Shown: one piece after another, positions 1 to 64,000 of the stretch
Layout: every line of letters begins with the position of its first letter
Numbering within the stretch: the first letter of the stretch is position 1
NCBI GenBank assembly: GCA_964019135.1
Contig: OZ025255.1
Location: 42,376,811-42,440,810, forward strand
Source: Arenicola marina
Taxonomy: Eukaryota > Annelida > Polychaeta > Arenicolidae
DNA: 64,000 bases
Direction of reading: 5' to 3'
Program-made: the position numbers and the translations under genes
Notes under the pieces: generated by a model
What the model saw: only the letters and a program-made list of their open reading frames with translations
What the model was told of the DNA's origin: nothing
The model's database searches: none

Positions 1-3000
1 TTGCCCGACCCCAACATGTGGCATTGCCCGACCCCAACATGTGGCATTGCCCGACCCCAACATGTCACATTGCCCGACCCCAACATGTGGCATTGCTCGA
101 CCCCAACATGTGACATTGCCCGACCCCAACATGTCACATTGCCCGACCCCAACATGTGGCATTGCTCGACCCCAACATGTGACATTGCCCGACCCCAACA
201 TGTGGCATTGCCCGACCCCAACATGTGGCATTACCCGACCCCAACATGTGACATTGCCCGACCCCAACATGTGACATTGCCCGACCCCAACATGTGATAT
301 TGCCCGACCCCAACATGTGGCATTGCCCGACCCCAACATGTGGCATTGCCCGACCCCAACATGTGGCATTGCCCGACCCAAACATGTGGCATTGCCCGAC
401 CCAAACATGTGACATTACACGACCCCAACATGTGGCATTGCCCGACCCCAACATGTGGCATTGCCCGACTCCAACATGTGGCATTGCCCGACCCCAACAT
501 GTGGCATTACCCGACCCCAACATGTGGCATTGCCCGACCCCAACATGTGGCATTGCCCGACCCCAACATGTGGCATTACCCGACCCCAACCTGTGGCATT
601 GCCCGACCCCAACATTTGACATTGCACGACCCCAACATGTGGCATTGCCCGACCCCAACATGTGGCATTGCCCGACCCCAACATGTGGCATTGCCCGACC
701 CCAACATGTGGCATTACCCGACCCCAACATGTGGCATTGCCCGACCCCAACATGTGGCATTACCCGACCCCAACATGTGGCATTGCCCGACCCCAACATG
801 TGGCATTGCCCGACCCCAACATGTGGCATTACCCGACCCCAACCTGTGGCATTGCCCGACCCCAACATTTGACATTGCACGACCCCAACATGTGGCATTG
901 CCCGACCCCAACATGTGGCATTGCCCGACCCCAACATGTGGCATTGCCCGACCCCAACATGTGGCATTACCCGACCCCAACATGTGGCATTGCCCGACCC
1001 CAACATGTGGCATTGCCCGACCTCAACATGTGGCATTGCCCGACCCACACATTTGACATTGCACGACCCCAACATGTGGCATTGCCCGACCCCAACATGT
1101 GACATTGCCCGACCCCAACATGTGGCATTGCCCGACTTCAACATGTGACATTACACGACCCCAACATGTGGCATTGCCCGACCCCAACACATGGCATTGC
1201 CCGACCCCAACATGTGACATTGCCCGACCCCAACATGTGGCATTACTCGACCCCAACATGTGGCATTGCCCGACCCCAACATGTGGCATTACCCGACCAG
1301 AACATGTGGCATTACTCGACCCCAACATGTGGCATTGCCCGACCCCAACATGTGGCATTGCCCGACTCCAACATGTGGCATTGCCCGACCCCAACATGTG
1401 GCATTACCCGACCCCAACATGTGGCATTGCCCGACCCCAACATGTGGCATTGCCCGACCCCAACATGTGGCATTACCCGACCCCAACCTGTGGCATTGCC
1501 CGACCCCAACATTTGACATTGCACGACCCCAACATGTGGCATTGCCCGACCCCAACATGTGGCATTGCCCGACTCCAACATGTGGCATTGCCCGACCCCA
1601 ACATGTGGCATTACCCGACCCCAACATGTGGCATTGCCCGACCCCAACATGTGGCATTACCCGACCCCAACATGTGGCATTGCCCGACCCCAACATGTGG
1701 CATTGCCCGACCTCAACATGTGGCATTGCCCGACCCACACATTTGACATTGCACGACCCCAACATGTGGCATTGCCCGACCCCAACATGTGACATTGCCC
1801 GACCCCAACATGTGGCATTACCCGACCCCAACATGTGGCATTGCCCGACCCCAACATGTGGCATTACCCGACCCCAACATGTGGCATTGCCCGACCCCAA
1901 CATGTGGCATTGCCCGACCCCAACATGTGGCATTACCCGACCCCAACCTGTGGCATTGCCCGACCCCAACATTTGACATTGCACGACCCCAACATGTGGC
2001 ATTGCCCGACCCCAACATGTGGCATTGCCCGACCCCAACATGTGGCATTGCCCGACCCCAACATGTGGCATTACCCGACCCCAACATGTGGCATTGCCCG
2101 ACCCCAACATGTGGCATTGCCCGACCTCAACATGTGGCATTGCCCGACCCACACATTTGACATTGCACGACCCCAACATGTGGCATTGCCCGACCCCAAC
2201 ATGTGACATTGCCCGACCCCAACATGTGGCATTGCCCGACTTCAACATGTGACATTACACGACCCCAACATGTGGCATTGCCCGACCCCAACACATGGCA
2301 TTGCCCGACCCCAACATGTGACATTGCCCGACCCCAACATGTGGCATTACTCGACCCCAACATGTGGCATTGCCCGACCCCAACATGTGGCATTACCCGA
2401 CCAGAACATGTGGCATTACTCGACCCCAACATGTGGCATTGCCCGACCCCAACATGTGGCATTGCCCGACTCCAACATGTGGCATTGCCCGACCCCAACA
2501 TGTGGCATTACCCGACCCCAACATGTGGCATTGCCCGACCCCAACATGTGGCATTGCCCGACCCCAACATGTGGCATTACCCGACCCCAACCTGTGGCAT
2601 TGCCCGACCCCAACATTTGACATTGCACGACCCCAACATGTGGCATTGCCCGACCCCAACATGTGGCATTGCCCGACTCCAACATGTGGCATTGCCCGAC
2701 CCCAACATGTGGCATTACCCGACCCCAACATGTGGCATTGCCCGACCCCAACATGTGGCATTACCCGACCCCAACATGTGGCATTGCCCGACCCCAACAT
2801 GTGGCATTGCCCGACCTCAACATGTGGCATTGCCCGACCCACACATTTGACATTGCACGACCCCAACATGTGGCATTGCCCGACCCCAACATGTGACATT
2901 GCCCGACCCCAACATGTGGCATTGCCCGACTTCAACATGTGACATTACACGACCCCAACATGTGGCATTGCCCGACCCCAACACATGGCATTGCCCGACC

Positions 3001-3310
3001 CCAACATGTGACATTGCCCGACCCCAACATGTGGCATTACTCGACCCCAACATGTGGCATTGCCCGACCCCAACATGTGGCATTACCCGACCAGAACATG
3101 TGGCATTACTCGACCCCAACATGTGGCATTGCCCGACCCCAACATGTGGCATTACTCGACCCCAACATGTGGCATTGCCCGACCCCAACATGTGGCATTA
3201 CCCGACCAGAACATGTGGCATTACTCGACCCCAACATGTGGCATTGCCCGACCCCAACATGTGGCATTACTCGACCCCAACATGTGGCATTGCCAGACCC
3301 CAACATGTGG
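1..3310. repeat. 23-bp minisatellite array with higher-order repeats
   Basis: Head-to-tail copies of a 23-bp unit (core ACATGTGGCATTGCCCGACC) fill the left end from base 1, so the array continues off the window. About 144 units are present. Variants such as GTGACATTG, GCATTACCC, ACATTTGAC and AACACATGG recur in the same order: the block near 1099-1746 recurs 1104 bp later (48 units) and again a further 690 bp later (30 units), which is a higher-order organisation. The array probably lies in intron 1 of the EF-hand gene at 3931-5572. Long open frames on both strands arise because the unit has no stop in several frames; they are not genes. Confidence 0.97.
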
Positions 3311-3726
3311 CATTGCCCTGCCCTAACATGTGGCATTGCCCTGCCCCAATATGTGGCCTTGCCCTGCCCCAACATGCCGTAATAATGGGCCATTGCCCGG
3401 CCCCAACATGCCGTAATAACGGGCCATTGCCCGGCCCCAACATGTGGCATTGCCCTGCCCCAATATGTGGCCTAGCCCTGCCCCAACATGCCGTAATAAT
3501 GGGCCATTGCCCGGTCCCAACATGCCGTAATAATGGGCCATTGCCCGGCCCCAACATGTGGCATTGCCCTGCCCCAACATGCCGTAATAATGGGCCATTG
3601 CCCGGCCCCAACATGCCGTAATAATGGGCCATTGCCCGGCCCCAACATGTGGCATTGCCCTGCCCCAATATGTGGCCTTGCCCTGCCCCAACATGCCGTA
3701 ATAATGGGCCATCGCCCGGCCCCAAT
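3311..3726. repeat. Derived compound repeat at the edge of the 23-bp array
   Basis: The 23-bp unit changes here into longer compound units. These alternate a 23-bp-like segment (CCTGCCCCAATATGTGGCC) with a new segment containing CATGCCGTAATAATGGGCC followed by attgcccggccc. The new part carries a short inverted repeat, GGGCC-attgccc-GGCCC, absent from the parent array. This looks like a second generation of repeat grown from the array end. Confidence 0.9.
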
Positions 3727-3930
3727 AAGCACTGTGGCTTATGTCCAGATCAATCCAGATCGAATGTCCTAAAATATTGATTCTAAAGCAACTAAGCGCC
3801 CCTATCAAAATTCGACTCCCACTTGAATTGGAAATTGTTGTGATTACGTAACTTACCCCTGTTCTACGCTAAGCGCTGCGTGTACAGGGCACAGTCAGTA
3901 GTCAGTTCAGTATATTCGCTCTCCTTTCAG

Positions 3931-5062
3931 GCACATGCAGCACCATCTTAAGGACAAGATAAAGTTTGACGTCGAGAATGCCACGGAGAAAGAACTCAGC
4001 TTCCACTTCTTCCAGTCAGTATAATGCCATGCACATGCGCAATGCACCGGCATTTTATTTCTTTGTAGACTTCTTACTTAACCAGGTTAAATATAAATCT
4101 TCTTTACCGGTATCATTGCTTTTAATTTATCAAATTGTTTCAATATGGGGGAATATCTCCGCAGCCTACGTACTGCCACCCCAGAGCAACGCGTTACACT
4201 GGGTGCGTTGCCTTCGCTCCCCCAGTGGCAAGTGCCCCCCCCCCCCCTCCCGGTCGGTCAGATCCCCAGGGGGGAGGGGGTACAATAAGAGGATGTGGAT
4301 GGGTCCACGCCTAAGATAGCCTGTAGTTTACTTTGAGTTTCCGCGCCCCAAAAAGGAGAACCCCCGCTCCCTCTTGGATAACACTGTGTGACGTGTGTAT
4401 TTTAGACTGCACGACACAGACCACAACAACGTGCTGGACGGGTTGGAGCTGTATCATGCTATAGAGCACGGTATGGATGTGCAATACGCCAACATTAAAG
4501 ACAACGCCAAATTCACAGACGACCAAAGGAAAATGCGCTACCAAAACCTGCAGCGACAAGCGTCTCGTACGTATATCTACATCTGTATATATCTTCTCCT
4601 TTGTTTTATAATAATAATTTATCTCTGTATAAGGCCTCCATGCCTACAGTACAAACAAACAACATATATGCAATCAATCAGTTAGTGCTGGCCTCGCTGA
4701 TTATGTACAAGGAATTTAGCTCTTCGGCTTTCAGAATATATACGGCTAAATTTCGTAGTTCATGTTTTACCGTGGTTTGCATTAGCTCCAGATTTTCGAT
4801 TTCGATTTTCTAGGGTCATTCCACTCTATCTACCTGTTTATATTGCACGCTGGTGAACACCACATCTATACCTAGCGAGTGCCGATCTATGCTCATATAT
4901 ATTTACATAGACGCACTAGGGTTCTATAACTATTAACGATTTATACATACAATACGTTGATAGTTGGCTTTGGTTCATACCATTGGCGATGCGCATTTGC
5001 TTGGAGCGTTTGCTTAAACTGAGTGAAAAAATACGATTCATCTTCAACCCCCTGCTGTAACC

Positions 5063-5100
<38 letters not shown>

Positions 5101-5572
5101 CATAATTATATAAGACTTAGTTATATCTGTCGTGTTCGTGTTCATACATCCCTAAACAGTAAAATAATATTTGTTATCTAAAGCATGTTAATATTGTGTC
5201 AATAGGGCCTCTTACAGTGTCAATAGTACCTCTTATTGCATCAATTATGTCCCGTATTTTGTCAATAGTGCCTTATTGATAATAATGATTATTGATAATA
5301 ATGATTATTGATAATAATGATTATTGATAATAATGATTATTGATAATAATGACATAATAGTTATTGCTCTCACTGACACAATTTTATTTCGTACTGATTG
5401 TCAACAGCCCAGTGATTTTGTCATGTTGTTGTTTTTCCCAGGGACAGTGGACAGAATAATGATTGAAGATGACCAGAATCAGGACGGTTACCTGACATAC
5501 TCCGAGTACGCGACAGCCAGGATGGCGCCAGGCATGCTGTCCAGAGCCGGCAAAAACAGGAATAAAATGTGA
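3931..5572 (+). CDS. MCFD2-like secreted EF-hand protein, paralogue A (5' exon outside window)
   Basis: Three coding exons are visible: 3931-4014 (84 nt), 4406-4566 (161 nt) and 5442-5572 (131 nt, stop TGA). Each is bounded by AG acceptors and GT donors (gtcagt, gtacgt). The first exon, expected to hold the signal peptide, is not in the window; the 23-bp array probably occupies intron 1. The protein has an HMQHHL...FHFFQ helix segment, a first EF-hand loop DTDHNNVLDGLE and a second loop [12 protein letters not shown], the order seen in MCFD2, the LMAN1 partner in ER-to-Golgi cargo export. Exon sizes and phases match the paralogues at 32482-36179 and 41577-45643. A role in cargo export is inferred by family only; another secreted EF-hand function is possible. 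Confidence 0.88.
5067..5095. repeat. (TA)n microsatellite
   Basis: An uninterrupted TA dinucleotide run lies in the last intron of the EF-hand gene at 3931-5572. Confidence 0.95.
5273..5352. repeat. 16-bp tandem repeat in intron
   Basis: Five near-perfect copies of TTATTGATAATAATGA occur about 90 bp before the acceptor of the last exon of the EF-hand gene. Each copy contains the inverted pair TTATT/AATAA. Confidence 0.92.
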
Positions 5573-6312
5573 CCAGCGACGTTTGGCTTTCCATACTCAC
5601 GTATTTCCTTTGTCGACATGGGATTTTCGTAGTTTAGCTTACATGCGGCAAATCAAGTATCATTTTAATGTGAAAAGTCAACCTATTTTGTGCGCAGTGC
5701 TCCTCAACGTTTACATTATAAACACTGGCTTATATCGTTGATGAACTAACGGGTTCAAGTTGCCTTGCCATAATTGAAATTTAAGTTCACTTAATTCTCA
5801 GCCCTGGGCTTAATTTATTCAACTATGTTGCTAAAATGTAACGCGTTTTTAACGTTTTTTTTAAGTAGACAGCATTCGTTTGCTATTTGTTATTTGGTTT
5901 GGCGGCCTCGGGCTTGTACAACGTACGTGTACTGAGCAAAATGCTTCGTCACCATTCGACACATTCCCTCGTGATATAGACATGGACGGATCCAGAAGGT
6001 GGTCCAGGGACTCAGGACCAGCACCCGCTTCTTGAGGAAAAACGCTATCTGAGGTGTGGACCCCACCCCCCGGTCACCATTTTTCAATAGACCCTCCCCT
6101 TTTTAAATTCCTGGATCCGCACGTGCATATATAAACCTTGCATAATGTCCCCACGTTTTGCTTAGGTCACAGGGTAGATGACAGGGCTTTAAATATCTCT
6201 CCGTAGCCAGATGGTAGCTGTCGTAAACTACGTTACATTTGGGCCATCAACCCTTAGACTGTTCAACGTATTTTGTTAACAGACAGATAACACGCATTTC
6301 ACATCTGAGCGG
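5573..6312. other. Downstream region of EF-hand gene A; one G-rich interspersed element
   Basis: No gene is seen. The first few hundred bases are AT-rich and are likely 3' UTR and spacer. An interspersed element lies at about 5984-6124 and is listed separately. Confidence 0.6.
5984..6124. mobile_element. Short G/C-tract interspersed element (non-autonomous, MITE-like)
   Basis: The element starts with ACGGATCCAGAAGG and ends with TTCCTGGATCCGCACG, so its ends are inverted copies around GGATCCAG. Inside are a C-rich tract, 'cttgaggaaaaacgctatctgagg' style sequence and 'cccggtca'. The same pieces occur at 46190-46405 and 56524-56806. No coding capacity and no clear target-site duplication are seen. 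Confidence 0.6.
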
Positions 6313-6598
6313 GCATTGGTTTGTCATAACGTTACCGTGACTCACATCGTGTCGCATTGGTTTGTCATAACGTTACCGTGACTCACCTCGTGTCGCATTG
6401 GTTTGTGATACCGTTACCGTAACTCCCCTCGTGTCGCATTGGTTTTTCATAACGTTACCGTGACTCACATCGTGTCGCATTGGTCTGTCATAACGTTACT
6501 GTGACTCACCTCGTGTCGCATTGGTTTGTCATAACGTTACCGTGACTCACGTCGTGTCGCATTGGTTTGTCATAACGTTACCGTGACTCACCGCCTCG
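6313..6598. repeat. 41-bp tandem repeat, about 7 copies
   Basis: Consecutive copies begin GCATTGGTTTGTCATAACG and continue with taccgtgactcacctcgtgtc. A few substitutions separate the copies. It lies between the EF-hand gene and the PEPCK gene. Confidence 0.95.
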
Positions 6599-6746
6599 CG
6601 ATGCAATTTGAAAGGATTCTTCAAAGTATGTGTTTTCTCTATTTTATCCTAGTGATAGAAAAGTAAATAATACTTAACAAGTAGTAAATGTTCCAGAAAC
6701 AATACCAACGTTTTCGTGCTCGCTGTAATTACATTCGATGAAGTTT

Positions 6747-6836
6747 GTAAAGTTTACGGCGTCAATATGTATTCGTGTAAAGTTTACGGCGTCAATATGT
6801 ATTCGTGTGAAGTTTACGGTGTCAATATGTATTCGT
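6747..6836. repeat. 30-bp tandem repeat, 3 copies
   Basis: Three copies of a unit starting AAAGTTTACGGCGTCAATAT occur in the region downstream of the PEPCK stop codon, possibly within or just beyond its 3' UTR. Confidence 0.92.
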
Positions 6837-6873
6837 CGAAAGGGTGCGAAAAGCATGACCAGCAAATCAGAGA

Positions 6874-6879
6874 TTTATT
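6874..6879 (-). terminator. Candidate polyadenylation signal for PEPCK
   Basis: AATAAA on the minus strand lies about 725 nt beyond the PEPCK stop. It is the first canonical hexamer noticed downstream of the stop; actual use is unproven. Confidence 0.35.
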
Positions 6880-7604
6880 TTTATCCTCACATTGGAGGAG
6901 ACGAATATTTATTTCAAAGTCTAAATCATTATATACACAACACATTGGCATTATAATACTCATTTGACGTCTTGAGAAGTTGATACCCGAGTACACAGTG
7001 TCGCATAAACTGTTTTGTATGTACAATACATACATCTCATCCCCTATTTGACCCACAAAAGCCAGCTCTATGGCCCTAACACAAGGGGAATGCAATACAC
7101 TATGAACACTACCATATCACAGTATGCTGGTTGCTTGAATCAGTTCGTTCCTATCATACACTTTATACAAGAAGTCAAACCTATACATGGCAGTAATATA
7201 GCTAGACAAACTGGTGAGACATGTTAATTAAACTGTCGAACGATATCCACGGAGCTAGACGAACAGGCGAGACCTGTTGAACGGTATCGATAATCTCCTG
7301 ACTAGGAAATGAGTAGCCGAGATTAGTGGAAACTAACTAAAATAAAAGTAGAAATATATATACAGGACAACAGTGCAATGCAACTCAAATAGATCGAGAA
7401 ATATGCGTAACATTCATAACGAACACTCGCGAATACTAGCTCTATATAATAGAACATACTTTCACATTTCCAAACAGTTCTCAGTTCAGTCACTCTTCGA
7501 CTCAGTTCAGCTGCCGTTCAGTCCCAGAGACCGGCTTCAGTCTGAACACTTCATATACAACTAACATGATGACGGTGGCAGTAGCGTGGTCGGCGACACG
7601 GGGT

Positions 7605-10600
7605 CTACAAACGGGATATGCGGGCGGCCTGCATCTTAAGCTCCTGCGAGACGGCCTCGGGCAGGTCACAGCCCACCTGGTCGCTTAGGAACTGCGTCGT
7701 CTCGGCGATGTCCTCCTCCCAGTACTGCTTGGGGAGAGAGAACAGCTGTTGCCAGTCGACGTTGAGACCCTCGGTGTCGATGGAGCCCTCCTTGGGGAGG
7801 AGACCGACGGCGCTGGGCACGGCCAGGCCCTCTTCCTCGTTCACGCGACGGCACATCCAGTCAATTACCCGGATGTTCTCGCCGAATCCGGGCCACAAGA
7901 AGCGGCCGGCGTCGTCCAGGCGGAACCAGTTGACGTGGAAGATCTTGGGCATGTGGCGTCCCTCCGTGTTGAGGCTGAGCCAGTGCTGGAGGTACTCGCC
8001 GAAGTTGTAGCCCATGAAGGGTCGCATGGCCATGGGGTCATGCATGATCTGTTTGCCTGCAACACACCACGGGAAGGCAGAGCGGTTAGAACACGTATTC
8101 TAAGCCATAGTAGTTACCATGGATCGGCAAAAACTAATTTTTACATGAATACTGTATTTCTGACACCACTTCTCCGCAAATTGTAACCGGTATTTAAAAA
8201 TAATTATACTTAATATAATAAAAGTCTGTCTACATCGGAAGGATCAGACAATAGTTGTATCGCATCCTTGACGCTTTAGTAACATATCGGTGGCAAGTTA
8301 AGTACCTTTGAATTCTGCTGCCGCCGTGGCCTCCGACTTGAGGGCGGCTCCCAGCAGGACGCCGTGGTCCCAGCTGTAGGCCTCCAGCACGAGCGGTACC
8401 CCCTCGGGCCGCCTCCCGCCGAACACAATGGCGTCGATCGGCACCCCCTCGGGGTCCTGCCACTTGGGGTGGATGATGGGGCACTGGCTGGCCGGGGTGC
8501 AGAATCGCGAGTTGGGGTGCGCCGCTTTCGTGGTCTTGTCCCCAAACTTCCACTGGTCTCCCAGCCACGTGGTCACGCCCACAGCCGGGTCGTGCTCCTT
8601 CTCCATGCCTTCCCAGAAGACACCGCCGTCGTCCGTGGCCGCCACGTTGGTGAAGATGGTGTTCGAGCCGCAGGTTGCCATGGCGACTGGGTTGGTTGTG
8701 TGGTTGGTTCCCGGGGCGACGCCGAAGAAGCCAGCTTCCGGGTTGATGGCGCGGAGGCGGCCATCTTTGTCGAAGCGCATCCAGGCGATATCGTCACCGA
8801 CGCACTGGACCTTCCAGCCGGGCAGGGAGGGCTGCAGCATGGCCATGTTGGTCTTGCCGCAGGCGCTGGGGAAGGCGGCGGCGATGAACTTCTCCTCGCC
8901 CTGGGGGTTGGTGACACTCATGATGAGCATGTGTTCGGCCAGCCAGCCTTCGTCCCGGGCCATGCGGCTGGCAATACGTAGGGCGAAGCACTTCTTGCCC
9001 AGTAGCGAGTTGCCGCCGTAGCCACTTCCGTACGACATGATCTTGCGCTCGTCCGGGATGTGAGAGACCATGATCCTCTCGGGATTGCAAGGCCAGTGGT
9101 TGATCACCTTTCCTGGAAGACATCGGGGCAACAACATCAGCATACACCCAAAAGTAGCCATCAAAAGTAGTACAATTATTTCATAAATAATAATTTGCTT
9201 CATCGTCCATTTTTTTTTTGAAATAATAATTTGCTTCATAATTTTTTTTTACAAACAATAACATCGGGTTGATATATCGACACCAGTTATCCTTAAATAT
9301 GGATACAATCGGTAACTTTCCTTGCAATATAGATATATTATCGTCTTATGTATGGTCTAGCAGTGGATATGGCGGACGTACTTGCGATGGGTCGGGGTGC
9401 GCCCAGGGAATGGACGCACTGGACGAACTCGCCGTCTCCAAGGAGACTCCAGATCTTGGTGGACATGCGAGTCATGATGCGCATGCTCAGTACGACGTAG
9501 TTAGAGTCTGTCAGCTGGACGCCGATCTTGGAGAGTGATCCCCCTAGCGGCCCCATGCTGAACGGGATCACGTACATCACACGACCTGGCAGGGCGACAG
9601 AGGACGAACCAAGGTCATACAACGTCACAACAGCGCATTTTTTGCATATTATGCATAATTGAAAGAGGTTTAAATTTTTAAATAAAATCATTTTGAATAT
9701 TTGAATCTGTTGTTACTATTACTCACAAGGTGGCGCTAAGTACGTTTATACACACAAAATGGATCCGTGTTTTTCCACTTAATCTTCTTTCACACAAATT
9801 ACCCTCCAAGGCCCAAATGGTTCATTTAGTCTCGTGTGCCTTTCATTATTAAAACTTAATAAAAATTTCCCCTCACCTTTCATGCAGCTAGGGAAGCGGC
9901 TGTTCCTCTCCTGGATGAAATTGGCTGGGCTCATCCATTGGCCCAAGATTCCCTTGACCCCCTCGGCGACGTGGGGCACGGTGGCATACTTCTCCTGGGT
10001 CACAATGAACGTCTTGCCCTCCACTCGGGCCACATCGGCGGGGTCCGTCCGGCACAGATAGCTGTAGGTCGCCAGGGGAGAGGCGAGAAAGACAACCGTA
10101 AGTCCACGCCGTGCAAATATCTACTCAAAAAGAAAGATCGCCTTTTGCAGTTTTTTGGGGGCACGATTTTCTTTGGTTTGCGCATCTGCAACTCTGCAAG
10201 GCTTTTGAAGAATTTGAGTTCCTGAAATGTTGTTGGAGGGCACGGAAAAGGAGGTGGCAGCCGGCGAAGGGGGTGGGGTGGTGGGATGTGGTAGTAGGGT
10301 GCCGGTCTGCTCAACACCGCCTTTCCCGCCATTTTGTCCCGACAGCAGACGAACTTGCAAAAGACGACCTTGTAATGCGATTGCGAGGAATGTGCAGGGC
10401 AGACGTGGAGAAAGGATTATTATAGCTAACCGAAGAAAATCAAAACATGGCATTGCGTGGAGCTCCAAATGCCAAAACAATTATACACTTTAGTAAACGG
10501 AACTTAAATGCGCTTCACGCAGTGCCAGGTCTGAAGGTTCTACGCTCAGTAACACTCGCACGTCTGTAACATCAGGACCGCTAATACATAGCACATGTTC

Positions 10601-12243
10601 TGTAATTTCCAAATAAACACTTTTCCAAAGAATTTCTGGAAGAGGAAGGGAACCAGAGTCTAGACGGTCCTAAACACAGATTAATGTTTGTCTTGCCTCC
10701 ACGAGCAACTGAATGTCTGAAAGTAAGTTTTTGGGGCGCCATTTCTTTTTTAATGGTCCTGTCGCTTCCAGTCGTCATGGCAACTACACCAGCTTCGAGC
10801 CCACTTCCGGTCTGGTCAGAAGACGTCTTTCAGAATTCTCACATATACGCTTTTCTGTTTCGCGCAGTCATTCTATTTCGCTTTCACACTAAAGGGAACA
10901 CGTTAGACATGTACACAAGCCAATACCAGCCATCAGTACCATACAGAGGCAACCATCATCAAATTCATCGCATACCATCCACTTTACCATTCTTGAATCT
11001 TGGATTCTTCATCTGTAGGGTTCTTTTTTCATCTGTGGTCTTGACACAACATGGCGCCACCAAAGGCTCAGGTCCACTCACTGCAGGTTCGTGGAGTGAA
11101 GAGAAATTTTTTCCATTTTCAAATTTTACAGCGGCCAAATAATCTCTCCCAATTAAAAATTTAGAATATGGGATAACATTTTACAAATTTTAAATCCATA
11201 GCTTAAATAGCCGCGAAATGGTCAGTTTTTGAATAAGCTACCAGGTGAGGTAACACCTTCCCGGCTGCTTTTCCTTGAGTTAAAGTCCCTTCCCCTTTCC
11301 AGACCCGCAAGATGACCGCTACCACGAGAATACGACGTCCCCGCGACCTTGCGGCCAGGGGTCACATGGTAGTCACGTGCACGAGGGGTCGAAGCAAAGC
11401 TGAAAGGCAAGTTTGGCGAGGCAGAGCCTCAACTTCTTCTGTGTTCTTCTTTCGTACCAAGGTACATTTTATATTCATCTGTCAGCCAACATAGCGCTTA
11501 TAGCAAGCCTCAATGATAGACTGGCTGGTGGGTCAAACACCAGACTCTCTGCAACTGAAGAGTTAGACAGACATAGCACGACCCAGAGGGGTCTATACAA
11601 ATTCAACTGGGCGATAAAAGAGGGGTATGTTGATAGTGTGGGAAACCACCACAAGACAGTGGCGGTGCTTACCAATTCTCGTATTTGTCAAGCTTGGTGA
11701 GCATTCCGCGAGCCACACATTTCTCAGTCAGCTCCTCCGCCTCCTCCTCAGACCCATCGCACAGGTAGATGCCCTTGGGGCGACAGATGCGCACCTGTCG
11801 GAACAAAGGGAAACCACAATAAGCACAGTAGGAACAACTACAGGGCCGCCGTTGTTATAGATATAATAAAGTAATATTATTGGCTACATTAACTATTGCA
11901 CAGTTACTTATCAATAATTGTCATTATCTATTGTTTAATACCCTATGTATTCTGTGCTTATCCTTAATAGACTATCACTTATTTATGCTTTCATTTAATA
12001 GGTGCATAAATTCCCGTGTATTTACAAGCCAACAGGAAGGAGAGTTTAGAGTTCACTTACGTGTTCAGCGATGAAGTCCTGGACTGCCCGCGGGAGGGCG
12101 CTGAAGTCGCCCTTGATGACGGGCACCTCGAGGTGGCCCGACTCGGGCAGGAAGATGTCCTGAAGGGCGAATCCCGCCTCCTTCAGGTCCGTGAGAGAGT
12201 TGCGGCGAGCCATACAGATAGACTTTCCTTCACCTTTACCCAT
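7605..12243 (-). CDS. PCK: Phosphoenolpyruvate carboxykinase (GTP), complete, six coding exons
   Basis: This enzyme converts oxaloacetate and GTP to phosphoenolpyruvate, CO2 and GDP, the committing step of gluconeogenesis. Minus-strand coding exons are 12061-12243, 11673-11794, 9877-10061, 9382-9585, 8306-9112 and 7605-8056. All have GT-AG borders and phases that join into 650 aa, close to the 620-640 aa of the family. The large exon carries the substrate-site [14 protein letters not shown] (about 259-272), the P-loop FPSACGKTN with the reactive Cys at about residue 316, the metal/kinase-2 motif [10 protein letters not shown], and NPEAGFFGV for guanine binding. Further motifs are NWFRLD and WPGFGEN near the C-terminus. 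The start ATG at 12243 begins MGKGEGK and lies 20 nt inside its exon. No clear mitochondrial presequence is seen, so cytosolic versus mitochondrial is open. Confidence 0.97.
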
Positions 12244-12263
12244 TGTAACAAATTGTTGGATAT

Positions 12264-13422
12264 CTGAAAGTAACAGTAAACACAAAATATGAAGGAAGCT
12301 CTATTTTCTTTTTCTTTTTCGGCGATAAAGCGCCGCGAGCGAGCGGATTTCGGCGGTGAAAAAGGGGGCTTTACCGCGGATTCCCCCCCCCCACCATATC
12401 CAGCAATGTATTAAGGAACGAGGCCCCCCCCCCCCCCCCCCCGCGCGGGGGGCGCCTCTAGCTCACACCCCAGCATAGGTAGTCAGGCGAACGGTAGCGA
12501 CAGCGTTGAGAACCCATTCACCGGTATTACTGTCAACAAGTCGGACCAAAGGGCTCCGGACATTGGATATACGGGTATTTACCGTCATGTAATTGACCAT
12601 CCCACTAAGGTACGATATAGGGGCGTGGCTACATATGTGTTTCAATATACTGATGTGAGATCATATTTTACCAATTGCCTACATGGGGCTGACTAACATT
12701 GCATTCAAAGCCTAAGTACAGGATATCAGGGTGGGTTACGGCCAGTCACATGCCAACCCACATGACCACTGCCACGCCCCCCCCCCACCCCCACCCCCCG
12801 CGCTACCCGCACTGACCGTTGTTCCTTTCGCTACGCTACCCTGCGCGCCCACATCTCCAGTGTTGGGAGCTGATGCAATAGGACAGTGTGATGACGACAC
12901 AGCGCTGCCCGCCCCATAACCCCAGCTGATGCAATAGCAGTCACGTGACCACACATCCCCCCCCCGCCCCAGAACCCTGGCTCGCTGAACCCCGCCCAGT
13001 TGATTGGACGGTGAGCCACTCACAGGACTAACTAATACGGCTTGTACCAGAAATACACCATTGTAATTTAAAGGATGCAGATGCGACAAATAAAATAGTA
13101 TTGATGGCAAATTTAATAAGATTCACAATCCATTGGGGCCTTGCTACATTCTAATCTAACGGCCGCCATCGATTAATGTTAACACAGACACAACTCTCCC
13201 ACAGCATATAGGCCTTTGTATTTAACATTTTACACCAATAATAAATCTTCCACATTCCTTGGCGATGCCGAAATACTAGAATAGATATCTTTCACGTTTT
13301 ACAACGCAACGCGAAAGCGTCTAAAATGGATGCTCTAATATTAAATATATCCCCCGTCAATATTAAAATCCAAACCAGCAAAATGCGAGAATAAAATAAG
13401 CATTAACAAATATTGCACTTAC
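12264..13422 (-). other. First intron (5' UTR intron) of PEPCK
   Basis: This lies between the acceptor at 12264 (tttcag) and the donor at 13422 (gtaagt on the minus strand). It holds long C runs at about 12387 and 12425-12443 and a C/A-rich patch near 12776-12800. No gene is seen. Confidence 0.7.
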
Positions 13423-13600
13423 CAGATAACAATGTTTGTGATCTCGACGATTGAACATTCAACAAGACTGTTCGGGACTTGAAATCGGTTGACTGTCGTG
13501 GCGTGGTGGCTTGTCTTTGCAGCTGAGCGGCTCGGTGTTCGCAGGATAGTTGCAGATAAGAAGACAACGCTGGTTCAAGCTAGCTGGCTAGAAGTGGTTT
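13423..13600 (-). other. PCK: Non-coding first exon (5' UTR) of PEPCK
   Basis: A strong donor, ATCTG|GTAAGTGCAA, sits at 13423/13422 on the minus strand, and a TATA box is placed about 25-35 nt before the proposed start near 13590-13602. No in-frame ATG was found between here and the ATG at 12243. The 5' limit is an estimate from TATA spacing. Confidence 0.65.
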
Positions 13601-13625
13601 GAGCTGGATGGGGGGACCCCGGCTG

Positions 13626-13633
13626 TATTTATA
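13626..13633 (-). promoter_or_regulatory. TATA box of PEPCK promoter
   Basis: TATAAATA on the minus strand lies about 30 nt upstream of the inferred transcription start. It is one of the clearest core promoter elements in the window. Confidence 0.7.
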
Positions 13634-13699
13634 CCCACAGACAGCCACCGCCAGGCTGGACGGCGCTGCCCGACCTTCATCGCTCGCCGGGCATGAATA

Positions 13700-13810
13700 T
13701 ATTTGCATAAGGCGCTGATTGGCTGAGCGGTGGGTGCGTCTGCGGCCTGGTTCTTCCTCATTGGTTCTCGCGAAGGTGCGGCTCTGCGTAAACATGTTGA
13801 TGCGTCATCA
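13700..13810 (-). promoter_or_regulatory. PEPCK upstream promoter cluster (octamer, CCAAT boxes, CRE-like)
   Basis: Upstream of the TATA box on the minus strand are an octamer ATGCAAAT (13701-13708), CCAAT boxes (13718-13722 and 13760-13764) and a CRE/ATF-like ATGACGCA (13801-13808). Vertebrate PCK1 is cAMP-regulated through a CRE close to its start, so the CRE-like site is plausible, but individual motif matches this short can occur by chance. Confidence 0.45.
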
Positions 13811-14537
13811 CCGACCTTTACCTTGGTAAGCAGATCGATCAGCTGATGGTTTCACCTCACCTCGGTGCAAGTGCTTGTTTTTCGCACCGCTGAGCGACCT
13901 CTCTGGAAGCTACTGCTCATAGCCCTTGTTGACTGGAGCGAGGAGGGGAATCCGGCCGAAATTACACACCCCACCCCAACCTCCACCCCCTCCTCGGGCT
14001 AGAATTGTACCTCTGACATACATATTCTAGCTATCGTTTAAACGGGCGACGTCCGTGAATTGGTTAAATTGAATGACGTTCAATTTTTTTTTTTTTTTAT
14101 TCCGCAGCAACCATCAACTTAGGGTCGGAAAAGGGCCTAAAATTAATTTATTTCTGCACATGTAAACCCCGGGAGCAGGCACAACAGCTTGCTGGGGCAT
14201 TTAACATGCAATTTTGCAGCAGTTCTGTGCGTAGTATCAGTGCAACGGGTTTTGTTCTCACGATTTGCAGCTTTCACCTGTTCTAGGCACATGGTAATCA
14301 CATACCACCGCCCCTCCCCCCACCCCCGCTCACCATCCCACCGCCCCTCCCCCCACCCCCCCCCCCTCTCCATCCCACCCTTTGCGGACAGTTACATACA
14401 ATATACATGGCATGTGCGAACGACGGTCTCCCGTTGACCTTGGCGAGGTTCTCGCTGACATCTCGGGGGCAGCTAAGTCACGTCCCGTCCGCTCAGCCAC
14501 CCGTGCCTCGTCAGCAAAACCGGTTCTCCTGCTCGGG
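13811..14537. other. Intergenic, no gene seen
   Basis: This spacer contains a T run at about 14083-14099 and C-rich runs at 14310-14370. I see no coding or RNA feature. Confidence 0.6.
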
Positions 14538-14626
14538 GCCCAGGCACCGCCAAGGGAGGCCGGGACCCAGACACCGCAACGTGAGGCAGGGACCCAGGCA
14601 CCGCCAAGGGAGGACGGGACCCAGGT
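14538..14626. repeat. 27-bp tandem repeat, 3 copies plus a partial
   Basis: Units follow the pattern AGGCACCGCCAAGGGAGG then ccgggaccc. The final partial unit runs directly into the first 28-bp unit of the next array (AGGTACCTCCCATGTCAC). Confidence 0.9.
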
Positions 14627-17600
14627 ACCTCCCATGTCACGTCACTACACAGTGGCCACCCACGTCACGTCACTACACAGTGGCCACCCATGTTACGTCA
14701 CTACACAGTGACCACCCATGTCACGTCACTACACAGTGACCACCCATGTTACGTCACTACACAGTGACCACCCATGTCACGTCACTACACAGTGGCCACC
14801 CATGTCACGTCACTACACAGTGGCCACCCATGTCACGTCACTACACAGTGACCACCATGTCACGTCACTACACAGTGGCCACCCATGTCACGTCACTCTA
14901 CATAGTGACCACCCATGTCACGTCACTACACAGTGACCTCCCATGTCACGTCACTAGACAGTGACCACCCATGTCACGTCACTACACAGTGGCCACCCAT
15001 GTCACGTCACTACACAGTGGCCACCCATGTCACGTCACTACACAGTGGCCACCCATGTCACGTCATTACACAGTGACCACCATGTCACGTCACTACACAG
15101 TGACCACCATGTCACGTCACTACACAGTGGCCACCCATGTCACGTCACTCTACATAGTGACCACCCATGTCACGTCACTACACAGTGACCTCCCATGTCA
15201 CGTCACTAGACAGTGACCACCCATGTCACGTCACTACACAGTGGCCACCCATGTCACGTCACTACACAGTGGCCACCCATGTCACGTCACTACACAGTGG
15301 CCACCCATGTCACGTCATTACACAGTGACCACCATGTCACGTCACTACACAGTGACCTCCCATGTCACGTCACTAGACAGTGACCTCCCATGTCACGTCA
15401 CTACACAGTGACCACCCATGTCACGTCACTACACAGTGACCTCCCATGCCACGTCACTACACAGTGACCACCATGTCACGTCACTACACAGTGACCTCCC
15501 ATGTGATGTCACTAGACAGTGACCTCCCATGTCACGTCACTACACAGTGGCCACCCATGTCACGTCACTACACAGTGACCTCCCATGTCACGTCACTCTA
15601 CATAGTGACCACCCATGTCACGTCACTACACAGTGACCACCCATGTCACGTCACTACACAGTGACCACCCATGTCACGTCACTACACAGTGACCTCCCAT
15701 GTCACGTCACTACACAGTGACCTCCCATGTCACGTCACTACAAAGTGACCACCATGTCACGTCACTACACAGTGACCTCCCATGTCACGTCACTAGACAG
15801 TGACCTCCCATGTCACGTCACTACACAGTGACCACCCATGTCACGTCACTACACAGTGACCTCCCATGTCACGTCACTACACAGTGACCACCATGTCACG
15901 TCACTACACAGTGACCTCCCATGTGATGTCACTAGACAGTGACCTCCCATGTCACGTCACTACACAGTGGCCACCCATGTCACGTCACTCTACATAGTGA
16001 CCACCCATGTCACGTCACTACAAAGTGACCACCATGTCACGTCACTACACAGTGACCTCCCATGTCACGTCACTAGACAGTGACCTCCCATGTCACGTCA
16101 TTACACAGTGACCACCCATGTCACGTCACTACACAGTGACCTCCCATGTCACGTCACTACACAGTGACCACCATGTCACGTCACTACACAGTGACCTCCC
16201 ATGTGATGTCACTAGACAGTGACCTCCCATGTCACGTCACTACACAGTGGCCACCCATGTCACGTCACTCTACATAGTGACCACCCATGTCACGTCACTA
16301 CACAGTGACCACCCATGTCACGTCACTACACGGTGACCTCCCATGTCACGTCACTAGACAGTGACCACCCATGTCACGTCACTACACAGTGGCCACCCAT
16401 GTTACGTCACTACACAGTGGCCACCCATGTTACGTCACTACACAGTGACCACCCATGTCACGTCACTACACAGTGGCCACCCATGTCACGTCATTACACA
16501 GTGACCTCCCATGTCACGTCACTACACAGTGACCTCCCATGTCACGTCACTACACAGTGACCACCATGTCACGTCACTACACAGTGACCTCCCATGTGAT
16601 GTCACTAGACAGTGACCTCCATGTCACGTCACTACACAGTGACCACCCATGTCACGTCACTACACAGTGACCTCCCATGTCACGTCACTACACAGTGACC
16701 ACCCATGTTACGTCACTACACAATGACCACCCATGTCACGTCACTACACAGTGACCTCCCATGTCACGTCACTAGACAGTGACCACCATGTCACGTCACT
16801 ACACAGTGACCTCCCATGTCACGTCACTAGACAGTGACCTCCCATGTCACGTCACTAGACAGTGACCTCCCATGTCACGTCACTACACAGTGACCACCCA
16901 TGTCACGTCACTAGACAGTGACCACCCATGTCACGTCACTACACAGTGACCACCCATGTCACGTCATTACAGAGTGACCACCCATGTCAAGTCACTCTAC
17001 ATAGTGACCACCCATGTTACGTCACTACACAGTGACCTCCCATGTCACGTCACTACACAGTGACCTCCCATGTCACGTCACTACACAGTGACCTCCCATG
17101 TCACGTCACTACACAGTGACCTCCCATGTCACGTCACTACACAGTGACCACCCATGTCACGTCACTACACAGTGCCCACCATGTCACGTCACTACACAGT
17201 GACCACCCATATCACGTCACTACACAGAGACCACCCATGTCACGTCACTCTACATAGTGACCACCCATGTCACGTCACTACACAGTGACCTCCCATGTCA
17301 CGTCACTACACAGTGACCTCCCATGTCACGTCACTACACAGTGACCACCCATGTCAAGTCACTCTACATAGTGACCACCCATGTTACGTCACTACACAAT
17401 GACCACCCATGTCACGTCACTACACAGTGACCACCCATGTCACGTCACTACACAATGACCACCCATGTCACGTCACTACACAGTGACCACCATGTCACGT
17501 CATTACACAGTGCCCACCATGTCACGTCACTACACAGTGACCACCCATGTCACGTCACTCTACATAGTGACCACCCATGTCACGTCACTACACAGTGACC

Positions 17601-20600
17601 ACCCATGTCACGTCACTCTACATAGTGACCACCTATGTCACGTCACTACACAGTGACCACCCATGTCACGTCACTACACAGTGACCACCCATGTCACGTC
17701 ACTAGACAGTGACCACCCATGTCACGTCACTACATAGTGACCACCCATGTCACGTCACTCTACATAGTGACCACCCATGTCATGTCACTACACAGTGCCC
17801 ACCATGTCACGTCACTACACAGTGACCACCCATGTCACGTCAATACACAGAGACCACCCATGTCACGTCACTCTACATAGTGACCACCCATGTCACGTCG
17901 CTACATAGTGACCTCCCATGTCACGTCACTACACAGTGACCTCCCATGTCACGTCACTACACAGTGACCACCCATGTCACGTCACTACACAGTGGCCACC
18001 CATGTCACGTCACTACACAGTGGCCACCCATGTCACGTCACTACACAGTGGCCACCCATGTCACGTCATTACACAGTGACCACCATGTCACGTCACTACA
18101 CAGTGACCTCCCATGTCACGTCACTAGACAGTGACCTCCCATGTCACGTCACTACACAGTGACCACCCATGTCACGTCACTACACAGTGACCTCCCATGC
18201 CACGTCACTACACAGTGACCACCATGTCACGTCACTACACAGTGACCTCCCATGTGATGTCACTAGACAGTGACCTCCCATGTCACGTCACTACACAGTG
18301 GCCACCCATGTCACGTCACTACACAGTGACCTCCCATGTCACGTCACTCTACATAGTGACCACCCATGTCACGTCACTACACAGTGACCACCCATGTCAC
18401 GTCACTACACAGTGACCACCCATGTCACGTCACTACACAGTGACCTCCCATGTCACGTCACTACACAGTGACCTCCCATGTCACGTCACTACAAAGTGAC
18501 CACCATGTCACGTCACTACACAGTGACCTCCCATGTCACGTCACTAGACAGTGACCTCCCATGTCACGTCACTACACAGTGACCACCCATGTCACGTCAC
18601 TACACAGTGACCTCCCATGTCACGTCACTACACAGTGACCACCATGTCACGTCACTACACAGTGACCTCCCATGTGATGTCACTAGACAGTGACCTCCCA
18701 TGTCACGTCACTACACAGTGGCCACCCATGTCACGTCACTCTACATAGTGACCACCCATGTCACGTCACTACAAAGTGACCACCATGTCACGTCACTACA
18801 CAGTGACCTCCCATGTCACGTCACTAGACAGTGACCTCCCATGTCACGTCACTACACAGTGACCACCCATGTCACGTCACTACACAGTGACCTCCCATGT
18901 CACGTCACTACACAGTGACCACCATGTCACGTCACTACACAGTGACCTCCCATGTGATGTCACTAGACAGTGACCTCCCATGTCACGTCACTACACAGTG
19001 GCCACCCATGTCACGTCACTCTACATAGTGACCACCCATGTCACGTCACTACACAGTGACCACCCATGTCACGTCACTACACGGTGACCTCCCATGTCAC
19101 GTCACTAGACAGTGACCACCCATGTCACGTCACTACACAGTGGCCACCCATGTTACGTCACTACACAGTGGCCACCCATGTTACGTCACTACACAGTGAC
19201 CACCCATGTCACGTCACTACACAGTGACCTCCCATGTCACGTCACTACACAGTGACCACCATGTCGAGTCACTACACAGTGACCTCCCATGTGATGTCAC
19301 TAGACAGTGACCTCCCATGTCACGTCACTAGACAGTGATCTCCCATGTCACGTCACTACACAGTGACCTCCCATGTCACGTCACTACACAGTGACCACCC
19401 ATGTTACGTCACTACACAATGACCACCCATGTCACGTCACTACACAGTGACCTCCCATGTCACGTCACTAGACAGTGACCACCATGTCACGTCACTACAC
19501 AGTGACCTCCCATGTCACGTCACTAGACAGTGACCTCCCATGTCACGTCACTAGACAGTGACCTCCCATGTCACGTCACTACACAGTGACCACCCATGTC
19601 ACGTCACTAGACAGTGACCACCCATGTCACGTCACTACACAGTGACCACCCATGTCACGTCATTACAGAGTGACCACCCATGTCAAGTCACTCTACATAG
19701 TGACCACCCATGTTACGTCACTACACAGTGACCTCCCATGTCACGTCACTACACAGTGACCTCCCATGTCACGTCACTACACAGTGACCTCCCATGTCAC
19801 GTCACTACACAGTGACCTCCCATGTCACGTCACTACACAGTGACCACCCATGTCACGTCACTACACAGTGCCCACCATGTCACGTCACTACACAGTGACC
19901 ACCCATGTCACGTCACTACACAGAGACCACCCATGTCACGTCACTCTACATAGTGACCACCCATGTCACGTCACTACACAGTGACCTCCCATGTCACGTC
20001 ACTACACAGTGACCTCCCATGTCACGTCACTACACAGTGACCACCCATGTCAAGTCACTCTACATAGTGACCACCCATGTTACGTCACTACACAATGACC
20101 ACCCATGTCACGTCACTACACAGTGACCACCCATGTCACGTCACTACACAATGACCACCCATGTCACGTCACTACACAGTGACCACCATGTCACGTCATT
20201 ACACAGTGCCCACCATGTCACGTCACTACACAGTGACCACCCATGTCACGTCACTCTACATAGTGACCACCCATGTCACGTCACTACACAGTGACCACCC
20301 ATGTCACGTCACTCTACATAGTGACCACCTATGTCACGTCACTACACAGTGACCACCCATGTCACGTCACTACACAGTGACCACCCATGTCACGTCACTA
20401 GACAGTGACCACCCATGTCACGTCACTACATAGTGACCACCCATGTCACGTCACTCTACATAGTGACCACCCATGTCATGTCACTACACAGTGCCCACCA
20501 TGTCACGTCACTACACAGTGACCACCCATGTCACGTCAATACACAGAGACCACCCATGTCACGTCACTCTACATAGTGACCACCCATGTCACGTCGCTAC

Positions 20601-21550
20601 ATAGTGACCTCCCATGTCACGTCACTACACAGTGACCTCCCATGTCACGTCACTACACAGTGACCACCCATGTCACGTCACTACATAGTGATCTCCCATG
20701 TCACGTCACTACACAGTGACCACCCATGTCACGTCACTACACAGTGACCACCCATGTCACGTCACTACACAGTGACCACCCATGTCAAGTCACTCTACAT
20801 AGTGACCACCCATGTTACGTCACTACACAATGACCACCCATGTCACGTCACTACACAGTGAACTCCCATGTCACGTCACTACACAGTGACCACCTATGTC
20901 ACGTCATTACACAGTGACCTCCCATGTCACGTCACTAGACAGTGACCACCCATGTCACGTCACTACACAGTGCCCACCATGTCACGTCACTACACAGTGA
21001 CCACCCATGTCATGTCACTACACAGTGCCCACCATGTCACGTCACTACACAGTGACCACCCATGTCACGTCACTACACAGAGACCACCCATGTCACGTCA
21101 CTCTACATAGTGACCACCCATGTCACGTCACTACACGGTGACCTCCCATGTCACGTCACTACACAGTGACCTCCCATGTCACGTCACTACACAGTAACCA
21201 CCCATGTCACGTCACTACACAATGACCACCCATGTCACGTCACTACACAGTGACCACCATGTCACGTTATTACATAGTGACCACCCATGTCACGTCACTA
21301 CACAGTGACCTCCCATGTAACGTCACTACACAGTGACCACCCATGTCACGTCACTACACAGTGACCATCCATGTCACGTCATTACACAGTGACCACCCAT
21401 GTCACGTCACTACACAGTGACCACCATGTCACGTTATTACATAGTGACCACCCATGTCACGTCACTACACAGTGACCATCCATGTCACGTCACTACACAG
21501 TGACCGCCATGTCACGTCACTACACAGTGACCACCCATGTCACGTCACTC
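14627..21550. repeat. 28-bp minisatellite array, about 245 units, hairpin-forming
   Basis: Almost 7 kb is built from a 28-bp unit containing CATGTCACGTCACTACACAG then tgaccacc. Each unit has the inverted repeat GTCACT-acac-AGTGAC. Common variants change the loop (AGAC, CTACAT) or the spacer (GGCCACC, GACCTCC) but mostly keep the stem. The block near 15195-17945 recurs at 17946-20640 with the same variant order: the offset is 2751 bp at first and 2696 bp after a two-unit deletion, so the array doubled recently. Open frames reading HVTSLHS or similar are repeat artefacts. Confidence 0.97.
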
Positions 21551-22436
21551 CAGCCACTTACTAGTGATCTAATCACATGACTCCACAATATTACAACGAC
21601 CCATTCTCTCCAGCGAACCTGTGACACAAGAACAAGGGTCCCCACCAGCCTTACCCACCCTACCTCAGTCGCTCTAGTACTGTTATATAACTGTACAAGA
21701 GGTATATTTATGAGGACTTCACCGTCACTTGTCAAGGTAATCGAGACCACTCTCGAACAATGCCCACAAGTACATCTTGACTATGTGCGGTGCTTAACAA
21801 AGACACGAGTGCCATACGCCCAACGCGAGAGGTGTACATTTCATCTTGTGGTTTACGACTTTCCATTTTTTTGATCGGGTCACAGAGCTGCAGCACAATA
21901 GAGTTTGCTATGCGACTGAACAATGGAGAACATGTATATTAGATATACTATGGTTAACCACCGTAGTATTAAAGCAATATATTCCGTAATTTTTTGTATT
22001 AACAACCTCTTCTCCATGTCAAATAAGTAAATTCTGTCTTGAATTTAAATCCTGAAAGCCTGTGGGCTATCCGGAGAGAAGCAATTTGGTCACCGGAGCA
22101 GAAGTTGGTGGCCGGCTTTATATCCCTGCGCGCCTGTTCTCCGTTCGGTATTTTGTGTGTGATGTCGACCGCGGCTCGCTATCACGTCCGCGCGCGAAAA
22201 AAATAGACCGCGCAGTTTTATGTTGAAATGTTTGTTTTACAGACTCAAAGAGATATAATACATATGCATCATAATTTTTGAGATACGTTTAGTCTTGTTT
22301 CTAAAATGTAAAAAATCTAAGATGGCGCATGTAAGTATATTGCTTTAAGTCACTGGGATACATGTCAAGGTAGTGACGTCACATCTCGTACAGTGACGTC
22401 ACGTGTACATATCTTTCTATTTAGTCGTCCCAGACA

Positions 22437-22560
22437 TGCGGAACATTCGCTCTGCGGGGTGCGAACCCCCGTCAGCCTGGCATAGCATTAGCTATTCTGG
22501 TGTATCTAAAACGACATGGCCGAACCTGCTAACCACTAGAGCATTCCGGTGGCCCGCTTT
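22437..22560 (-). mobile_element. tRNA-derived element (SINE-like)
   Basis: Read on the minus strand, a pol III A-box-like TGCTCTAGTGGTTAGC is followed by a B-box GGGGTTCGCACCCC. The spacing between boxes is too long for a functional tRNA, which points to a SINE or tRNA relic. Confidence 0.5.
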
Positions 22561-23120
22561 AGGTTTAACCGAAGTGAATCCAGTATCGATCTTTGATTTA
22601 TATTCTCTGTTCGTTTTCGTGTCAGTCCACTTCGAATTCCATTAATAGTCACTGTAGTTCTTTAATTAATGTCGCATTTGCTGCCAGCCATCTGTCAAAT
22701 TATAATTGAAATTCTGGTCTCGTGAATATTATTAAATTGAAATTATTACTCAGCACATCTCGTTCCGTAGAATACCTATCATGGACCAGAAAGAAAACTA
22801 TTACTAATTACATGATATTGGCCGTCCTAACTTGGGGCATTTCACTAACATTAGTTACCATGTAGAAAAACAAAGCTAAGCGCCGTTAGAGTCTGGCTTA
22901 CTTAGTGAACAATGGTGTGCATATAATGAATATAAAAAAATATCGATGGATATAAAATGGAGGAAAACTTACATCTTGGAGCTCCACATTAGGCTAATAA
23001 AAAGCGAATAAAACATTAAAAACTGGTAGAATCCATTAACAAAATACCATAGTCGAAATTTAGCCGGTATGATAGAAATATGCTGCATAACATTATGATT
23101 GAGGCAATATATATTGTTTT

Positions 23121-23160
23121 GTATTATTATTTTTATTATTATTATTATTATTATTATTCA
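23121..23160. repeat. (ATT)n microsatellite
   Basis: A run of ATT/TTA trinucleotides with one T-rich interruption. Confidence 0.92.
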
Positions 23161-23280
23161 TTAAACCCTTCAGAGAAAAGCAGGTATGATTCGCTGGCCT
23201 CAAGCCCCTGTCAACCCGGGTAACCTAATAATATATTGGTTTGACATTTCCCCATTCTGTGCCGGGCGGCGGTGGTGTGG

Positions 23281-23460
23281 GCGGTGAGTGAAAGCCGCCA
23301 TTGACGGGGTTGCCAAAACGAACTCGGGTGCAAGCTCCCCGTACGGTGGCGCTACGCATGCTCCGCTTTTACCGCTGCTGTCGGCCGTGGGCAAATTTCA
23401 AGATTCTTGAAAAACGGTCAAATCAGCTGTAATTTTCTGCAACATTATAGTTTTCAACAA
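23281..23460 (-). repeat. Dispersed repeat copy (pair with 40880-40975)
   Basis: On the minus strand this reads TTGACCG...AATCTTGAAAT...CAGCAGCGG...GCGTAGCGCCACC, which matches the plus strand of 40880-40975 in the same order. It is a diverged dispersed repeat with no coding capacity visible. Confidence 0.6.
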
Positions 23461-24196
23461 TCAAACATAAAAATAACGAGCCTTGCGTATCTAATACAGT
23501 AAAACACATCTTGTACCCTTTCGAAAAAGTTATAATTGTGACAGAACTCTTTCTTTTCATCACCTGATTTCATGCGTTATTAGGCCTAGGCTGGGTCCCA
23601 GCACTAATTTGTAGAAATGCGCGACGCATTTTTCCTATCAATCTGCGCAGTGCCGCCCTGGCGGGCAAGTGTGTAAATGCATTGAAGACGTAGGCGACAA
23701 CAGAGATATAATGGAGCCCTAGCGGAGTGAGTCGAAGGCAGAGAGTGACTCGGGTGCAGTGACCGATTCGACCTTCACCTTGTTGTGGAGGTGTGTCCCG
23801 CATACGTGGCGCGCATTGGCGCGTTTCTGGAGGTGTGCCAAAGCCGTCGGCCAATAGGAATGTTTACCGCGGAGGTGTGGCTGAATGTGTAGTGGCTATG
23901 CTCGCCAGCCAACCCCACCTCCTCGTTACTCCCCCCACTCCCCCCCCCCCCACCCCGCCTCCCCCACCCACCCACCCCAACCAGGTAAATTTCCTGCTTT
24001 CAGGCCCCTATTCATAACCCACACACAGGCTGTCGCCAGCCTATCGATATATTAAATTCTCTTCCAACGTAACATCTATAGAACACGCACAACTCGCCAG
24101 GTTCGATTCATAGGGTTCTACGTCAGAACCAACGTACGTTATAAGGTTAACCTTTTATGGTCACAGTGTGAAAAGGGAAACGCAATTAATGTTTAA

Positions 24197-24237
24197 GCGA
24201 CCCGCCCACATAGCGGGTGCGTCCGTGGGCGGGTCGC
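24197..24237. other. Perfect 13-bp stem-loop
   Basis: GCGACCCGCCCAC (24197-24209) and GTGGGCGGGTCGC (24225-24237) are exact reverse complements around a 15-nt loop. No role is assigned. Confidence 0.85.
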
Positions 24238-25130
24238 GTGGCCATTGTTGGCAAGATGTGAGAGAGGAAATAGCCTTGTGTGGAAGTCGCCCAAACACCC
24301 AACTAAACATTTACTCTATTCATGTGTCATTCGTCTAACTTTCACAGGAATTTTCTTGGCCCGATTTAGCAGATAAATTGTCTGCAGCACCACTCCTCCG
24401 TCGTCCTATTATTCTGCAAGGTTGGTTTCTCTTTCGTTGATGTATCAATGTTATGTGCACAGGTACTGGTGCAGCCGAAACATCTCTATTTTGCGATGAC
24501 TCATCAGTGGCAAATGTTAGAAACTAAAAGTGGACGCAGTAAACTTAATGCGAAACAGAAGCGTAACACTCAAGCCAAAAAACGATGACTTTACATCACG
24601 GTTATTTCTGAACAGGGTGATCTAATTATTACTTCCGTTTACTGCTAATTTATAATCAACCACATACACAGCTATAAAAAAATACATTTTAAACAGTTGT
24701 ATTAATACAATATATAAACCATGCGTGAACATTACCATTTGACTGAGATATGTGAAAAATGAAAGCGTGGGAGTCACTTATTTTGGCGACCGGTGAGTGG
24801 GCGGATGGGCTGGATCCTCCTTTGGATTTGACAGTCCATGACATCCGTTTGCTTCGGGGTGGAGAGGGGGGGGGGGAGGTACACTCACACAACACATTTA
24901 GATATTGAGACACAATTACAGGTGTGGCAATATAACTTCAATATTAGAATAGTATTTCATGGGTGTCGGAAATATAGCAATTAATATCGACAGTTTAAAT
25001 CCTTGTGCACAGACCGCTTCGCTAATTTCCGCCATTTTGGACAAAACGGATGTGAGCAACGACTTCTGGGAAAGGTTTTTTTTGTACTTACAGGCCTACA
25101 TACCACAGCTGGTCCAGATACTGAAATAGG

Positions 25131-25149
25131 ATGCATGCATGCATGCATT
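25131..25149. repeat. (ATGC)n microsatellite
   Basis: About four and a half copies of the self-complementary tetranucleotide ATGC. Confidence 0.9.
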
Positions 25150-25317
25150 AATGTACTGAAATTTACAAAGCGTTTTTCACGAAGTCGAAAGACATATAGA
25201 GAATTCTACTGAAGTAAGTACAGACTTACGATAAGGCAAATACATTTAATATGCAATGTCGCCTTCTTTTGACATTATCGGAATTAAGACTTGCGATCTC
25301 GCCTATGGAATTACGGG

Positions 25318-25372
25318 GTAGGGTTTGAACCCGCAGTGCGCCACGTGTCGACCGCGACGGCTCTCTCGCTGG
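25318..25372 (-). mobile_element. tRNA-like fragment
   Basis: The minus strand carries GCGGGTTCAAACCC, a good B-box/T-arm match, with weak sequence upstream. It is probably a decayed tRNA-derived SINE head. Confidence 0.4.
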
Positions 25373-25483
25373 CTTCGGAACACTTTTCTGAGTATAGTGT
25401 GACGTGTCTCAATTAACGACAGAAAGAATCCCGGAACTAGTGAACCTAACAATCTCCCACCGCCCCCAGCCTAAACCGGGACC

Positions 25484-25746
25484 CCCCCCCCCCCCAGAGA
25501 CCCCCACCCGGGACCCCCACCCAAGTCCCTCACCCGAGACCCTCACCCGGGACCCCCACCCGAGACCCCCACCCGGGACCCCCACCCGAGACCCCTACCC
25601 GAGACCCCCACACGGGACCACCACCCGAGACCCCTATCCGGGACCTCCACCCGGGACCCCCACCGACCCCCACCCCCACCCCCACCCGAGACCCCCACCG
25701 ACCCCCACCCCCACCAGAGACCCCCACCAGAGACCCCCACCACCAA
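25484..25746. repeat. C-rich 12-bp-based repeat
   Basis: Degenerate units of the type CGGGACCCCCAC / CGAGACCCCCAC. The complementary strand has many closely spaced G runs and could form G-quadruplexes. Open frames here (PRDPHP-like) are low-complexity artefacts. Confidence 0.88.
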
Positions 25747-26105
25747 ATCCTACTGCATCGCAAGATATATACACGGCCTAGAACTGACATTACTTTAAGT
25801 TGACAGGTTTACCAGCTCTGTACGACATATATCATCGCCACATCATGCTGAATGGCTGACGTCACACCTGGGCAGTCTATCGCAGGCATAGTATATAGAC
25901 TGGATGCTGAGAACCAGGAAGGCGATAGACACTGTTTTATATTATAGATAAGCTAGGTCTCCACGCAGCAGTCTACCTCGTCAGCCGGTTACGTCACTAT
26001 TTTATAACGAAGTTGGCTCCCCCCCGCAACACAAACCGCGGTAAACTTGCTGACTTGCCGTCTGGTTCCTTTTTGTGCACTCGCCCCTCCCACTGACATG
26101 TAGGG

Positions 26106-26365
26106 CCGCCCCTGATAGCTCAGCTGTTTAGAGCGCTCGCATTTCACACTGGTCACCTGAGAGCTTAACGGCACGTGGATCGATGGCTCGAGCCGTGCTG
26201 TGGCCATCCCTGTGTGGTCGCAGGATAAAGATTCCATGTCCTTCTTCGCAAAGAGTAGGGGGTTACCCCCGGGAACATGGCTCCGCTCTTCCCTTACTTC
26301 TCCCATTGGCGACGCGATATGACCAGAATTGGCTAAAGCCTTCTGAATATACAACCAACCAACCT
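26106..26365 (+). mobile_element. tRNA-derived SINE, family 1, full length
   Basis: The head carries TGATAGCTCAGCTG (A box) and GATGGCTCGAGCC (B-box region). The body includes GTCGCAGGATAAAGATTCC, and the tail is a CAACCAACCAACC repeat. The same body, in reverse, forms the element at 39495-39733, and the tail alone occurs near 28330. No coding capacity. Confidence 0.85.
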
Positions 26366-26649
26366 ATTGAGATCTAGACGGGACGGGCCCGAATAGAGAC
26401 TATATGTAGTGCCCCCCCCCCCCCCCACCCTGGGGAAACATTCTGTTCCCTGTTTGCTGTGTGTGCCCGTGTGTTCGCTTGCTTTATATTTCGGCAATAT
26501 TTAATTTCGTCATTTCATCAGGTGACAGTGTCTTTCTAAATATTGGTGCGTAACTAAAACAGAGGACTGGTTTTGATGTTGGTATGAAATTAAATTAAAT
26601 TAAATGTTTGTGTTTTCAAGGTCGCGTTTAAGCACACGAAGGTCAAATC

Positions 26650-26790
26650 GGGCCAAGAATCTTCCTGGAACAATGTACATGGGGTTGGATGAACATTACC
26701 GCCGTTGCAGGTGCCAGGGTTCGAACCCACGACCTTTTGATCTGCAGCTCAGTCTGTTAACCAAATGAGCTAGGCTGTTGGTTTTTGGCT
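26650..26790 (-). mobile_element. tRNA-derived SINE, family 2
   Basis: On the minus strand the head reads CCTAGCTCATTTGGTTAAC then GGTCGTGGGTTCGAACCC, followed by 'catccaacccc' and 'tcttggcccgattt'. The same order occurs at 61183-61330 and, for the head, at 54384-54470. Confidence 0.75.
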
Positions 26791-26872
26791 ATGATAATGA
26801 CACTATAAACTATAAAGGCCATATCGCGTCAAGGGGCGGCTCCAGCAGACCGTCATGTGGGGATCACAAGCT

Positions 26873-27109
26873 GACGTGGATCCAGGACTTTTGGAACTTC
26901 CGGTTTGAAATTCTTACGACCGGGGGCGGGGAGTGGGGGTAGTGGGGGTGAACTAAAATAGGGGTCCACATAATAATATAATATGGGGGTTCAGTACAAA
27001 AAGGCGGGTGTGACGTGCACAGTTTACCTGGCATACGGTTACCGTTGAGCAAGATCATTCCCCCTCAAAAAGGGGGAGGGGGTCGGACCCCCAAGACCCC
27101 CGGTCAGAT
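26873..27109. mobile_element. Diverged G-rich interspersed element
   Basis: The start, GTGGATCCAGGACTTTTGG, and the inner 'cgaccggggg' match the G-rich element family at 46190 and 56524. The right end is unclear because it merges with the 33-bp array. Confidence 0.45.
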
Positions 27110-27915
27110 ATCTATGGGGCTTAAGGTGGGGTGTAGGTGGGGAGGGGTGGGGCTTAAGGTGGGGTGTAGGTGGGGAGGGGTGGGGCTTAAGGTGGGGTGT
27201 AGGTGGGGAGGGGTGGGGCTTAAGGTGGGGTGTAGGTGGGGAGGTGTGGGGCTTAAGGTGGGGTGTAGGTGGGGAGGGGTAGGGCTTAAGGTGGGGTGTA
27301 GGTGGGGAGGTGTGGGGCTTAAGGTGGGGTGTAGGTGGGGAGGGGTGGGGCTTAAGGTGGGGTGTAGATGGGGAGGTGTGGGGCTTAAGGTGGGGTGTAT
27401 GTGGAGGAGGGTGGGGCTTAAGGTGGGGTGTAGGTGGGGAGGGGTGGGGTGGTGTGTAGGTGGGATGTAGGTGGGGAGGAGTGGGGTGGGGTGTAGGTGG
27501 GGTGTAGGTGGGGAGGAGTGGGGTGGGGCTTAAGGTGGGGTGTAGGTGTGGAGGGGTGGGTTGGGTCTTAAGATGGGGTGAAGGTGGGGTGGGGTGGGGT
27601 GGGGTGTAGGCGGGGTGTAGGTGGGGAGGAGTGGGGTGGGGCTTAAGGTGGGGTGTAGGTGTGGAGGGGTGGGGTTGGGGGGGGTGCAGGTGGGGTGTCA
27701 GTGGGGAGGAGTGTGGTGTAGGTGTGGAGGTGTGGGCCTTAAGGTGGAGTGTAGGTGGGGGGAAGTGGGGTGTAGGTGGGGAGAAGTGGGGTGTAGGTGG
27801 GGAGGGTGGTTCTTAAAGTGGGGCGTGGGTGGGGAGGAGTGAGGTGTAGGTGGTAAGGGGTGGGGCTGAATGTGGGGTATAGGTGTGGAGGGGTTGGGCT
27901 TAAGGTGGAGTATAT
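27110..27915. repeat. 33-bp G-rich minisatellite with strong G-quadruplex potential
   Basis: Units of the form TTAAGGTGGGGTGTAGGTGG then ggaggggtggggc repeat regularly for about 10 copies to 27450, then become irregular shorter mixtures. Dense runs of three to five G on the plus strand make quadruplex formation likely. The 33-bp length gives an artefactual GLKVGCRWGGV reading frame. Confidence 0.95.
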
Positions 27916-29473
27916 AGTTCCTCCAGGCATCTGTTGTCCTCAAAGTCACACCAAACTGTTTTTTTTCCTTTGTGTCTTTGTTTATTGCAGATAATGCTTT
28001 AAATAGTGGTTCTGTATTGCAGTCACGGTATGGTGTTGTCCCGCTTCCTTTTTGATCCACCACTCGACAGTTGACACAGTTAAAAGCCACCGCCACTTAG
28101 ACAGGGCCGCGCAGCGCCTAATTATAGAAGCTACATAACTGTTGTTCACCTACAATTCCAGACTTTGACCCTCTCGACAAGGTCAACAAGATGCAGATAA
28201 ACTACACGAAAACAATTTTTTTTTAACTGCGAAGGATTAATGGTCAAATCGAGAAGTCAGAAACGTAGGTGACACAAAGACAGCTGTAGCGAACAGCGAG
28301 TCGCCAGTCTTCGTGAAAGTTACAAACGTGGTTAATTAAAGCGTCCTGAATACACAACCAACCAAATCGTTACAAAGTTATATACGTCATTATGTGTAAA
28401 TAATGAAGGGGGTTGCGGGGGCATAGCATGAAGGTAAGTTGGCGGAGATATGCTCTCTGACACAGCGAGAGGGGGTTCCGAAGCTCTGCTGTCGATGAAT
28501 GCAGTACCACGATCTTGTGTTACCATAATTTTGTACATTATTTCGGGCATAGCTCACGTATAGCTCACGCCCTGACCGTCCCAGCTGGAGTTCCCACCGT
28601 GGGTGAGACGCCTCCTCCCACGCACTGAGCGTGTTGTGTAGCGGGCTCAGTGGCAGGAAATACATCCGCAGCAGCGAAGTAAACAAAGCCACGTGGTCTG
28701 GTTTGTTTACATGCCGCACTGGCCCGCGTCACTGGGTCAGTGCACTGGGTCAGTGTTGTTTTCGCTCCGTGGCCTACGTGCGCGGTTCAGGGTGGGGGCG
28801 ATAGAGCGACGGTTGCTGCAGGGGGTGTACCTGGGTCAAGTCAATGAACCAAGGCTACAATAACAAACTGATCGGCTGTGGTCCATCAACTGTCCACTCC
28901 ACTATACACACTTGTTGATTGCGAGATAAAATTGAAGGAAAAACAACTTAAAAACTACGAGTTGAAGTGTTTTGGTGCACCGAAAGTTTATCTTGTGGCA
29001 TCGCTACAATTCTCTATGCATCTCGACCAAGTGTCCGCAGTAAAGGTTTTTGTTGTTTTGTACCAAATGCGATATTACCATATATGCCATGGAGTGATTA
29101 GCTAACGGAGCCTGTTGCCCACCGACAACCTATGTATTATTGGCTGTTTGTGTAGTGTGTTCATGAGATAAGGTAATCTATCACACAATAATATCATACA
29201 TGAAGCACTTCTTGTAGTAATAAAAGCCAAATTATCAAGTAAAAGAGCACAAAATATGTTTTTGGTACGGAGTAAGACCACCGTTAAAGCGACGAACGCG
29301 ATAGAGGATTTTAATTTCATCTGAGAAACGTTTTAACCTAAATTTTTGAACGTCGTGGTCAAATATATGTGTGTATGCTGCTAAGAGAGCATATGAAGGC
29401 AATCTTGACAATCTGAAAATGTCGGTCTAATTCACCCAAGGGAGAAATAATGGGAAATACATGCTACGTTTGG
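27916..29473. other. Intergenic, no gene seen
   Basis: Apart from a SINE tail fragment (28330-28372) and a GCTCACGTATAGCTCACGC dispersed motif at about 28551-28570, I see no coding exon or RNA gene. Confidence 0.55.
28319..28385 (+). mobile_element. 5'-truncated SINE family 1 tail
   Basis: AAAGCGTCCTGAATACACAACC matches the 3' tail of the SINEs at 26106 and 39495. GTTACAAA on both sides may be a target-site duplication, which fits a truncated retrotransposition event. Confidence 0.5.
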
Positions 29474-31455
29474 ATTATTTCCGTCACATACCGTATTACC
29501 GCTACATATCGCAGTATTACCGTCACATATCGTAGTATTACCGCTACATATCGCAGTATTACCGCTACATATCGTAGTATTACCGCCACATATCGCAGTA
29601 TTACCGTCACACATCGTAGTATTACCGCTACATATCGTAGTATTACCGCTACATATCGCAGTATTACCGCTACATATCGTAGTATTACCGTCACACATCG
29701 TAGTATTACCGTCACATATCGCAGTATTACCGCTACATATCGTAGTATTACCGTCACACATCGCAGTATTACCGTCACACATCGTAATATTACCGTCACA
29801 CATCGCAGTATTACCGTCACATATCGCAGTACTACCGTCACACATCGTAGTATTACCGTCACACATCGTAGTATTACCGTCACATATCGCAGTACTACCG
29901 TCACACATCGTAGTATTACCGCTACATATCGTAGTATTACCGCTACATATCGTAGTATTACCGTCACACATCGTAGTATTACCGTCACACATCGTAGTAT
30001 TACCGTCACATATCGCAGTACTACCGTCACACATCGTAGTATTACCGCTACATATCGTAGTATTACCGTCACACATCGTAGTATTACCGCTACATATCGT
30101 AGTATTACCGTCACATATCGTAGTATTACCGTCACACATCGTAGTATTACCGCTACACATCGTAGTATTACCGCTACAGATCGCAGTATTACCGCTACAG
30201 ATCGTAGTATTACCGCTACATATCGTAGTATTACCGTCACATATCGTAGTATTACCGCTACATATCGCAGTATTACCGTCACATATCGTAGTATTACCGT
30301 CACACATCGTAGTATTACCGCTACACATCGTAGTATTACCGCTACAGATCGCAGTATTACCGCTACAGATCGTAGTATTACCGCTACATATCGTAGTATT
30401 ACCGTCACATATCGTAGTATTACCGCTACATATCGCAGTATTACCGCTACATATCGTAGTATTACCGCCACATATCGTAGTATTACCGTCACACATCGTA
30501 GTATTACCGTCACACATCGCAGTACTACCGCCACATATCGTAGTATTACCGTCACATATCGTAGTATTACCGTCACACATCGTAGTATTACCGTCACATA
30601 TCGCAGTATTACCGCCACATATCGCAGTATTACCGTCACATATCCTACTAATACCGTGACACATCTTAATATTACCGTCACATATCGCGTATTACCGTCA
30701 CATATCGCGTATTACCGTAACATATCGTAGTATTACCGTCACACATCGTAGTATTAGCGCTACATATCGTAGTATTACCGTCACACATCGCAGTATTACC
30801 GTCACATATCGCAGTATTACCGCCACATATCGTAGTATTACCGTCACATATCGCAGTATTAACGTCACATATCGTAGTATTACCGTCACATATCGCAGTA
30901 TTACCGCCACATATCGCAGTATTACCGTCACATATCCTACTAATACCGTGACACATCTTAATATTACCGTCACATATCGCGTATTACCGTCACATATCGC
31001 GTATTACCGTAACATATCGTAGTATTACTGTCACATATCCTAGTGTTACCGCCGCATATCGTAGTATTATCGTCACATATTGTAGTATTACCGTCACATA
31101 TCTTACTATTACCGTCACATATCTTACTACTACCGTGACGCATCTTAATATTACCGTCACATATCGTATTATTACCGTCACATATCGTAGTATTACCGTC
31201 ACATATCGTAGTATTACTGTCACGTATCGTAGTATTACCGTGACACATCTTAATATTACCGTCACACATCGTAGTATTACCGTAACATGTCGTAGTATTA
31301 CCGTCACATATCGTAGTATTACCGTCACATATCGTAGTATTACCGTCACATATCGTAGTATTACCGTAACATATCTTACTATTACCGTCACATATCGTAG
31401 TATTACCGTAACATATCTTACTATTACCGTCACATATCGGAGTATTACCGTCACC
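29474..31455. repeat. 21-bp minisatellite array
   Basis: Roughly 90 copies of a 21-bp unit, CGTCACATATCGTAGTATTA plus C. The main alternations are GTC/GCT, ACA/ATA and GTA/GCA. Internal duplications are visible, for example an eight-unit (168 bp) block near 30150 and 30318 and a 292-bp block ending near 30700 and 30995. Because 21 is a multiple of three, 400-codon open frames exist on both strands (ITVTYRS, DGNTTIC); they are not genes. Confidence 0.96.
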
Positions 31456-31795
31456 TATCGTAGTATTACGGTATTACCGTGACCTATCGTAGTATTACGG
31501 TATTACCGTGACCTATCGTAGTATTACGGTATTACCGTCACCTATCGTAGTATTACGGTATTACCGTGACCTATCGTAGTATTACGGTATTACCGTGACC
31601 TATCGTAGTATTACGGTATTACCGTGACCTATCGTAGTATTACGGTATTATCGTGACCTATCGTAGTATTACGGTATTATCGTGACCTATCGTAGTATTA
31701 CGGTATTACCGTCACCTATCGTAGTATTACGGTATTACCGTCACCTATCGTAGTATTACGGTATTATCGTGACCTATCGTAGTATTATCGTCATA
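31456..31795. repeat. 29-bp derivative of the 21-bp array
   Basis: The unit has gained 8 bp (tattacgg) to give a 29-bp period containing CGTAGTATTACGGTATTACC. This creates the near-palindrome ACGGTA-t-TACCGT. About 11 to 12 copies are highly uniform, which suggests recent expansion at the array edge. Confidence 0.92.
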
Positions 31796-31852
31796 TATTG
31801 CGCATTCTCTATGCAAGTCAGTTATACAATATAGTCAGAAACCAAAAATAGC

Positions 31853-31858
31853 TTTATT
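31853..31858 (-). terminator. Candidate polyadenylation signal for EF-hand paralogue B
   Basis: AATAAA on the minus strand lies about 625 nt past the stop at 32482, just before the 29-bp array. The interval 31859-32481 would be the 3' UTR; a 163-codon open frame in it has no recognisable domain. Confidence 0.4.
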
Positions 31859-32481
31859 TCACTTTAATGATACAGGTCAAACAGTCATAACATGAACCAG
31901 AACATACACATTCAGCTGCTGGCCAATTTCCATCTCTCTTTTTGTAATTAACAGTAACATATCTGATATTTCGCTCAACAAACACATTCATGATAATCTC
32001 CAAGAGGTTAAACATCTGTCTTGCGACGTTAAACAGCTGTCTTGCGTCTGTCTTAACGGGGGGGACATGGGAGTACAGCTGTTTTCTGACTGCCAATTGC
32101 CGATGCAGTGCTGTGGTCACCCCCACCCACTGGTCCCACGGAACCACTCCAACACCTAGACACACCACACCGGTTCCAACATTGGATACATCAGGCATTG
32201 CACTGGAAGACTCATTATATAACGACACATGTAATGTACGTATAACGACCAACTTTCTTAATGACAAACGAGCACCGATCCTCACCAAATGATGGATATA
32301 CCCAAAACAAAAACACTTTGAGATGAGAACATTGCTATCACTCAAGCAAGAATTTGGCCGGTTCGATATAATATTTATGATTAATATCTTTCATCGCACT
32401 CTTTTAGGGCCAAATAAAGTCGAGAATGTGTTTGGTGAGCGGTGAGCCAAGGATTCTCTCTGGCTAACGCCGTACGGGTGG

Positions 32482-35400
32482 TTAGGATGGGGTTTTCAGC
32501 AGCTGAAGAGCGGCTCGAGCATTGGCAAACTCTGGATACGACAAGTATCCATCCTTATTCTTGTCATCCTCTAGTAAGATCTTATCGACGTTACCTGGAG
32601 CAATAAAGGGACATTTTGTTATGCATTAAAAATGATTACATTCACACGGTTGCCATTAACATGACTGGGTGCCATTAACATGACTGGGTGCTATTAACAT
32701 GACTGGGTGCCATTAACACGACTGGGTGCCATTAACACCACTGGGTGCCATTAACACGACTGGGTGCCATTAACACCACTGGGTGCCATTAACAAGACTG
32801 GGAGCCATTAACACCACTGGGTGCCATTAACATGACTGGGAGCCATTAACACCACTGGGTGCCATTAACATGACTGGGAGCCATTAACACCACTGGGTGC
32901 CATTAACATGACTGGGAGCCATTAACACCACTGGGTGCCATTAGTCAACCATTTATATATATATATTTCATGCAGATTTACATTTCAGTAAATATTTATT
33001 TAACAAGACACATGCGAATTGTCTCGTCGAGTGGTTGGCTCGTCTTTGAAGACGGATGACAGAAACACCGAACTTACGCATCACTCGAGATTGCAGAATT
33101 TTAATTCGCTGCTTCTTGGCTTTTGTGTTGAGGTTTTTGTTTTTCTCCAGTGCTTCATAAGAAGGGACGAGGCTGTGTGATATGGAGTAGTACAGCTCGA
33201 GTCCATCGAGCAGGGAATCCTTGTTGATGTCATGCAGCCTACAATGACACGACATTGTGATAATAACAACAATAATAGAAATGCAAAACTGGATTAAAAA
33301 AAGCTTAAATTATGGATAGGGTTCGGAAGGGGTAAATGGCGACACGCGACACTGGAAAAATCGGCATTCGACCCCGACCCCAAATTCGGATACTGACGAT
33401 CTCAAAAAGCGACATCGACACAGATAGTGGCATTTTAGAAAGAGCGACACTGAACTTGCACACTCCTATAGACCGCCAAAATGTATTTCCTCTTCCCATA
33501 ATGCGTGACGTGTTCTGCCCAGATCACATGTTGATGTGATGCGACTGGGCGCCATGTTGGATTCAGTGTTGGCGGTGTCCCATGTGCAAATGCAACCCCC
33601 CCCCCCCCGCCCCGCCCATGCGGGAGGCCACTCACCCTTGCTGTATCTATCATAATGGCTTGGTACAAACACATGGAGCATAGAGGGTCTAAATATCACG
33701 TATTTTATATAATGCGGTGGGGGGGGGGACATCTCCGCAGGGGGGGGGGGGGATTTCCGCATGTGACAGCGGCAAAAGAGCCACATACGCACCCCTGATG
33801 GTTCGTATTCTACATTATGAGTTACACCGGCCAGAATGTAGCCTCTAACGCTCCTTGTCGTGTCCACATGTTCTTCTTGGCACTAAGAAGATTTACGTAT
33901 GGCTAGGTATGGTTAATGCATGCCGGTCCGGAACGTCTGATGAAACTCAATCTTACAGGTAAGACTGGCGCGACATGCGTAAGTGTCCCCCCCCCCCCCC
34001 CCCCCGGCGCCGAGGCGCAGCAGCCCCCACTTATATATAATACATGGTATTGAGATCCTCTCCGCTCCACGAACCTTACGAACCGTACGGTGCCATTATG
34101 ATAGATTCATGGGGGACATCTCCGTAGCGTCGACCCGGGGTGGGGGGGGGGGGGGGCGTGGGGAGGGGGGGTAACTAGATACAAAAAATGCATAAGGAGG
34201 TGCCACTGGAAGCCCAAAAATCTTACCCATCCAATTGCCAAAAATTGTAAAATTATGGCCCATCCACGCACCAGCTGAGAAAGTTGCTAAAGAAAAAATC
34301 TTTAGGATGGGCCCCTTTCCGGTTTGAAAATTGAGCGGACCCATTGGCGTGCCAAGTGTCCCCCAAAGCAGACTCATGCAGGAAACAGAAGTGCATAATT
34401 TAGGACACATTGGCGTACCTAAATGCATGTCCTCAACAGTCAATTACTTGAGATACCCCGGAAGCCACGGAATGCTGTGCAGCGCACTATGCGACGCGGA
34501 GACACGACACACGGTTACGTTATGATTGTATTTTGTCCCTGCGCCTCAACAGTCCACCGAGGGTGGGTGTGTGTGTGGGGGGTGGGGGGGGGGCGGGGGG
34601 GGGGGGGGGGGGGTCGGGTGGCGGAGGCAACATTTGCTACCAGTCTGTGATTGATAAGGTCGTTGAAGGACACTTTGATCTTGAGACAGAAATATCAAAG
34701 TATTTCTCCTGGCATAAAACATCGGAGTATTTATCTGTCCAGTATGTGGGGGGGGGGGGGGGGGGGGAGGGGAGGGGGGGGGGCTTTTCATTTCACCGTG
34801 AACTAGGAACGAGGAAAATAATTCTTAGTGAACTGGAAGTGAGCCGACCGCCGTGATCAATCACGGCGGTCGGCTCACCGAATGTGTGTAGATGTAGCAA
34901 TAGTGAAGCAATACTTGTCATAACGTACGGTGCAAGACCTGGATAGAATTTCGCAGCTTCAGTTTAACATGTTAATATCAAGCAATAGACACACACTCCC
35001 TTCGATTGGTAAAAAAAAAATATATAGCATTATAAACATTATATAGAATAAATGTATGACTTACTGGAAAAAATGGAAATTGATTTCGGCTTCGGTCGCA
35101 GTCTTGGCGTCAAATTCCACTGAGCCGTCCAAGTGATCCTGGATGTGTCTGGCGGAGACAGGGACACTACCATTACCATGCGTCATGTTTACAGGTTCAG
35201 ATTATGCATAAAGAGCATATCAGTGCAATAACACACGCACTGAGACGATATTGTACACATGAGGGACTGATAGAACCAACGACTCGACTTTGCAATCATG
35301 ATTGACATTAATTGACAACAATTGTCGATATGTACCTTTCAAAAAAGGGCGATACCTCTTAACATGTATCCCTATATAAGACACTGACCCCGACATATTA

Positions 35401-36179
35401 AGAGGTGACTTTCTTATAAGCAGCCTTATCGCTTGACGGACTTGGCTGTCATCCGATTATTGACTGTATAATTGTCTCCTAACTACACCAGACGAGACGC
35501 AAATATGTCTACGTTATTGGAATTAGTGACTCGTTTTTATCTAAATGTCTGTCATGGTCAAGTGGGTGACATGCCCAGGGAGGCTGGTTGAAGGGGACCG
35601 GAATCCACTGTGTTCAAACACACAACACTTAACGATAACTATATTACAAAGAGGGAGAGAGAGCCTAAGAAAAATTAAATCAACAAAGCAAAATTGCCGG
35701 CAGATACAAAGAGGGCTGAGGAAGATCCAGCATTGGTATCACAAATGGGCGTATCAAAGTAACATAAATTAGAGATACTAATGACTGATGATGTGCAAGA
35801 CGCAAAGGTTTAGCAATCAAAAACAAGCGGGACTACAAGAGGGACTACAACAAATGATTTTTTTAAAAATTGAGAAAACAACGCCGCCACATATGAAGAA
35901 GGCGAATGGGTGACGGAATGTGTAAGATGGGTATATGATGCTGGCGAGGGATTTAAACGCCTACTCCGCGTCGTCCACCAGTCGGCCCGTGCGGATGACG
36001 TTTTCCGCCTCCTTGATGGGCCGCTTGGGCTTGGCGTTGGTCTTCACCGGCACGTAGTCGTCGTCATCTTCGTCATCGTCGTCAAAGTCATCGTCTCCTA
36101 GGTCGTCGTCATCGATGACCTTTCTATGACCTTGAACCGCTGCCAGAAGTAGGAGGACCAGCACGAGGCACCAACGCAT
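32482..36179 (-). CDS. MCFD2-like secreted EF-hand protein, paralogue B, complete
   Basis: Minus-strand exons are 35965-36179 (215 nt), 35065-35148 (84), 33078-33238 (161) and 32482-32594 (113); joined they encode 190 aa. The N-terminus MRWCLVLVLLLLAAVQG is a clear signal peptide. It is followed by an Asp-rich tract at about residues 24-42, which the other copies lack. HIQDHL then leads to FHFFQ, EF-hand loop 1 DINKDSLLDGLE (about 103-114) and loop 2 DKNKDGYLSYPE (about 164-175), with the usual D/N-x-D/N-x-D ligands and final Glu. The donor of exon 1, gtaggc, is non-ideal but is placed by the paralogues. A likely 5' UTR acceptor (gttttcag) lies just upstream of the ATG. The family member MCFD2 works in ER export with LMAN1; that role here is inference. 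Confidence 0.9.
32651..32941. repeat. 38-bp (2 x 19) tandem repeat in intron 3 of paralogue B
   Basis: Units alternate CACTGGGTGCCATTAACA and GACTGGGAGCCATTAACA, which forms a 38-bp dimer in the right half. The left half is a simpler 19-bp repeat, so the dimer period evolved within the array. Confidence 0.93.
34839..34878. other. Near-perfect 40-bp palindrome
   Basis: GTGAGCCGACCGCCGTGAT (34839-34857) is an exact reverse complement of 34860-34878, separated by only two bases. It lies in intron 2 of EF-hand paralogue B, next to very long G runs (34741-34790). Confidence 0.93.
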
Positions 36180-39100
36180 GTCCTTAACGGAGGGGCGTCT
36201 CCGATATAACTGAAAACATATATCGAGTTACCGATATCTTGATCAAATAACACCTTTTCTTGATCAAAAAAAAATCCGTCAAACAGTTGAAATCCTGTCA
36301 GGATGTAAAATGGCTATACTTTATGGCCTGATTAGTGCAAGAATGCATAGAATCTATGAATAGAATCTATTTTTGTCACTAACCTTCCAAAAAAAATTCT
36401 TTCTTTATGCCATTCTAAACCTTAAAGATAAATGGCGTAATGTTTATTTTATGCATATAAGCTTAATCACAAAGGCGCATGACAAATGATGAAATAAAGG
36501 CAAAAACGTTATATTTTCCGCAGATTGTATCGTTGTTTTAGAACGTATTCTTAAGGGAGTGAGTCGATACTATATTTGGAAGGCAATTTTGCGTTTCCTG
36601 GCCGAATTGTATGTACGTTTGTGAGAACTCCAAAACGTCCGACTGCCCAAAACGGGCCAGGATCACGACTTTCACTTTCCGGTTTTTGTCCAAGCACAAC
36701 ACGATCATCAAAGAATAAATATGCCGCCGGATTTTTTTCATACCCTCCTAATCTCGTAATAAATGTTGTTTTAATGGGTAGATCTAGGTCAGGAGGTTGT
36801 GACAAGTCCCATAACGAGAAAAGAGGCCAAGGCTGTGAGGTACTACTAACGCTTTTTTCGTGCCTTGCTACGCACCGTTCCCATACAGAAGCTGACACGT
36901 CTGAACATTGACTATTAAATTCCCTGCTGTTGACAAGTGCCACCAATTGGTATACCACGGAACCTGGCAACTCTCTAAGACGTCCGTCAACACTTCCTTC
37001 GCTACCTGATTGTGACGGTCAACAGATGCGTCGGTAACTTAGTGACTGGTCGCGGGATCGCCGTGTTGACTTGTTATCGACCGTCGCTCAATGTGTTGAC
37101 TATAGGAACACAAAACACTCAACCCTGTACAGTGTTACACTTTGGAGCTCGGTGGAACACGATCGGCCCACCCATTGATTTAACGAACGTACTAAGGGGA
37201 AGCACGTAACCACTCTCGTGGTCTCTTCCCCGGACTGCCGCTACGTGGCGCTACCAAACGCGTTGGGTGAAGCGAAGTCGTGGAACACTTTCCCGGCAGG
37301 TGGCGTAGTAGTGATGGGATTTAACAAGACATGGTGGGTTGTCTTAGTCCGTGGTTTTCTCTAATTCTTTGTCATCCCATATATTGATCTCCCGAGCTGA
37401 GAGCAGCTGTCGGTTGTAAAGCTACCTCACATGGTTGGTTTTGACCCCACACGCCAGATCTCAATATAGTTTTCATCAGTTTCCGTGTGTTGAGCTGGCG
37501 CATTGATCAGTTATCAACAATATGGTACATATCTGATGAAATTGACCAACTCCCAACATTTGTATCGCCATGCTATTTAACCCATGATCTCCTTTCAGTT
37601 CTAACCCTTTTCTCTGAACTGTTTCCCCGGTTACCCACCCTCCCCCTAACAACACACCCACACATCTCCCTTAGTCACCGAATAGTGGAGTCAACTATTA
37701 GTTCATACAAAGCTATCTAATTCATATAGTAACCCAGCTGCACAATGCAACCTTAAAAGTTGCGAATGAATGTGATCTTAGATTATGAGTTGCATAAACC
37801 TAATACAGACAACATCCTGGGTACCAGTTTCTCTCGGCTCAACAGGGATGACATATTTCGCGTCATGTCAAAACATGTTATTCCTGTCCAGAGGGCAAGT
37901 GGTGAATACATATATTATCCCTGTTCAGACGGCCCTTCAGCTGATTCGTCTTCCACATGCATTGATTGCAATTAGAAAGTCTCATAATTATTTACACATC
38001 AGGAATTGATTCAGCAATTTTATATTGAACGCCAATAAGAAAACGTTACGTGATCAGAATCAGACATTAATACTTGATATATATATGTCATTTAAATCCA
38101 CCGCAAACCAATGCATGCTCAAACATGAACGCCGTACCGAAATCTCTCACCAACGTGGTAGTTTATTTCCGCCAAAGTGTAATCCTTTCTCTGAATTAAG
38201 TGTCCATATGGTGGATCTGTTAATCCAAGCGCCGTTCACTGGTTGGCTTGGGGTTTGATGAACAATATATCCTCACTGCTTTTGTACAAACAATCTGTAA
38301 AGGTAATGCGTGATATAACCTTTATGTTGGTGAAGATACCGCAGCTACATTAAATAAAGAGATCTTCCGGACCATGAGAACAATGCAAACATGTCTCTGT
38401 CCAGCCAAGGAATACGTGTTTGATTTCCCTTCGCCGCTTGCAGTCACGTGACATGAGCTGTCCATTAGGCGACCGTCGTTTGAACAGACGGCCGTTGTAT
38501 CTACCGGCAAAGGTGGGGGGGGGGGGGGGGGTAGGGGCGCTGTCATGAGATTATAATAAAATCAATATTAAAGTCGCGCCGAGAAGTATCGAAGTATAGA
38601 AACACCTGTTGCCCCGTGTCTCTGTGGGGACGGTGGGTGGCTGTTAGTATCCAACCAGAGGCCCCACCCCACCCCCCACCCCAACCCCCACCACCCCTGA
38701 CCTACTCCTGACCTACCTCCCCATCCCCGTGACGGAACAGCATGTGACCCAGTCACTGTGTAGTGGGAAGAATACCTGTAGCACTGCCTCCCCGCCCCCC
38801 CTCTATCTCAAGTCCCGCTTTCCCTCCCATCGCCGTGACAACGCATGCTCGGGACCAGCTGTGTCTGGCTAGTGGGGATGGGGCGGGGGTGCAATAATAA
38901 ATGTCGACCTCCAACAATTCCCCCTCTTCCCCCCTCCCCGTGACGGGGTCCCGGGACGGGGTATGTGCCGTGCCATGGTGATGATGACTGGCATCTGTCA
39001 TACAGCAGTGTGATACACCGGCTCATGTGAGCGACAATCGGCAGTGAACAGAGGATAATATCATGTGTAATATGTCGGCTACAAGGGAAGTATTGTCGTG

Positions 39101-39481
39101 CATGGCGAACTATATACACAGGACTCTTCATTATGTTAATACAATGTAACAATGTGCTCCGGCGTGAAGTTTTATGCGGAACATTCTCCGGTATTTTTAG
39201 TTTGTCTACATTCACAGCCACCCCTTCCCTCCAGCCGCCACTTGACTAAACTGTTAAACCTGCAAACAGCCAACTTGCCAGTAACAACAATATGCGGGTG
39301 GCTTCAGTGCTGTGATTCACTTCCGGTTGCCATGTGGTAGCCAATCATATGCCGTGTTTCATTTACACATGCTAGCCATACCAACACTAGGCGTTCAAGG
39401 TGGGACTGGTCGATGGTGAGCTGTTTAATGGGAGGCCTCAATGGAATTTAAGCAGGAGAGTAATCTGTAAATGACTCCCAT
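36180..39481. other. Intergenic between EF-hand paralogues B and C; no gene seen
   Basis: No exon with a recognisable protein match was found on either strand. There is a G run at 38514-38532 and a C-rich patch at 38660-38700. The first 100-200 bp probably contain the promoter and 5' UTR of paralogue B, but no clear TATA box stands out. Confidence 0.55.
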
Positions 39482-39746
39482 TGTTGAACTTCGATTGGTT
39501 GGTTGGTTATTCAGGACGCTTTAACTACTTTTGGTCATATCGCGTCAATGGGAGAAAGAAGGGAGAGTGGACCCCCTACTCTTTACGATGAAAGACATGG
39601 GATCTTTATCCTGCGACCACACAGACATAGCCACAGCGGGGCGCGAACCACCGATCCACAAGCCGTTAGGCTCTCGGGTGGCCAGAGCACTCAATGCGAG
39701 CGCTCTAGCCCACTGAGCTATCGCGTCGGCCCCTGTTGAACTTCGA
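39482..39746 (-). mobile_element. Full-length tRNA-derived SINE (family 1) with 13-bp target-site duplication
   Basis: The body at 39495-39733 is in minus orientation. The tRNA-like head, GATAGCTCAGTGGGCTAGAG with B-box GGTGGTTCGCGCCCC, is at the right; the body contains GTCGCAGGATAAAGATCCC; the CCAACCAACC tail is at the left. Identical 13-bp direct repeats TGTTGAACTTCGA at 39482-39494 and 39734-39746 flank it exactly, direct evidence of L1-type retrotransposition. Confidence 0.93.
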
Positions 39747-40014
39747 GTGTCGATCGCCAAGCCATTGTTGGTTCCCCACAGCTGCCATGCTGTGTCCCCA
39801 TGTGTGAGCTACATGTGCGTGTCTCAGCAGTTATTCCGCCGAGTATGCATCTGACCAACATGTATTACATTGCAAATTGTATATTTTGTCCACGTGGTAT
39901 AACTATAATACTAGGGTGGAAAGTAATTGTGTATTACATTATTGGTAAGCTTATTACAGGCGAGACGTGTAAGATGATTGTCTCGCGTCATATCCTTTAA
40001 ACCGCCAGACCTGG

Positions 40015-40760
40015 AGTACCGTAGAACCGCCGTTTCGTGTTTATGCTGTGTGGCATTCTCTGCCATCGACTCACAGTACCGTAGAACCGCCGTTTCGTGT
40101 TTAGGCGGTGTGGCATTCTCTGCCATCGACTCACAGTACCGTAGAACCGCCGTTTCGTGTTTAGGCGGTGTGGCATTCTCTGCCATCGACTCACAGTACC
40201 GTAGAACCGCCGTTTCGTGTTTATGCGGTGTGGCATTCTCTGCCATCGACTCACAGTACCGTAGAACCGCCATTTCGTGTTTAGGCGGTGTGGCATTCTC
40301 TGCCATCGACTCACAGTACCGTAGAACCGCCATTTCGTGTTTAGGCGGTGTGGCATTCTCTGCCATCGACTCACAGTACCGTAGAACCGCCATTTCGTGT
40401 TTAGGCGGTGTGGCATTCTCTGCCATCGACTCACAGTACCGTAGAACCGCCATTTCGTGTTTAGGCGGTGTGGCATTCTCTGCCATCGACTCACAGTACC
40501 GTAGAACCGCCGTTTCGTGTTTAGGCGGTGTGGCATTCTCTGCCATCGACTCACAGTACCGTAGAACCGCCGTTTCGTGTTTAGGCGGTGTGGCATTCTC
40601 TGCCATCGACTCACAGTACCGTAGAACCGCTATTTGGTGTTTATGCGGTGTGGTACTCTCTACAACCGACTCACAGTACCGTGAGAACCGCTATTTGGTG
40701 TTTATGCGGTGTGGTACTCTCTACAACCGACTCACAGTACCGTGAGAACCGCCGTTTCGT
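40015..40760. repeat. 60-bp minisatellite, about 12 copies
   Basis: Ten highly similar 60-bp units and two diverged 61-bp units begin GTACCGTAGAACCGCCGTTT and end with tgccatcgactcaca. Most contain the inverted pair ACCGCC/GGCGGT around a 12-nt loop. The 231- to 255-codon open frames here are artefacts of the 60-bp period. Confidence 0.96.
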
Positions 40761-40879
40761 GTTTAAAAATAGATCACAAATTATAACTTTGTCAAAATGG
40801 TACAATACGTATTTTGCTGTGTATTATTAAACACGCAGATTATTTTTATGTTTTATTTTTGAAAATGATATAAAAAATT

Positions 40880-40975
40880 AAAACTTGACCGTCTTAAGAC
40901 AATCTTGAAATGGACAGCTGCAGCGGTATGAGCGGAGCTTGCGTAGCGCCACCTAGCGAATGAGAGCTTGGCGGT
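40880..40975 (+). repeat. Dispersed repeat copy (pair with 23281-23460)
   Basis: Contains CAGCGGTATGAGCGGAGCTT and GCGTAGCGCCACCTAGCG, matching the minus strand at 23281-23395. It is a dispersed non-coding repeat. Confidence 0.6.
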
Positions 40976-41310
40976 GTGGACGTAAAGGACTCTTTAAGCA
41001 GTGTTTAGCACGCACGTGTTGGCGGTTCTATGCACTGTGATGTAAAGGATATGTATGGGTTACAGCGCTCATGGTGCTGCTTGACATGGCAGTAGATAAG
41101 ATGGCGTGGATAATCCGTATCCATTGAGTTTCTACAATGTCAGTGCTTGGCATTATGTCAACGAACGAGACAATGACAATTAAACAATATTCTGTTTGAC
41201 GTTGAATGTCATTTTTGCTAAAAGTGAATGATATCACGAAATGTAATTTAATAAAAACATGAGATGAAGAATTTAATAATATGTTTTAATGTAGAATGAT
41301 ATGTTTGCAT

Positions 41311-41316
41311 TTTATT
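41311..41316 (-). terminator. Candidate polyadenylation signal for EF-hand paralogue C
   Basis: AATAAA on the minus strand lies about 260 nt past the stop of the gene at 41577-45643. Confidence 0.5.
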
Positions 41317-41440
41317 TTCCTTGGTTTTGGAATGGTGTTGACGGTCGATGACAGTCTTTGAAGGTCAGTCACAGCCGTCACACGACGACCCTCGGTTAAA
41401 TATCCACCCGTTCCTTTATGTTAGGACCAATTATCGTTTC

Positions 41441-41530
41441 AGCATAGCTCACGTATGACTCACGCCTACGATATAATGCTACAGTAAACCATTTCGTGGG
41501 TTCTATGGAAGATGGACCAGTGATTCACAT
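41441..41530. repeat. Dispersed repeat with GCTCACGTATGACTCACGC
   Basis: Shares CTCACGTATGACTCACGC, then 'atttcgtgg' and 'gaagatgga', with 53835-53920. Shorter matches are at about 28551 and, inverted, 61576. It is a diverged interspersed element. Confidence 0.55.
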
Positions 41531-41576
41531 CCGTGAGATGACCTCCCTCGGGTGGGGTGAAGGTCGTTCTCGGCGG

Positions 41577-44500
41577 TCACATGACTACTCTAGGGCCAGG
41601 TAGCCGGATGTCGGCCAGTGCCGCCTGCGCCATCAGAGCGTTAGAGAACTCCGGGTACGTCAAGTACCCGTCCTGGTTCTTGTCATCCTCCAACAAAATC
41701 TTGTCGACGGTATCTGAAACCAAACCAACACAAGAAAAGTGATAAGAGTGTTAAACTACACGGTCTTTTAATATGAAATTCTACTTGAGGAATAGTGGAA
41801 TGGAATGGACTGAATTATCGAATGTTAAGGGCCACAGGGCAAACGAAAATGTGAGAGTCGTTGATGCGATTTGAACCCAGAACTGCCGGCTTGAAGCGCC
41901 GGCGGTTCGCTTCACTGACCTAAGGACCCCAGGTGAACTAGATAAGACTTTCTCATATGTATGCAGACACTGGCAATGCCCAATGGTGCCCAGTGGTGCC
42001 CCTGGTGCCAATGGTGCCACTGATCCCAATGGTGCCACTGATCCCAATGGTGCCACTGATCCCAATGGTGCCACTGTTCCCAATGGTGCCACTGATCCCA
42101 ATGCTGCCACTGTTCCTAATGGTGCAATTGATCACAATGCTGCCACCGATTCCAATGGTGCCCAGTGGTGTCACTGATTCCACTGGTGCCACTGATCCCA
42201 ATGGTGCCAGTGATCCCAATGGTGCCATTGATCACAATGCTGCCACCGATTCCAATGGTGCCCAGTGGTGTCACTGATCCCACTGGTGCCACTGATCCCA
42301 ATGGTGCCACTGATCTCAATGGTGCCACTGATTCTAATGGTGCCACTGATTCCAATAGTGCCACTGATTCCACTGGTGCCACTGATTCCAATGGTGCCAC
42401 TGATCCCAATGGTGCCACTGATTCCACTGGTGCCACTGATTCCAATGGTGCCACTGATCCCAATGGTGCCACTGATTCCAATGGTGCCACTGATTCCAAT
42501 GGTGCCGCTGATTCCAATGGTGCCACTGATCCCAATGGTGCCACTGATTCTAATGGTGCCACTGATTCCAATAGTGCCACTGATTCCAATGGTGCCACTG
42601 ATCCCAATGGTGCCACTGATTCCAATGGTGCCACTGATTCCAATGGTGCCACTGATTCTAATGGTGCCACTGATTCCAATAGTGCCACTGATTCCAATGG
42701 TGCCACTGATCCCAATGGTGCCGCTGATTAGAATGGTGCCACTGGTGCCACTGATCAGAATGGTGCCACTGGTGCCACTGATCCCACTGGTGCCACTGAT
42801 CCCACTGGTGCCACTGATCCCACTGGTGCCACTGGTGCCAATGATCCCACTGGTGCCACTGATCCCGCTGGTGCCACTGATCCCACTGGTTGCCACTCAC
42901 CGACGAGCTTCCCTTGCAGGCGAGATGCCCTGACCTTCTTTGCCGACGCCGGTAGACTCTCGTTCTCTGTAATGGCGGCAAACTGCTGAGTCATTCCGTG
43001 TTGGATGGCGTGATACAGCTCCAGACCGTCCAATCGGTTGTCCTGATCCAAGTCATGTGACCTGTGACCGCGTGTGTAAGTGATGAAGGTGCGTAATTCC
43101 CATCTATAGGGGTCTGGAATTTCTCGGGAGGGGATGGGGGGTCCAATGTTCACTGTTTATTTGGCATAATGTTTGATATGCATTGTCCATTTTTCAACGA
43201 TTTCCAAGTCGGCTTTTTGAGAATCAACTGTGTTGGTGTCAATTTGTGACGATGCCAATGTCGGGCGTCGATTTTTCCAAAGCGTCGCCTGTCGCCGATT
43301 ACCCCTTCCAGACCCCTATCTATATGTGACTGTCATTTCACTTGACGGCGAATACATAAAACCGAGAAAAATACAGAATTAGTAATTATTTGATATTGTA
43401 TCCTTGGATATAAATCTGTCGCGATTGTCTTGTTCGAGATGTTTGTTTACAGACTCATTGCCGATTTCAGGCAATGAGTCATTCTTCATGTCACATTAAA
43501 TTAAAGTATCTAGCTAGAATGTATATCTAAAAAAAAATCGACAATTTTTAAGCATTACATTTTACGGATTTAATAGTAAGGCAATGTACAAACGTGAAAA
43601 AGTGGAAGCTGATTTCAATGAGAGACGCCGTGTTGGGGTCGAAGTGAAGGTAATCATTACTGTGTTCCTGGATGTGGCTGCAACAAGGGACGAAACGTAC
43701 TCATCATTAATAGACACACATGCTGCAACGAGGGACAAAACGTACTCATCATTAATAGAAGCACATGCTGCAACAAGGGACGAAACGTACTCATTAATAG
43801 ACACACATGCTGCAACAAGAGACGAAACGTACTCATTAATAGACACACAGACAGCAACATGGGACAAATCGTACTCATCATTAATAGACACACAGACAGC
43901 AACATGGGACGAAACGTACTCATCATTCATGGACACACAGACGGCAACAAGGCACGAAACGTACTCATCATTCATAGACATACAGACGGCAACAAGGGAC
44001 GAAACGTACTCATTAATAGACACACAGACAGCAACATGGGACGAAACGTACTCATCATTAATAGACACACAGACAGCAACAAGGGACGAAACCTACTCAT
44101 CATTCATAGACACACAGGCTGCAACAAGGGACGAAACGTACTCATCATTCATAGACACACACGCTGCAACAAGGGATGAAACGTACTCATTATTCATGGA
44201 CACACAGACGGCAACAAGGGACGAAACGTACTCATCATTAATAGACACACAGACAGCAACAAGGGACGAAACGTACTTATCATTCATGGACACACAGACG
44301 GCAACAAGGGACGAAACGTACTCATCATTCATGGAGACACAGACGGCAACAAGGGACGAAACGTACTCATCATTCATGGACACACAGACGGCAACAAGGG
44401 ATGAAACGTACTCATCATTAATAGACACACAGACAGCAACAAGGCACGAAACGTACTCATTAATAGACACACAGACAGCAACATGGGACGAAACGTACTC

Positions 44501-45643
44501 ATCATTAATAGACACACAGACAGCAACAAGGGACGAAACCTACTCATCATTCATAGACACACAGGCTGCAACAAGGGACGAAACGTACTCATCATTCATA
44601 GACACACACGCTGCAACAAGGGATGAAACGTACTCATCATTCATGGACACACAGACGGCAACAAGGGACGAAACGTACTCATCATTAATAGACACACAGA
44701 CAGCAACAAGGGACGAAACGTACTTATCATTCATGGACACACAGACGGCAACAAGGGACGAAACGTACTCATCATTCATGGAGACACAGACGGCAACAAG
44801 GGACGAAACGTACTCATCATTCATGGACACACAGACGGCAACAAGGGATGAAACGTACTCATCATTAATAGACACACAGACAGCAACAAGGGACGAAACG
44901 TACTCATCATTCATGGACACACAGACGGCAACAAGGGACGAAACGTACTCATCATTCATGGACACACAGACGGAAACAAGGGACGAAACGTACTCATCAT
45001 TCATGGACACACAGACGGCAACAAGGGATGAAACGTACTCATCATTCATGGACACACAGACGGCAACAAGGGATGAAACGTACTCATCATTCATGGAGAC
45101 ACAGACAGCAACAAGGGACGAAACGTACTCATCATTAATAGACACACAGACAGCAACATGGGACGAAACGTACTCATCATTAATAGACACACAGACGGCA
45201 ACAAGGGACGAAACGTACTCATCATTCATGGAGACACAGGCAGCAACAAGGGACGAAACGTACTCATCATTCATAGACACACAGACGGCAACAAGGGACG
45301 AAACGTACTCATCATTAATAGACACACAGACGGCAACAAGGGACGAAACGTACTCATCATTAATAGACACACAGACAGCAACATGGGACGAAACGTACTT
45401 ATCATTCATGGACACCCACGCTGCCTGTCGGATACTGACTCCATTGCAAGGCTAGTTCCAGATCTAACATACCTCAATATTCCTGTCGGATACTTACTCT
45501 TTATCCTGGATCAGTTTTCCCGATCGTATGATGTTTTCTACCTCGGGATCTTCCTCGTTCACCAGGACGATATGTCCCCCGGCCTCAGGCAATCCACTCA
45601 TTACCATGACAACGATAATCACACCCCATGCTACCTCTACCAT
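41577..45643 (-). CDS. MCFD2-like secreted EF-hand protein, paralogue C, complete
   Basis: Minus-strand exons are 45498-45643 (146 nt), 43594-43677 (84), 42901-43061 (161) and 41577-41713 (137), which join to 175 aa. The hydrophobic start [15 protein letters not shown] is a likely signal peptide. HIQEHS and FHFF precede EF-hand loop 1 [12 protein letters not shown] (about 80-91); loop 2 is [12 protein letters not shown] (about 141-152). The donor of exon 2 is gtttgt, weak, but it preserves the 84-nt size of the paralogues. Introns 1 and 3 are almost wholly minisatellite, and those arrays abut the splice acceptor of exon 2 and the donor of exon 3. As with the other copies, involvement in ER cargo export is a family-based guess. 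Confidence 0.9.
41868..41935 (-). mobile_element. tRNA-like relic
   Basis: The minus strand starts GGGGTCCTTAGGTCAGTGAA and has an anticodon-like arm GCCGGC-gcttcaa-GCCGGC and a T-arm-like GGGTTCAAATC. The acceptor ends do not pair, so it is a tRNA-derived relic or SINE head rather than a working tRNA. Confidence 0.5.
41960..42898. repeat. 18-bp minisatellite filling intron 3 of paralogue C
   Basis: About 50 copies of ATGGTGCCACTGATCCCA with T/C, A/T and C/A variants. At its right edge it runs into the donor of exon 3: on the minus strand GTGAGTGGCAACC continues directly into unit sequence. The 18-bp period gives GATDPN-type open frames that are not genes. Confidence 0.95.
43678..45423. repeat. 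45-bp minisatellite filling intron 1 of paralogue C
   Basis: About 39 units contain ACGAAACGTACTCATCATTC and acagacggcaacaaggg; a few units are 42 bp. A block near 44100 recurs 447 bp later. Its left end supplies the last intron bases (minus strand CCCTTGTTGCAG) of the acceptor at 43678. The 623-codon plus-strand frame (43584-45455) is an artefact of the 45-bp period and overlaps exon 2 of the gene on the other strand. Confidence 0.95.
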
Positions 45644-46841
45644 CTCAATTTTACGTGAGCGATAACTGGAGTTACTCGGAATATCTTCAAATCACACCGT
45701 TCCACGCAGGTTTTCTCTTAGAAATAAATCATCGATGTGATGAGTATGATGCGTGCTTTAATAAGACAAACTTTTTATGGATGGGAAACATGATACGAGG
45801 ACAACCACCATATGGCGTGGCTTTGTCCCCCTCCCACCCTCGCGGCACGTTCTCCCACAGGTGTCAGCTGTGCTTGGCTTGGTGGGGCCGTGGACTCTAC
45901 CCGTGATGACGGCGTTCCGTAGTTTAAATAGCTACAATGCTCCCCATCAATATATGACAGCATTGGTTTGCCAGGAGTGCCGCAAAGCATTATGGTACAC
46001 GCTGAGACGGTTAGACATGCTGCCTGATTGAAAGTGAACTATTAGAATACCTAACAATTGTTGGTAAGCAAGACTCATTCACTGCCGCCCATGACACAGA
46101 ACAACAACATTATGTCTTAACAATATGGACGTTCATCACTTTCTCTCCGCCTCCCCCCCCCGCCCCCTCAATATGTATGTTACTTTGCAGGGGCGGACCC
46201 AGGAATTTGAAAAAGGGGGGGTCAAATTTGCGACCGGGGGGGGGGGGGCTCTGAACAATATTGCGACCGGAGGATCCACAAATTTGTCGACGACTGGAAG
46301 GGGGGGGGGCACTGAACATTTGCGACCGGGGGGGGGGATCCACGCCACCTCAGATAGGCGTTCTTCCTCAAAAAGGGGGGGGGGTCCACGCCTCAGATGG
46401 CCCAACTCAGATGACCATAGCGCTGCCACATACGTAGCACAGTCGGTTTGCTTGTGGTGACAGCTAGGCACATAAAAACACAACTCGTATTGTATGAAAA
46501 CTGCATAAATCACTTTTTTTTATAATCATTGTATCGCAACACATCACGTTCAAAAAGCAAACTGAATATGATTCACAAACATAATCTTCCTGAAACCGCG
46601 AACACGAATCCTTCAATGTCCACGTTATCTAAATAGGGCATACCGAATATATGTAAACAAAAAAACACCGGCGTTTCTCAGGCTGCCTCAAGTGTATAAA
46701 GCAAATACTGCATCATAAAAAACCCATTAGATCAACACCAGTATAACGATATAAACTAGCTTGTGGTCCATGGTAACAGTCAATGGCATATCGCATTGTC
46801 AATATAACACAAAGGACGGATCATGAAACACGGAAATGTGT
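45644..46841. other. Spacer between EF-hand paralogue C and the SLCO gene
   Basis: It should contain the promoter of paralogue C and the 3' UTR of the SLCO gene, since both genes are on the minus strand. One G-rich interspersed element is present at 46190. No further gene is seen. Confidence 0.55.
46190..46405. mobile_element. G-rich interspersed element
   Basis: Begins GGGCGGACCCAGGAATTTG and 'aaaaaggggggg', then alternating 'gcgaccggggg' blocks and 'ttcctcaaaaagggggg' near the right end. It is the inverse arrangement of the element at 56524-56806. Low-complexity open frames here are not genes. Confidence 0.7.
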
Positions 46842-49800
46842 TTAAGGCTGCGATACGAATAATTCATTCTTGGTGATTGGTGAGACATTATCATCATTGT
46901 CAGTATCGCATGGCTGTCCCCTTGCGGAATGTAAGCTATCCCTTTCACCCGCCTCCTTGGGTGATACATCTATGCTCAATATAGCATTCTCGTCTTCATA
47001 GCCATTGCGACCGAAGTAGTAGGCCATGAGGTAGAGGATCAATGCCGTGACCTTGAAGCCGGAAGCGAGTCCGTGGAAGCGCCAGCGCATGTCGGTGGGG
47101 TTGTACCAGAGACACGCCCCCTGGGCCGCCTCGCACGTCGATTGGTACACCAGGCACGTCGAGTCGATCACAAGGCCGTACAGCACGGGGGCCGGAAAGG
47201 CTGAAAACACAAAAGTAACCGAGCTGTCAAAAGGGTGAAAATCGGAAAAAGTAACCGAACTGTCAAAAAGGGTGAAAATAGAAAAAGTTACCGAACTGCC
47301 AAAAGGGTGAAATAGAAAAAGTAACCAAAACGTATTACAGAATCACCGACGGATCAACATTCGTCAACTAATGAATCTTAATGTAACCACGCCGAGCAAT
47401 TGAGGATGTTACAAGTATCAAGGGAAATACGTGCTAAATATTTCCCGGTAAAATATTTTGCCTGCATAGTGTAATTAACTAAGACTAGTATTAACTAATA
47501 TATTATTCCCAGCTGTGTTGAAAGCAGGATACCTGCCCACGCATAGCTAATTTCAATGAGTTTGCATTGTATAAAAAAAACCTGCTGGCTAGAGAGTCCC
47601 TACAGGTGAGCACCTACCAGCGAAGTTGACGACACCAGTGGCCAGAGCCAGAGAGAGAGCCCGGTCATTCCGGTCCCCACACCTGGCGGCAAGGAAACAT
47701 ACCATCGTGATACAACATCGGTGTATACAAATAACTCATTATGCAACATTGATATAAACAAATAATTCATTTCTCAACAGTGATATATACAAATAATTCA
47801 TTATACAACATTGGTATGAACAAAAAATGCATAATTCATCATTGATATAAAAAAATTATAATTCATTCTTCAGCGTTGATACATAATATAGAACATTGCT
47901 ATATACAAATTTTTAAATTGACGCGTAACATTCGCGGCGTGCTACCCGTTACATTGAACTAATCACCATAAACCAATTACAGCGAGAACGGGGATTGGAT
48001 AATCTGCTGACTTTGTTTTATTTATCTCAGTTAGACGCAAATCTGTTCCACAACACTAGTGAGGACTTAGTCCAGTCTCATAATAACGCAATCATAAACT
48101 TCATGACAGAAATAAACACTTGGATGGCTGACAATATCGACTTCCGCTCGAATATAAAACTCTCCAATCAGCGGACTCGTTTCACGGATTGTCTTCCGCG
48201 GTAACCATGGCGACCTACCTGAGGAGGATGGCCATCATGGGGACAGGGAACATGCTGGTGATGAGGGAGGTGACCCCCAGGGTGACAAGGTAGGACGCCA
48301 GCAGCGGGCACCCCGTGCTGCAGCGGCCCACATCCACCCTCCCCGCCCCCTCAGGCCCCACGCAGCGGCAGTCAGCGAACACCTGCAAGGACAACGGCTA
48401 ATTATCGAAAACATATATTGTGAACAATTTTCAGTATGTATCTATGGCGTTTTGGTCAATGTAACTATGGTAAGTTTTGCACCTTTATATTCAGTCAATA
48501 ATGAAATTAAAAGTGTTCATTATCAGGTTGGTACAGCTATTAAATAGCCTCAAATGGTCAGGAGACCAGTGTAGCGGTCGCACGTATATTGTTTGACAAA
48601 TCCTATCTCTAATATATTACTTTTCGGGGAGAAACCGTAAAGTGCGGAAATGACATTATAGAACAGCTGCACACATGACACTGGATTAAAGACGGTGTAA
48701 AGTTGTCCTTGTGTGCCTCGTACTAACCCCCTCGCTCAAGACACTGGTACAGCCGGCGGCGCAGGGAGAGAAATAGTTCTGCCCGTCCTCCCCACACACG
48801 GGGGTGAAGCGGGAGGGGTCACAGCCGCAGGGGTCAGCGCAGCGGACACTCTCGTTGGCGCTAGAGGGCGACACCATACGTTAATCAGGTGGTTGGATTA
48901 TATTACAAGGACATATGGACATCAGTTTTAACAGTTACAAACGTTAAAATGAAGTCCAAGTTATATCGATAAAATGTACAAATTAGTGTGATGCTCTAAG
49001 GTAAAAGAATTACCCTCCCAAAAAAAGTAACCAAACACCCATTAAATCCCGACTTCGCCATTAGTATGTCTAAACCTTCTTAGCACGATAGTGACTAGAA
49101 TATAAATTTTTATTTCGTACTTATCAGGCCGTGGAGCCAATGCACCAGTAACGCAAAAAGTGGGCAATACAATCCGCGGGGCTAATATGGCTTACCCTCC
49201 ATGTATGCAGCTTAATTATAGCTATTTCGGACTAGACCTTTAAATGCATATCAGGTAGAATCAACTGCGTCTCGATTGTTAAAAATAAACAATAGGAAAT
49301 AATAAACAAAAAATGTTGGACTGAGTGCGGAAGACACGCGTCGAACACTAGATGGCCCCGGTCGTGGGACTGTGGTTACCTTGGCAACGTTCCCAGTATG
49401 CTGTCCCCCCACCGGACATCCGGACAGGGCAGGAACATCATGATGAGGAACCCTGAGACAGCCACAACCTGGATCCCGACGATGTACTGGAGCATCCGGC
49501 GGACGGAGAGCCGCCATCTGGATAGCACTCGGCCACTGATGATAGGCCCCAGGGACCAGCACAACGCGCTGATACAGCCTGTGGGGGAAACCAACGTATC
49601 AGTCAACAATAATGGTCATAGGACCAGCACAGCGCGCTGATACAGCCTGTGGGGGTAACGAACGTATCAGTCAACAATACTGGTTATAGGACCAGCACAG
49701 CGCGCTGATACAGCCTGTGGGGGTAACCAACGTATCAGTCAACAATACTGGTTATAGGACCAGCACAGCGCGCTGATACAGCCTGTGGGGGTAACGAACG

Positions 49801-52800
49801 TATCAGTCAACAATACTGGTTATAGGACCAGCACAGCGCGCTGATACAGCCTGTGGGGGTAACCAACGTATCAGTCAACAATACTGGTTATAGGACCAGC
49901 ACAGCGCGCTGATACAGCCTGTGGGGGTAACCAACGTATCAGTCAACAATACTGGTTATAGGCCCCAAGGAACCAGCACAGCGCGCTGATACAGCCTGTG
50001 GGGGTAACCAACGTATCAGTCAACAATACTGGTTATAGGACCAGCACAGCGCGCTGATACAGCCTGTGGGGGTAACCAACGTATCAGTCAACAATACTGG
50101 TTATAGGACCAGCACAGCGCGCTGATACAGCCTGTGGGGGTAACCAACGTATCAGTCAACAATACTGGTTATAGGCCCCAAGGAACCAGCACAGCGCGAT
50201 GATACAGCCTGTGGGGGTAACCAACGTATCAGTCAACAATAATGGTTATAGGCCCAAGAAACCAGCACAGCGCGCTGATACAGCCTGTGGGGGTAACCAA
50301 CGTATCAGTCAACAATAATGGTTATAGGCCCAAGGGACCAGCACAGCGCGCTGATACAGCCTGTGGGGGTAACCAACGTATCAGTCAACAATAATGGTTA
50401 TAGGACCAGTACAGCGCTCTGATACAGCCTGTGGGGGCAACCAACGTATCAGTCAACAATAATGGTTATAGGACCAGCACAGCGCGCTGATACAGCCTGT
50501 GGGGGTAACCAATGTATCAGTCAACAATAATGGTTATAGGACCAGTATAGCGCGCTGATACAGCCTGTGGGGGTAACCAACGTATCAGTCAACAATAATG
50601 GTTATAGGCCCCAAGGAACCAGCACAGCGCGCTGATACAGCCTGTGGGGGTAATCAACGTATCAGTCAACAATAATGGTTATAGGACCAGCACAGCGCGC
50701 TGATACAGCCTGTGGGGGTAACCAACGTATCAGTCAACAATAATGGTTATAGGACCAGTATAGCGCGCTGATACAGCCTGTGGGGGTAACCAACGTATCA
50801 GTCAACAATAATGGTTATAGGCCCCAAGGAACCAGCACAGCGCGCTGATACAGCCTATGGGGGTAACCAACGTATCAGTCAACAATAATGGTTATAGGAC
50901 CAGTACAGCGCGCTGATACAGCCTGTGGGGGTAACCAACGTATCAGTCAGCAATAATGGTTATAGGACCAGCACAGCGCGCTGATACAGCCTGTGGGGGT
51001 AACCAACGTATCAGTCAACAATAATGGTTATAGGACCATCACAGCGCTCTGATACAGCCTGTGTGGGTAAAAAATGTATCAGTCAACAATAATGGTTATA
51101 GGACCAGTACAGCGCGCTGATACAGCCTGTGGGGGTAACCAACGTATCAGTCAACAATAATGGTTATAGGACCAGTACAGCGCGCTGATACAGCCTGTGT
51201 GGGTAACCAATGTATCAGTCAACAATAATGGTTATAGGACCAGTACAGCGCGCTGATACAGCCTGTGGGGGTAACCAACGTATCAGTCAACAATAATGGT
51301 TATAGGACCAGCACAGCGCGCTGATACAGCCTGTGTGGGTAACCAATGTATCAGTCAACAATAATGGTTATAGGACCAGTACAGCGCGCTGATACAGCCT
51401 GTGTGGGTAACCAATGTATCAGTCAACAATAATGGTTATAGGACCAGTACAGCGCGCTGATACAGCCTGTGGGGGTAACCAACGTATCAGTCAACAATAA
51501 TGGTTATAGGACCAGCACAGCGCGCTGATACAGCCTGTGGGGGTAACCAACGTATCAGTCAACAATAATGGTTATAGGCCCCAAGGAACCAGCACAGCGC
51601 GCTGATACAGCCTGTGGGGGTAACCAACGTATCAGTCAACAATAATGGTTATAGGACCAGCACAGCGCGCTGATACAGCCTTTGGGGGTAACCAACGTAT
51701 CAGTCAACAATAATGGTTATAGGACCATCACAGCGCGCTGATACAGCCTGTGGGGGTAACCAACGTATCAGTCAACAATAATGGTTATAGGACCAGTACA
51801 GCGCGCTGATACAGCCTGTGGGGGCAACCAACGTATCAGTCAACAATAATGGTTATAGGCCCCAAGGAACCAGCACAGCGCGCTGATACAGCCTGTGGGG
51901 GTAACCAACGTATCAGTCAACAATAATGGTTATAGGACCAGCACAGCGCGCTGATACAGCCTGTGGGGGTAACCAACGTATCAGTCAACAATAATGGTTA
52001 TAGGCCCCAAGGAACCAGCACAGCGCGCTGATACAGCCTGTGGGGGTAACCAACGTATCAGTCAACAATAATGGTTATAGGACCAGCACAGCGCGCTGAT
52101 ACAGCCTTTGGGGGTAACCAACGTATCAGTCAACAATAATGGTTATAGGACCATCACAGCGCGCTGATACAGCCTGTGGGGGTAACCAACGTATCAGTCA
52201 ACAATAATGGTTATAGGACCAGTACAGCGCGCTGATACAGCCTGTGGGGGCAACCAACGTATCAGTCAACAATAATACCTCACCGAAAATGCTGATGGTT
52301 ATATGATTTGATCCGATTACACGCATTCTCACAATTGGCTATCCATGGTTGAGAACATGACCTCGCTCACGGCTGCGGAGTGTTTATTATCCCTACTAAA
52401 ATGTACGCATCCATTCTTGACGCTGGGTAGAACGTTTTAAAAAAGAATGTTAAACAGAAAAATGCATTTTCTAAATTGAGAATCAATATAAAAGTAAATA
52501 TGCAGATAAGCACACTGGTGTTGTTTACCTGTGTATATGTTGGCCATGGAAGGGCTTTGTCCGAAGTGTGTCTCCAGGTACTTGGGAAGAAAGGTGACGT
52601 ATCCGAGCATGGTGATGTTACAGCAGGCTCCCAGGATGAGGAGGGAGAAGACAGGCTTCCGGAACAGCCGCACAAGGGCGCGGGGCATGTCTAAACACCG
52701 AAAACATAGCTGTTACAGGATGAGGAGGGAGAAGACAGGCTTCCGGAACAGCCGCACAAGGGCGCGGGGCATGTCTAAACACCGAAAACTTAGTTGTTAC

Positions 52801-55800
52801 AGGATGACGAGGGAGACGACAGGCTTCTGGAACAGCCGAAAAAGGGCGCGGGGCATGCCTAAACACCGAAAACATAACTGTTACAGTATGAGGACGGAGA
52901 ACACAGGAACGTTTTCGGTCTTTTGATGTATCGTTTTACCTTAAAAAAATATATAAATAATATCCAAGCCAAAGGTACGACAATTTAGTAATATTGCTTG
53001 TAAACGACACCAGTAAACCTCTAAGCCGTGCACTTAACAAAAGGATCAATGTTTTAAATTTCTCTTATAATCAAAACATAAATAAAACACCACTTCAATA
53101 AACAATAAAGTGGTGCGCACAGTATAATATGCAATACATTAATTCACTAAACAATATAACGCACAATACATGAATGCCATATGCTACAGTAAAGATGGCC
53201 TCATTGGGTCATACCTTTCAAATTAGCGGCGAAGTCATCCTCAGAGGTTGAGTCAGGAATGTCCTCGTCCTCTGTCACCCCCGGACCAGCCTCCACTGCC
53301 AGGAAGGACCCATTCGCACATATAACGCGACCGTTTATCACACTGGAGTCACTGGTTAAGTATCCATCTTTGGCACATTGAATGTCGTTATTTGAATGTC
53401 CATTTCTGGCATCCAAAATGGCGGATAGAGCCACGGAACCGTTCACTTCCGTCAGTTCCTTCCACACCATGGGTGCCCCAGGGAGCTCCGCGTCATCCTC
53501 TTTCTCAGTCAACAGACCCTTTTTCTTTCCATCCTTGTTCTTGCTGGCGGGCCCCTTTGCTACGTGTTTATTGACCTTTGACCTGACCTGTATCTGGGCC
53601 GGGAAGCAGAGGAGGGGCAGCGACCAGACTAGGGTGACGAGGCCACAGATGAGGTAGCCGATCCACCAGGCGCCGACCCATCGCGGGTCCTTGGGGCCGA
53701 ACCCGGGGTCTGCAAACAAAGAAAGACAGTTGCCTTGATGACGTCACGTCCGATATCCGAATCCCTCTGTTGCTGGCTGAAAAGTCCTATCATGCAAGTC
53801 GTTTTTCCATGATAGGGAGAACTTGACTATTGTTCCAGCATCGCTCACGTATGACTCACGCGTACCATTTACTGTAATATTTCGTGGCCATTACCATGAA
53901 AGATGGATCCATTGTCTACTCGGTGTAGTCCGCCAAAGGTATCGTCGCATCAAAGGCGTTTTTACTTCAGGATGCAATCATCATAATGCACTCAAATGGG
54001 TAATGTACTCCTTCATGAGAACAAATCACCACCTGCACCCAGCACGTCATGGTGCAGACTGTAGAATGGGTGATACCTTGGTGTGTTAAAATAGAAATTT
54101 AACAAATAATAACCAATCAATGTCAATCCAATGGTATCCGCCATTGTTTTTACCCAATTAACGCTACTGTTGTGACATCCCATCCCACATTGAGCGCCCC
54201 CTGCCGGCAGAGAGTGACTGGACTGACCTGACAGGTCCACGTGGATGGAGGAGGTCCAGGCACCGAGCAGGAAGCCCAGCACAGGGGCCAGGGACCGGGA
54301 ACCGAACATAAATCCTGAAGCAAGGAACAACACACGGTCAACAACCGCACTGTTTACATTATGACGTCACGTAGCCTCTAGTCTAGCTCAGTTGGTATGT
54401 AATCAGGCTGAGCTGCAGAGCAACGGGTCGTGGGTTCGCGCCCCTGGTACCTGCATCACCCGGGGGGTTCATGTACAAGGACGGATTTGCGTTTTAGGAA
54501 ACCCTAGATGTGGATAAAGATAATTACTGCAAATGGACGTGGAACAGTGATGTTAACGAACCTTAATGGCTTGATAAACAAGATATATATAGCAACATCA
54601 TAAAATAATGAAACATAAATAACGACTTGTGACTAGACATGGGCTCACGAAAACATCGAACGACATCGGACAACAACATATGGAACGGATATGTTATATA
54701 AATTTATTGTACGCCTTTCGCACCGCTTCAAACATGATAGAACTACATATGGTACCCTTATCTTGTGTGAGGATACTGTTTGTTATTTTTTCCACTCGAG
54801 CCAGATACTGATTTGAAACTGATTGAAGGCAATGTATGCTTCCACTCAGGCAGCACCAGTTATCCCGGTCGCCATGGATTGCAATTACATTCTGATGTCT
54901 CACTTATTATTCAAAATTAAGTGAGTTTTTGGACAAGGCAGCTTAACTTGTTCATAAAGACAAGAAAAATAACACAAACATAGCCCATCCCAATGGGATA
55001 ACCAATAAACTGAGAAAGTAGGGTGTTGTGCGTTAAATTAAGTCGTTCTTACATCACCCCCCCCCCCCCCCCCCAGTTAACAGCAGTCTCTAAACACCCT
55101 ACCGACAGGGGGCGCTGTTACAGCGAATGAACTCAAAAGATTGGTAAAGATTCTTCACGAAAGAAATGGAAGGAAACAGCTGGCTGAGCTATATACCAAC
55201 AGGGACAGGTTGCCACCAAGCTCATTTCATTGTTTCCGGAGGTTCCATGGCCAAGTTTAGCCTTCATGTTCATAACAGTGGCCTGCTGATTGACCAACAT
55301 TTGTATTTCTCTAGAACTTGTACGTTATTTTAATGCAGACAACATACTGGTATTTGGTAAATGTACAGGCTAGTGGAATGGTTGTTTATTGCTCAAGCGA
55401 GGAAAAGAAAGAGCTCAACGTGTGGAAAATTCGAGCCTTCGAGCATTAACGTAACAAGACTTCGTCCAATCGCGTTCTCAGAAACACCTTGTCTATTTCC
55501 CAGACGCTGTGAGTCTTGTTGAACGGGGAGGGCCCGACCGCCGGAAATAGACAAGACGTAACAGAAGGCTTGTGAGCTGTTATTAGGCTACACCGTGAAC
55601 GGGGAGGGGGGGGGGTTGGTGGTTGTTGAAGATATGTGCATAACTTTGTGCGCGTTCGAACCACTGTATATCGTTCTTCATTGCCAACAGAATACCGCTG
55701 TTAGAAAAACAACATATTGCAACATTGAATGATTTAATTTGATGGACATGACAACACCATGTAGTCTCTCTAATGCCCATGGTACTCCTAGCGAAGTTTC

Positions 55801-58800
55801 CGAAGCTTTGTGACCGAAATTTGTGTCCGAAGTTTCAACGTGTTTGAATTTGGGCCACAAACTGTCTACATCATTATTATTACAAGCAATCAGAAAGCGA
55901 GATGATTTCTTGAGGGGCATGGGTGGGGTCAGCGATGGTAACGTTAGAGTCTTGCCACCAAATAACGGGGTTACGTGCTACGAGTTTCGGAAACAGGGAT
56001 TAGATGCATCCTGTATCCTGGCCATAATCAGCGGTTCTGCCGTGTTGGCGGGCATCATCCAGTAGAGCTCGCGTAAAACACGTCTAAAATCAACAGCAAA
56101 TGCTGTACTTTTTGGCAGGCTAAAAGCATTTTTTTAACTGATTGAAAACCGTCTGCAACCCGGTGGTATGCCATTTATAAAATACCCATTATTCCTTTCG
56201 ACTCACTTCACAAATGTTGCATGTAGAACTAATTCAACGAACAACTACAAAGATAAAGTATTTTCTGTATTTGTATTGCAACATAGCAAGTTATTTGTAT
56301 TGCAGTATGGCAAGGTATTCTTGTACTTCAACATCGCACTATAGCCTACAGACTATTTTTGTATTCTCAAACTGGACAGTGTCTCCAAACTAAGTTCGGT
56401 GTCTGGCGGTTGGCAAAGCGAGTGTCTGGGCGAAAGACAGAAACACGGGGCGAAAAAAGAGCAGATTCGGTTCAACCGGCCGAATGCCCGAATGGCAGGC
56501 CGGATGAGGGATGTTATCTATGGGCTGATCCAGGGGGTCCGCCCCCCCCCCCCCTTTTGAGGAACAATGCCGTTTTCCAATGCAAAACCCGGGCACGCCT
56601 ATCTGAGGCGGCGTGGACCCCCCCCCCCCTCCTTTTTGCGGAAGAACGCTATCAGAGGCGGGGTGGACCCCCCCCCCCCCTACCATCCCCCGGTCGTCAA
56701 AAATTGGTGGATCTCCCGGTCGCGTTCAGTTTGTTTGTTCAGAGCCCCCCCCCCCCCGGTCTCAGGTTTGGACCCCCCCTTTTTCAAATTTCTGGATACC
56801 CCCTGTTATCGACCTGAACAGAAGGGGAGTTTCGATGCAAATAAAAACAGTGTGTTTCAAGTGCTGAGTTCTTTGAATTCAGACCATGCTTATGAATATT
56901 TAAACCTGCTCAATCTCACTTAAAGTGTTAATTTCGAAGCTGCGCACGTCGACTTGGCTCAGAGGACTTTGTCCTGAAGTGCAGGTTAAGCACGATCTGT
57001 CAATGGAACAAGGGTGAATGTTGGATTTTGAAAGAGGGAGGCTCACTCTGGGTGGGGTGAACTCTCCGAAAATATCCTGATGGGGAAGCGGAAGGAAGGG
57101 GGCGAGGGGAGGGGCGCACCACAAGCCTTAAAATGAGACTCGTTAGAAACGTTCATGAAAAATCTTATTATTTTTACTTTTACTTCGATTACCCTATCCA
57201 TATCAAGAGCGCCAGATAAGCCACAAACTGGTAGCTATTTATTATAACAAGTTTATATTTACGTATAGTTTGTAAAGCTAATGTAATCGAAAAATGAGAA
57301 AGCAATATATCAGGGTCAGGTTATATTTTATGCTGGGAGATTAAGAAAAACAGGGGTGTGGGTACTAAAAACGAAATCAAGAAGACAAGAAGACAAGCTT
57401 TACGTCTTTATTACAATCTGCAGCCAAGCAAATATGCTAATCGCCCGGTACAAACATTCAAGGACGTTTAAACTCCTTAACTTGTAATAATTTACACCCT
57501 TTCGCAACAGTCGGATCTACTGGATGGGGTTTGATGGGTGGCGAAATATCACAGTTTGCCCTTGAAGTTTGTCATCATTTTCGCACACAACAACAGCAAT
57601 AATAATACAAAACCAAGACATGTTGTAGGTTCTCCGACAGTCAACTTCATGGCGCTTGTCGGGGTCCGGATTGCTTCGATTTCTTTAAGAAGGACGTTCT
57701 AGGATGCATGTTTGCACGCAATAAGTTAGGGTTGATAGTTCAGTTCGTGCGTTGAACAGCCACATCCAGACCCTGCAAGCGCCCTCTTGATGTCACTGTT
57801 GCCGACGGCTTGTGGTACGTTGGAGCAGACGACAGTTGGTTATTGGCGGGAAGGCACGGGATTGGTGGCGGGAAAATGAGCGTCACGTGAGAGAGCGGGT
57901 CACTGATCAGCGCTTTGGATGCCCGAGACAGCGGGGGAGGGCGAGGCGGCGCGTGGGTGCGTGGAGGCCCCATGACGGACGCCATTCCGGACGTGCCTGA
58001 AGCGGGACGGTCTCCGGATGCACCGTCCACGTCCGCCCGGACGTTCGTCCAATCAGCGAGTCCGAGTCCGCAACCCGTGGGTGCTGCCACAGCTTCGCGC
58101 GCTCCCGATTCCGTAATTGTGAAGTCGGCCCCTCCGGTTCCGGTTCCGGTTCGGCCCCCCTGGCGGCCGTTCTCGGTGGGCGCGGCGCTGACCGCCGCTA
58201 CAGGGAGCGCGCGGTCGTAGTAATCCTTCATCCGCCTCTTGACGAGACTCGTCTCGAAGTGACCCCGAAGGAAGTCGGCCTCGCAGGCCGGATGGACCCC
58301 CCACGTGGACCCCGTGCGCATGCGCCGTCCGTCGCGCAGGAAGCACCCGTGAGCGGACAACGTGTGTCGGACGGTGTTCTTCCAGCACTTGGCGTTGTCG
58401 GAGCCGAAGAAGGCCCAGTGGTCAATCATGTACTGGTAGATGTCGCCCAGGACCATGCGGTGCTCCGGGTGGCTCATGATGGCCGAGCCGATCATCGCCA
58501 GATACGACAGCCGCGGCTTCTCCGGCTGCGGTGACGTCATCGGGGGCACCGGCCCCGGAGCCGGTGCTGGTGCGACCGGCTGGAACTGCGCCACCTGTTT
58601 CGCGTTGACACCTGGTCGGACACGACCCCTGGCGGTGGAGGCATGCCGGGATCGCTTGGACGGGGGTGGGTTGTCACCGCCGGCTGCCGACTGCGCCGCT
58701 GCTACCGCGGCGCCCACCAGGGGGCGAAACGCCAGGGGGCGACCGGGCTTGGGAGCTAAGGTCACGGGACGCACGGCGCTGCCACTTCCCGCCGAGTGGG

Positions 58801-61800
58801 GGCGCCTCCTACCGCGACCCGCCTTGGATGCGATGGACAACGGAACTGGATCTAGCGGCCGGAAAGTCATCGTGCGGGCCACTGCCGATCCGGGTCTCTT
58901 CGCCGAACACGCCGTGGCGCCACCTAGCGGCATTAATGGCAACCCGGAGCTGGGGACAACCCTGGTCGGATTCGGCACCCGGACCGAGAAATCCGGAAGG
59001 AGCATTTCTATCTCGGAGAGTGCTCCACCTTGCAGAAGGGAGGTTATCGGATCCCGATACGAATAAGTCGGCTTCGTCTGGCTGCTCAGCGAGGCTGGTA
59101 GCGTATCCGGAATAGATCCGAGGTAAGATATATTCGGGATCCAGGACGCTTCGCAAGCCACTGATGACGCCCAGGTGGACGCAGGCAGCGAGCCGTAACA
59201 CTGCTGCAAGCCGGAGATCCCGGTGCGCGACACGGGTTGCTCCGGTAACCCGCCTGGTCTGATGACGTCATGTCCGGACCACGACGGGAGGTGCCGGAAG
59301 CATCCCTCGCTGGCGATCCAAATACCGCTGTCCGCGCTGGACTCCAATCCCGGCCTTTCCTCCCCGCCACGGGAATCCAGACTCCTGCGCGACGTAGACA
59401 TCAGATCCAGCGTCCCGGGCAGAAGGGATTCGTCCCTGACGTCATTATGGTGGTCCGTGACGTCATTATGGTGGCCCGCGATCGGCGAATGTCTCCCGCC
59501 GTAGTGAGCCGGATACTCGCCAGAGGGCAGGGCTACGTCCGGTGGCGCCGCCAGGAACAAGTCCCAGTCACTCCGGCCTTGAGATCTGCACGCGGCCTGC
59601 TCTGGATCCAACTCCAGGTTTAGTCGTCTGGAAAATGCACCCTGATGAAGCTCTGACGTCACCAGTCTCTTTGCAGTGATGTCACTGTTTGTGGTTCGAG
59701 TCTCTAACAAATGGTGCTCTGCTGAGTTGTTCGACGGATCCATGGCATCCAGTGATCTTCAGTCCTCACAGACGATTTATTTGCGGAGAAAATAATAAAT
59801 TCCCCTTTTACACACCATCTGTCATCGTTCCCGCAATTCTAAATTGAGTAATTTCTCAGACGTCACCAGCAAATGATTCCCTGACATATGTCTTCAGCAT
59901 TACGCCCAGGAAGTCAGACAACCTCTCCCGCCAGCAATGCGTTTCCTCTCGCAACTCGGCGTTTTCGGACGAAGTGGAACGCCTGTCGCTCTACCAATGA
60001 GCCTTATACACAGCCAGGCCCGCCAACCCAAGGCGGGCTGCTATGGCACCTTCCAAGCCTGAGCTCCCGGCCCAGACAGCAGGGCATTCACACGTACACC
60101 TGACCCGATCAGCCAGTCGGGTTCTGTCAAGGAGGGGCCACCGTCAGGGGTCGGCTCTTGCCCGGCTGCTGCAGGCTGGCAACCCGTACTAGGCTCGGTC
60201 ACTCACTCCGTCACCCCCCTCGCGCCGGCCGGTCGAGTCGGACGCTGGCGGTGGTGAGCGACTCACACAGTCCAGCGCGTGTGTACCTCCAGCGCTCTCT
60301 CCTTCAGCCCCCAACATGGCGAGTTCAAAAACGTCGTGAGTTCAGAGCTGACCGCGGTTGGGAAGGGGGGGGGGGAGGGGGAGTGGTAGGGGTTGTATGG
60401 TCCGAATAATTGGAAATGCGGTGGCAAGGGTAGGGAAGTGGGGGAGGGGGAGGGATGCATTGGAGACGAATGAAATGTGTTCAGTATTTACAGGATCGAC
60501 CTGACGAAAGCTTTAAGAAACATTACCTTTAACATTTGTACAATTCGTTTATGCTTGTAAACTTTGAAGGCAATGGGAACATTGACCCGTATTGTGTAAG
60601 GGGATTTTGTATGCCCATGAGCCGTGGCAACCACCAAACCCCCTTGGGTTCGATTTAATTATTTTGTTCGATAATAATGGTGTAATTTAAGAGGTGACTA
60701 AATAATTCAATATAGACCCTACATGTACAGTTATGTTATGGACATGATAATTGGTGTTTTGTGCGCTTTTAAGATTTAATTAACCTGCTTAAGACTATGA
60801 CAATGAAACATTCCTCACATTGGGGGACTTCAATTCAAGTATACGCCATCCGCAAGCATACACACTGTGAGAATCGCCCACAGATGAGGGGAGAGGGATA
60901 TCTTTTCCGATCTCCGCGATTGGCATCCAGGAATTGTTGGAGATTCGCGTTTAGCTGTTGGCAATTTTTGGGGATCATTTTTGGTATAATTCCTGGTTCA
61001 ACGCGAAGACCCTTTCCCTATTTATTGCGATCCGCTATAGCAGTCTGTAAATTCCTCGATATCTGCCTTTAGGGTGTTTTTTCGTGCCCAGTCTTGAGCA
61101 GTACTCATCTTGGAGATTCGATATTACTCTCCCAAATTCTTCGGGATTCGCGATTTAGACTGCCCCCCCCCCCCCCCCCCCGCCTCTCAGTTGGCAAGCA
61201 GGCTGAGCGGCAGATCAATAGGTCGTAGGTTCGAACCATGGCACATCCATATGGGGCAAACTTCATCCAACCCTATTTCCTTGTCGTGGGAGGTTTCTTT
61301 GTCCAATCGAACCTTCAATAGCACAAACGCGGCCTAAAAATGCAACGATCACAGCGGTTGCCATAACCCCCCCCCCTCCTCCCCCGTTTCCCATCGCGAG
61401 CTTTGTTGTGAAATATGTCAGGTCAGGGGTCAGCCAGTCCGGAGCCATGTGCAGGTGTTCCCCAATGGTACACGGGCAGCCCTAACTATGGTGGTCAACC
61501 GTTGGCTTCTCGGGACTCCAGTCCTTATTCTAGCTTCATATTACAGGGTCGACAATGATTGCACTAAAGGCTTCAGTGAGTGATACGTGAGCGAACAATG
61601 GAACAATGGTTCCCGCAAATATGGCCGAACACCTGTCAAAGTATTCGGTGAAATTACGACTTAGGCATAGACAGCGGTGGGGGACAGGTGGAGGATCGTC
61701 ACCATCTATTATACAGTAAGGGTATGAAGACGATACCAGCCATCACCCTCGTCACCATCTATTATACAGTAAGGGTATGAAGACGATACCCGCCATCACC

Positions 61801-64000
61801 CTCGTCACCATCTATTATACAGTAAGGGTATGAAGACGATACCCGCCATCACCCTCGTCACCATCTATTATACAGTAAGGGTATGAAGACGATACCCGCC
61901 ATCACCCTCGTCACCATCTATTATACAGTAAGGGTATGAAGACGATACCCGCCATCACCCTCGTCACCATCTATTATACAGTAAGGGTATGAAGACGATA
62001 CCCGCCATCACCCTCGTCACCATCTATTATACAGTAAGGGTATGAAGACGATACCCGCCATCACCCTCGTCACCATCTATTATACAGTAAGGGTATGAAG
62101 ACGATACCCGCCATCACCCTCGTCACCATCTATTATACAGTAAGGGTATGAAGACGATACCCGCCATCACCCTCGTCACCATCTAGTATACAGTAATTGT
62201 ATGAAGACAAAGTCGGAACTAATCAATGAGTTTTCGCAAGACACAATTAGCAAGTTGGAAGTTTTATTTGCGATGACGTCATGAGGTCGTGAGGAGCGTA
62301 AGGCGTCCCCAGAACAGTCAGTGTACAACAGTCATCGGGTGTTTGATCTAAAACCAGACCATAAACACACATTCTTGACAACTGGGAACCAAGTCGCCAT
62401 TTGAGCAAATTAACGCACCGAAATTATTTCCGCGCACTATTTACCTAGAATGATAAAGTGATGTAATTCAACCGAATGTGTTGAATATCATTATCCGCTT
62501 AAAACCACACTATTTATTCTATAAGTAATAACACTACGGACACATTCCGGGAGTGATCCAGGATTTGCGAAACAGAGGGTGGGGGAGGGGGGGGGCAACT
62601 ATCATTTCTGAGCTCAATGGAGACATCTTCAAATATTTTGCCAAAATATGACTCATTTCATTTTAAAACATGTGGTAGGGCCGAATCCGTGCAGTTAAAC
62701 TCAACCTTTCCTTAAAGTTGCATATCGAGCTCTTTCCCGCCAAAACTAAAGAGGTCAAAATGCAAATAATAATCAGTCCTAGAATCATTCAAGATTTCTT
62801 TTGTCTATACTCCACCCATGCCAGACTGCCAAATAGTGTCTCTTAGCTATGCCAGTGATATCAATTTACCACAAGTTTTCATTTTAGTGGTAAACGTCAT
62901 CAGTTTGTGTGCTTTGCGATGCTTTGGTATAAGTAACAGTGCCGCGACAAAGTTCTGTGGTGTCCCGGGATTGACACCTTTGCCACACCACAGCCGAAAC
63001 GGCGATGTTTATCAGGTTTCTGAATTTATAGAATGAAACAATCGAGTTTTCTGCAAAATTGGATATAAATCTCGCCTTGACTTAGTTTTGGCGGGAAAGA
63101 ACTCGATATGCAACTTTAATATATAAATTGAAACGCTTAGTAATGTGGTATTAATGTCCCTACTTCAAAACTGAAATAACATTCAAAATAAATACTAAAA
63201 CTAACCGACAAACAAATCTAGTGTTTTATGCCGCTTTTGTGCAGATGAAACCTCAATTGGGCCAAGAAACCTGCCGAAGCAATGAAATGGGTGCCGGGAC
63301 CAGGGTGCCAACTCACGACGATGATACATGTCGTAAGGTTAATTTCTGAAAAACATATAATCTCCAAAATAAATTCAAAGAAATTATTCATAAAAACTGC
63401 GGGATAAAACAGTTGCCTGTCAAGGGTATAATATCAAGGCGGAGATCGCCAGTGAGACTTACCAAAGTACTTGGGGGCGCTGTCCGGTGAGGTGTCGTCG
63501 ATGTAGGTCAGGCTGAGGGTGGCCTGTGGGGACCGCATCATGCCCTGGAAGAGCGTGGCACACAGGAAGATCGCCAGAGCACCCGGGTTAAACCGGCCGT
63601 CGCGACGCCGCGAACCGCACGTCGAGTTCCCAAACTCCTGTCGAGCTGGGTCGCACAGCTGGTAGGCATCTCTACCTCCGCTATGGCTCTCCCAATGTGT
63701 CGAGTTGGTGATGACCGGGTTGTTATCATTATTAGTATTATTATTCCACGTCGTATCGTCGTCGTGGCTGATAGAATCGCTGCCGTAGATGAAGTAAGGG
63801 ATGACGCATATCCAGATTGCGCAAGCCGCCAGCACATTGGTGACCGCCAACAGCCGCGGTTTGTTAGAGTGCCGGCAAAAATGGCTGAAGACCAGGACGC
63901 TCAGCATGAAGCCGATGTTGTCAGCGTTCTTAATGAAGCCGGATATGGAACTGGGCAAGCCATAAAGCCGCTCTATTTGAGAAATGACGGCGGTGAAGTA
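46842..64000 (-). CDS. SLCO: Organic anion transporting polypeptide (SLCO/OATP family), 5' end outside window
   Basis: A 12-TM plasma-membrane transporter for organic anions. Minus-strand exons are 63463-64000 (continues off the edge), 54228-54314, 53215-53709, 52529-52690, 49380-49578, 48728-48860, 48219-48382, 47618-47682 and 46842-47200. All junctions are GT-AG and in phase, giving 733 aa so far. The superfamily signature DPRWVGAWWIGYL is at the start of the third visible exon. PVLGFLLGAW (TM region), KYLETHFG, a Cys-rich Kazal-type extracellular loop (CADPCGCD...VCGEDGQNY) and GDRNDRALSLALA are all in family order. The loop after the signature is long (about 115 aa), with Lys-rich then acidic sequence. 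Introns hold a nested forkhead gene and two exon-derived tandem arrays. Substrate cannot be told. Confidence 0.95.
47206..47335. repeat. About 36-bp tandem repeat, 3 copies, in SLCO intron
   Basis: Copies of GTAACCGAACTGTCAAAAGG then gtgaaaatagaaaaa lie immediately upstream (in transcript terms) of the acceptor of the last SLCO exon. Confidence 0.85.
47705..47890. repeat. Degenerate 31-bp AT-rich repeat in SLCO intron
   Basis: About five imperfect copies of the form CAACATTGATATAAACAAAT then aattcatta. Confidence 0.75.
49550..52275. repeat. 68/76-bp minisatellite made from a splice acceptor and exon start of the SLCO gene
   Basis: The array has about 38 units. On the minus strand each unit contains GTTGGTTACCCCCACAG (intron end) followed by GCTGTATCAGCGCGCTGTGC (exon start), then 'tataaccattattgttgactgatac'. 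The authentic exon at 49380-49578 begins with the same sequence. Units of 76 bp also keep TTCCTTGGGGCCTAT, matching exon bases 27-38; 68-bp units have lost 8 bp of this. Blocks recur at about 424 bp near the right end (the 'gcctttggggg' variant at 51681 and 52105). The array fills almost the whole intron 49579-52528. Confidence 0.95.
52633..52915. repeat. 84-bp tandem repeat made from the start of another SLCO exon
   Basis: The acceptor and first 58 nt of exon 52529-52690 are repeated at exact 84-bp spacing (starts at 52633, 52717, 52801 and 52885). On the minus strand each full unit has GGTGTTTAG then acATGCCCCGCGCC. The two extra acceptors are at 52774 and 52858. The copies diverge progressively away from the real exon. 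Confidence 0.93.
53835..53920. repeat. Dispersed repeat copy (pair with 41441-41530)
   Basis: GCTCACGTATGACTCACGCG, 'atttcgtgg' and 'gaaagatgga' occur in the same order as at 41441. It lies in the SLCO intron 53710-54227. Confidence 0.55.
54384..54475 (+). mobile_element. tRNA-derived SINE head, family 2, in SLCO intron
   Basis: TCTAGCTCAGTTGGTATG (A box) and GGGTTCGCGCCCC (B box) with 'caggctgagctgcagagcaacgggtcgtg' between them match the elements at 61183 and 26650. It is inserted in the long SLCO intron, antisense to the gene. Confidence 0.7.
55488..55555. other. 13-bp inverted repeat
   Basis: CTTGTCTATTTCC (55488-55500) and GGAAATAGACAAG (55543-55555) are exact reverse complements separated by 42 nt. 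It may be the end structure of a small element; no target-site duplication is obvious. Confidence 0.7.
56524..56806. mobile_element. G/C-run interspersed element, best-preserved copy
   Basis: Starts GATCCAGGGGGTCCGCCC and ends 'cccccctttttcaaatttctgg'. Between lie 'cttttgaggaac', 'ctatctgaggcggcgtgg', 'cccggtcg' and four C runs of 12-15. The same modules occur at 5984 and 46190. It lies in the long SLCO intron. Proline-rich open frames here are not genes. Confidence 0.7.
57407..57412 (-). terminator. Polyadenylation signal of the forkhead gene
   Basis: AATAAA on the minus strand lies 328 nt past the stop at 57740; it is a plausible 3' end for the nested single-exon transcript. Confidence 0.55.
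57740..59743 (-). CDS. foxQ2-like: Forkhead-box transcription factor, probably FoxQ2-like, intronless, nested in SLCO intron
   Basis: A single open frame of 667 codons starts at ATG 59743. A forkhead (winged-helix) domain lies at about residues 408-510, beginning EKPRLSYLAMIGSAIMSHPE, with LGDIYQYMIDHWAFF (FoxQ2-like 'DIYQ' segment), recognition helix WKNTVRHTLSAHGCF and wing region STWGVHPACEADFLRGHF. The helix keeps the base-contacting Asn and His but has Thr where nearly all Fox proteins have Asn after RH. An N-terminal DPITSLL (about 228-236) loosely resembles an eh1 repressor motif. The flanks are Pro/Ala/Ser-rich and GC-rich. An out-of-frame ATG overlaps the start context. Family assignment is by eye: forkhead is near certain, FoxQ2 is moderate, and a divergent lineage-specific Fox is the alternative. 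Confidence 0.9.
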   Translation of the reverse strand: MDPSNNSAEHHLLETRTTNSDITAKRLVTSELHQGAFSRRLNLELDPEQAACRSQGRSDWDLFLAAPPDVALPSGEYPAHYGGRHSPIAGHHNDVTDHHNDVRDESLLPGTLDLMSTSRRSLDSRGGEERPGLESSADSGIWIASEGCFRHLPSWSGHDVIRPGGLPEQPVSRTGISGLQQCYGSLPASTWASSVACEASWIPNISYLGSIPDTLPASLSSQTKPTYSYRDPITSLLQGGALSEIEMLLPDFSVRVPNPTRVVPSSGLPLMPLGGATACSAKRPGSAVARTMTFRPLDPVPLSIASKAGRGRRRPHSAGSGSAVRPVTLAPKPGRPLAFRPLVGAAVAAAQSAAGGDNPPPSKRSRHASTARGRVRPGVNAKQVAQFQPVAPAPAPGPVPPMTSPQPEKPRLSYLAMIGSAIMSHPEHRMVLGDIYQYMIDHWAFFGSDNAKCWKNTVRHTLSAHGCFLRDGRRMRTGSTWGVHPACEADFLRGHFETSLVKRRMKDYYDRALPVAAVSAAPTENGRQGGRTGTGTGGADFTITESGAREAVAAPTGCGLGLADWTNVRADVDGASGDRPASGTSGMASVMGPPRTHAPPRPPPLSRASKALISDPLSHVTLIFPPPIPCLPANNQLSSAPTYHKPSATVTSRGRLQGLDVAVQRTN
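59744..61696. other. SLCO intron upstream of the forkhead gene; candidate forkhead promoter region
   Basis: The first 600 bp upstream of the forkhead ATG are GC-rich with many CpG and probably include its promoter. No TATA box stands out. A tRNA-like A box (minus-strand GGCTCATTGGTAGAGCG, about 59985-60003) lacks a B box. No other gene is seen. Confidence 0.5.
61183..61330 (+). mobile_element. tRNA-derived SINE, family 2
   Basis: CTCTCAGTTGGCAAGCAGG and GGTCGTAGGTTCGAACC, then 'catccaaccctatttcc', match the reverse of 26650-26790. A C run of about 22 precedes the head. Confidence 0.72.
61697..62210. repeat. 53-bp minisatellite, about 9.7 copies, hairpin-forming
   Basis: Nearly identical units begin CGTCACCATCTATTATACAG and contain the inverted pair GGGTAT-gaagacg-ATACCC. 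Only the first and last copies diverge, which suggests recent amplification. It lies in the SLCO intron. Confidence 0.96.
62716..63115. mobile_element. 400-bp MITE with TTAA target-site duplication
   Basis: Terminal inverted repeats of about 35 bp begin AGTTGCATATCGAG and continue CTCTTTCCCGCCAAAACTAA, with one mismatch between ends. They are flanked directly by TTAA at 62712-62715 and 63116-63119. No transposase frame is present. TTAA duplication is typical of piggyBac-type elements, but these ends do not start with the usual CCC, so superfamily is uncertain. It is inserted in the long SLCO intron. Confidence 0.85.

Follow-up and report, generated by a model that had tools for sequence, protein, structure and literature searches.

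A tandem array of an exon's own 3' splice site in an intron of an OATP/SLCO gene of Arenicola marina

Gene Content of the Locus

The window analyzed in this study is a stretch of 64,000 nucleotides from the genome of Arenicola marina. Its minus strand carries, at 46842-54314, part of an OATP/SLCO transporter gene, as indicated by matches to the Pfam profile PF03137. Four segments scored above the curated cut-off and followed one another in profile order on the minus strand (Table 1), and a further match at 54366-54013 (profile positions 172-201, E 0.019) fell below it. Joining eight exons with AG/GT borders yielded 1664 nt with one stop only, the terminal one. Pfam also located a Kazal domain at 48880-48686 and returned no match for 48420-48170. 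Among the solved human-type SLCO proteins, OATP1C1 was the best match (E 2.4e-19) to a query made of parts of three exons joined. The exon whose acceptor border is repeated, referred to below as the authentic exon, has an open frame once joined with its neighbors.

Two further coding regions were observed on the minus strand, i.e., a multi-exon gene for GTP-dependent phosphoenolpyruvate carboxykinase (7605-9712) and a 672-codon open frame with a forkhead domain (57740-59758; PF00250, E 1.1e-20). Searches of the window against Rfam at gathering scores and for tRNAs gave no match and no tRNA. According to TRF, the window is rich in large minisatellites. Moreover, an EF-hand-like exon on the minus strand is followed by an 18-bp array (41989-42901) that begins at position +4 of the intron, counted from the exon's donor. 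Its units correspond to the intron sequence from that position onward, the GT itself not being repeated, and it may be compared with the ABCA7 donor VNTR discussed below. The exon concerned had no Pfam match at 0.01; we presume that it resembles MCFD2.

Table 1. Positions of the OATP/SLCO segments, the border arrays and examples of the large minisatellites in the window
Feature	Position	Strand	Details
PF03137 match	53743-53201	minus	profile positions 191-266
Preceding OATP exon	52529..52690	minus	Pfam match 52712-52437, profile 281-336, E 9.7e-15; donor GTAAAC
Authentic exon with repeated acceptor border	49380..49578	minus	PF03137 profile 336-390, E 7e-07
PF03137 match including last exon (47200-46842)	47342-46842	minus	profile 503-545
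Large tandem array, 38 decoys running into the authentic copy	49553..52276	minus	TRF; cut into copies; alignment
Upstream single-copy flank containing TATAACCATCAG; candidate intronic breakpoint for the seed duplication	52285..52310	minus	sequence, CATCAG count; breakpoint putative
Second border array	52632..52907	minus	84-bp unit = 26 nt intron end + 58 nt exon start; TRF 3.3 copies
Probable third, degenerate border array before last exon	47196..47326	minus	36-bp unit; TRF, sequence
Minisatellite	1-3376		23 bp; TRF
Minisatellite	14627-21549		28 bp, 246.7 copies; TRF
Minisatellite	29493-31469		21 bp; TRF
Minisatellite	43680-45415		45 bp; TRF
Minisatellite	61696-62208		53 bp, 99% matches; TRF

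An Intron Array of Repeated Acceptors

Most of the intron between the preceding and the authentic exon is filled by what TRF reports as one array (period 68, 38.9 copies, score 4380). Cutting it at a conserved anchor resulted in 39 copies, namely 38 decoys and the authentic acceptor as the 39th, the exon of which starts at 49578 directly after the decoys. The claim of the preliminary description that the intron holds about 38 copies of the host gene's own 3' splice site was therefore borne out, and an ordered array of such length is not explicable as a chance match. The tandem unit is likewise real, but its lengths, given earlier as 68/76 bp, are 68 bp (29 decoys), 76 bp (2) and 77 bp (7). In the alignment, each unit consists of 33 nt from the end of the intron, 29-38 nt from the start of the exon and a junction of 6 nt. 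The exon-like part spans 38 columns where the unit is 77 bp long and 29 where it is 68 bp long, 9 nt being absent from the shorter form, in agreement with the "up to 38 nt of exon start" described previously. In total, 22 distinct unit types were found among the decoys.

The AG before the exon-like part is present in 39/39 copies, but the intron end cited in the preliminary description, CCCCCACAG, is in its literal form absent from some of them: position -3 is C in 35 decoys, A in two and T in one, and position -6 is A in four. Similarly, the copies had been called identical or nearly so to the authentic acceptor; near-copies they are, but with one fixed difference in the intron part, at position -10, where the authentic base is T, against A in 35 decoys and G in three. 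This is the single fixed difference over the 33 intron positions, and one further fixed position, C to T, lies in the exon core. A yUnAy branch-point-like motif was found within -40 to -16 in all 39 copies, starting at -28 and -24 in the first and last ones. The longest pyrimidine run is 8 nt in the authentic copy vs. 5 nt in 34 decoys, 3 nt in three and 6 nt in one. Over -18 to -4, pyrimidines make up a fraction of 0.73 in the authentic copy and three decoys and of 0.60-0.67 in the other 35; as this fraction does not single out the authentic copy, it is a point against the reading that the authentic acceptor is the stronger one. The fixed difference at -10 may stem from one founder unit, and thus it need not reflect selection.

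Predicted RNA structure does not distinguish the authentic site either. Under three settings, the AG of 30-33 of the 38 decoys was at least as accessible as the authentic one, and structural masking was rejected, given that the authentic site does not stand out by the local accessibility of its AG, branch point or pyrimidine tract. Within the units (49553-52276, minus strand) the splice site is flanked by an inverted pair, CTGATAC/GTATCAG, which could pair within or between units; the folds predicted for it give the authentic site no preference.

Donor-like sequences were also sought. GTRAG does not occur in the array, and the GTs present agree with the donor pattern at no more than 3 of 7 positions, vs. 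4-6 for seven real donors. These observations bear on recursive splicing, in which the units would act as zero-length exons and the intron would be removed stepwise, an idea that the even spacing of the acceptors might support. In a recursive splice site, a donor comes immediately after the acceptor (AG then GT). In the array each AG is followed by GCTG (39/39 copies) and never by a donor GT. With GTRAG absent and no donor-like site in the array, recursive splicing was rejected, and the chance that it operates here is negligible. Donor context alone cannot exclude the decoys nearest to the exon, since they could share the authentic donor.

Formation of the Array

The preliminary description proposed that the repeat was seeded by a duplication spanning the exon border and then expanded. 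That it was built from this very border is supported by our analysis. None of the 12-mers in the unit was found anywhere else in the 64-kb window, the sole sequence searched, and an imported repeat is thus not supported. The unit ends match single-copy sequence on both sides of the array, which is flanked by TATAACCATCAG within the intron and by TATCATCAG within the exon. The motif shared by the two ends, TAT...CATCAG, was spotted by eye; the minus strand has CATCAG at 52297 and 49541 and nowhere else within 49300-52700. A tandem duplication between these short matches may have copied the exon border once, and the flanks suggest that 20 nt of the intronic part were later lost and, in most units, also 9 nt of the exonic part, giving the units of 68-77 bp.

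Regarding the subsequent growth, the array contains an exact 402-bp duplication (offset 426), inside which five unit types recur in the same order at units 1-5 and 7-11. In addition, neighboring units differ less from each other than they do after shuffling (84 vs. a mean of 96.1 differences, P 0.016). We read these features as signs of unequal exchange, by which the array would have been enlarged. The exact internal duplication could also be expected if the assembler had inflated or collapsed the copy number, and a published lancelet border array is indeed reported to have been mis-assembled in a draft genome (PMC3087553). An assembly artefact is nevertheless very unlikely: 22 unit types among 38 would be hard to make from few real copies, and the variants are ordered, with units ending in ACCAG, for example, grouped on the exon side.

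The same gene contains further arrays of this sort. In the second border array the exons of the two decoys would start at 52858 and 52774 and the authentic one at 52690; the decoys are identical to the authentic copy at 77/84 and 82/84 positions, and both run into an in-frame stop. The sequence TTTTCGGTG was found in the upstream flank of the large array as well as in all three copies of the 84-bp array, possibly by chance. The array next to the last exon is probably a repeat of the last acceptor together with 5 nt of exon, as suggested by a match of 16/19 nt across the border (shuffle P 0.0025); in its decoys, CAC replaces the authentic CAG. The fourth array (47713-47881) does not reach across an acceptor, as it stops 31 nt short of the exon at 47682. 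In a post hoc test on these four arrays of one gene, the number spanning an acceptor did not differ significantly from random placement (P 0.087 unconstrained; 0.055 for the three small arrays), and an array edge lay within 60 nt of an acceptor more often than under random placement (P 0.003; 0.03 for the three small arrays). The presence of two, probably three, border arrays in a single gene suggests that this genome makes such arrays readily.

Predicted Effect on Splicing

Translation in the host frame from each decoy runs into a stop after 6-18 residues (38/38), and only the 39th copy keeps an open frame through the whole of its exon. The earlier statement that correct use of the last copy matters holds, given that only this one of the 39 copies provides a working frame. 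The stop after the decoy peptide was also correctly predicted, but the peptide quoted, GCISALCWSYNHYC, is exact in only 8/38 decoys, the other 30 having variants. Transcripts spliced to a decoy would meet this early stop, after which decay of the mRNA is probable on general grounds.

Each decoy holds the parts of an acceptor, i.e., a branch-point-like motif, a short pyrimidine tract and an AG. It appears most likely that the cell still splices to the last copy, because no other copy has an uninterrupted pyrimidine run of 8 nt and because the exon behind it terminates in a real donor. Splicing would then tolerate the array because the authentic acceptor is the stronger one. Taken together, we consider the array to be probably a minisatellite of the kind known as mirages, locally seeded and unequally amplified, and most likely tolerated rather than functional.

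A different role would be that of a splicing rheostat, with the decoys taking a copy-number-dependent share of the transcripts into early-stop products, so that array length would tune OATP output. The conservation of AG and branch-point-like motif in 38/38 decoys and the stops in 38/38 are compatible with it, as is the reported finding that the length of a human intronic donor VNTR affects splicing and expression (PMC5954066). The decoys, however, are weaker in their pyrimidine run and lack their own donor, and the stops are expected anyway, the unit length not being a multiple of three. Furthermore, the lancelet mirages are reported to have left regular splicing undisturbed (PMC3087553). We thus regard this role as unlikely. 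We are slightly more doubtful about a specific form of it, a length-variable bank of dozens of complete 3' splice sites, set apart from the real one in the intron part by one pyrimidine at -10, through which a share of the OATP transcripts, dependent on copy number, would be lost to decay; if true, the minisatellite would be a heritable, perhaps somatically unstable dial of transporter expression. Another model, put forward for lancelet globins in the same report on mirages (PMC3087553), sees such arrays as a source of new exons and introns, with units recruited as exons and the remainder becoming intron. With donor-like sites missing from the array and frames closed in 38/38 decoys, it is a highly improbable explanation here.

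The locus represents a natural competition assay, in which 38 near-identical acceptors are set against one that shows, across the last 33 bases of the intron, just one fixed difference. RNA of such a locus would weigh one polypyrimidine position, donor distance and exon context in the choice of a 3' splice site, and would also tell harmless arrays from those tuning expression.

Relation to Known Systems

The preliminary description knew of no standard repeat class defined by splice-site amplification. Such a class has in fact been described: two reports define "mirages" as tandem duplications of exon-intron borders in lancelet genes (PMC3087553; PMC3902484). The cases mentioned there are Adh3 and the globins BflGb6 and BflGb9, with 3-6 or few units of about 150-160 bp in the globins (PMC3087553), to which the second report adds PGBD5, with 2-7 units, and cites troponin C as having similar repeats (PMC3902484). 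Introns of a lancelet VCBP gene have also been reported to contain complete or partial exons with splice sites (PMC2632668). The OATP array shares with the mirages its minisatellite-like copies that span a border (33 nt from the intron and 29-38 nt from the exon), the splice signals retained in many of them (AG in 39/39) and its position next to the authentic border. It differs from those described in these reports in its 38 decoys, its units of 68-77 bp, the gene concerned and the fixed difference at -10. By its anatomy, we would assign it to the mirages as a large example, not claimed as the largest. The new details are that all decoys keep the AG and a branch-point-like motif, yet have a purine at -10 (38/38), that each of them leads to an in-frame stop and that the array contains no good donor.

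A second relevant system is the VNTR in intron 18 of human ABCA7, which includes the splice donor and the length of which is reported to be linked to exon 19 skipping and lower expression (PMC5954066). Like the OATP array, it is an intronic repeat that adjoins an exon and includes the splice signal there, and its units can act as cryptic sites (PMC5954066). It is described as lying in the intron and repeats a donor (PMC5954066), whereas the array in the OATP gene repeats an acceptor.
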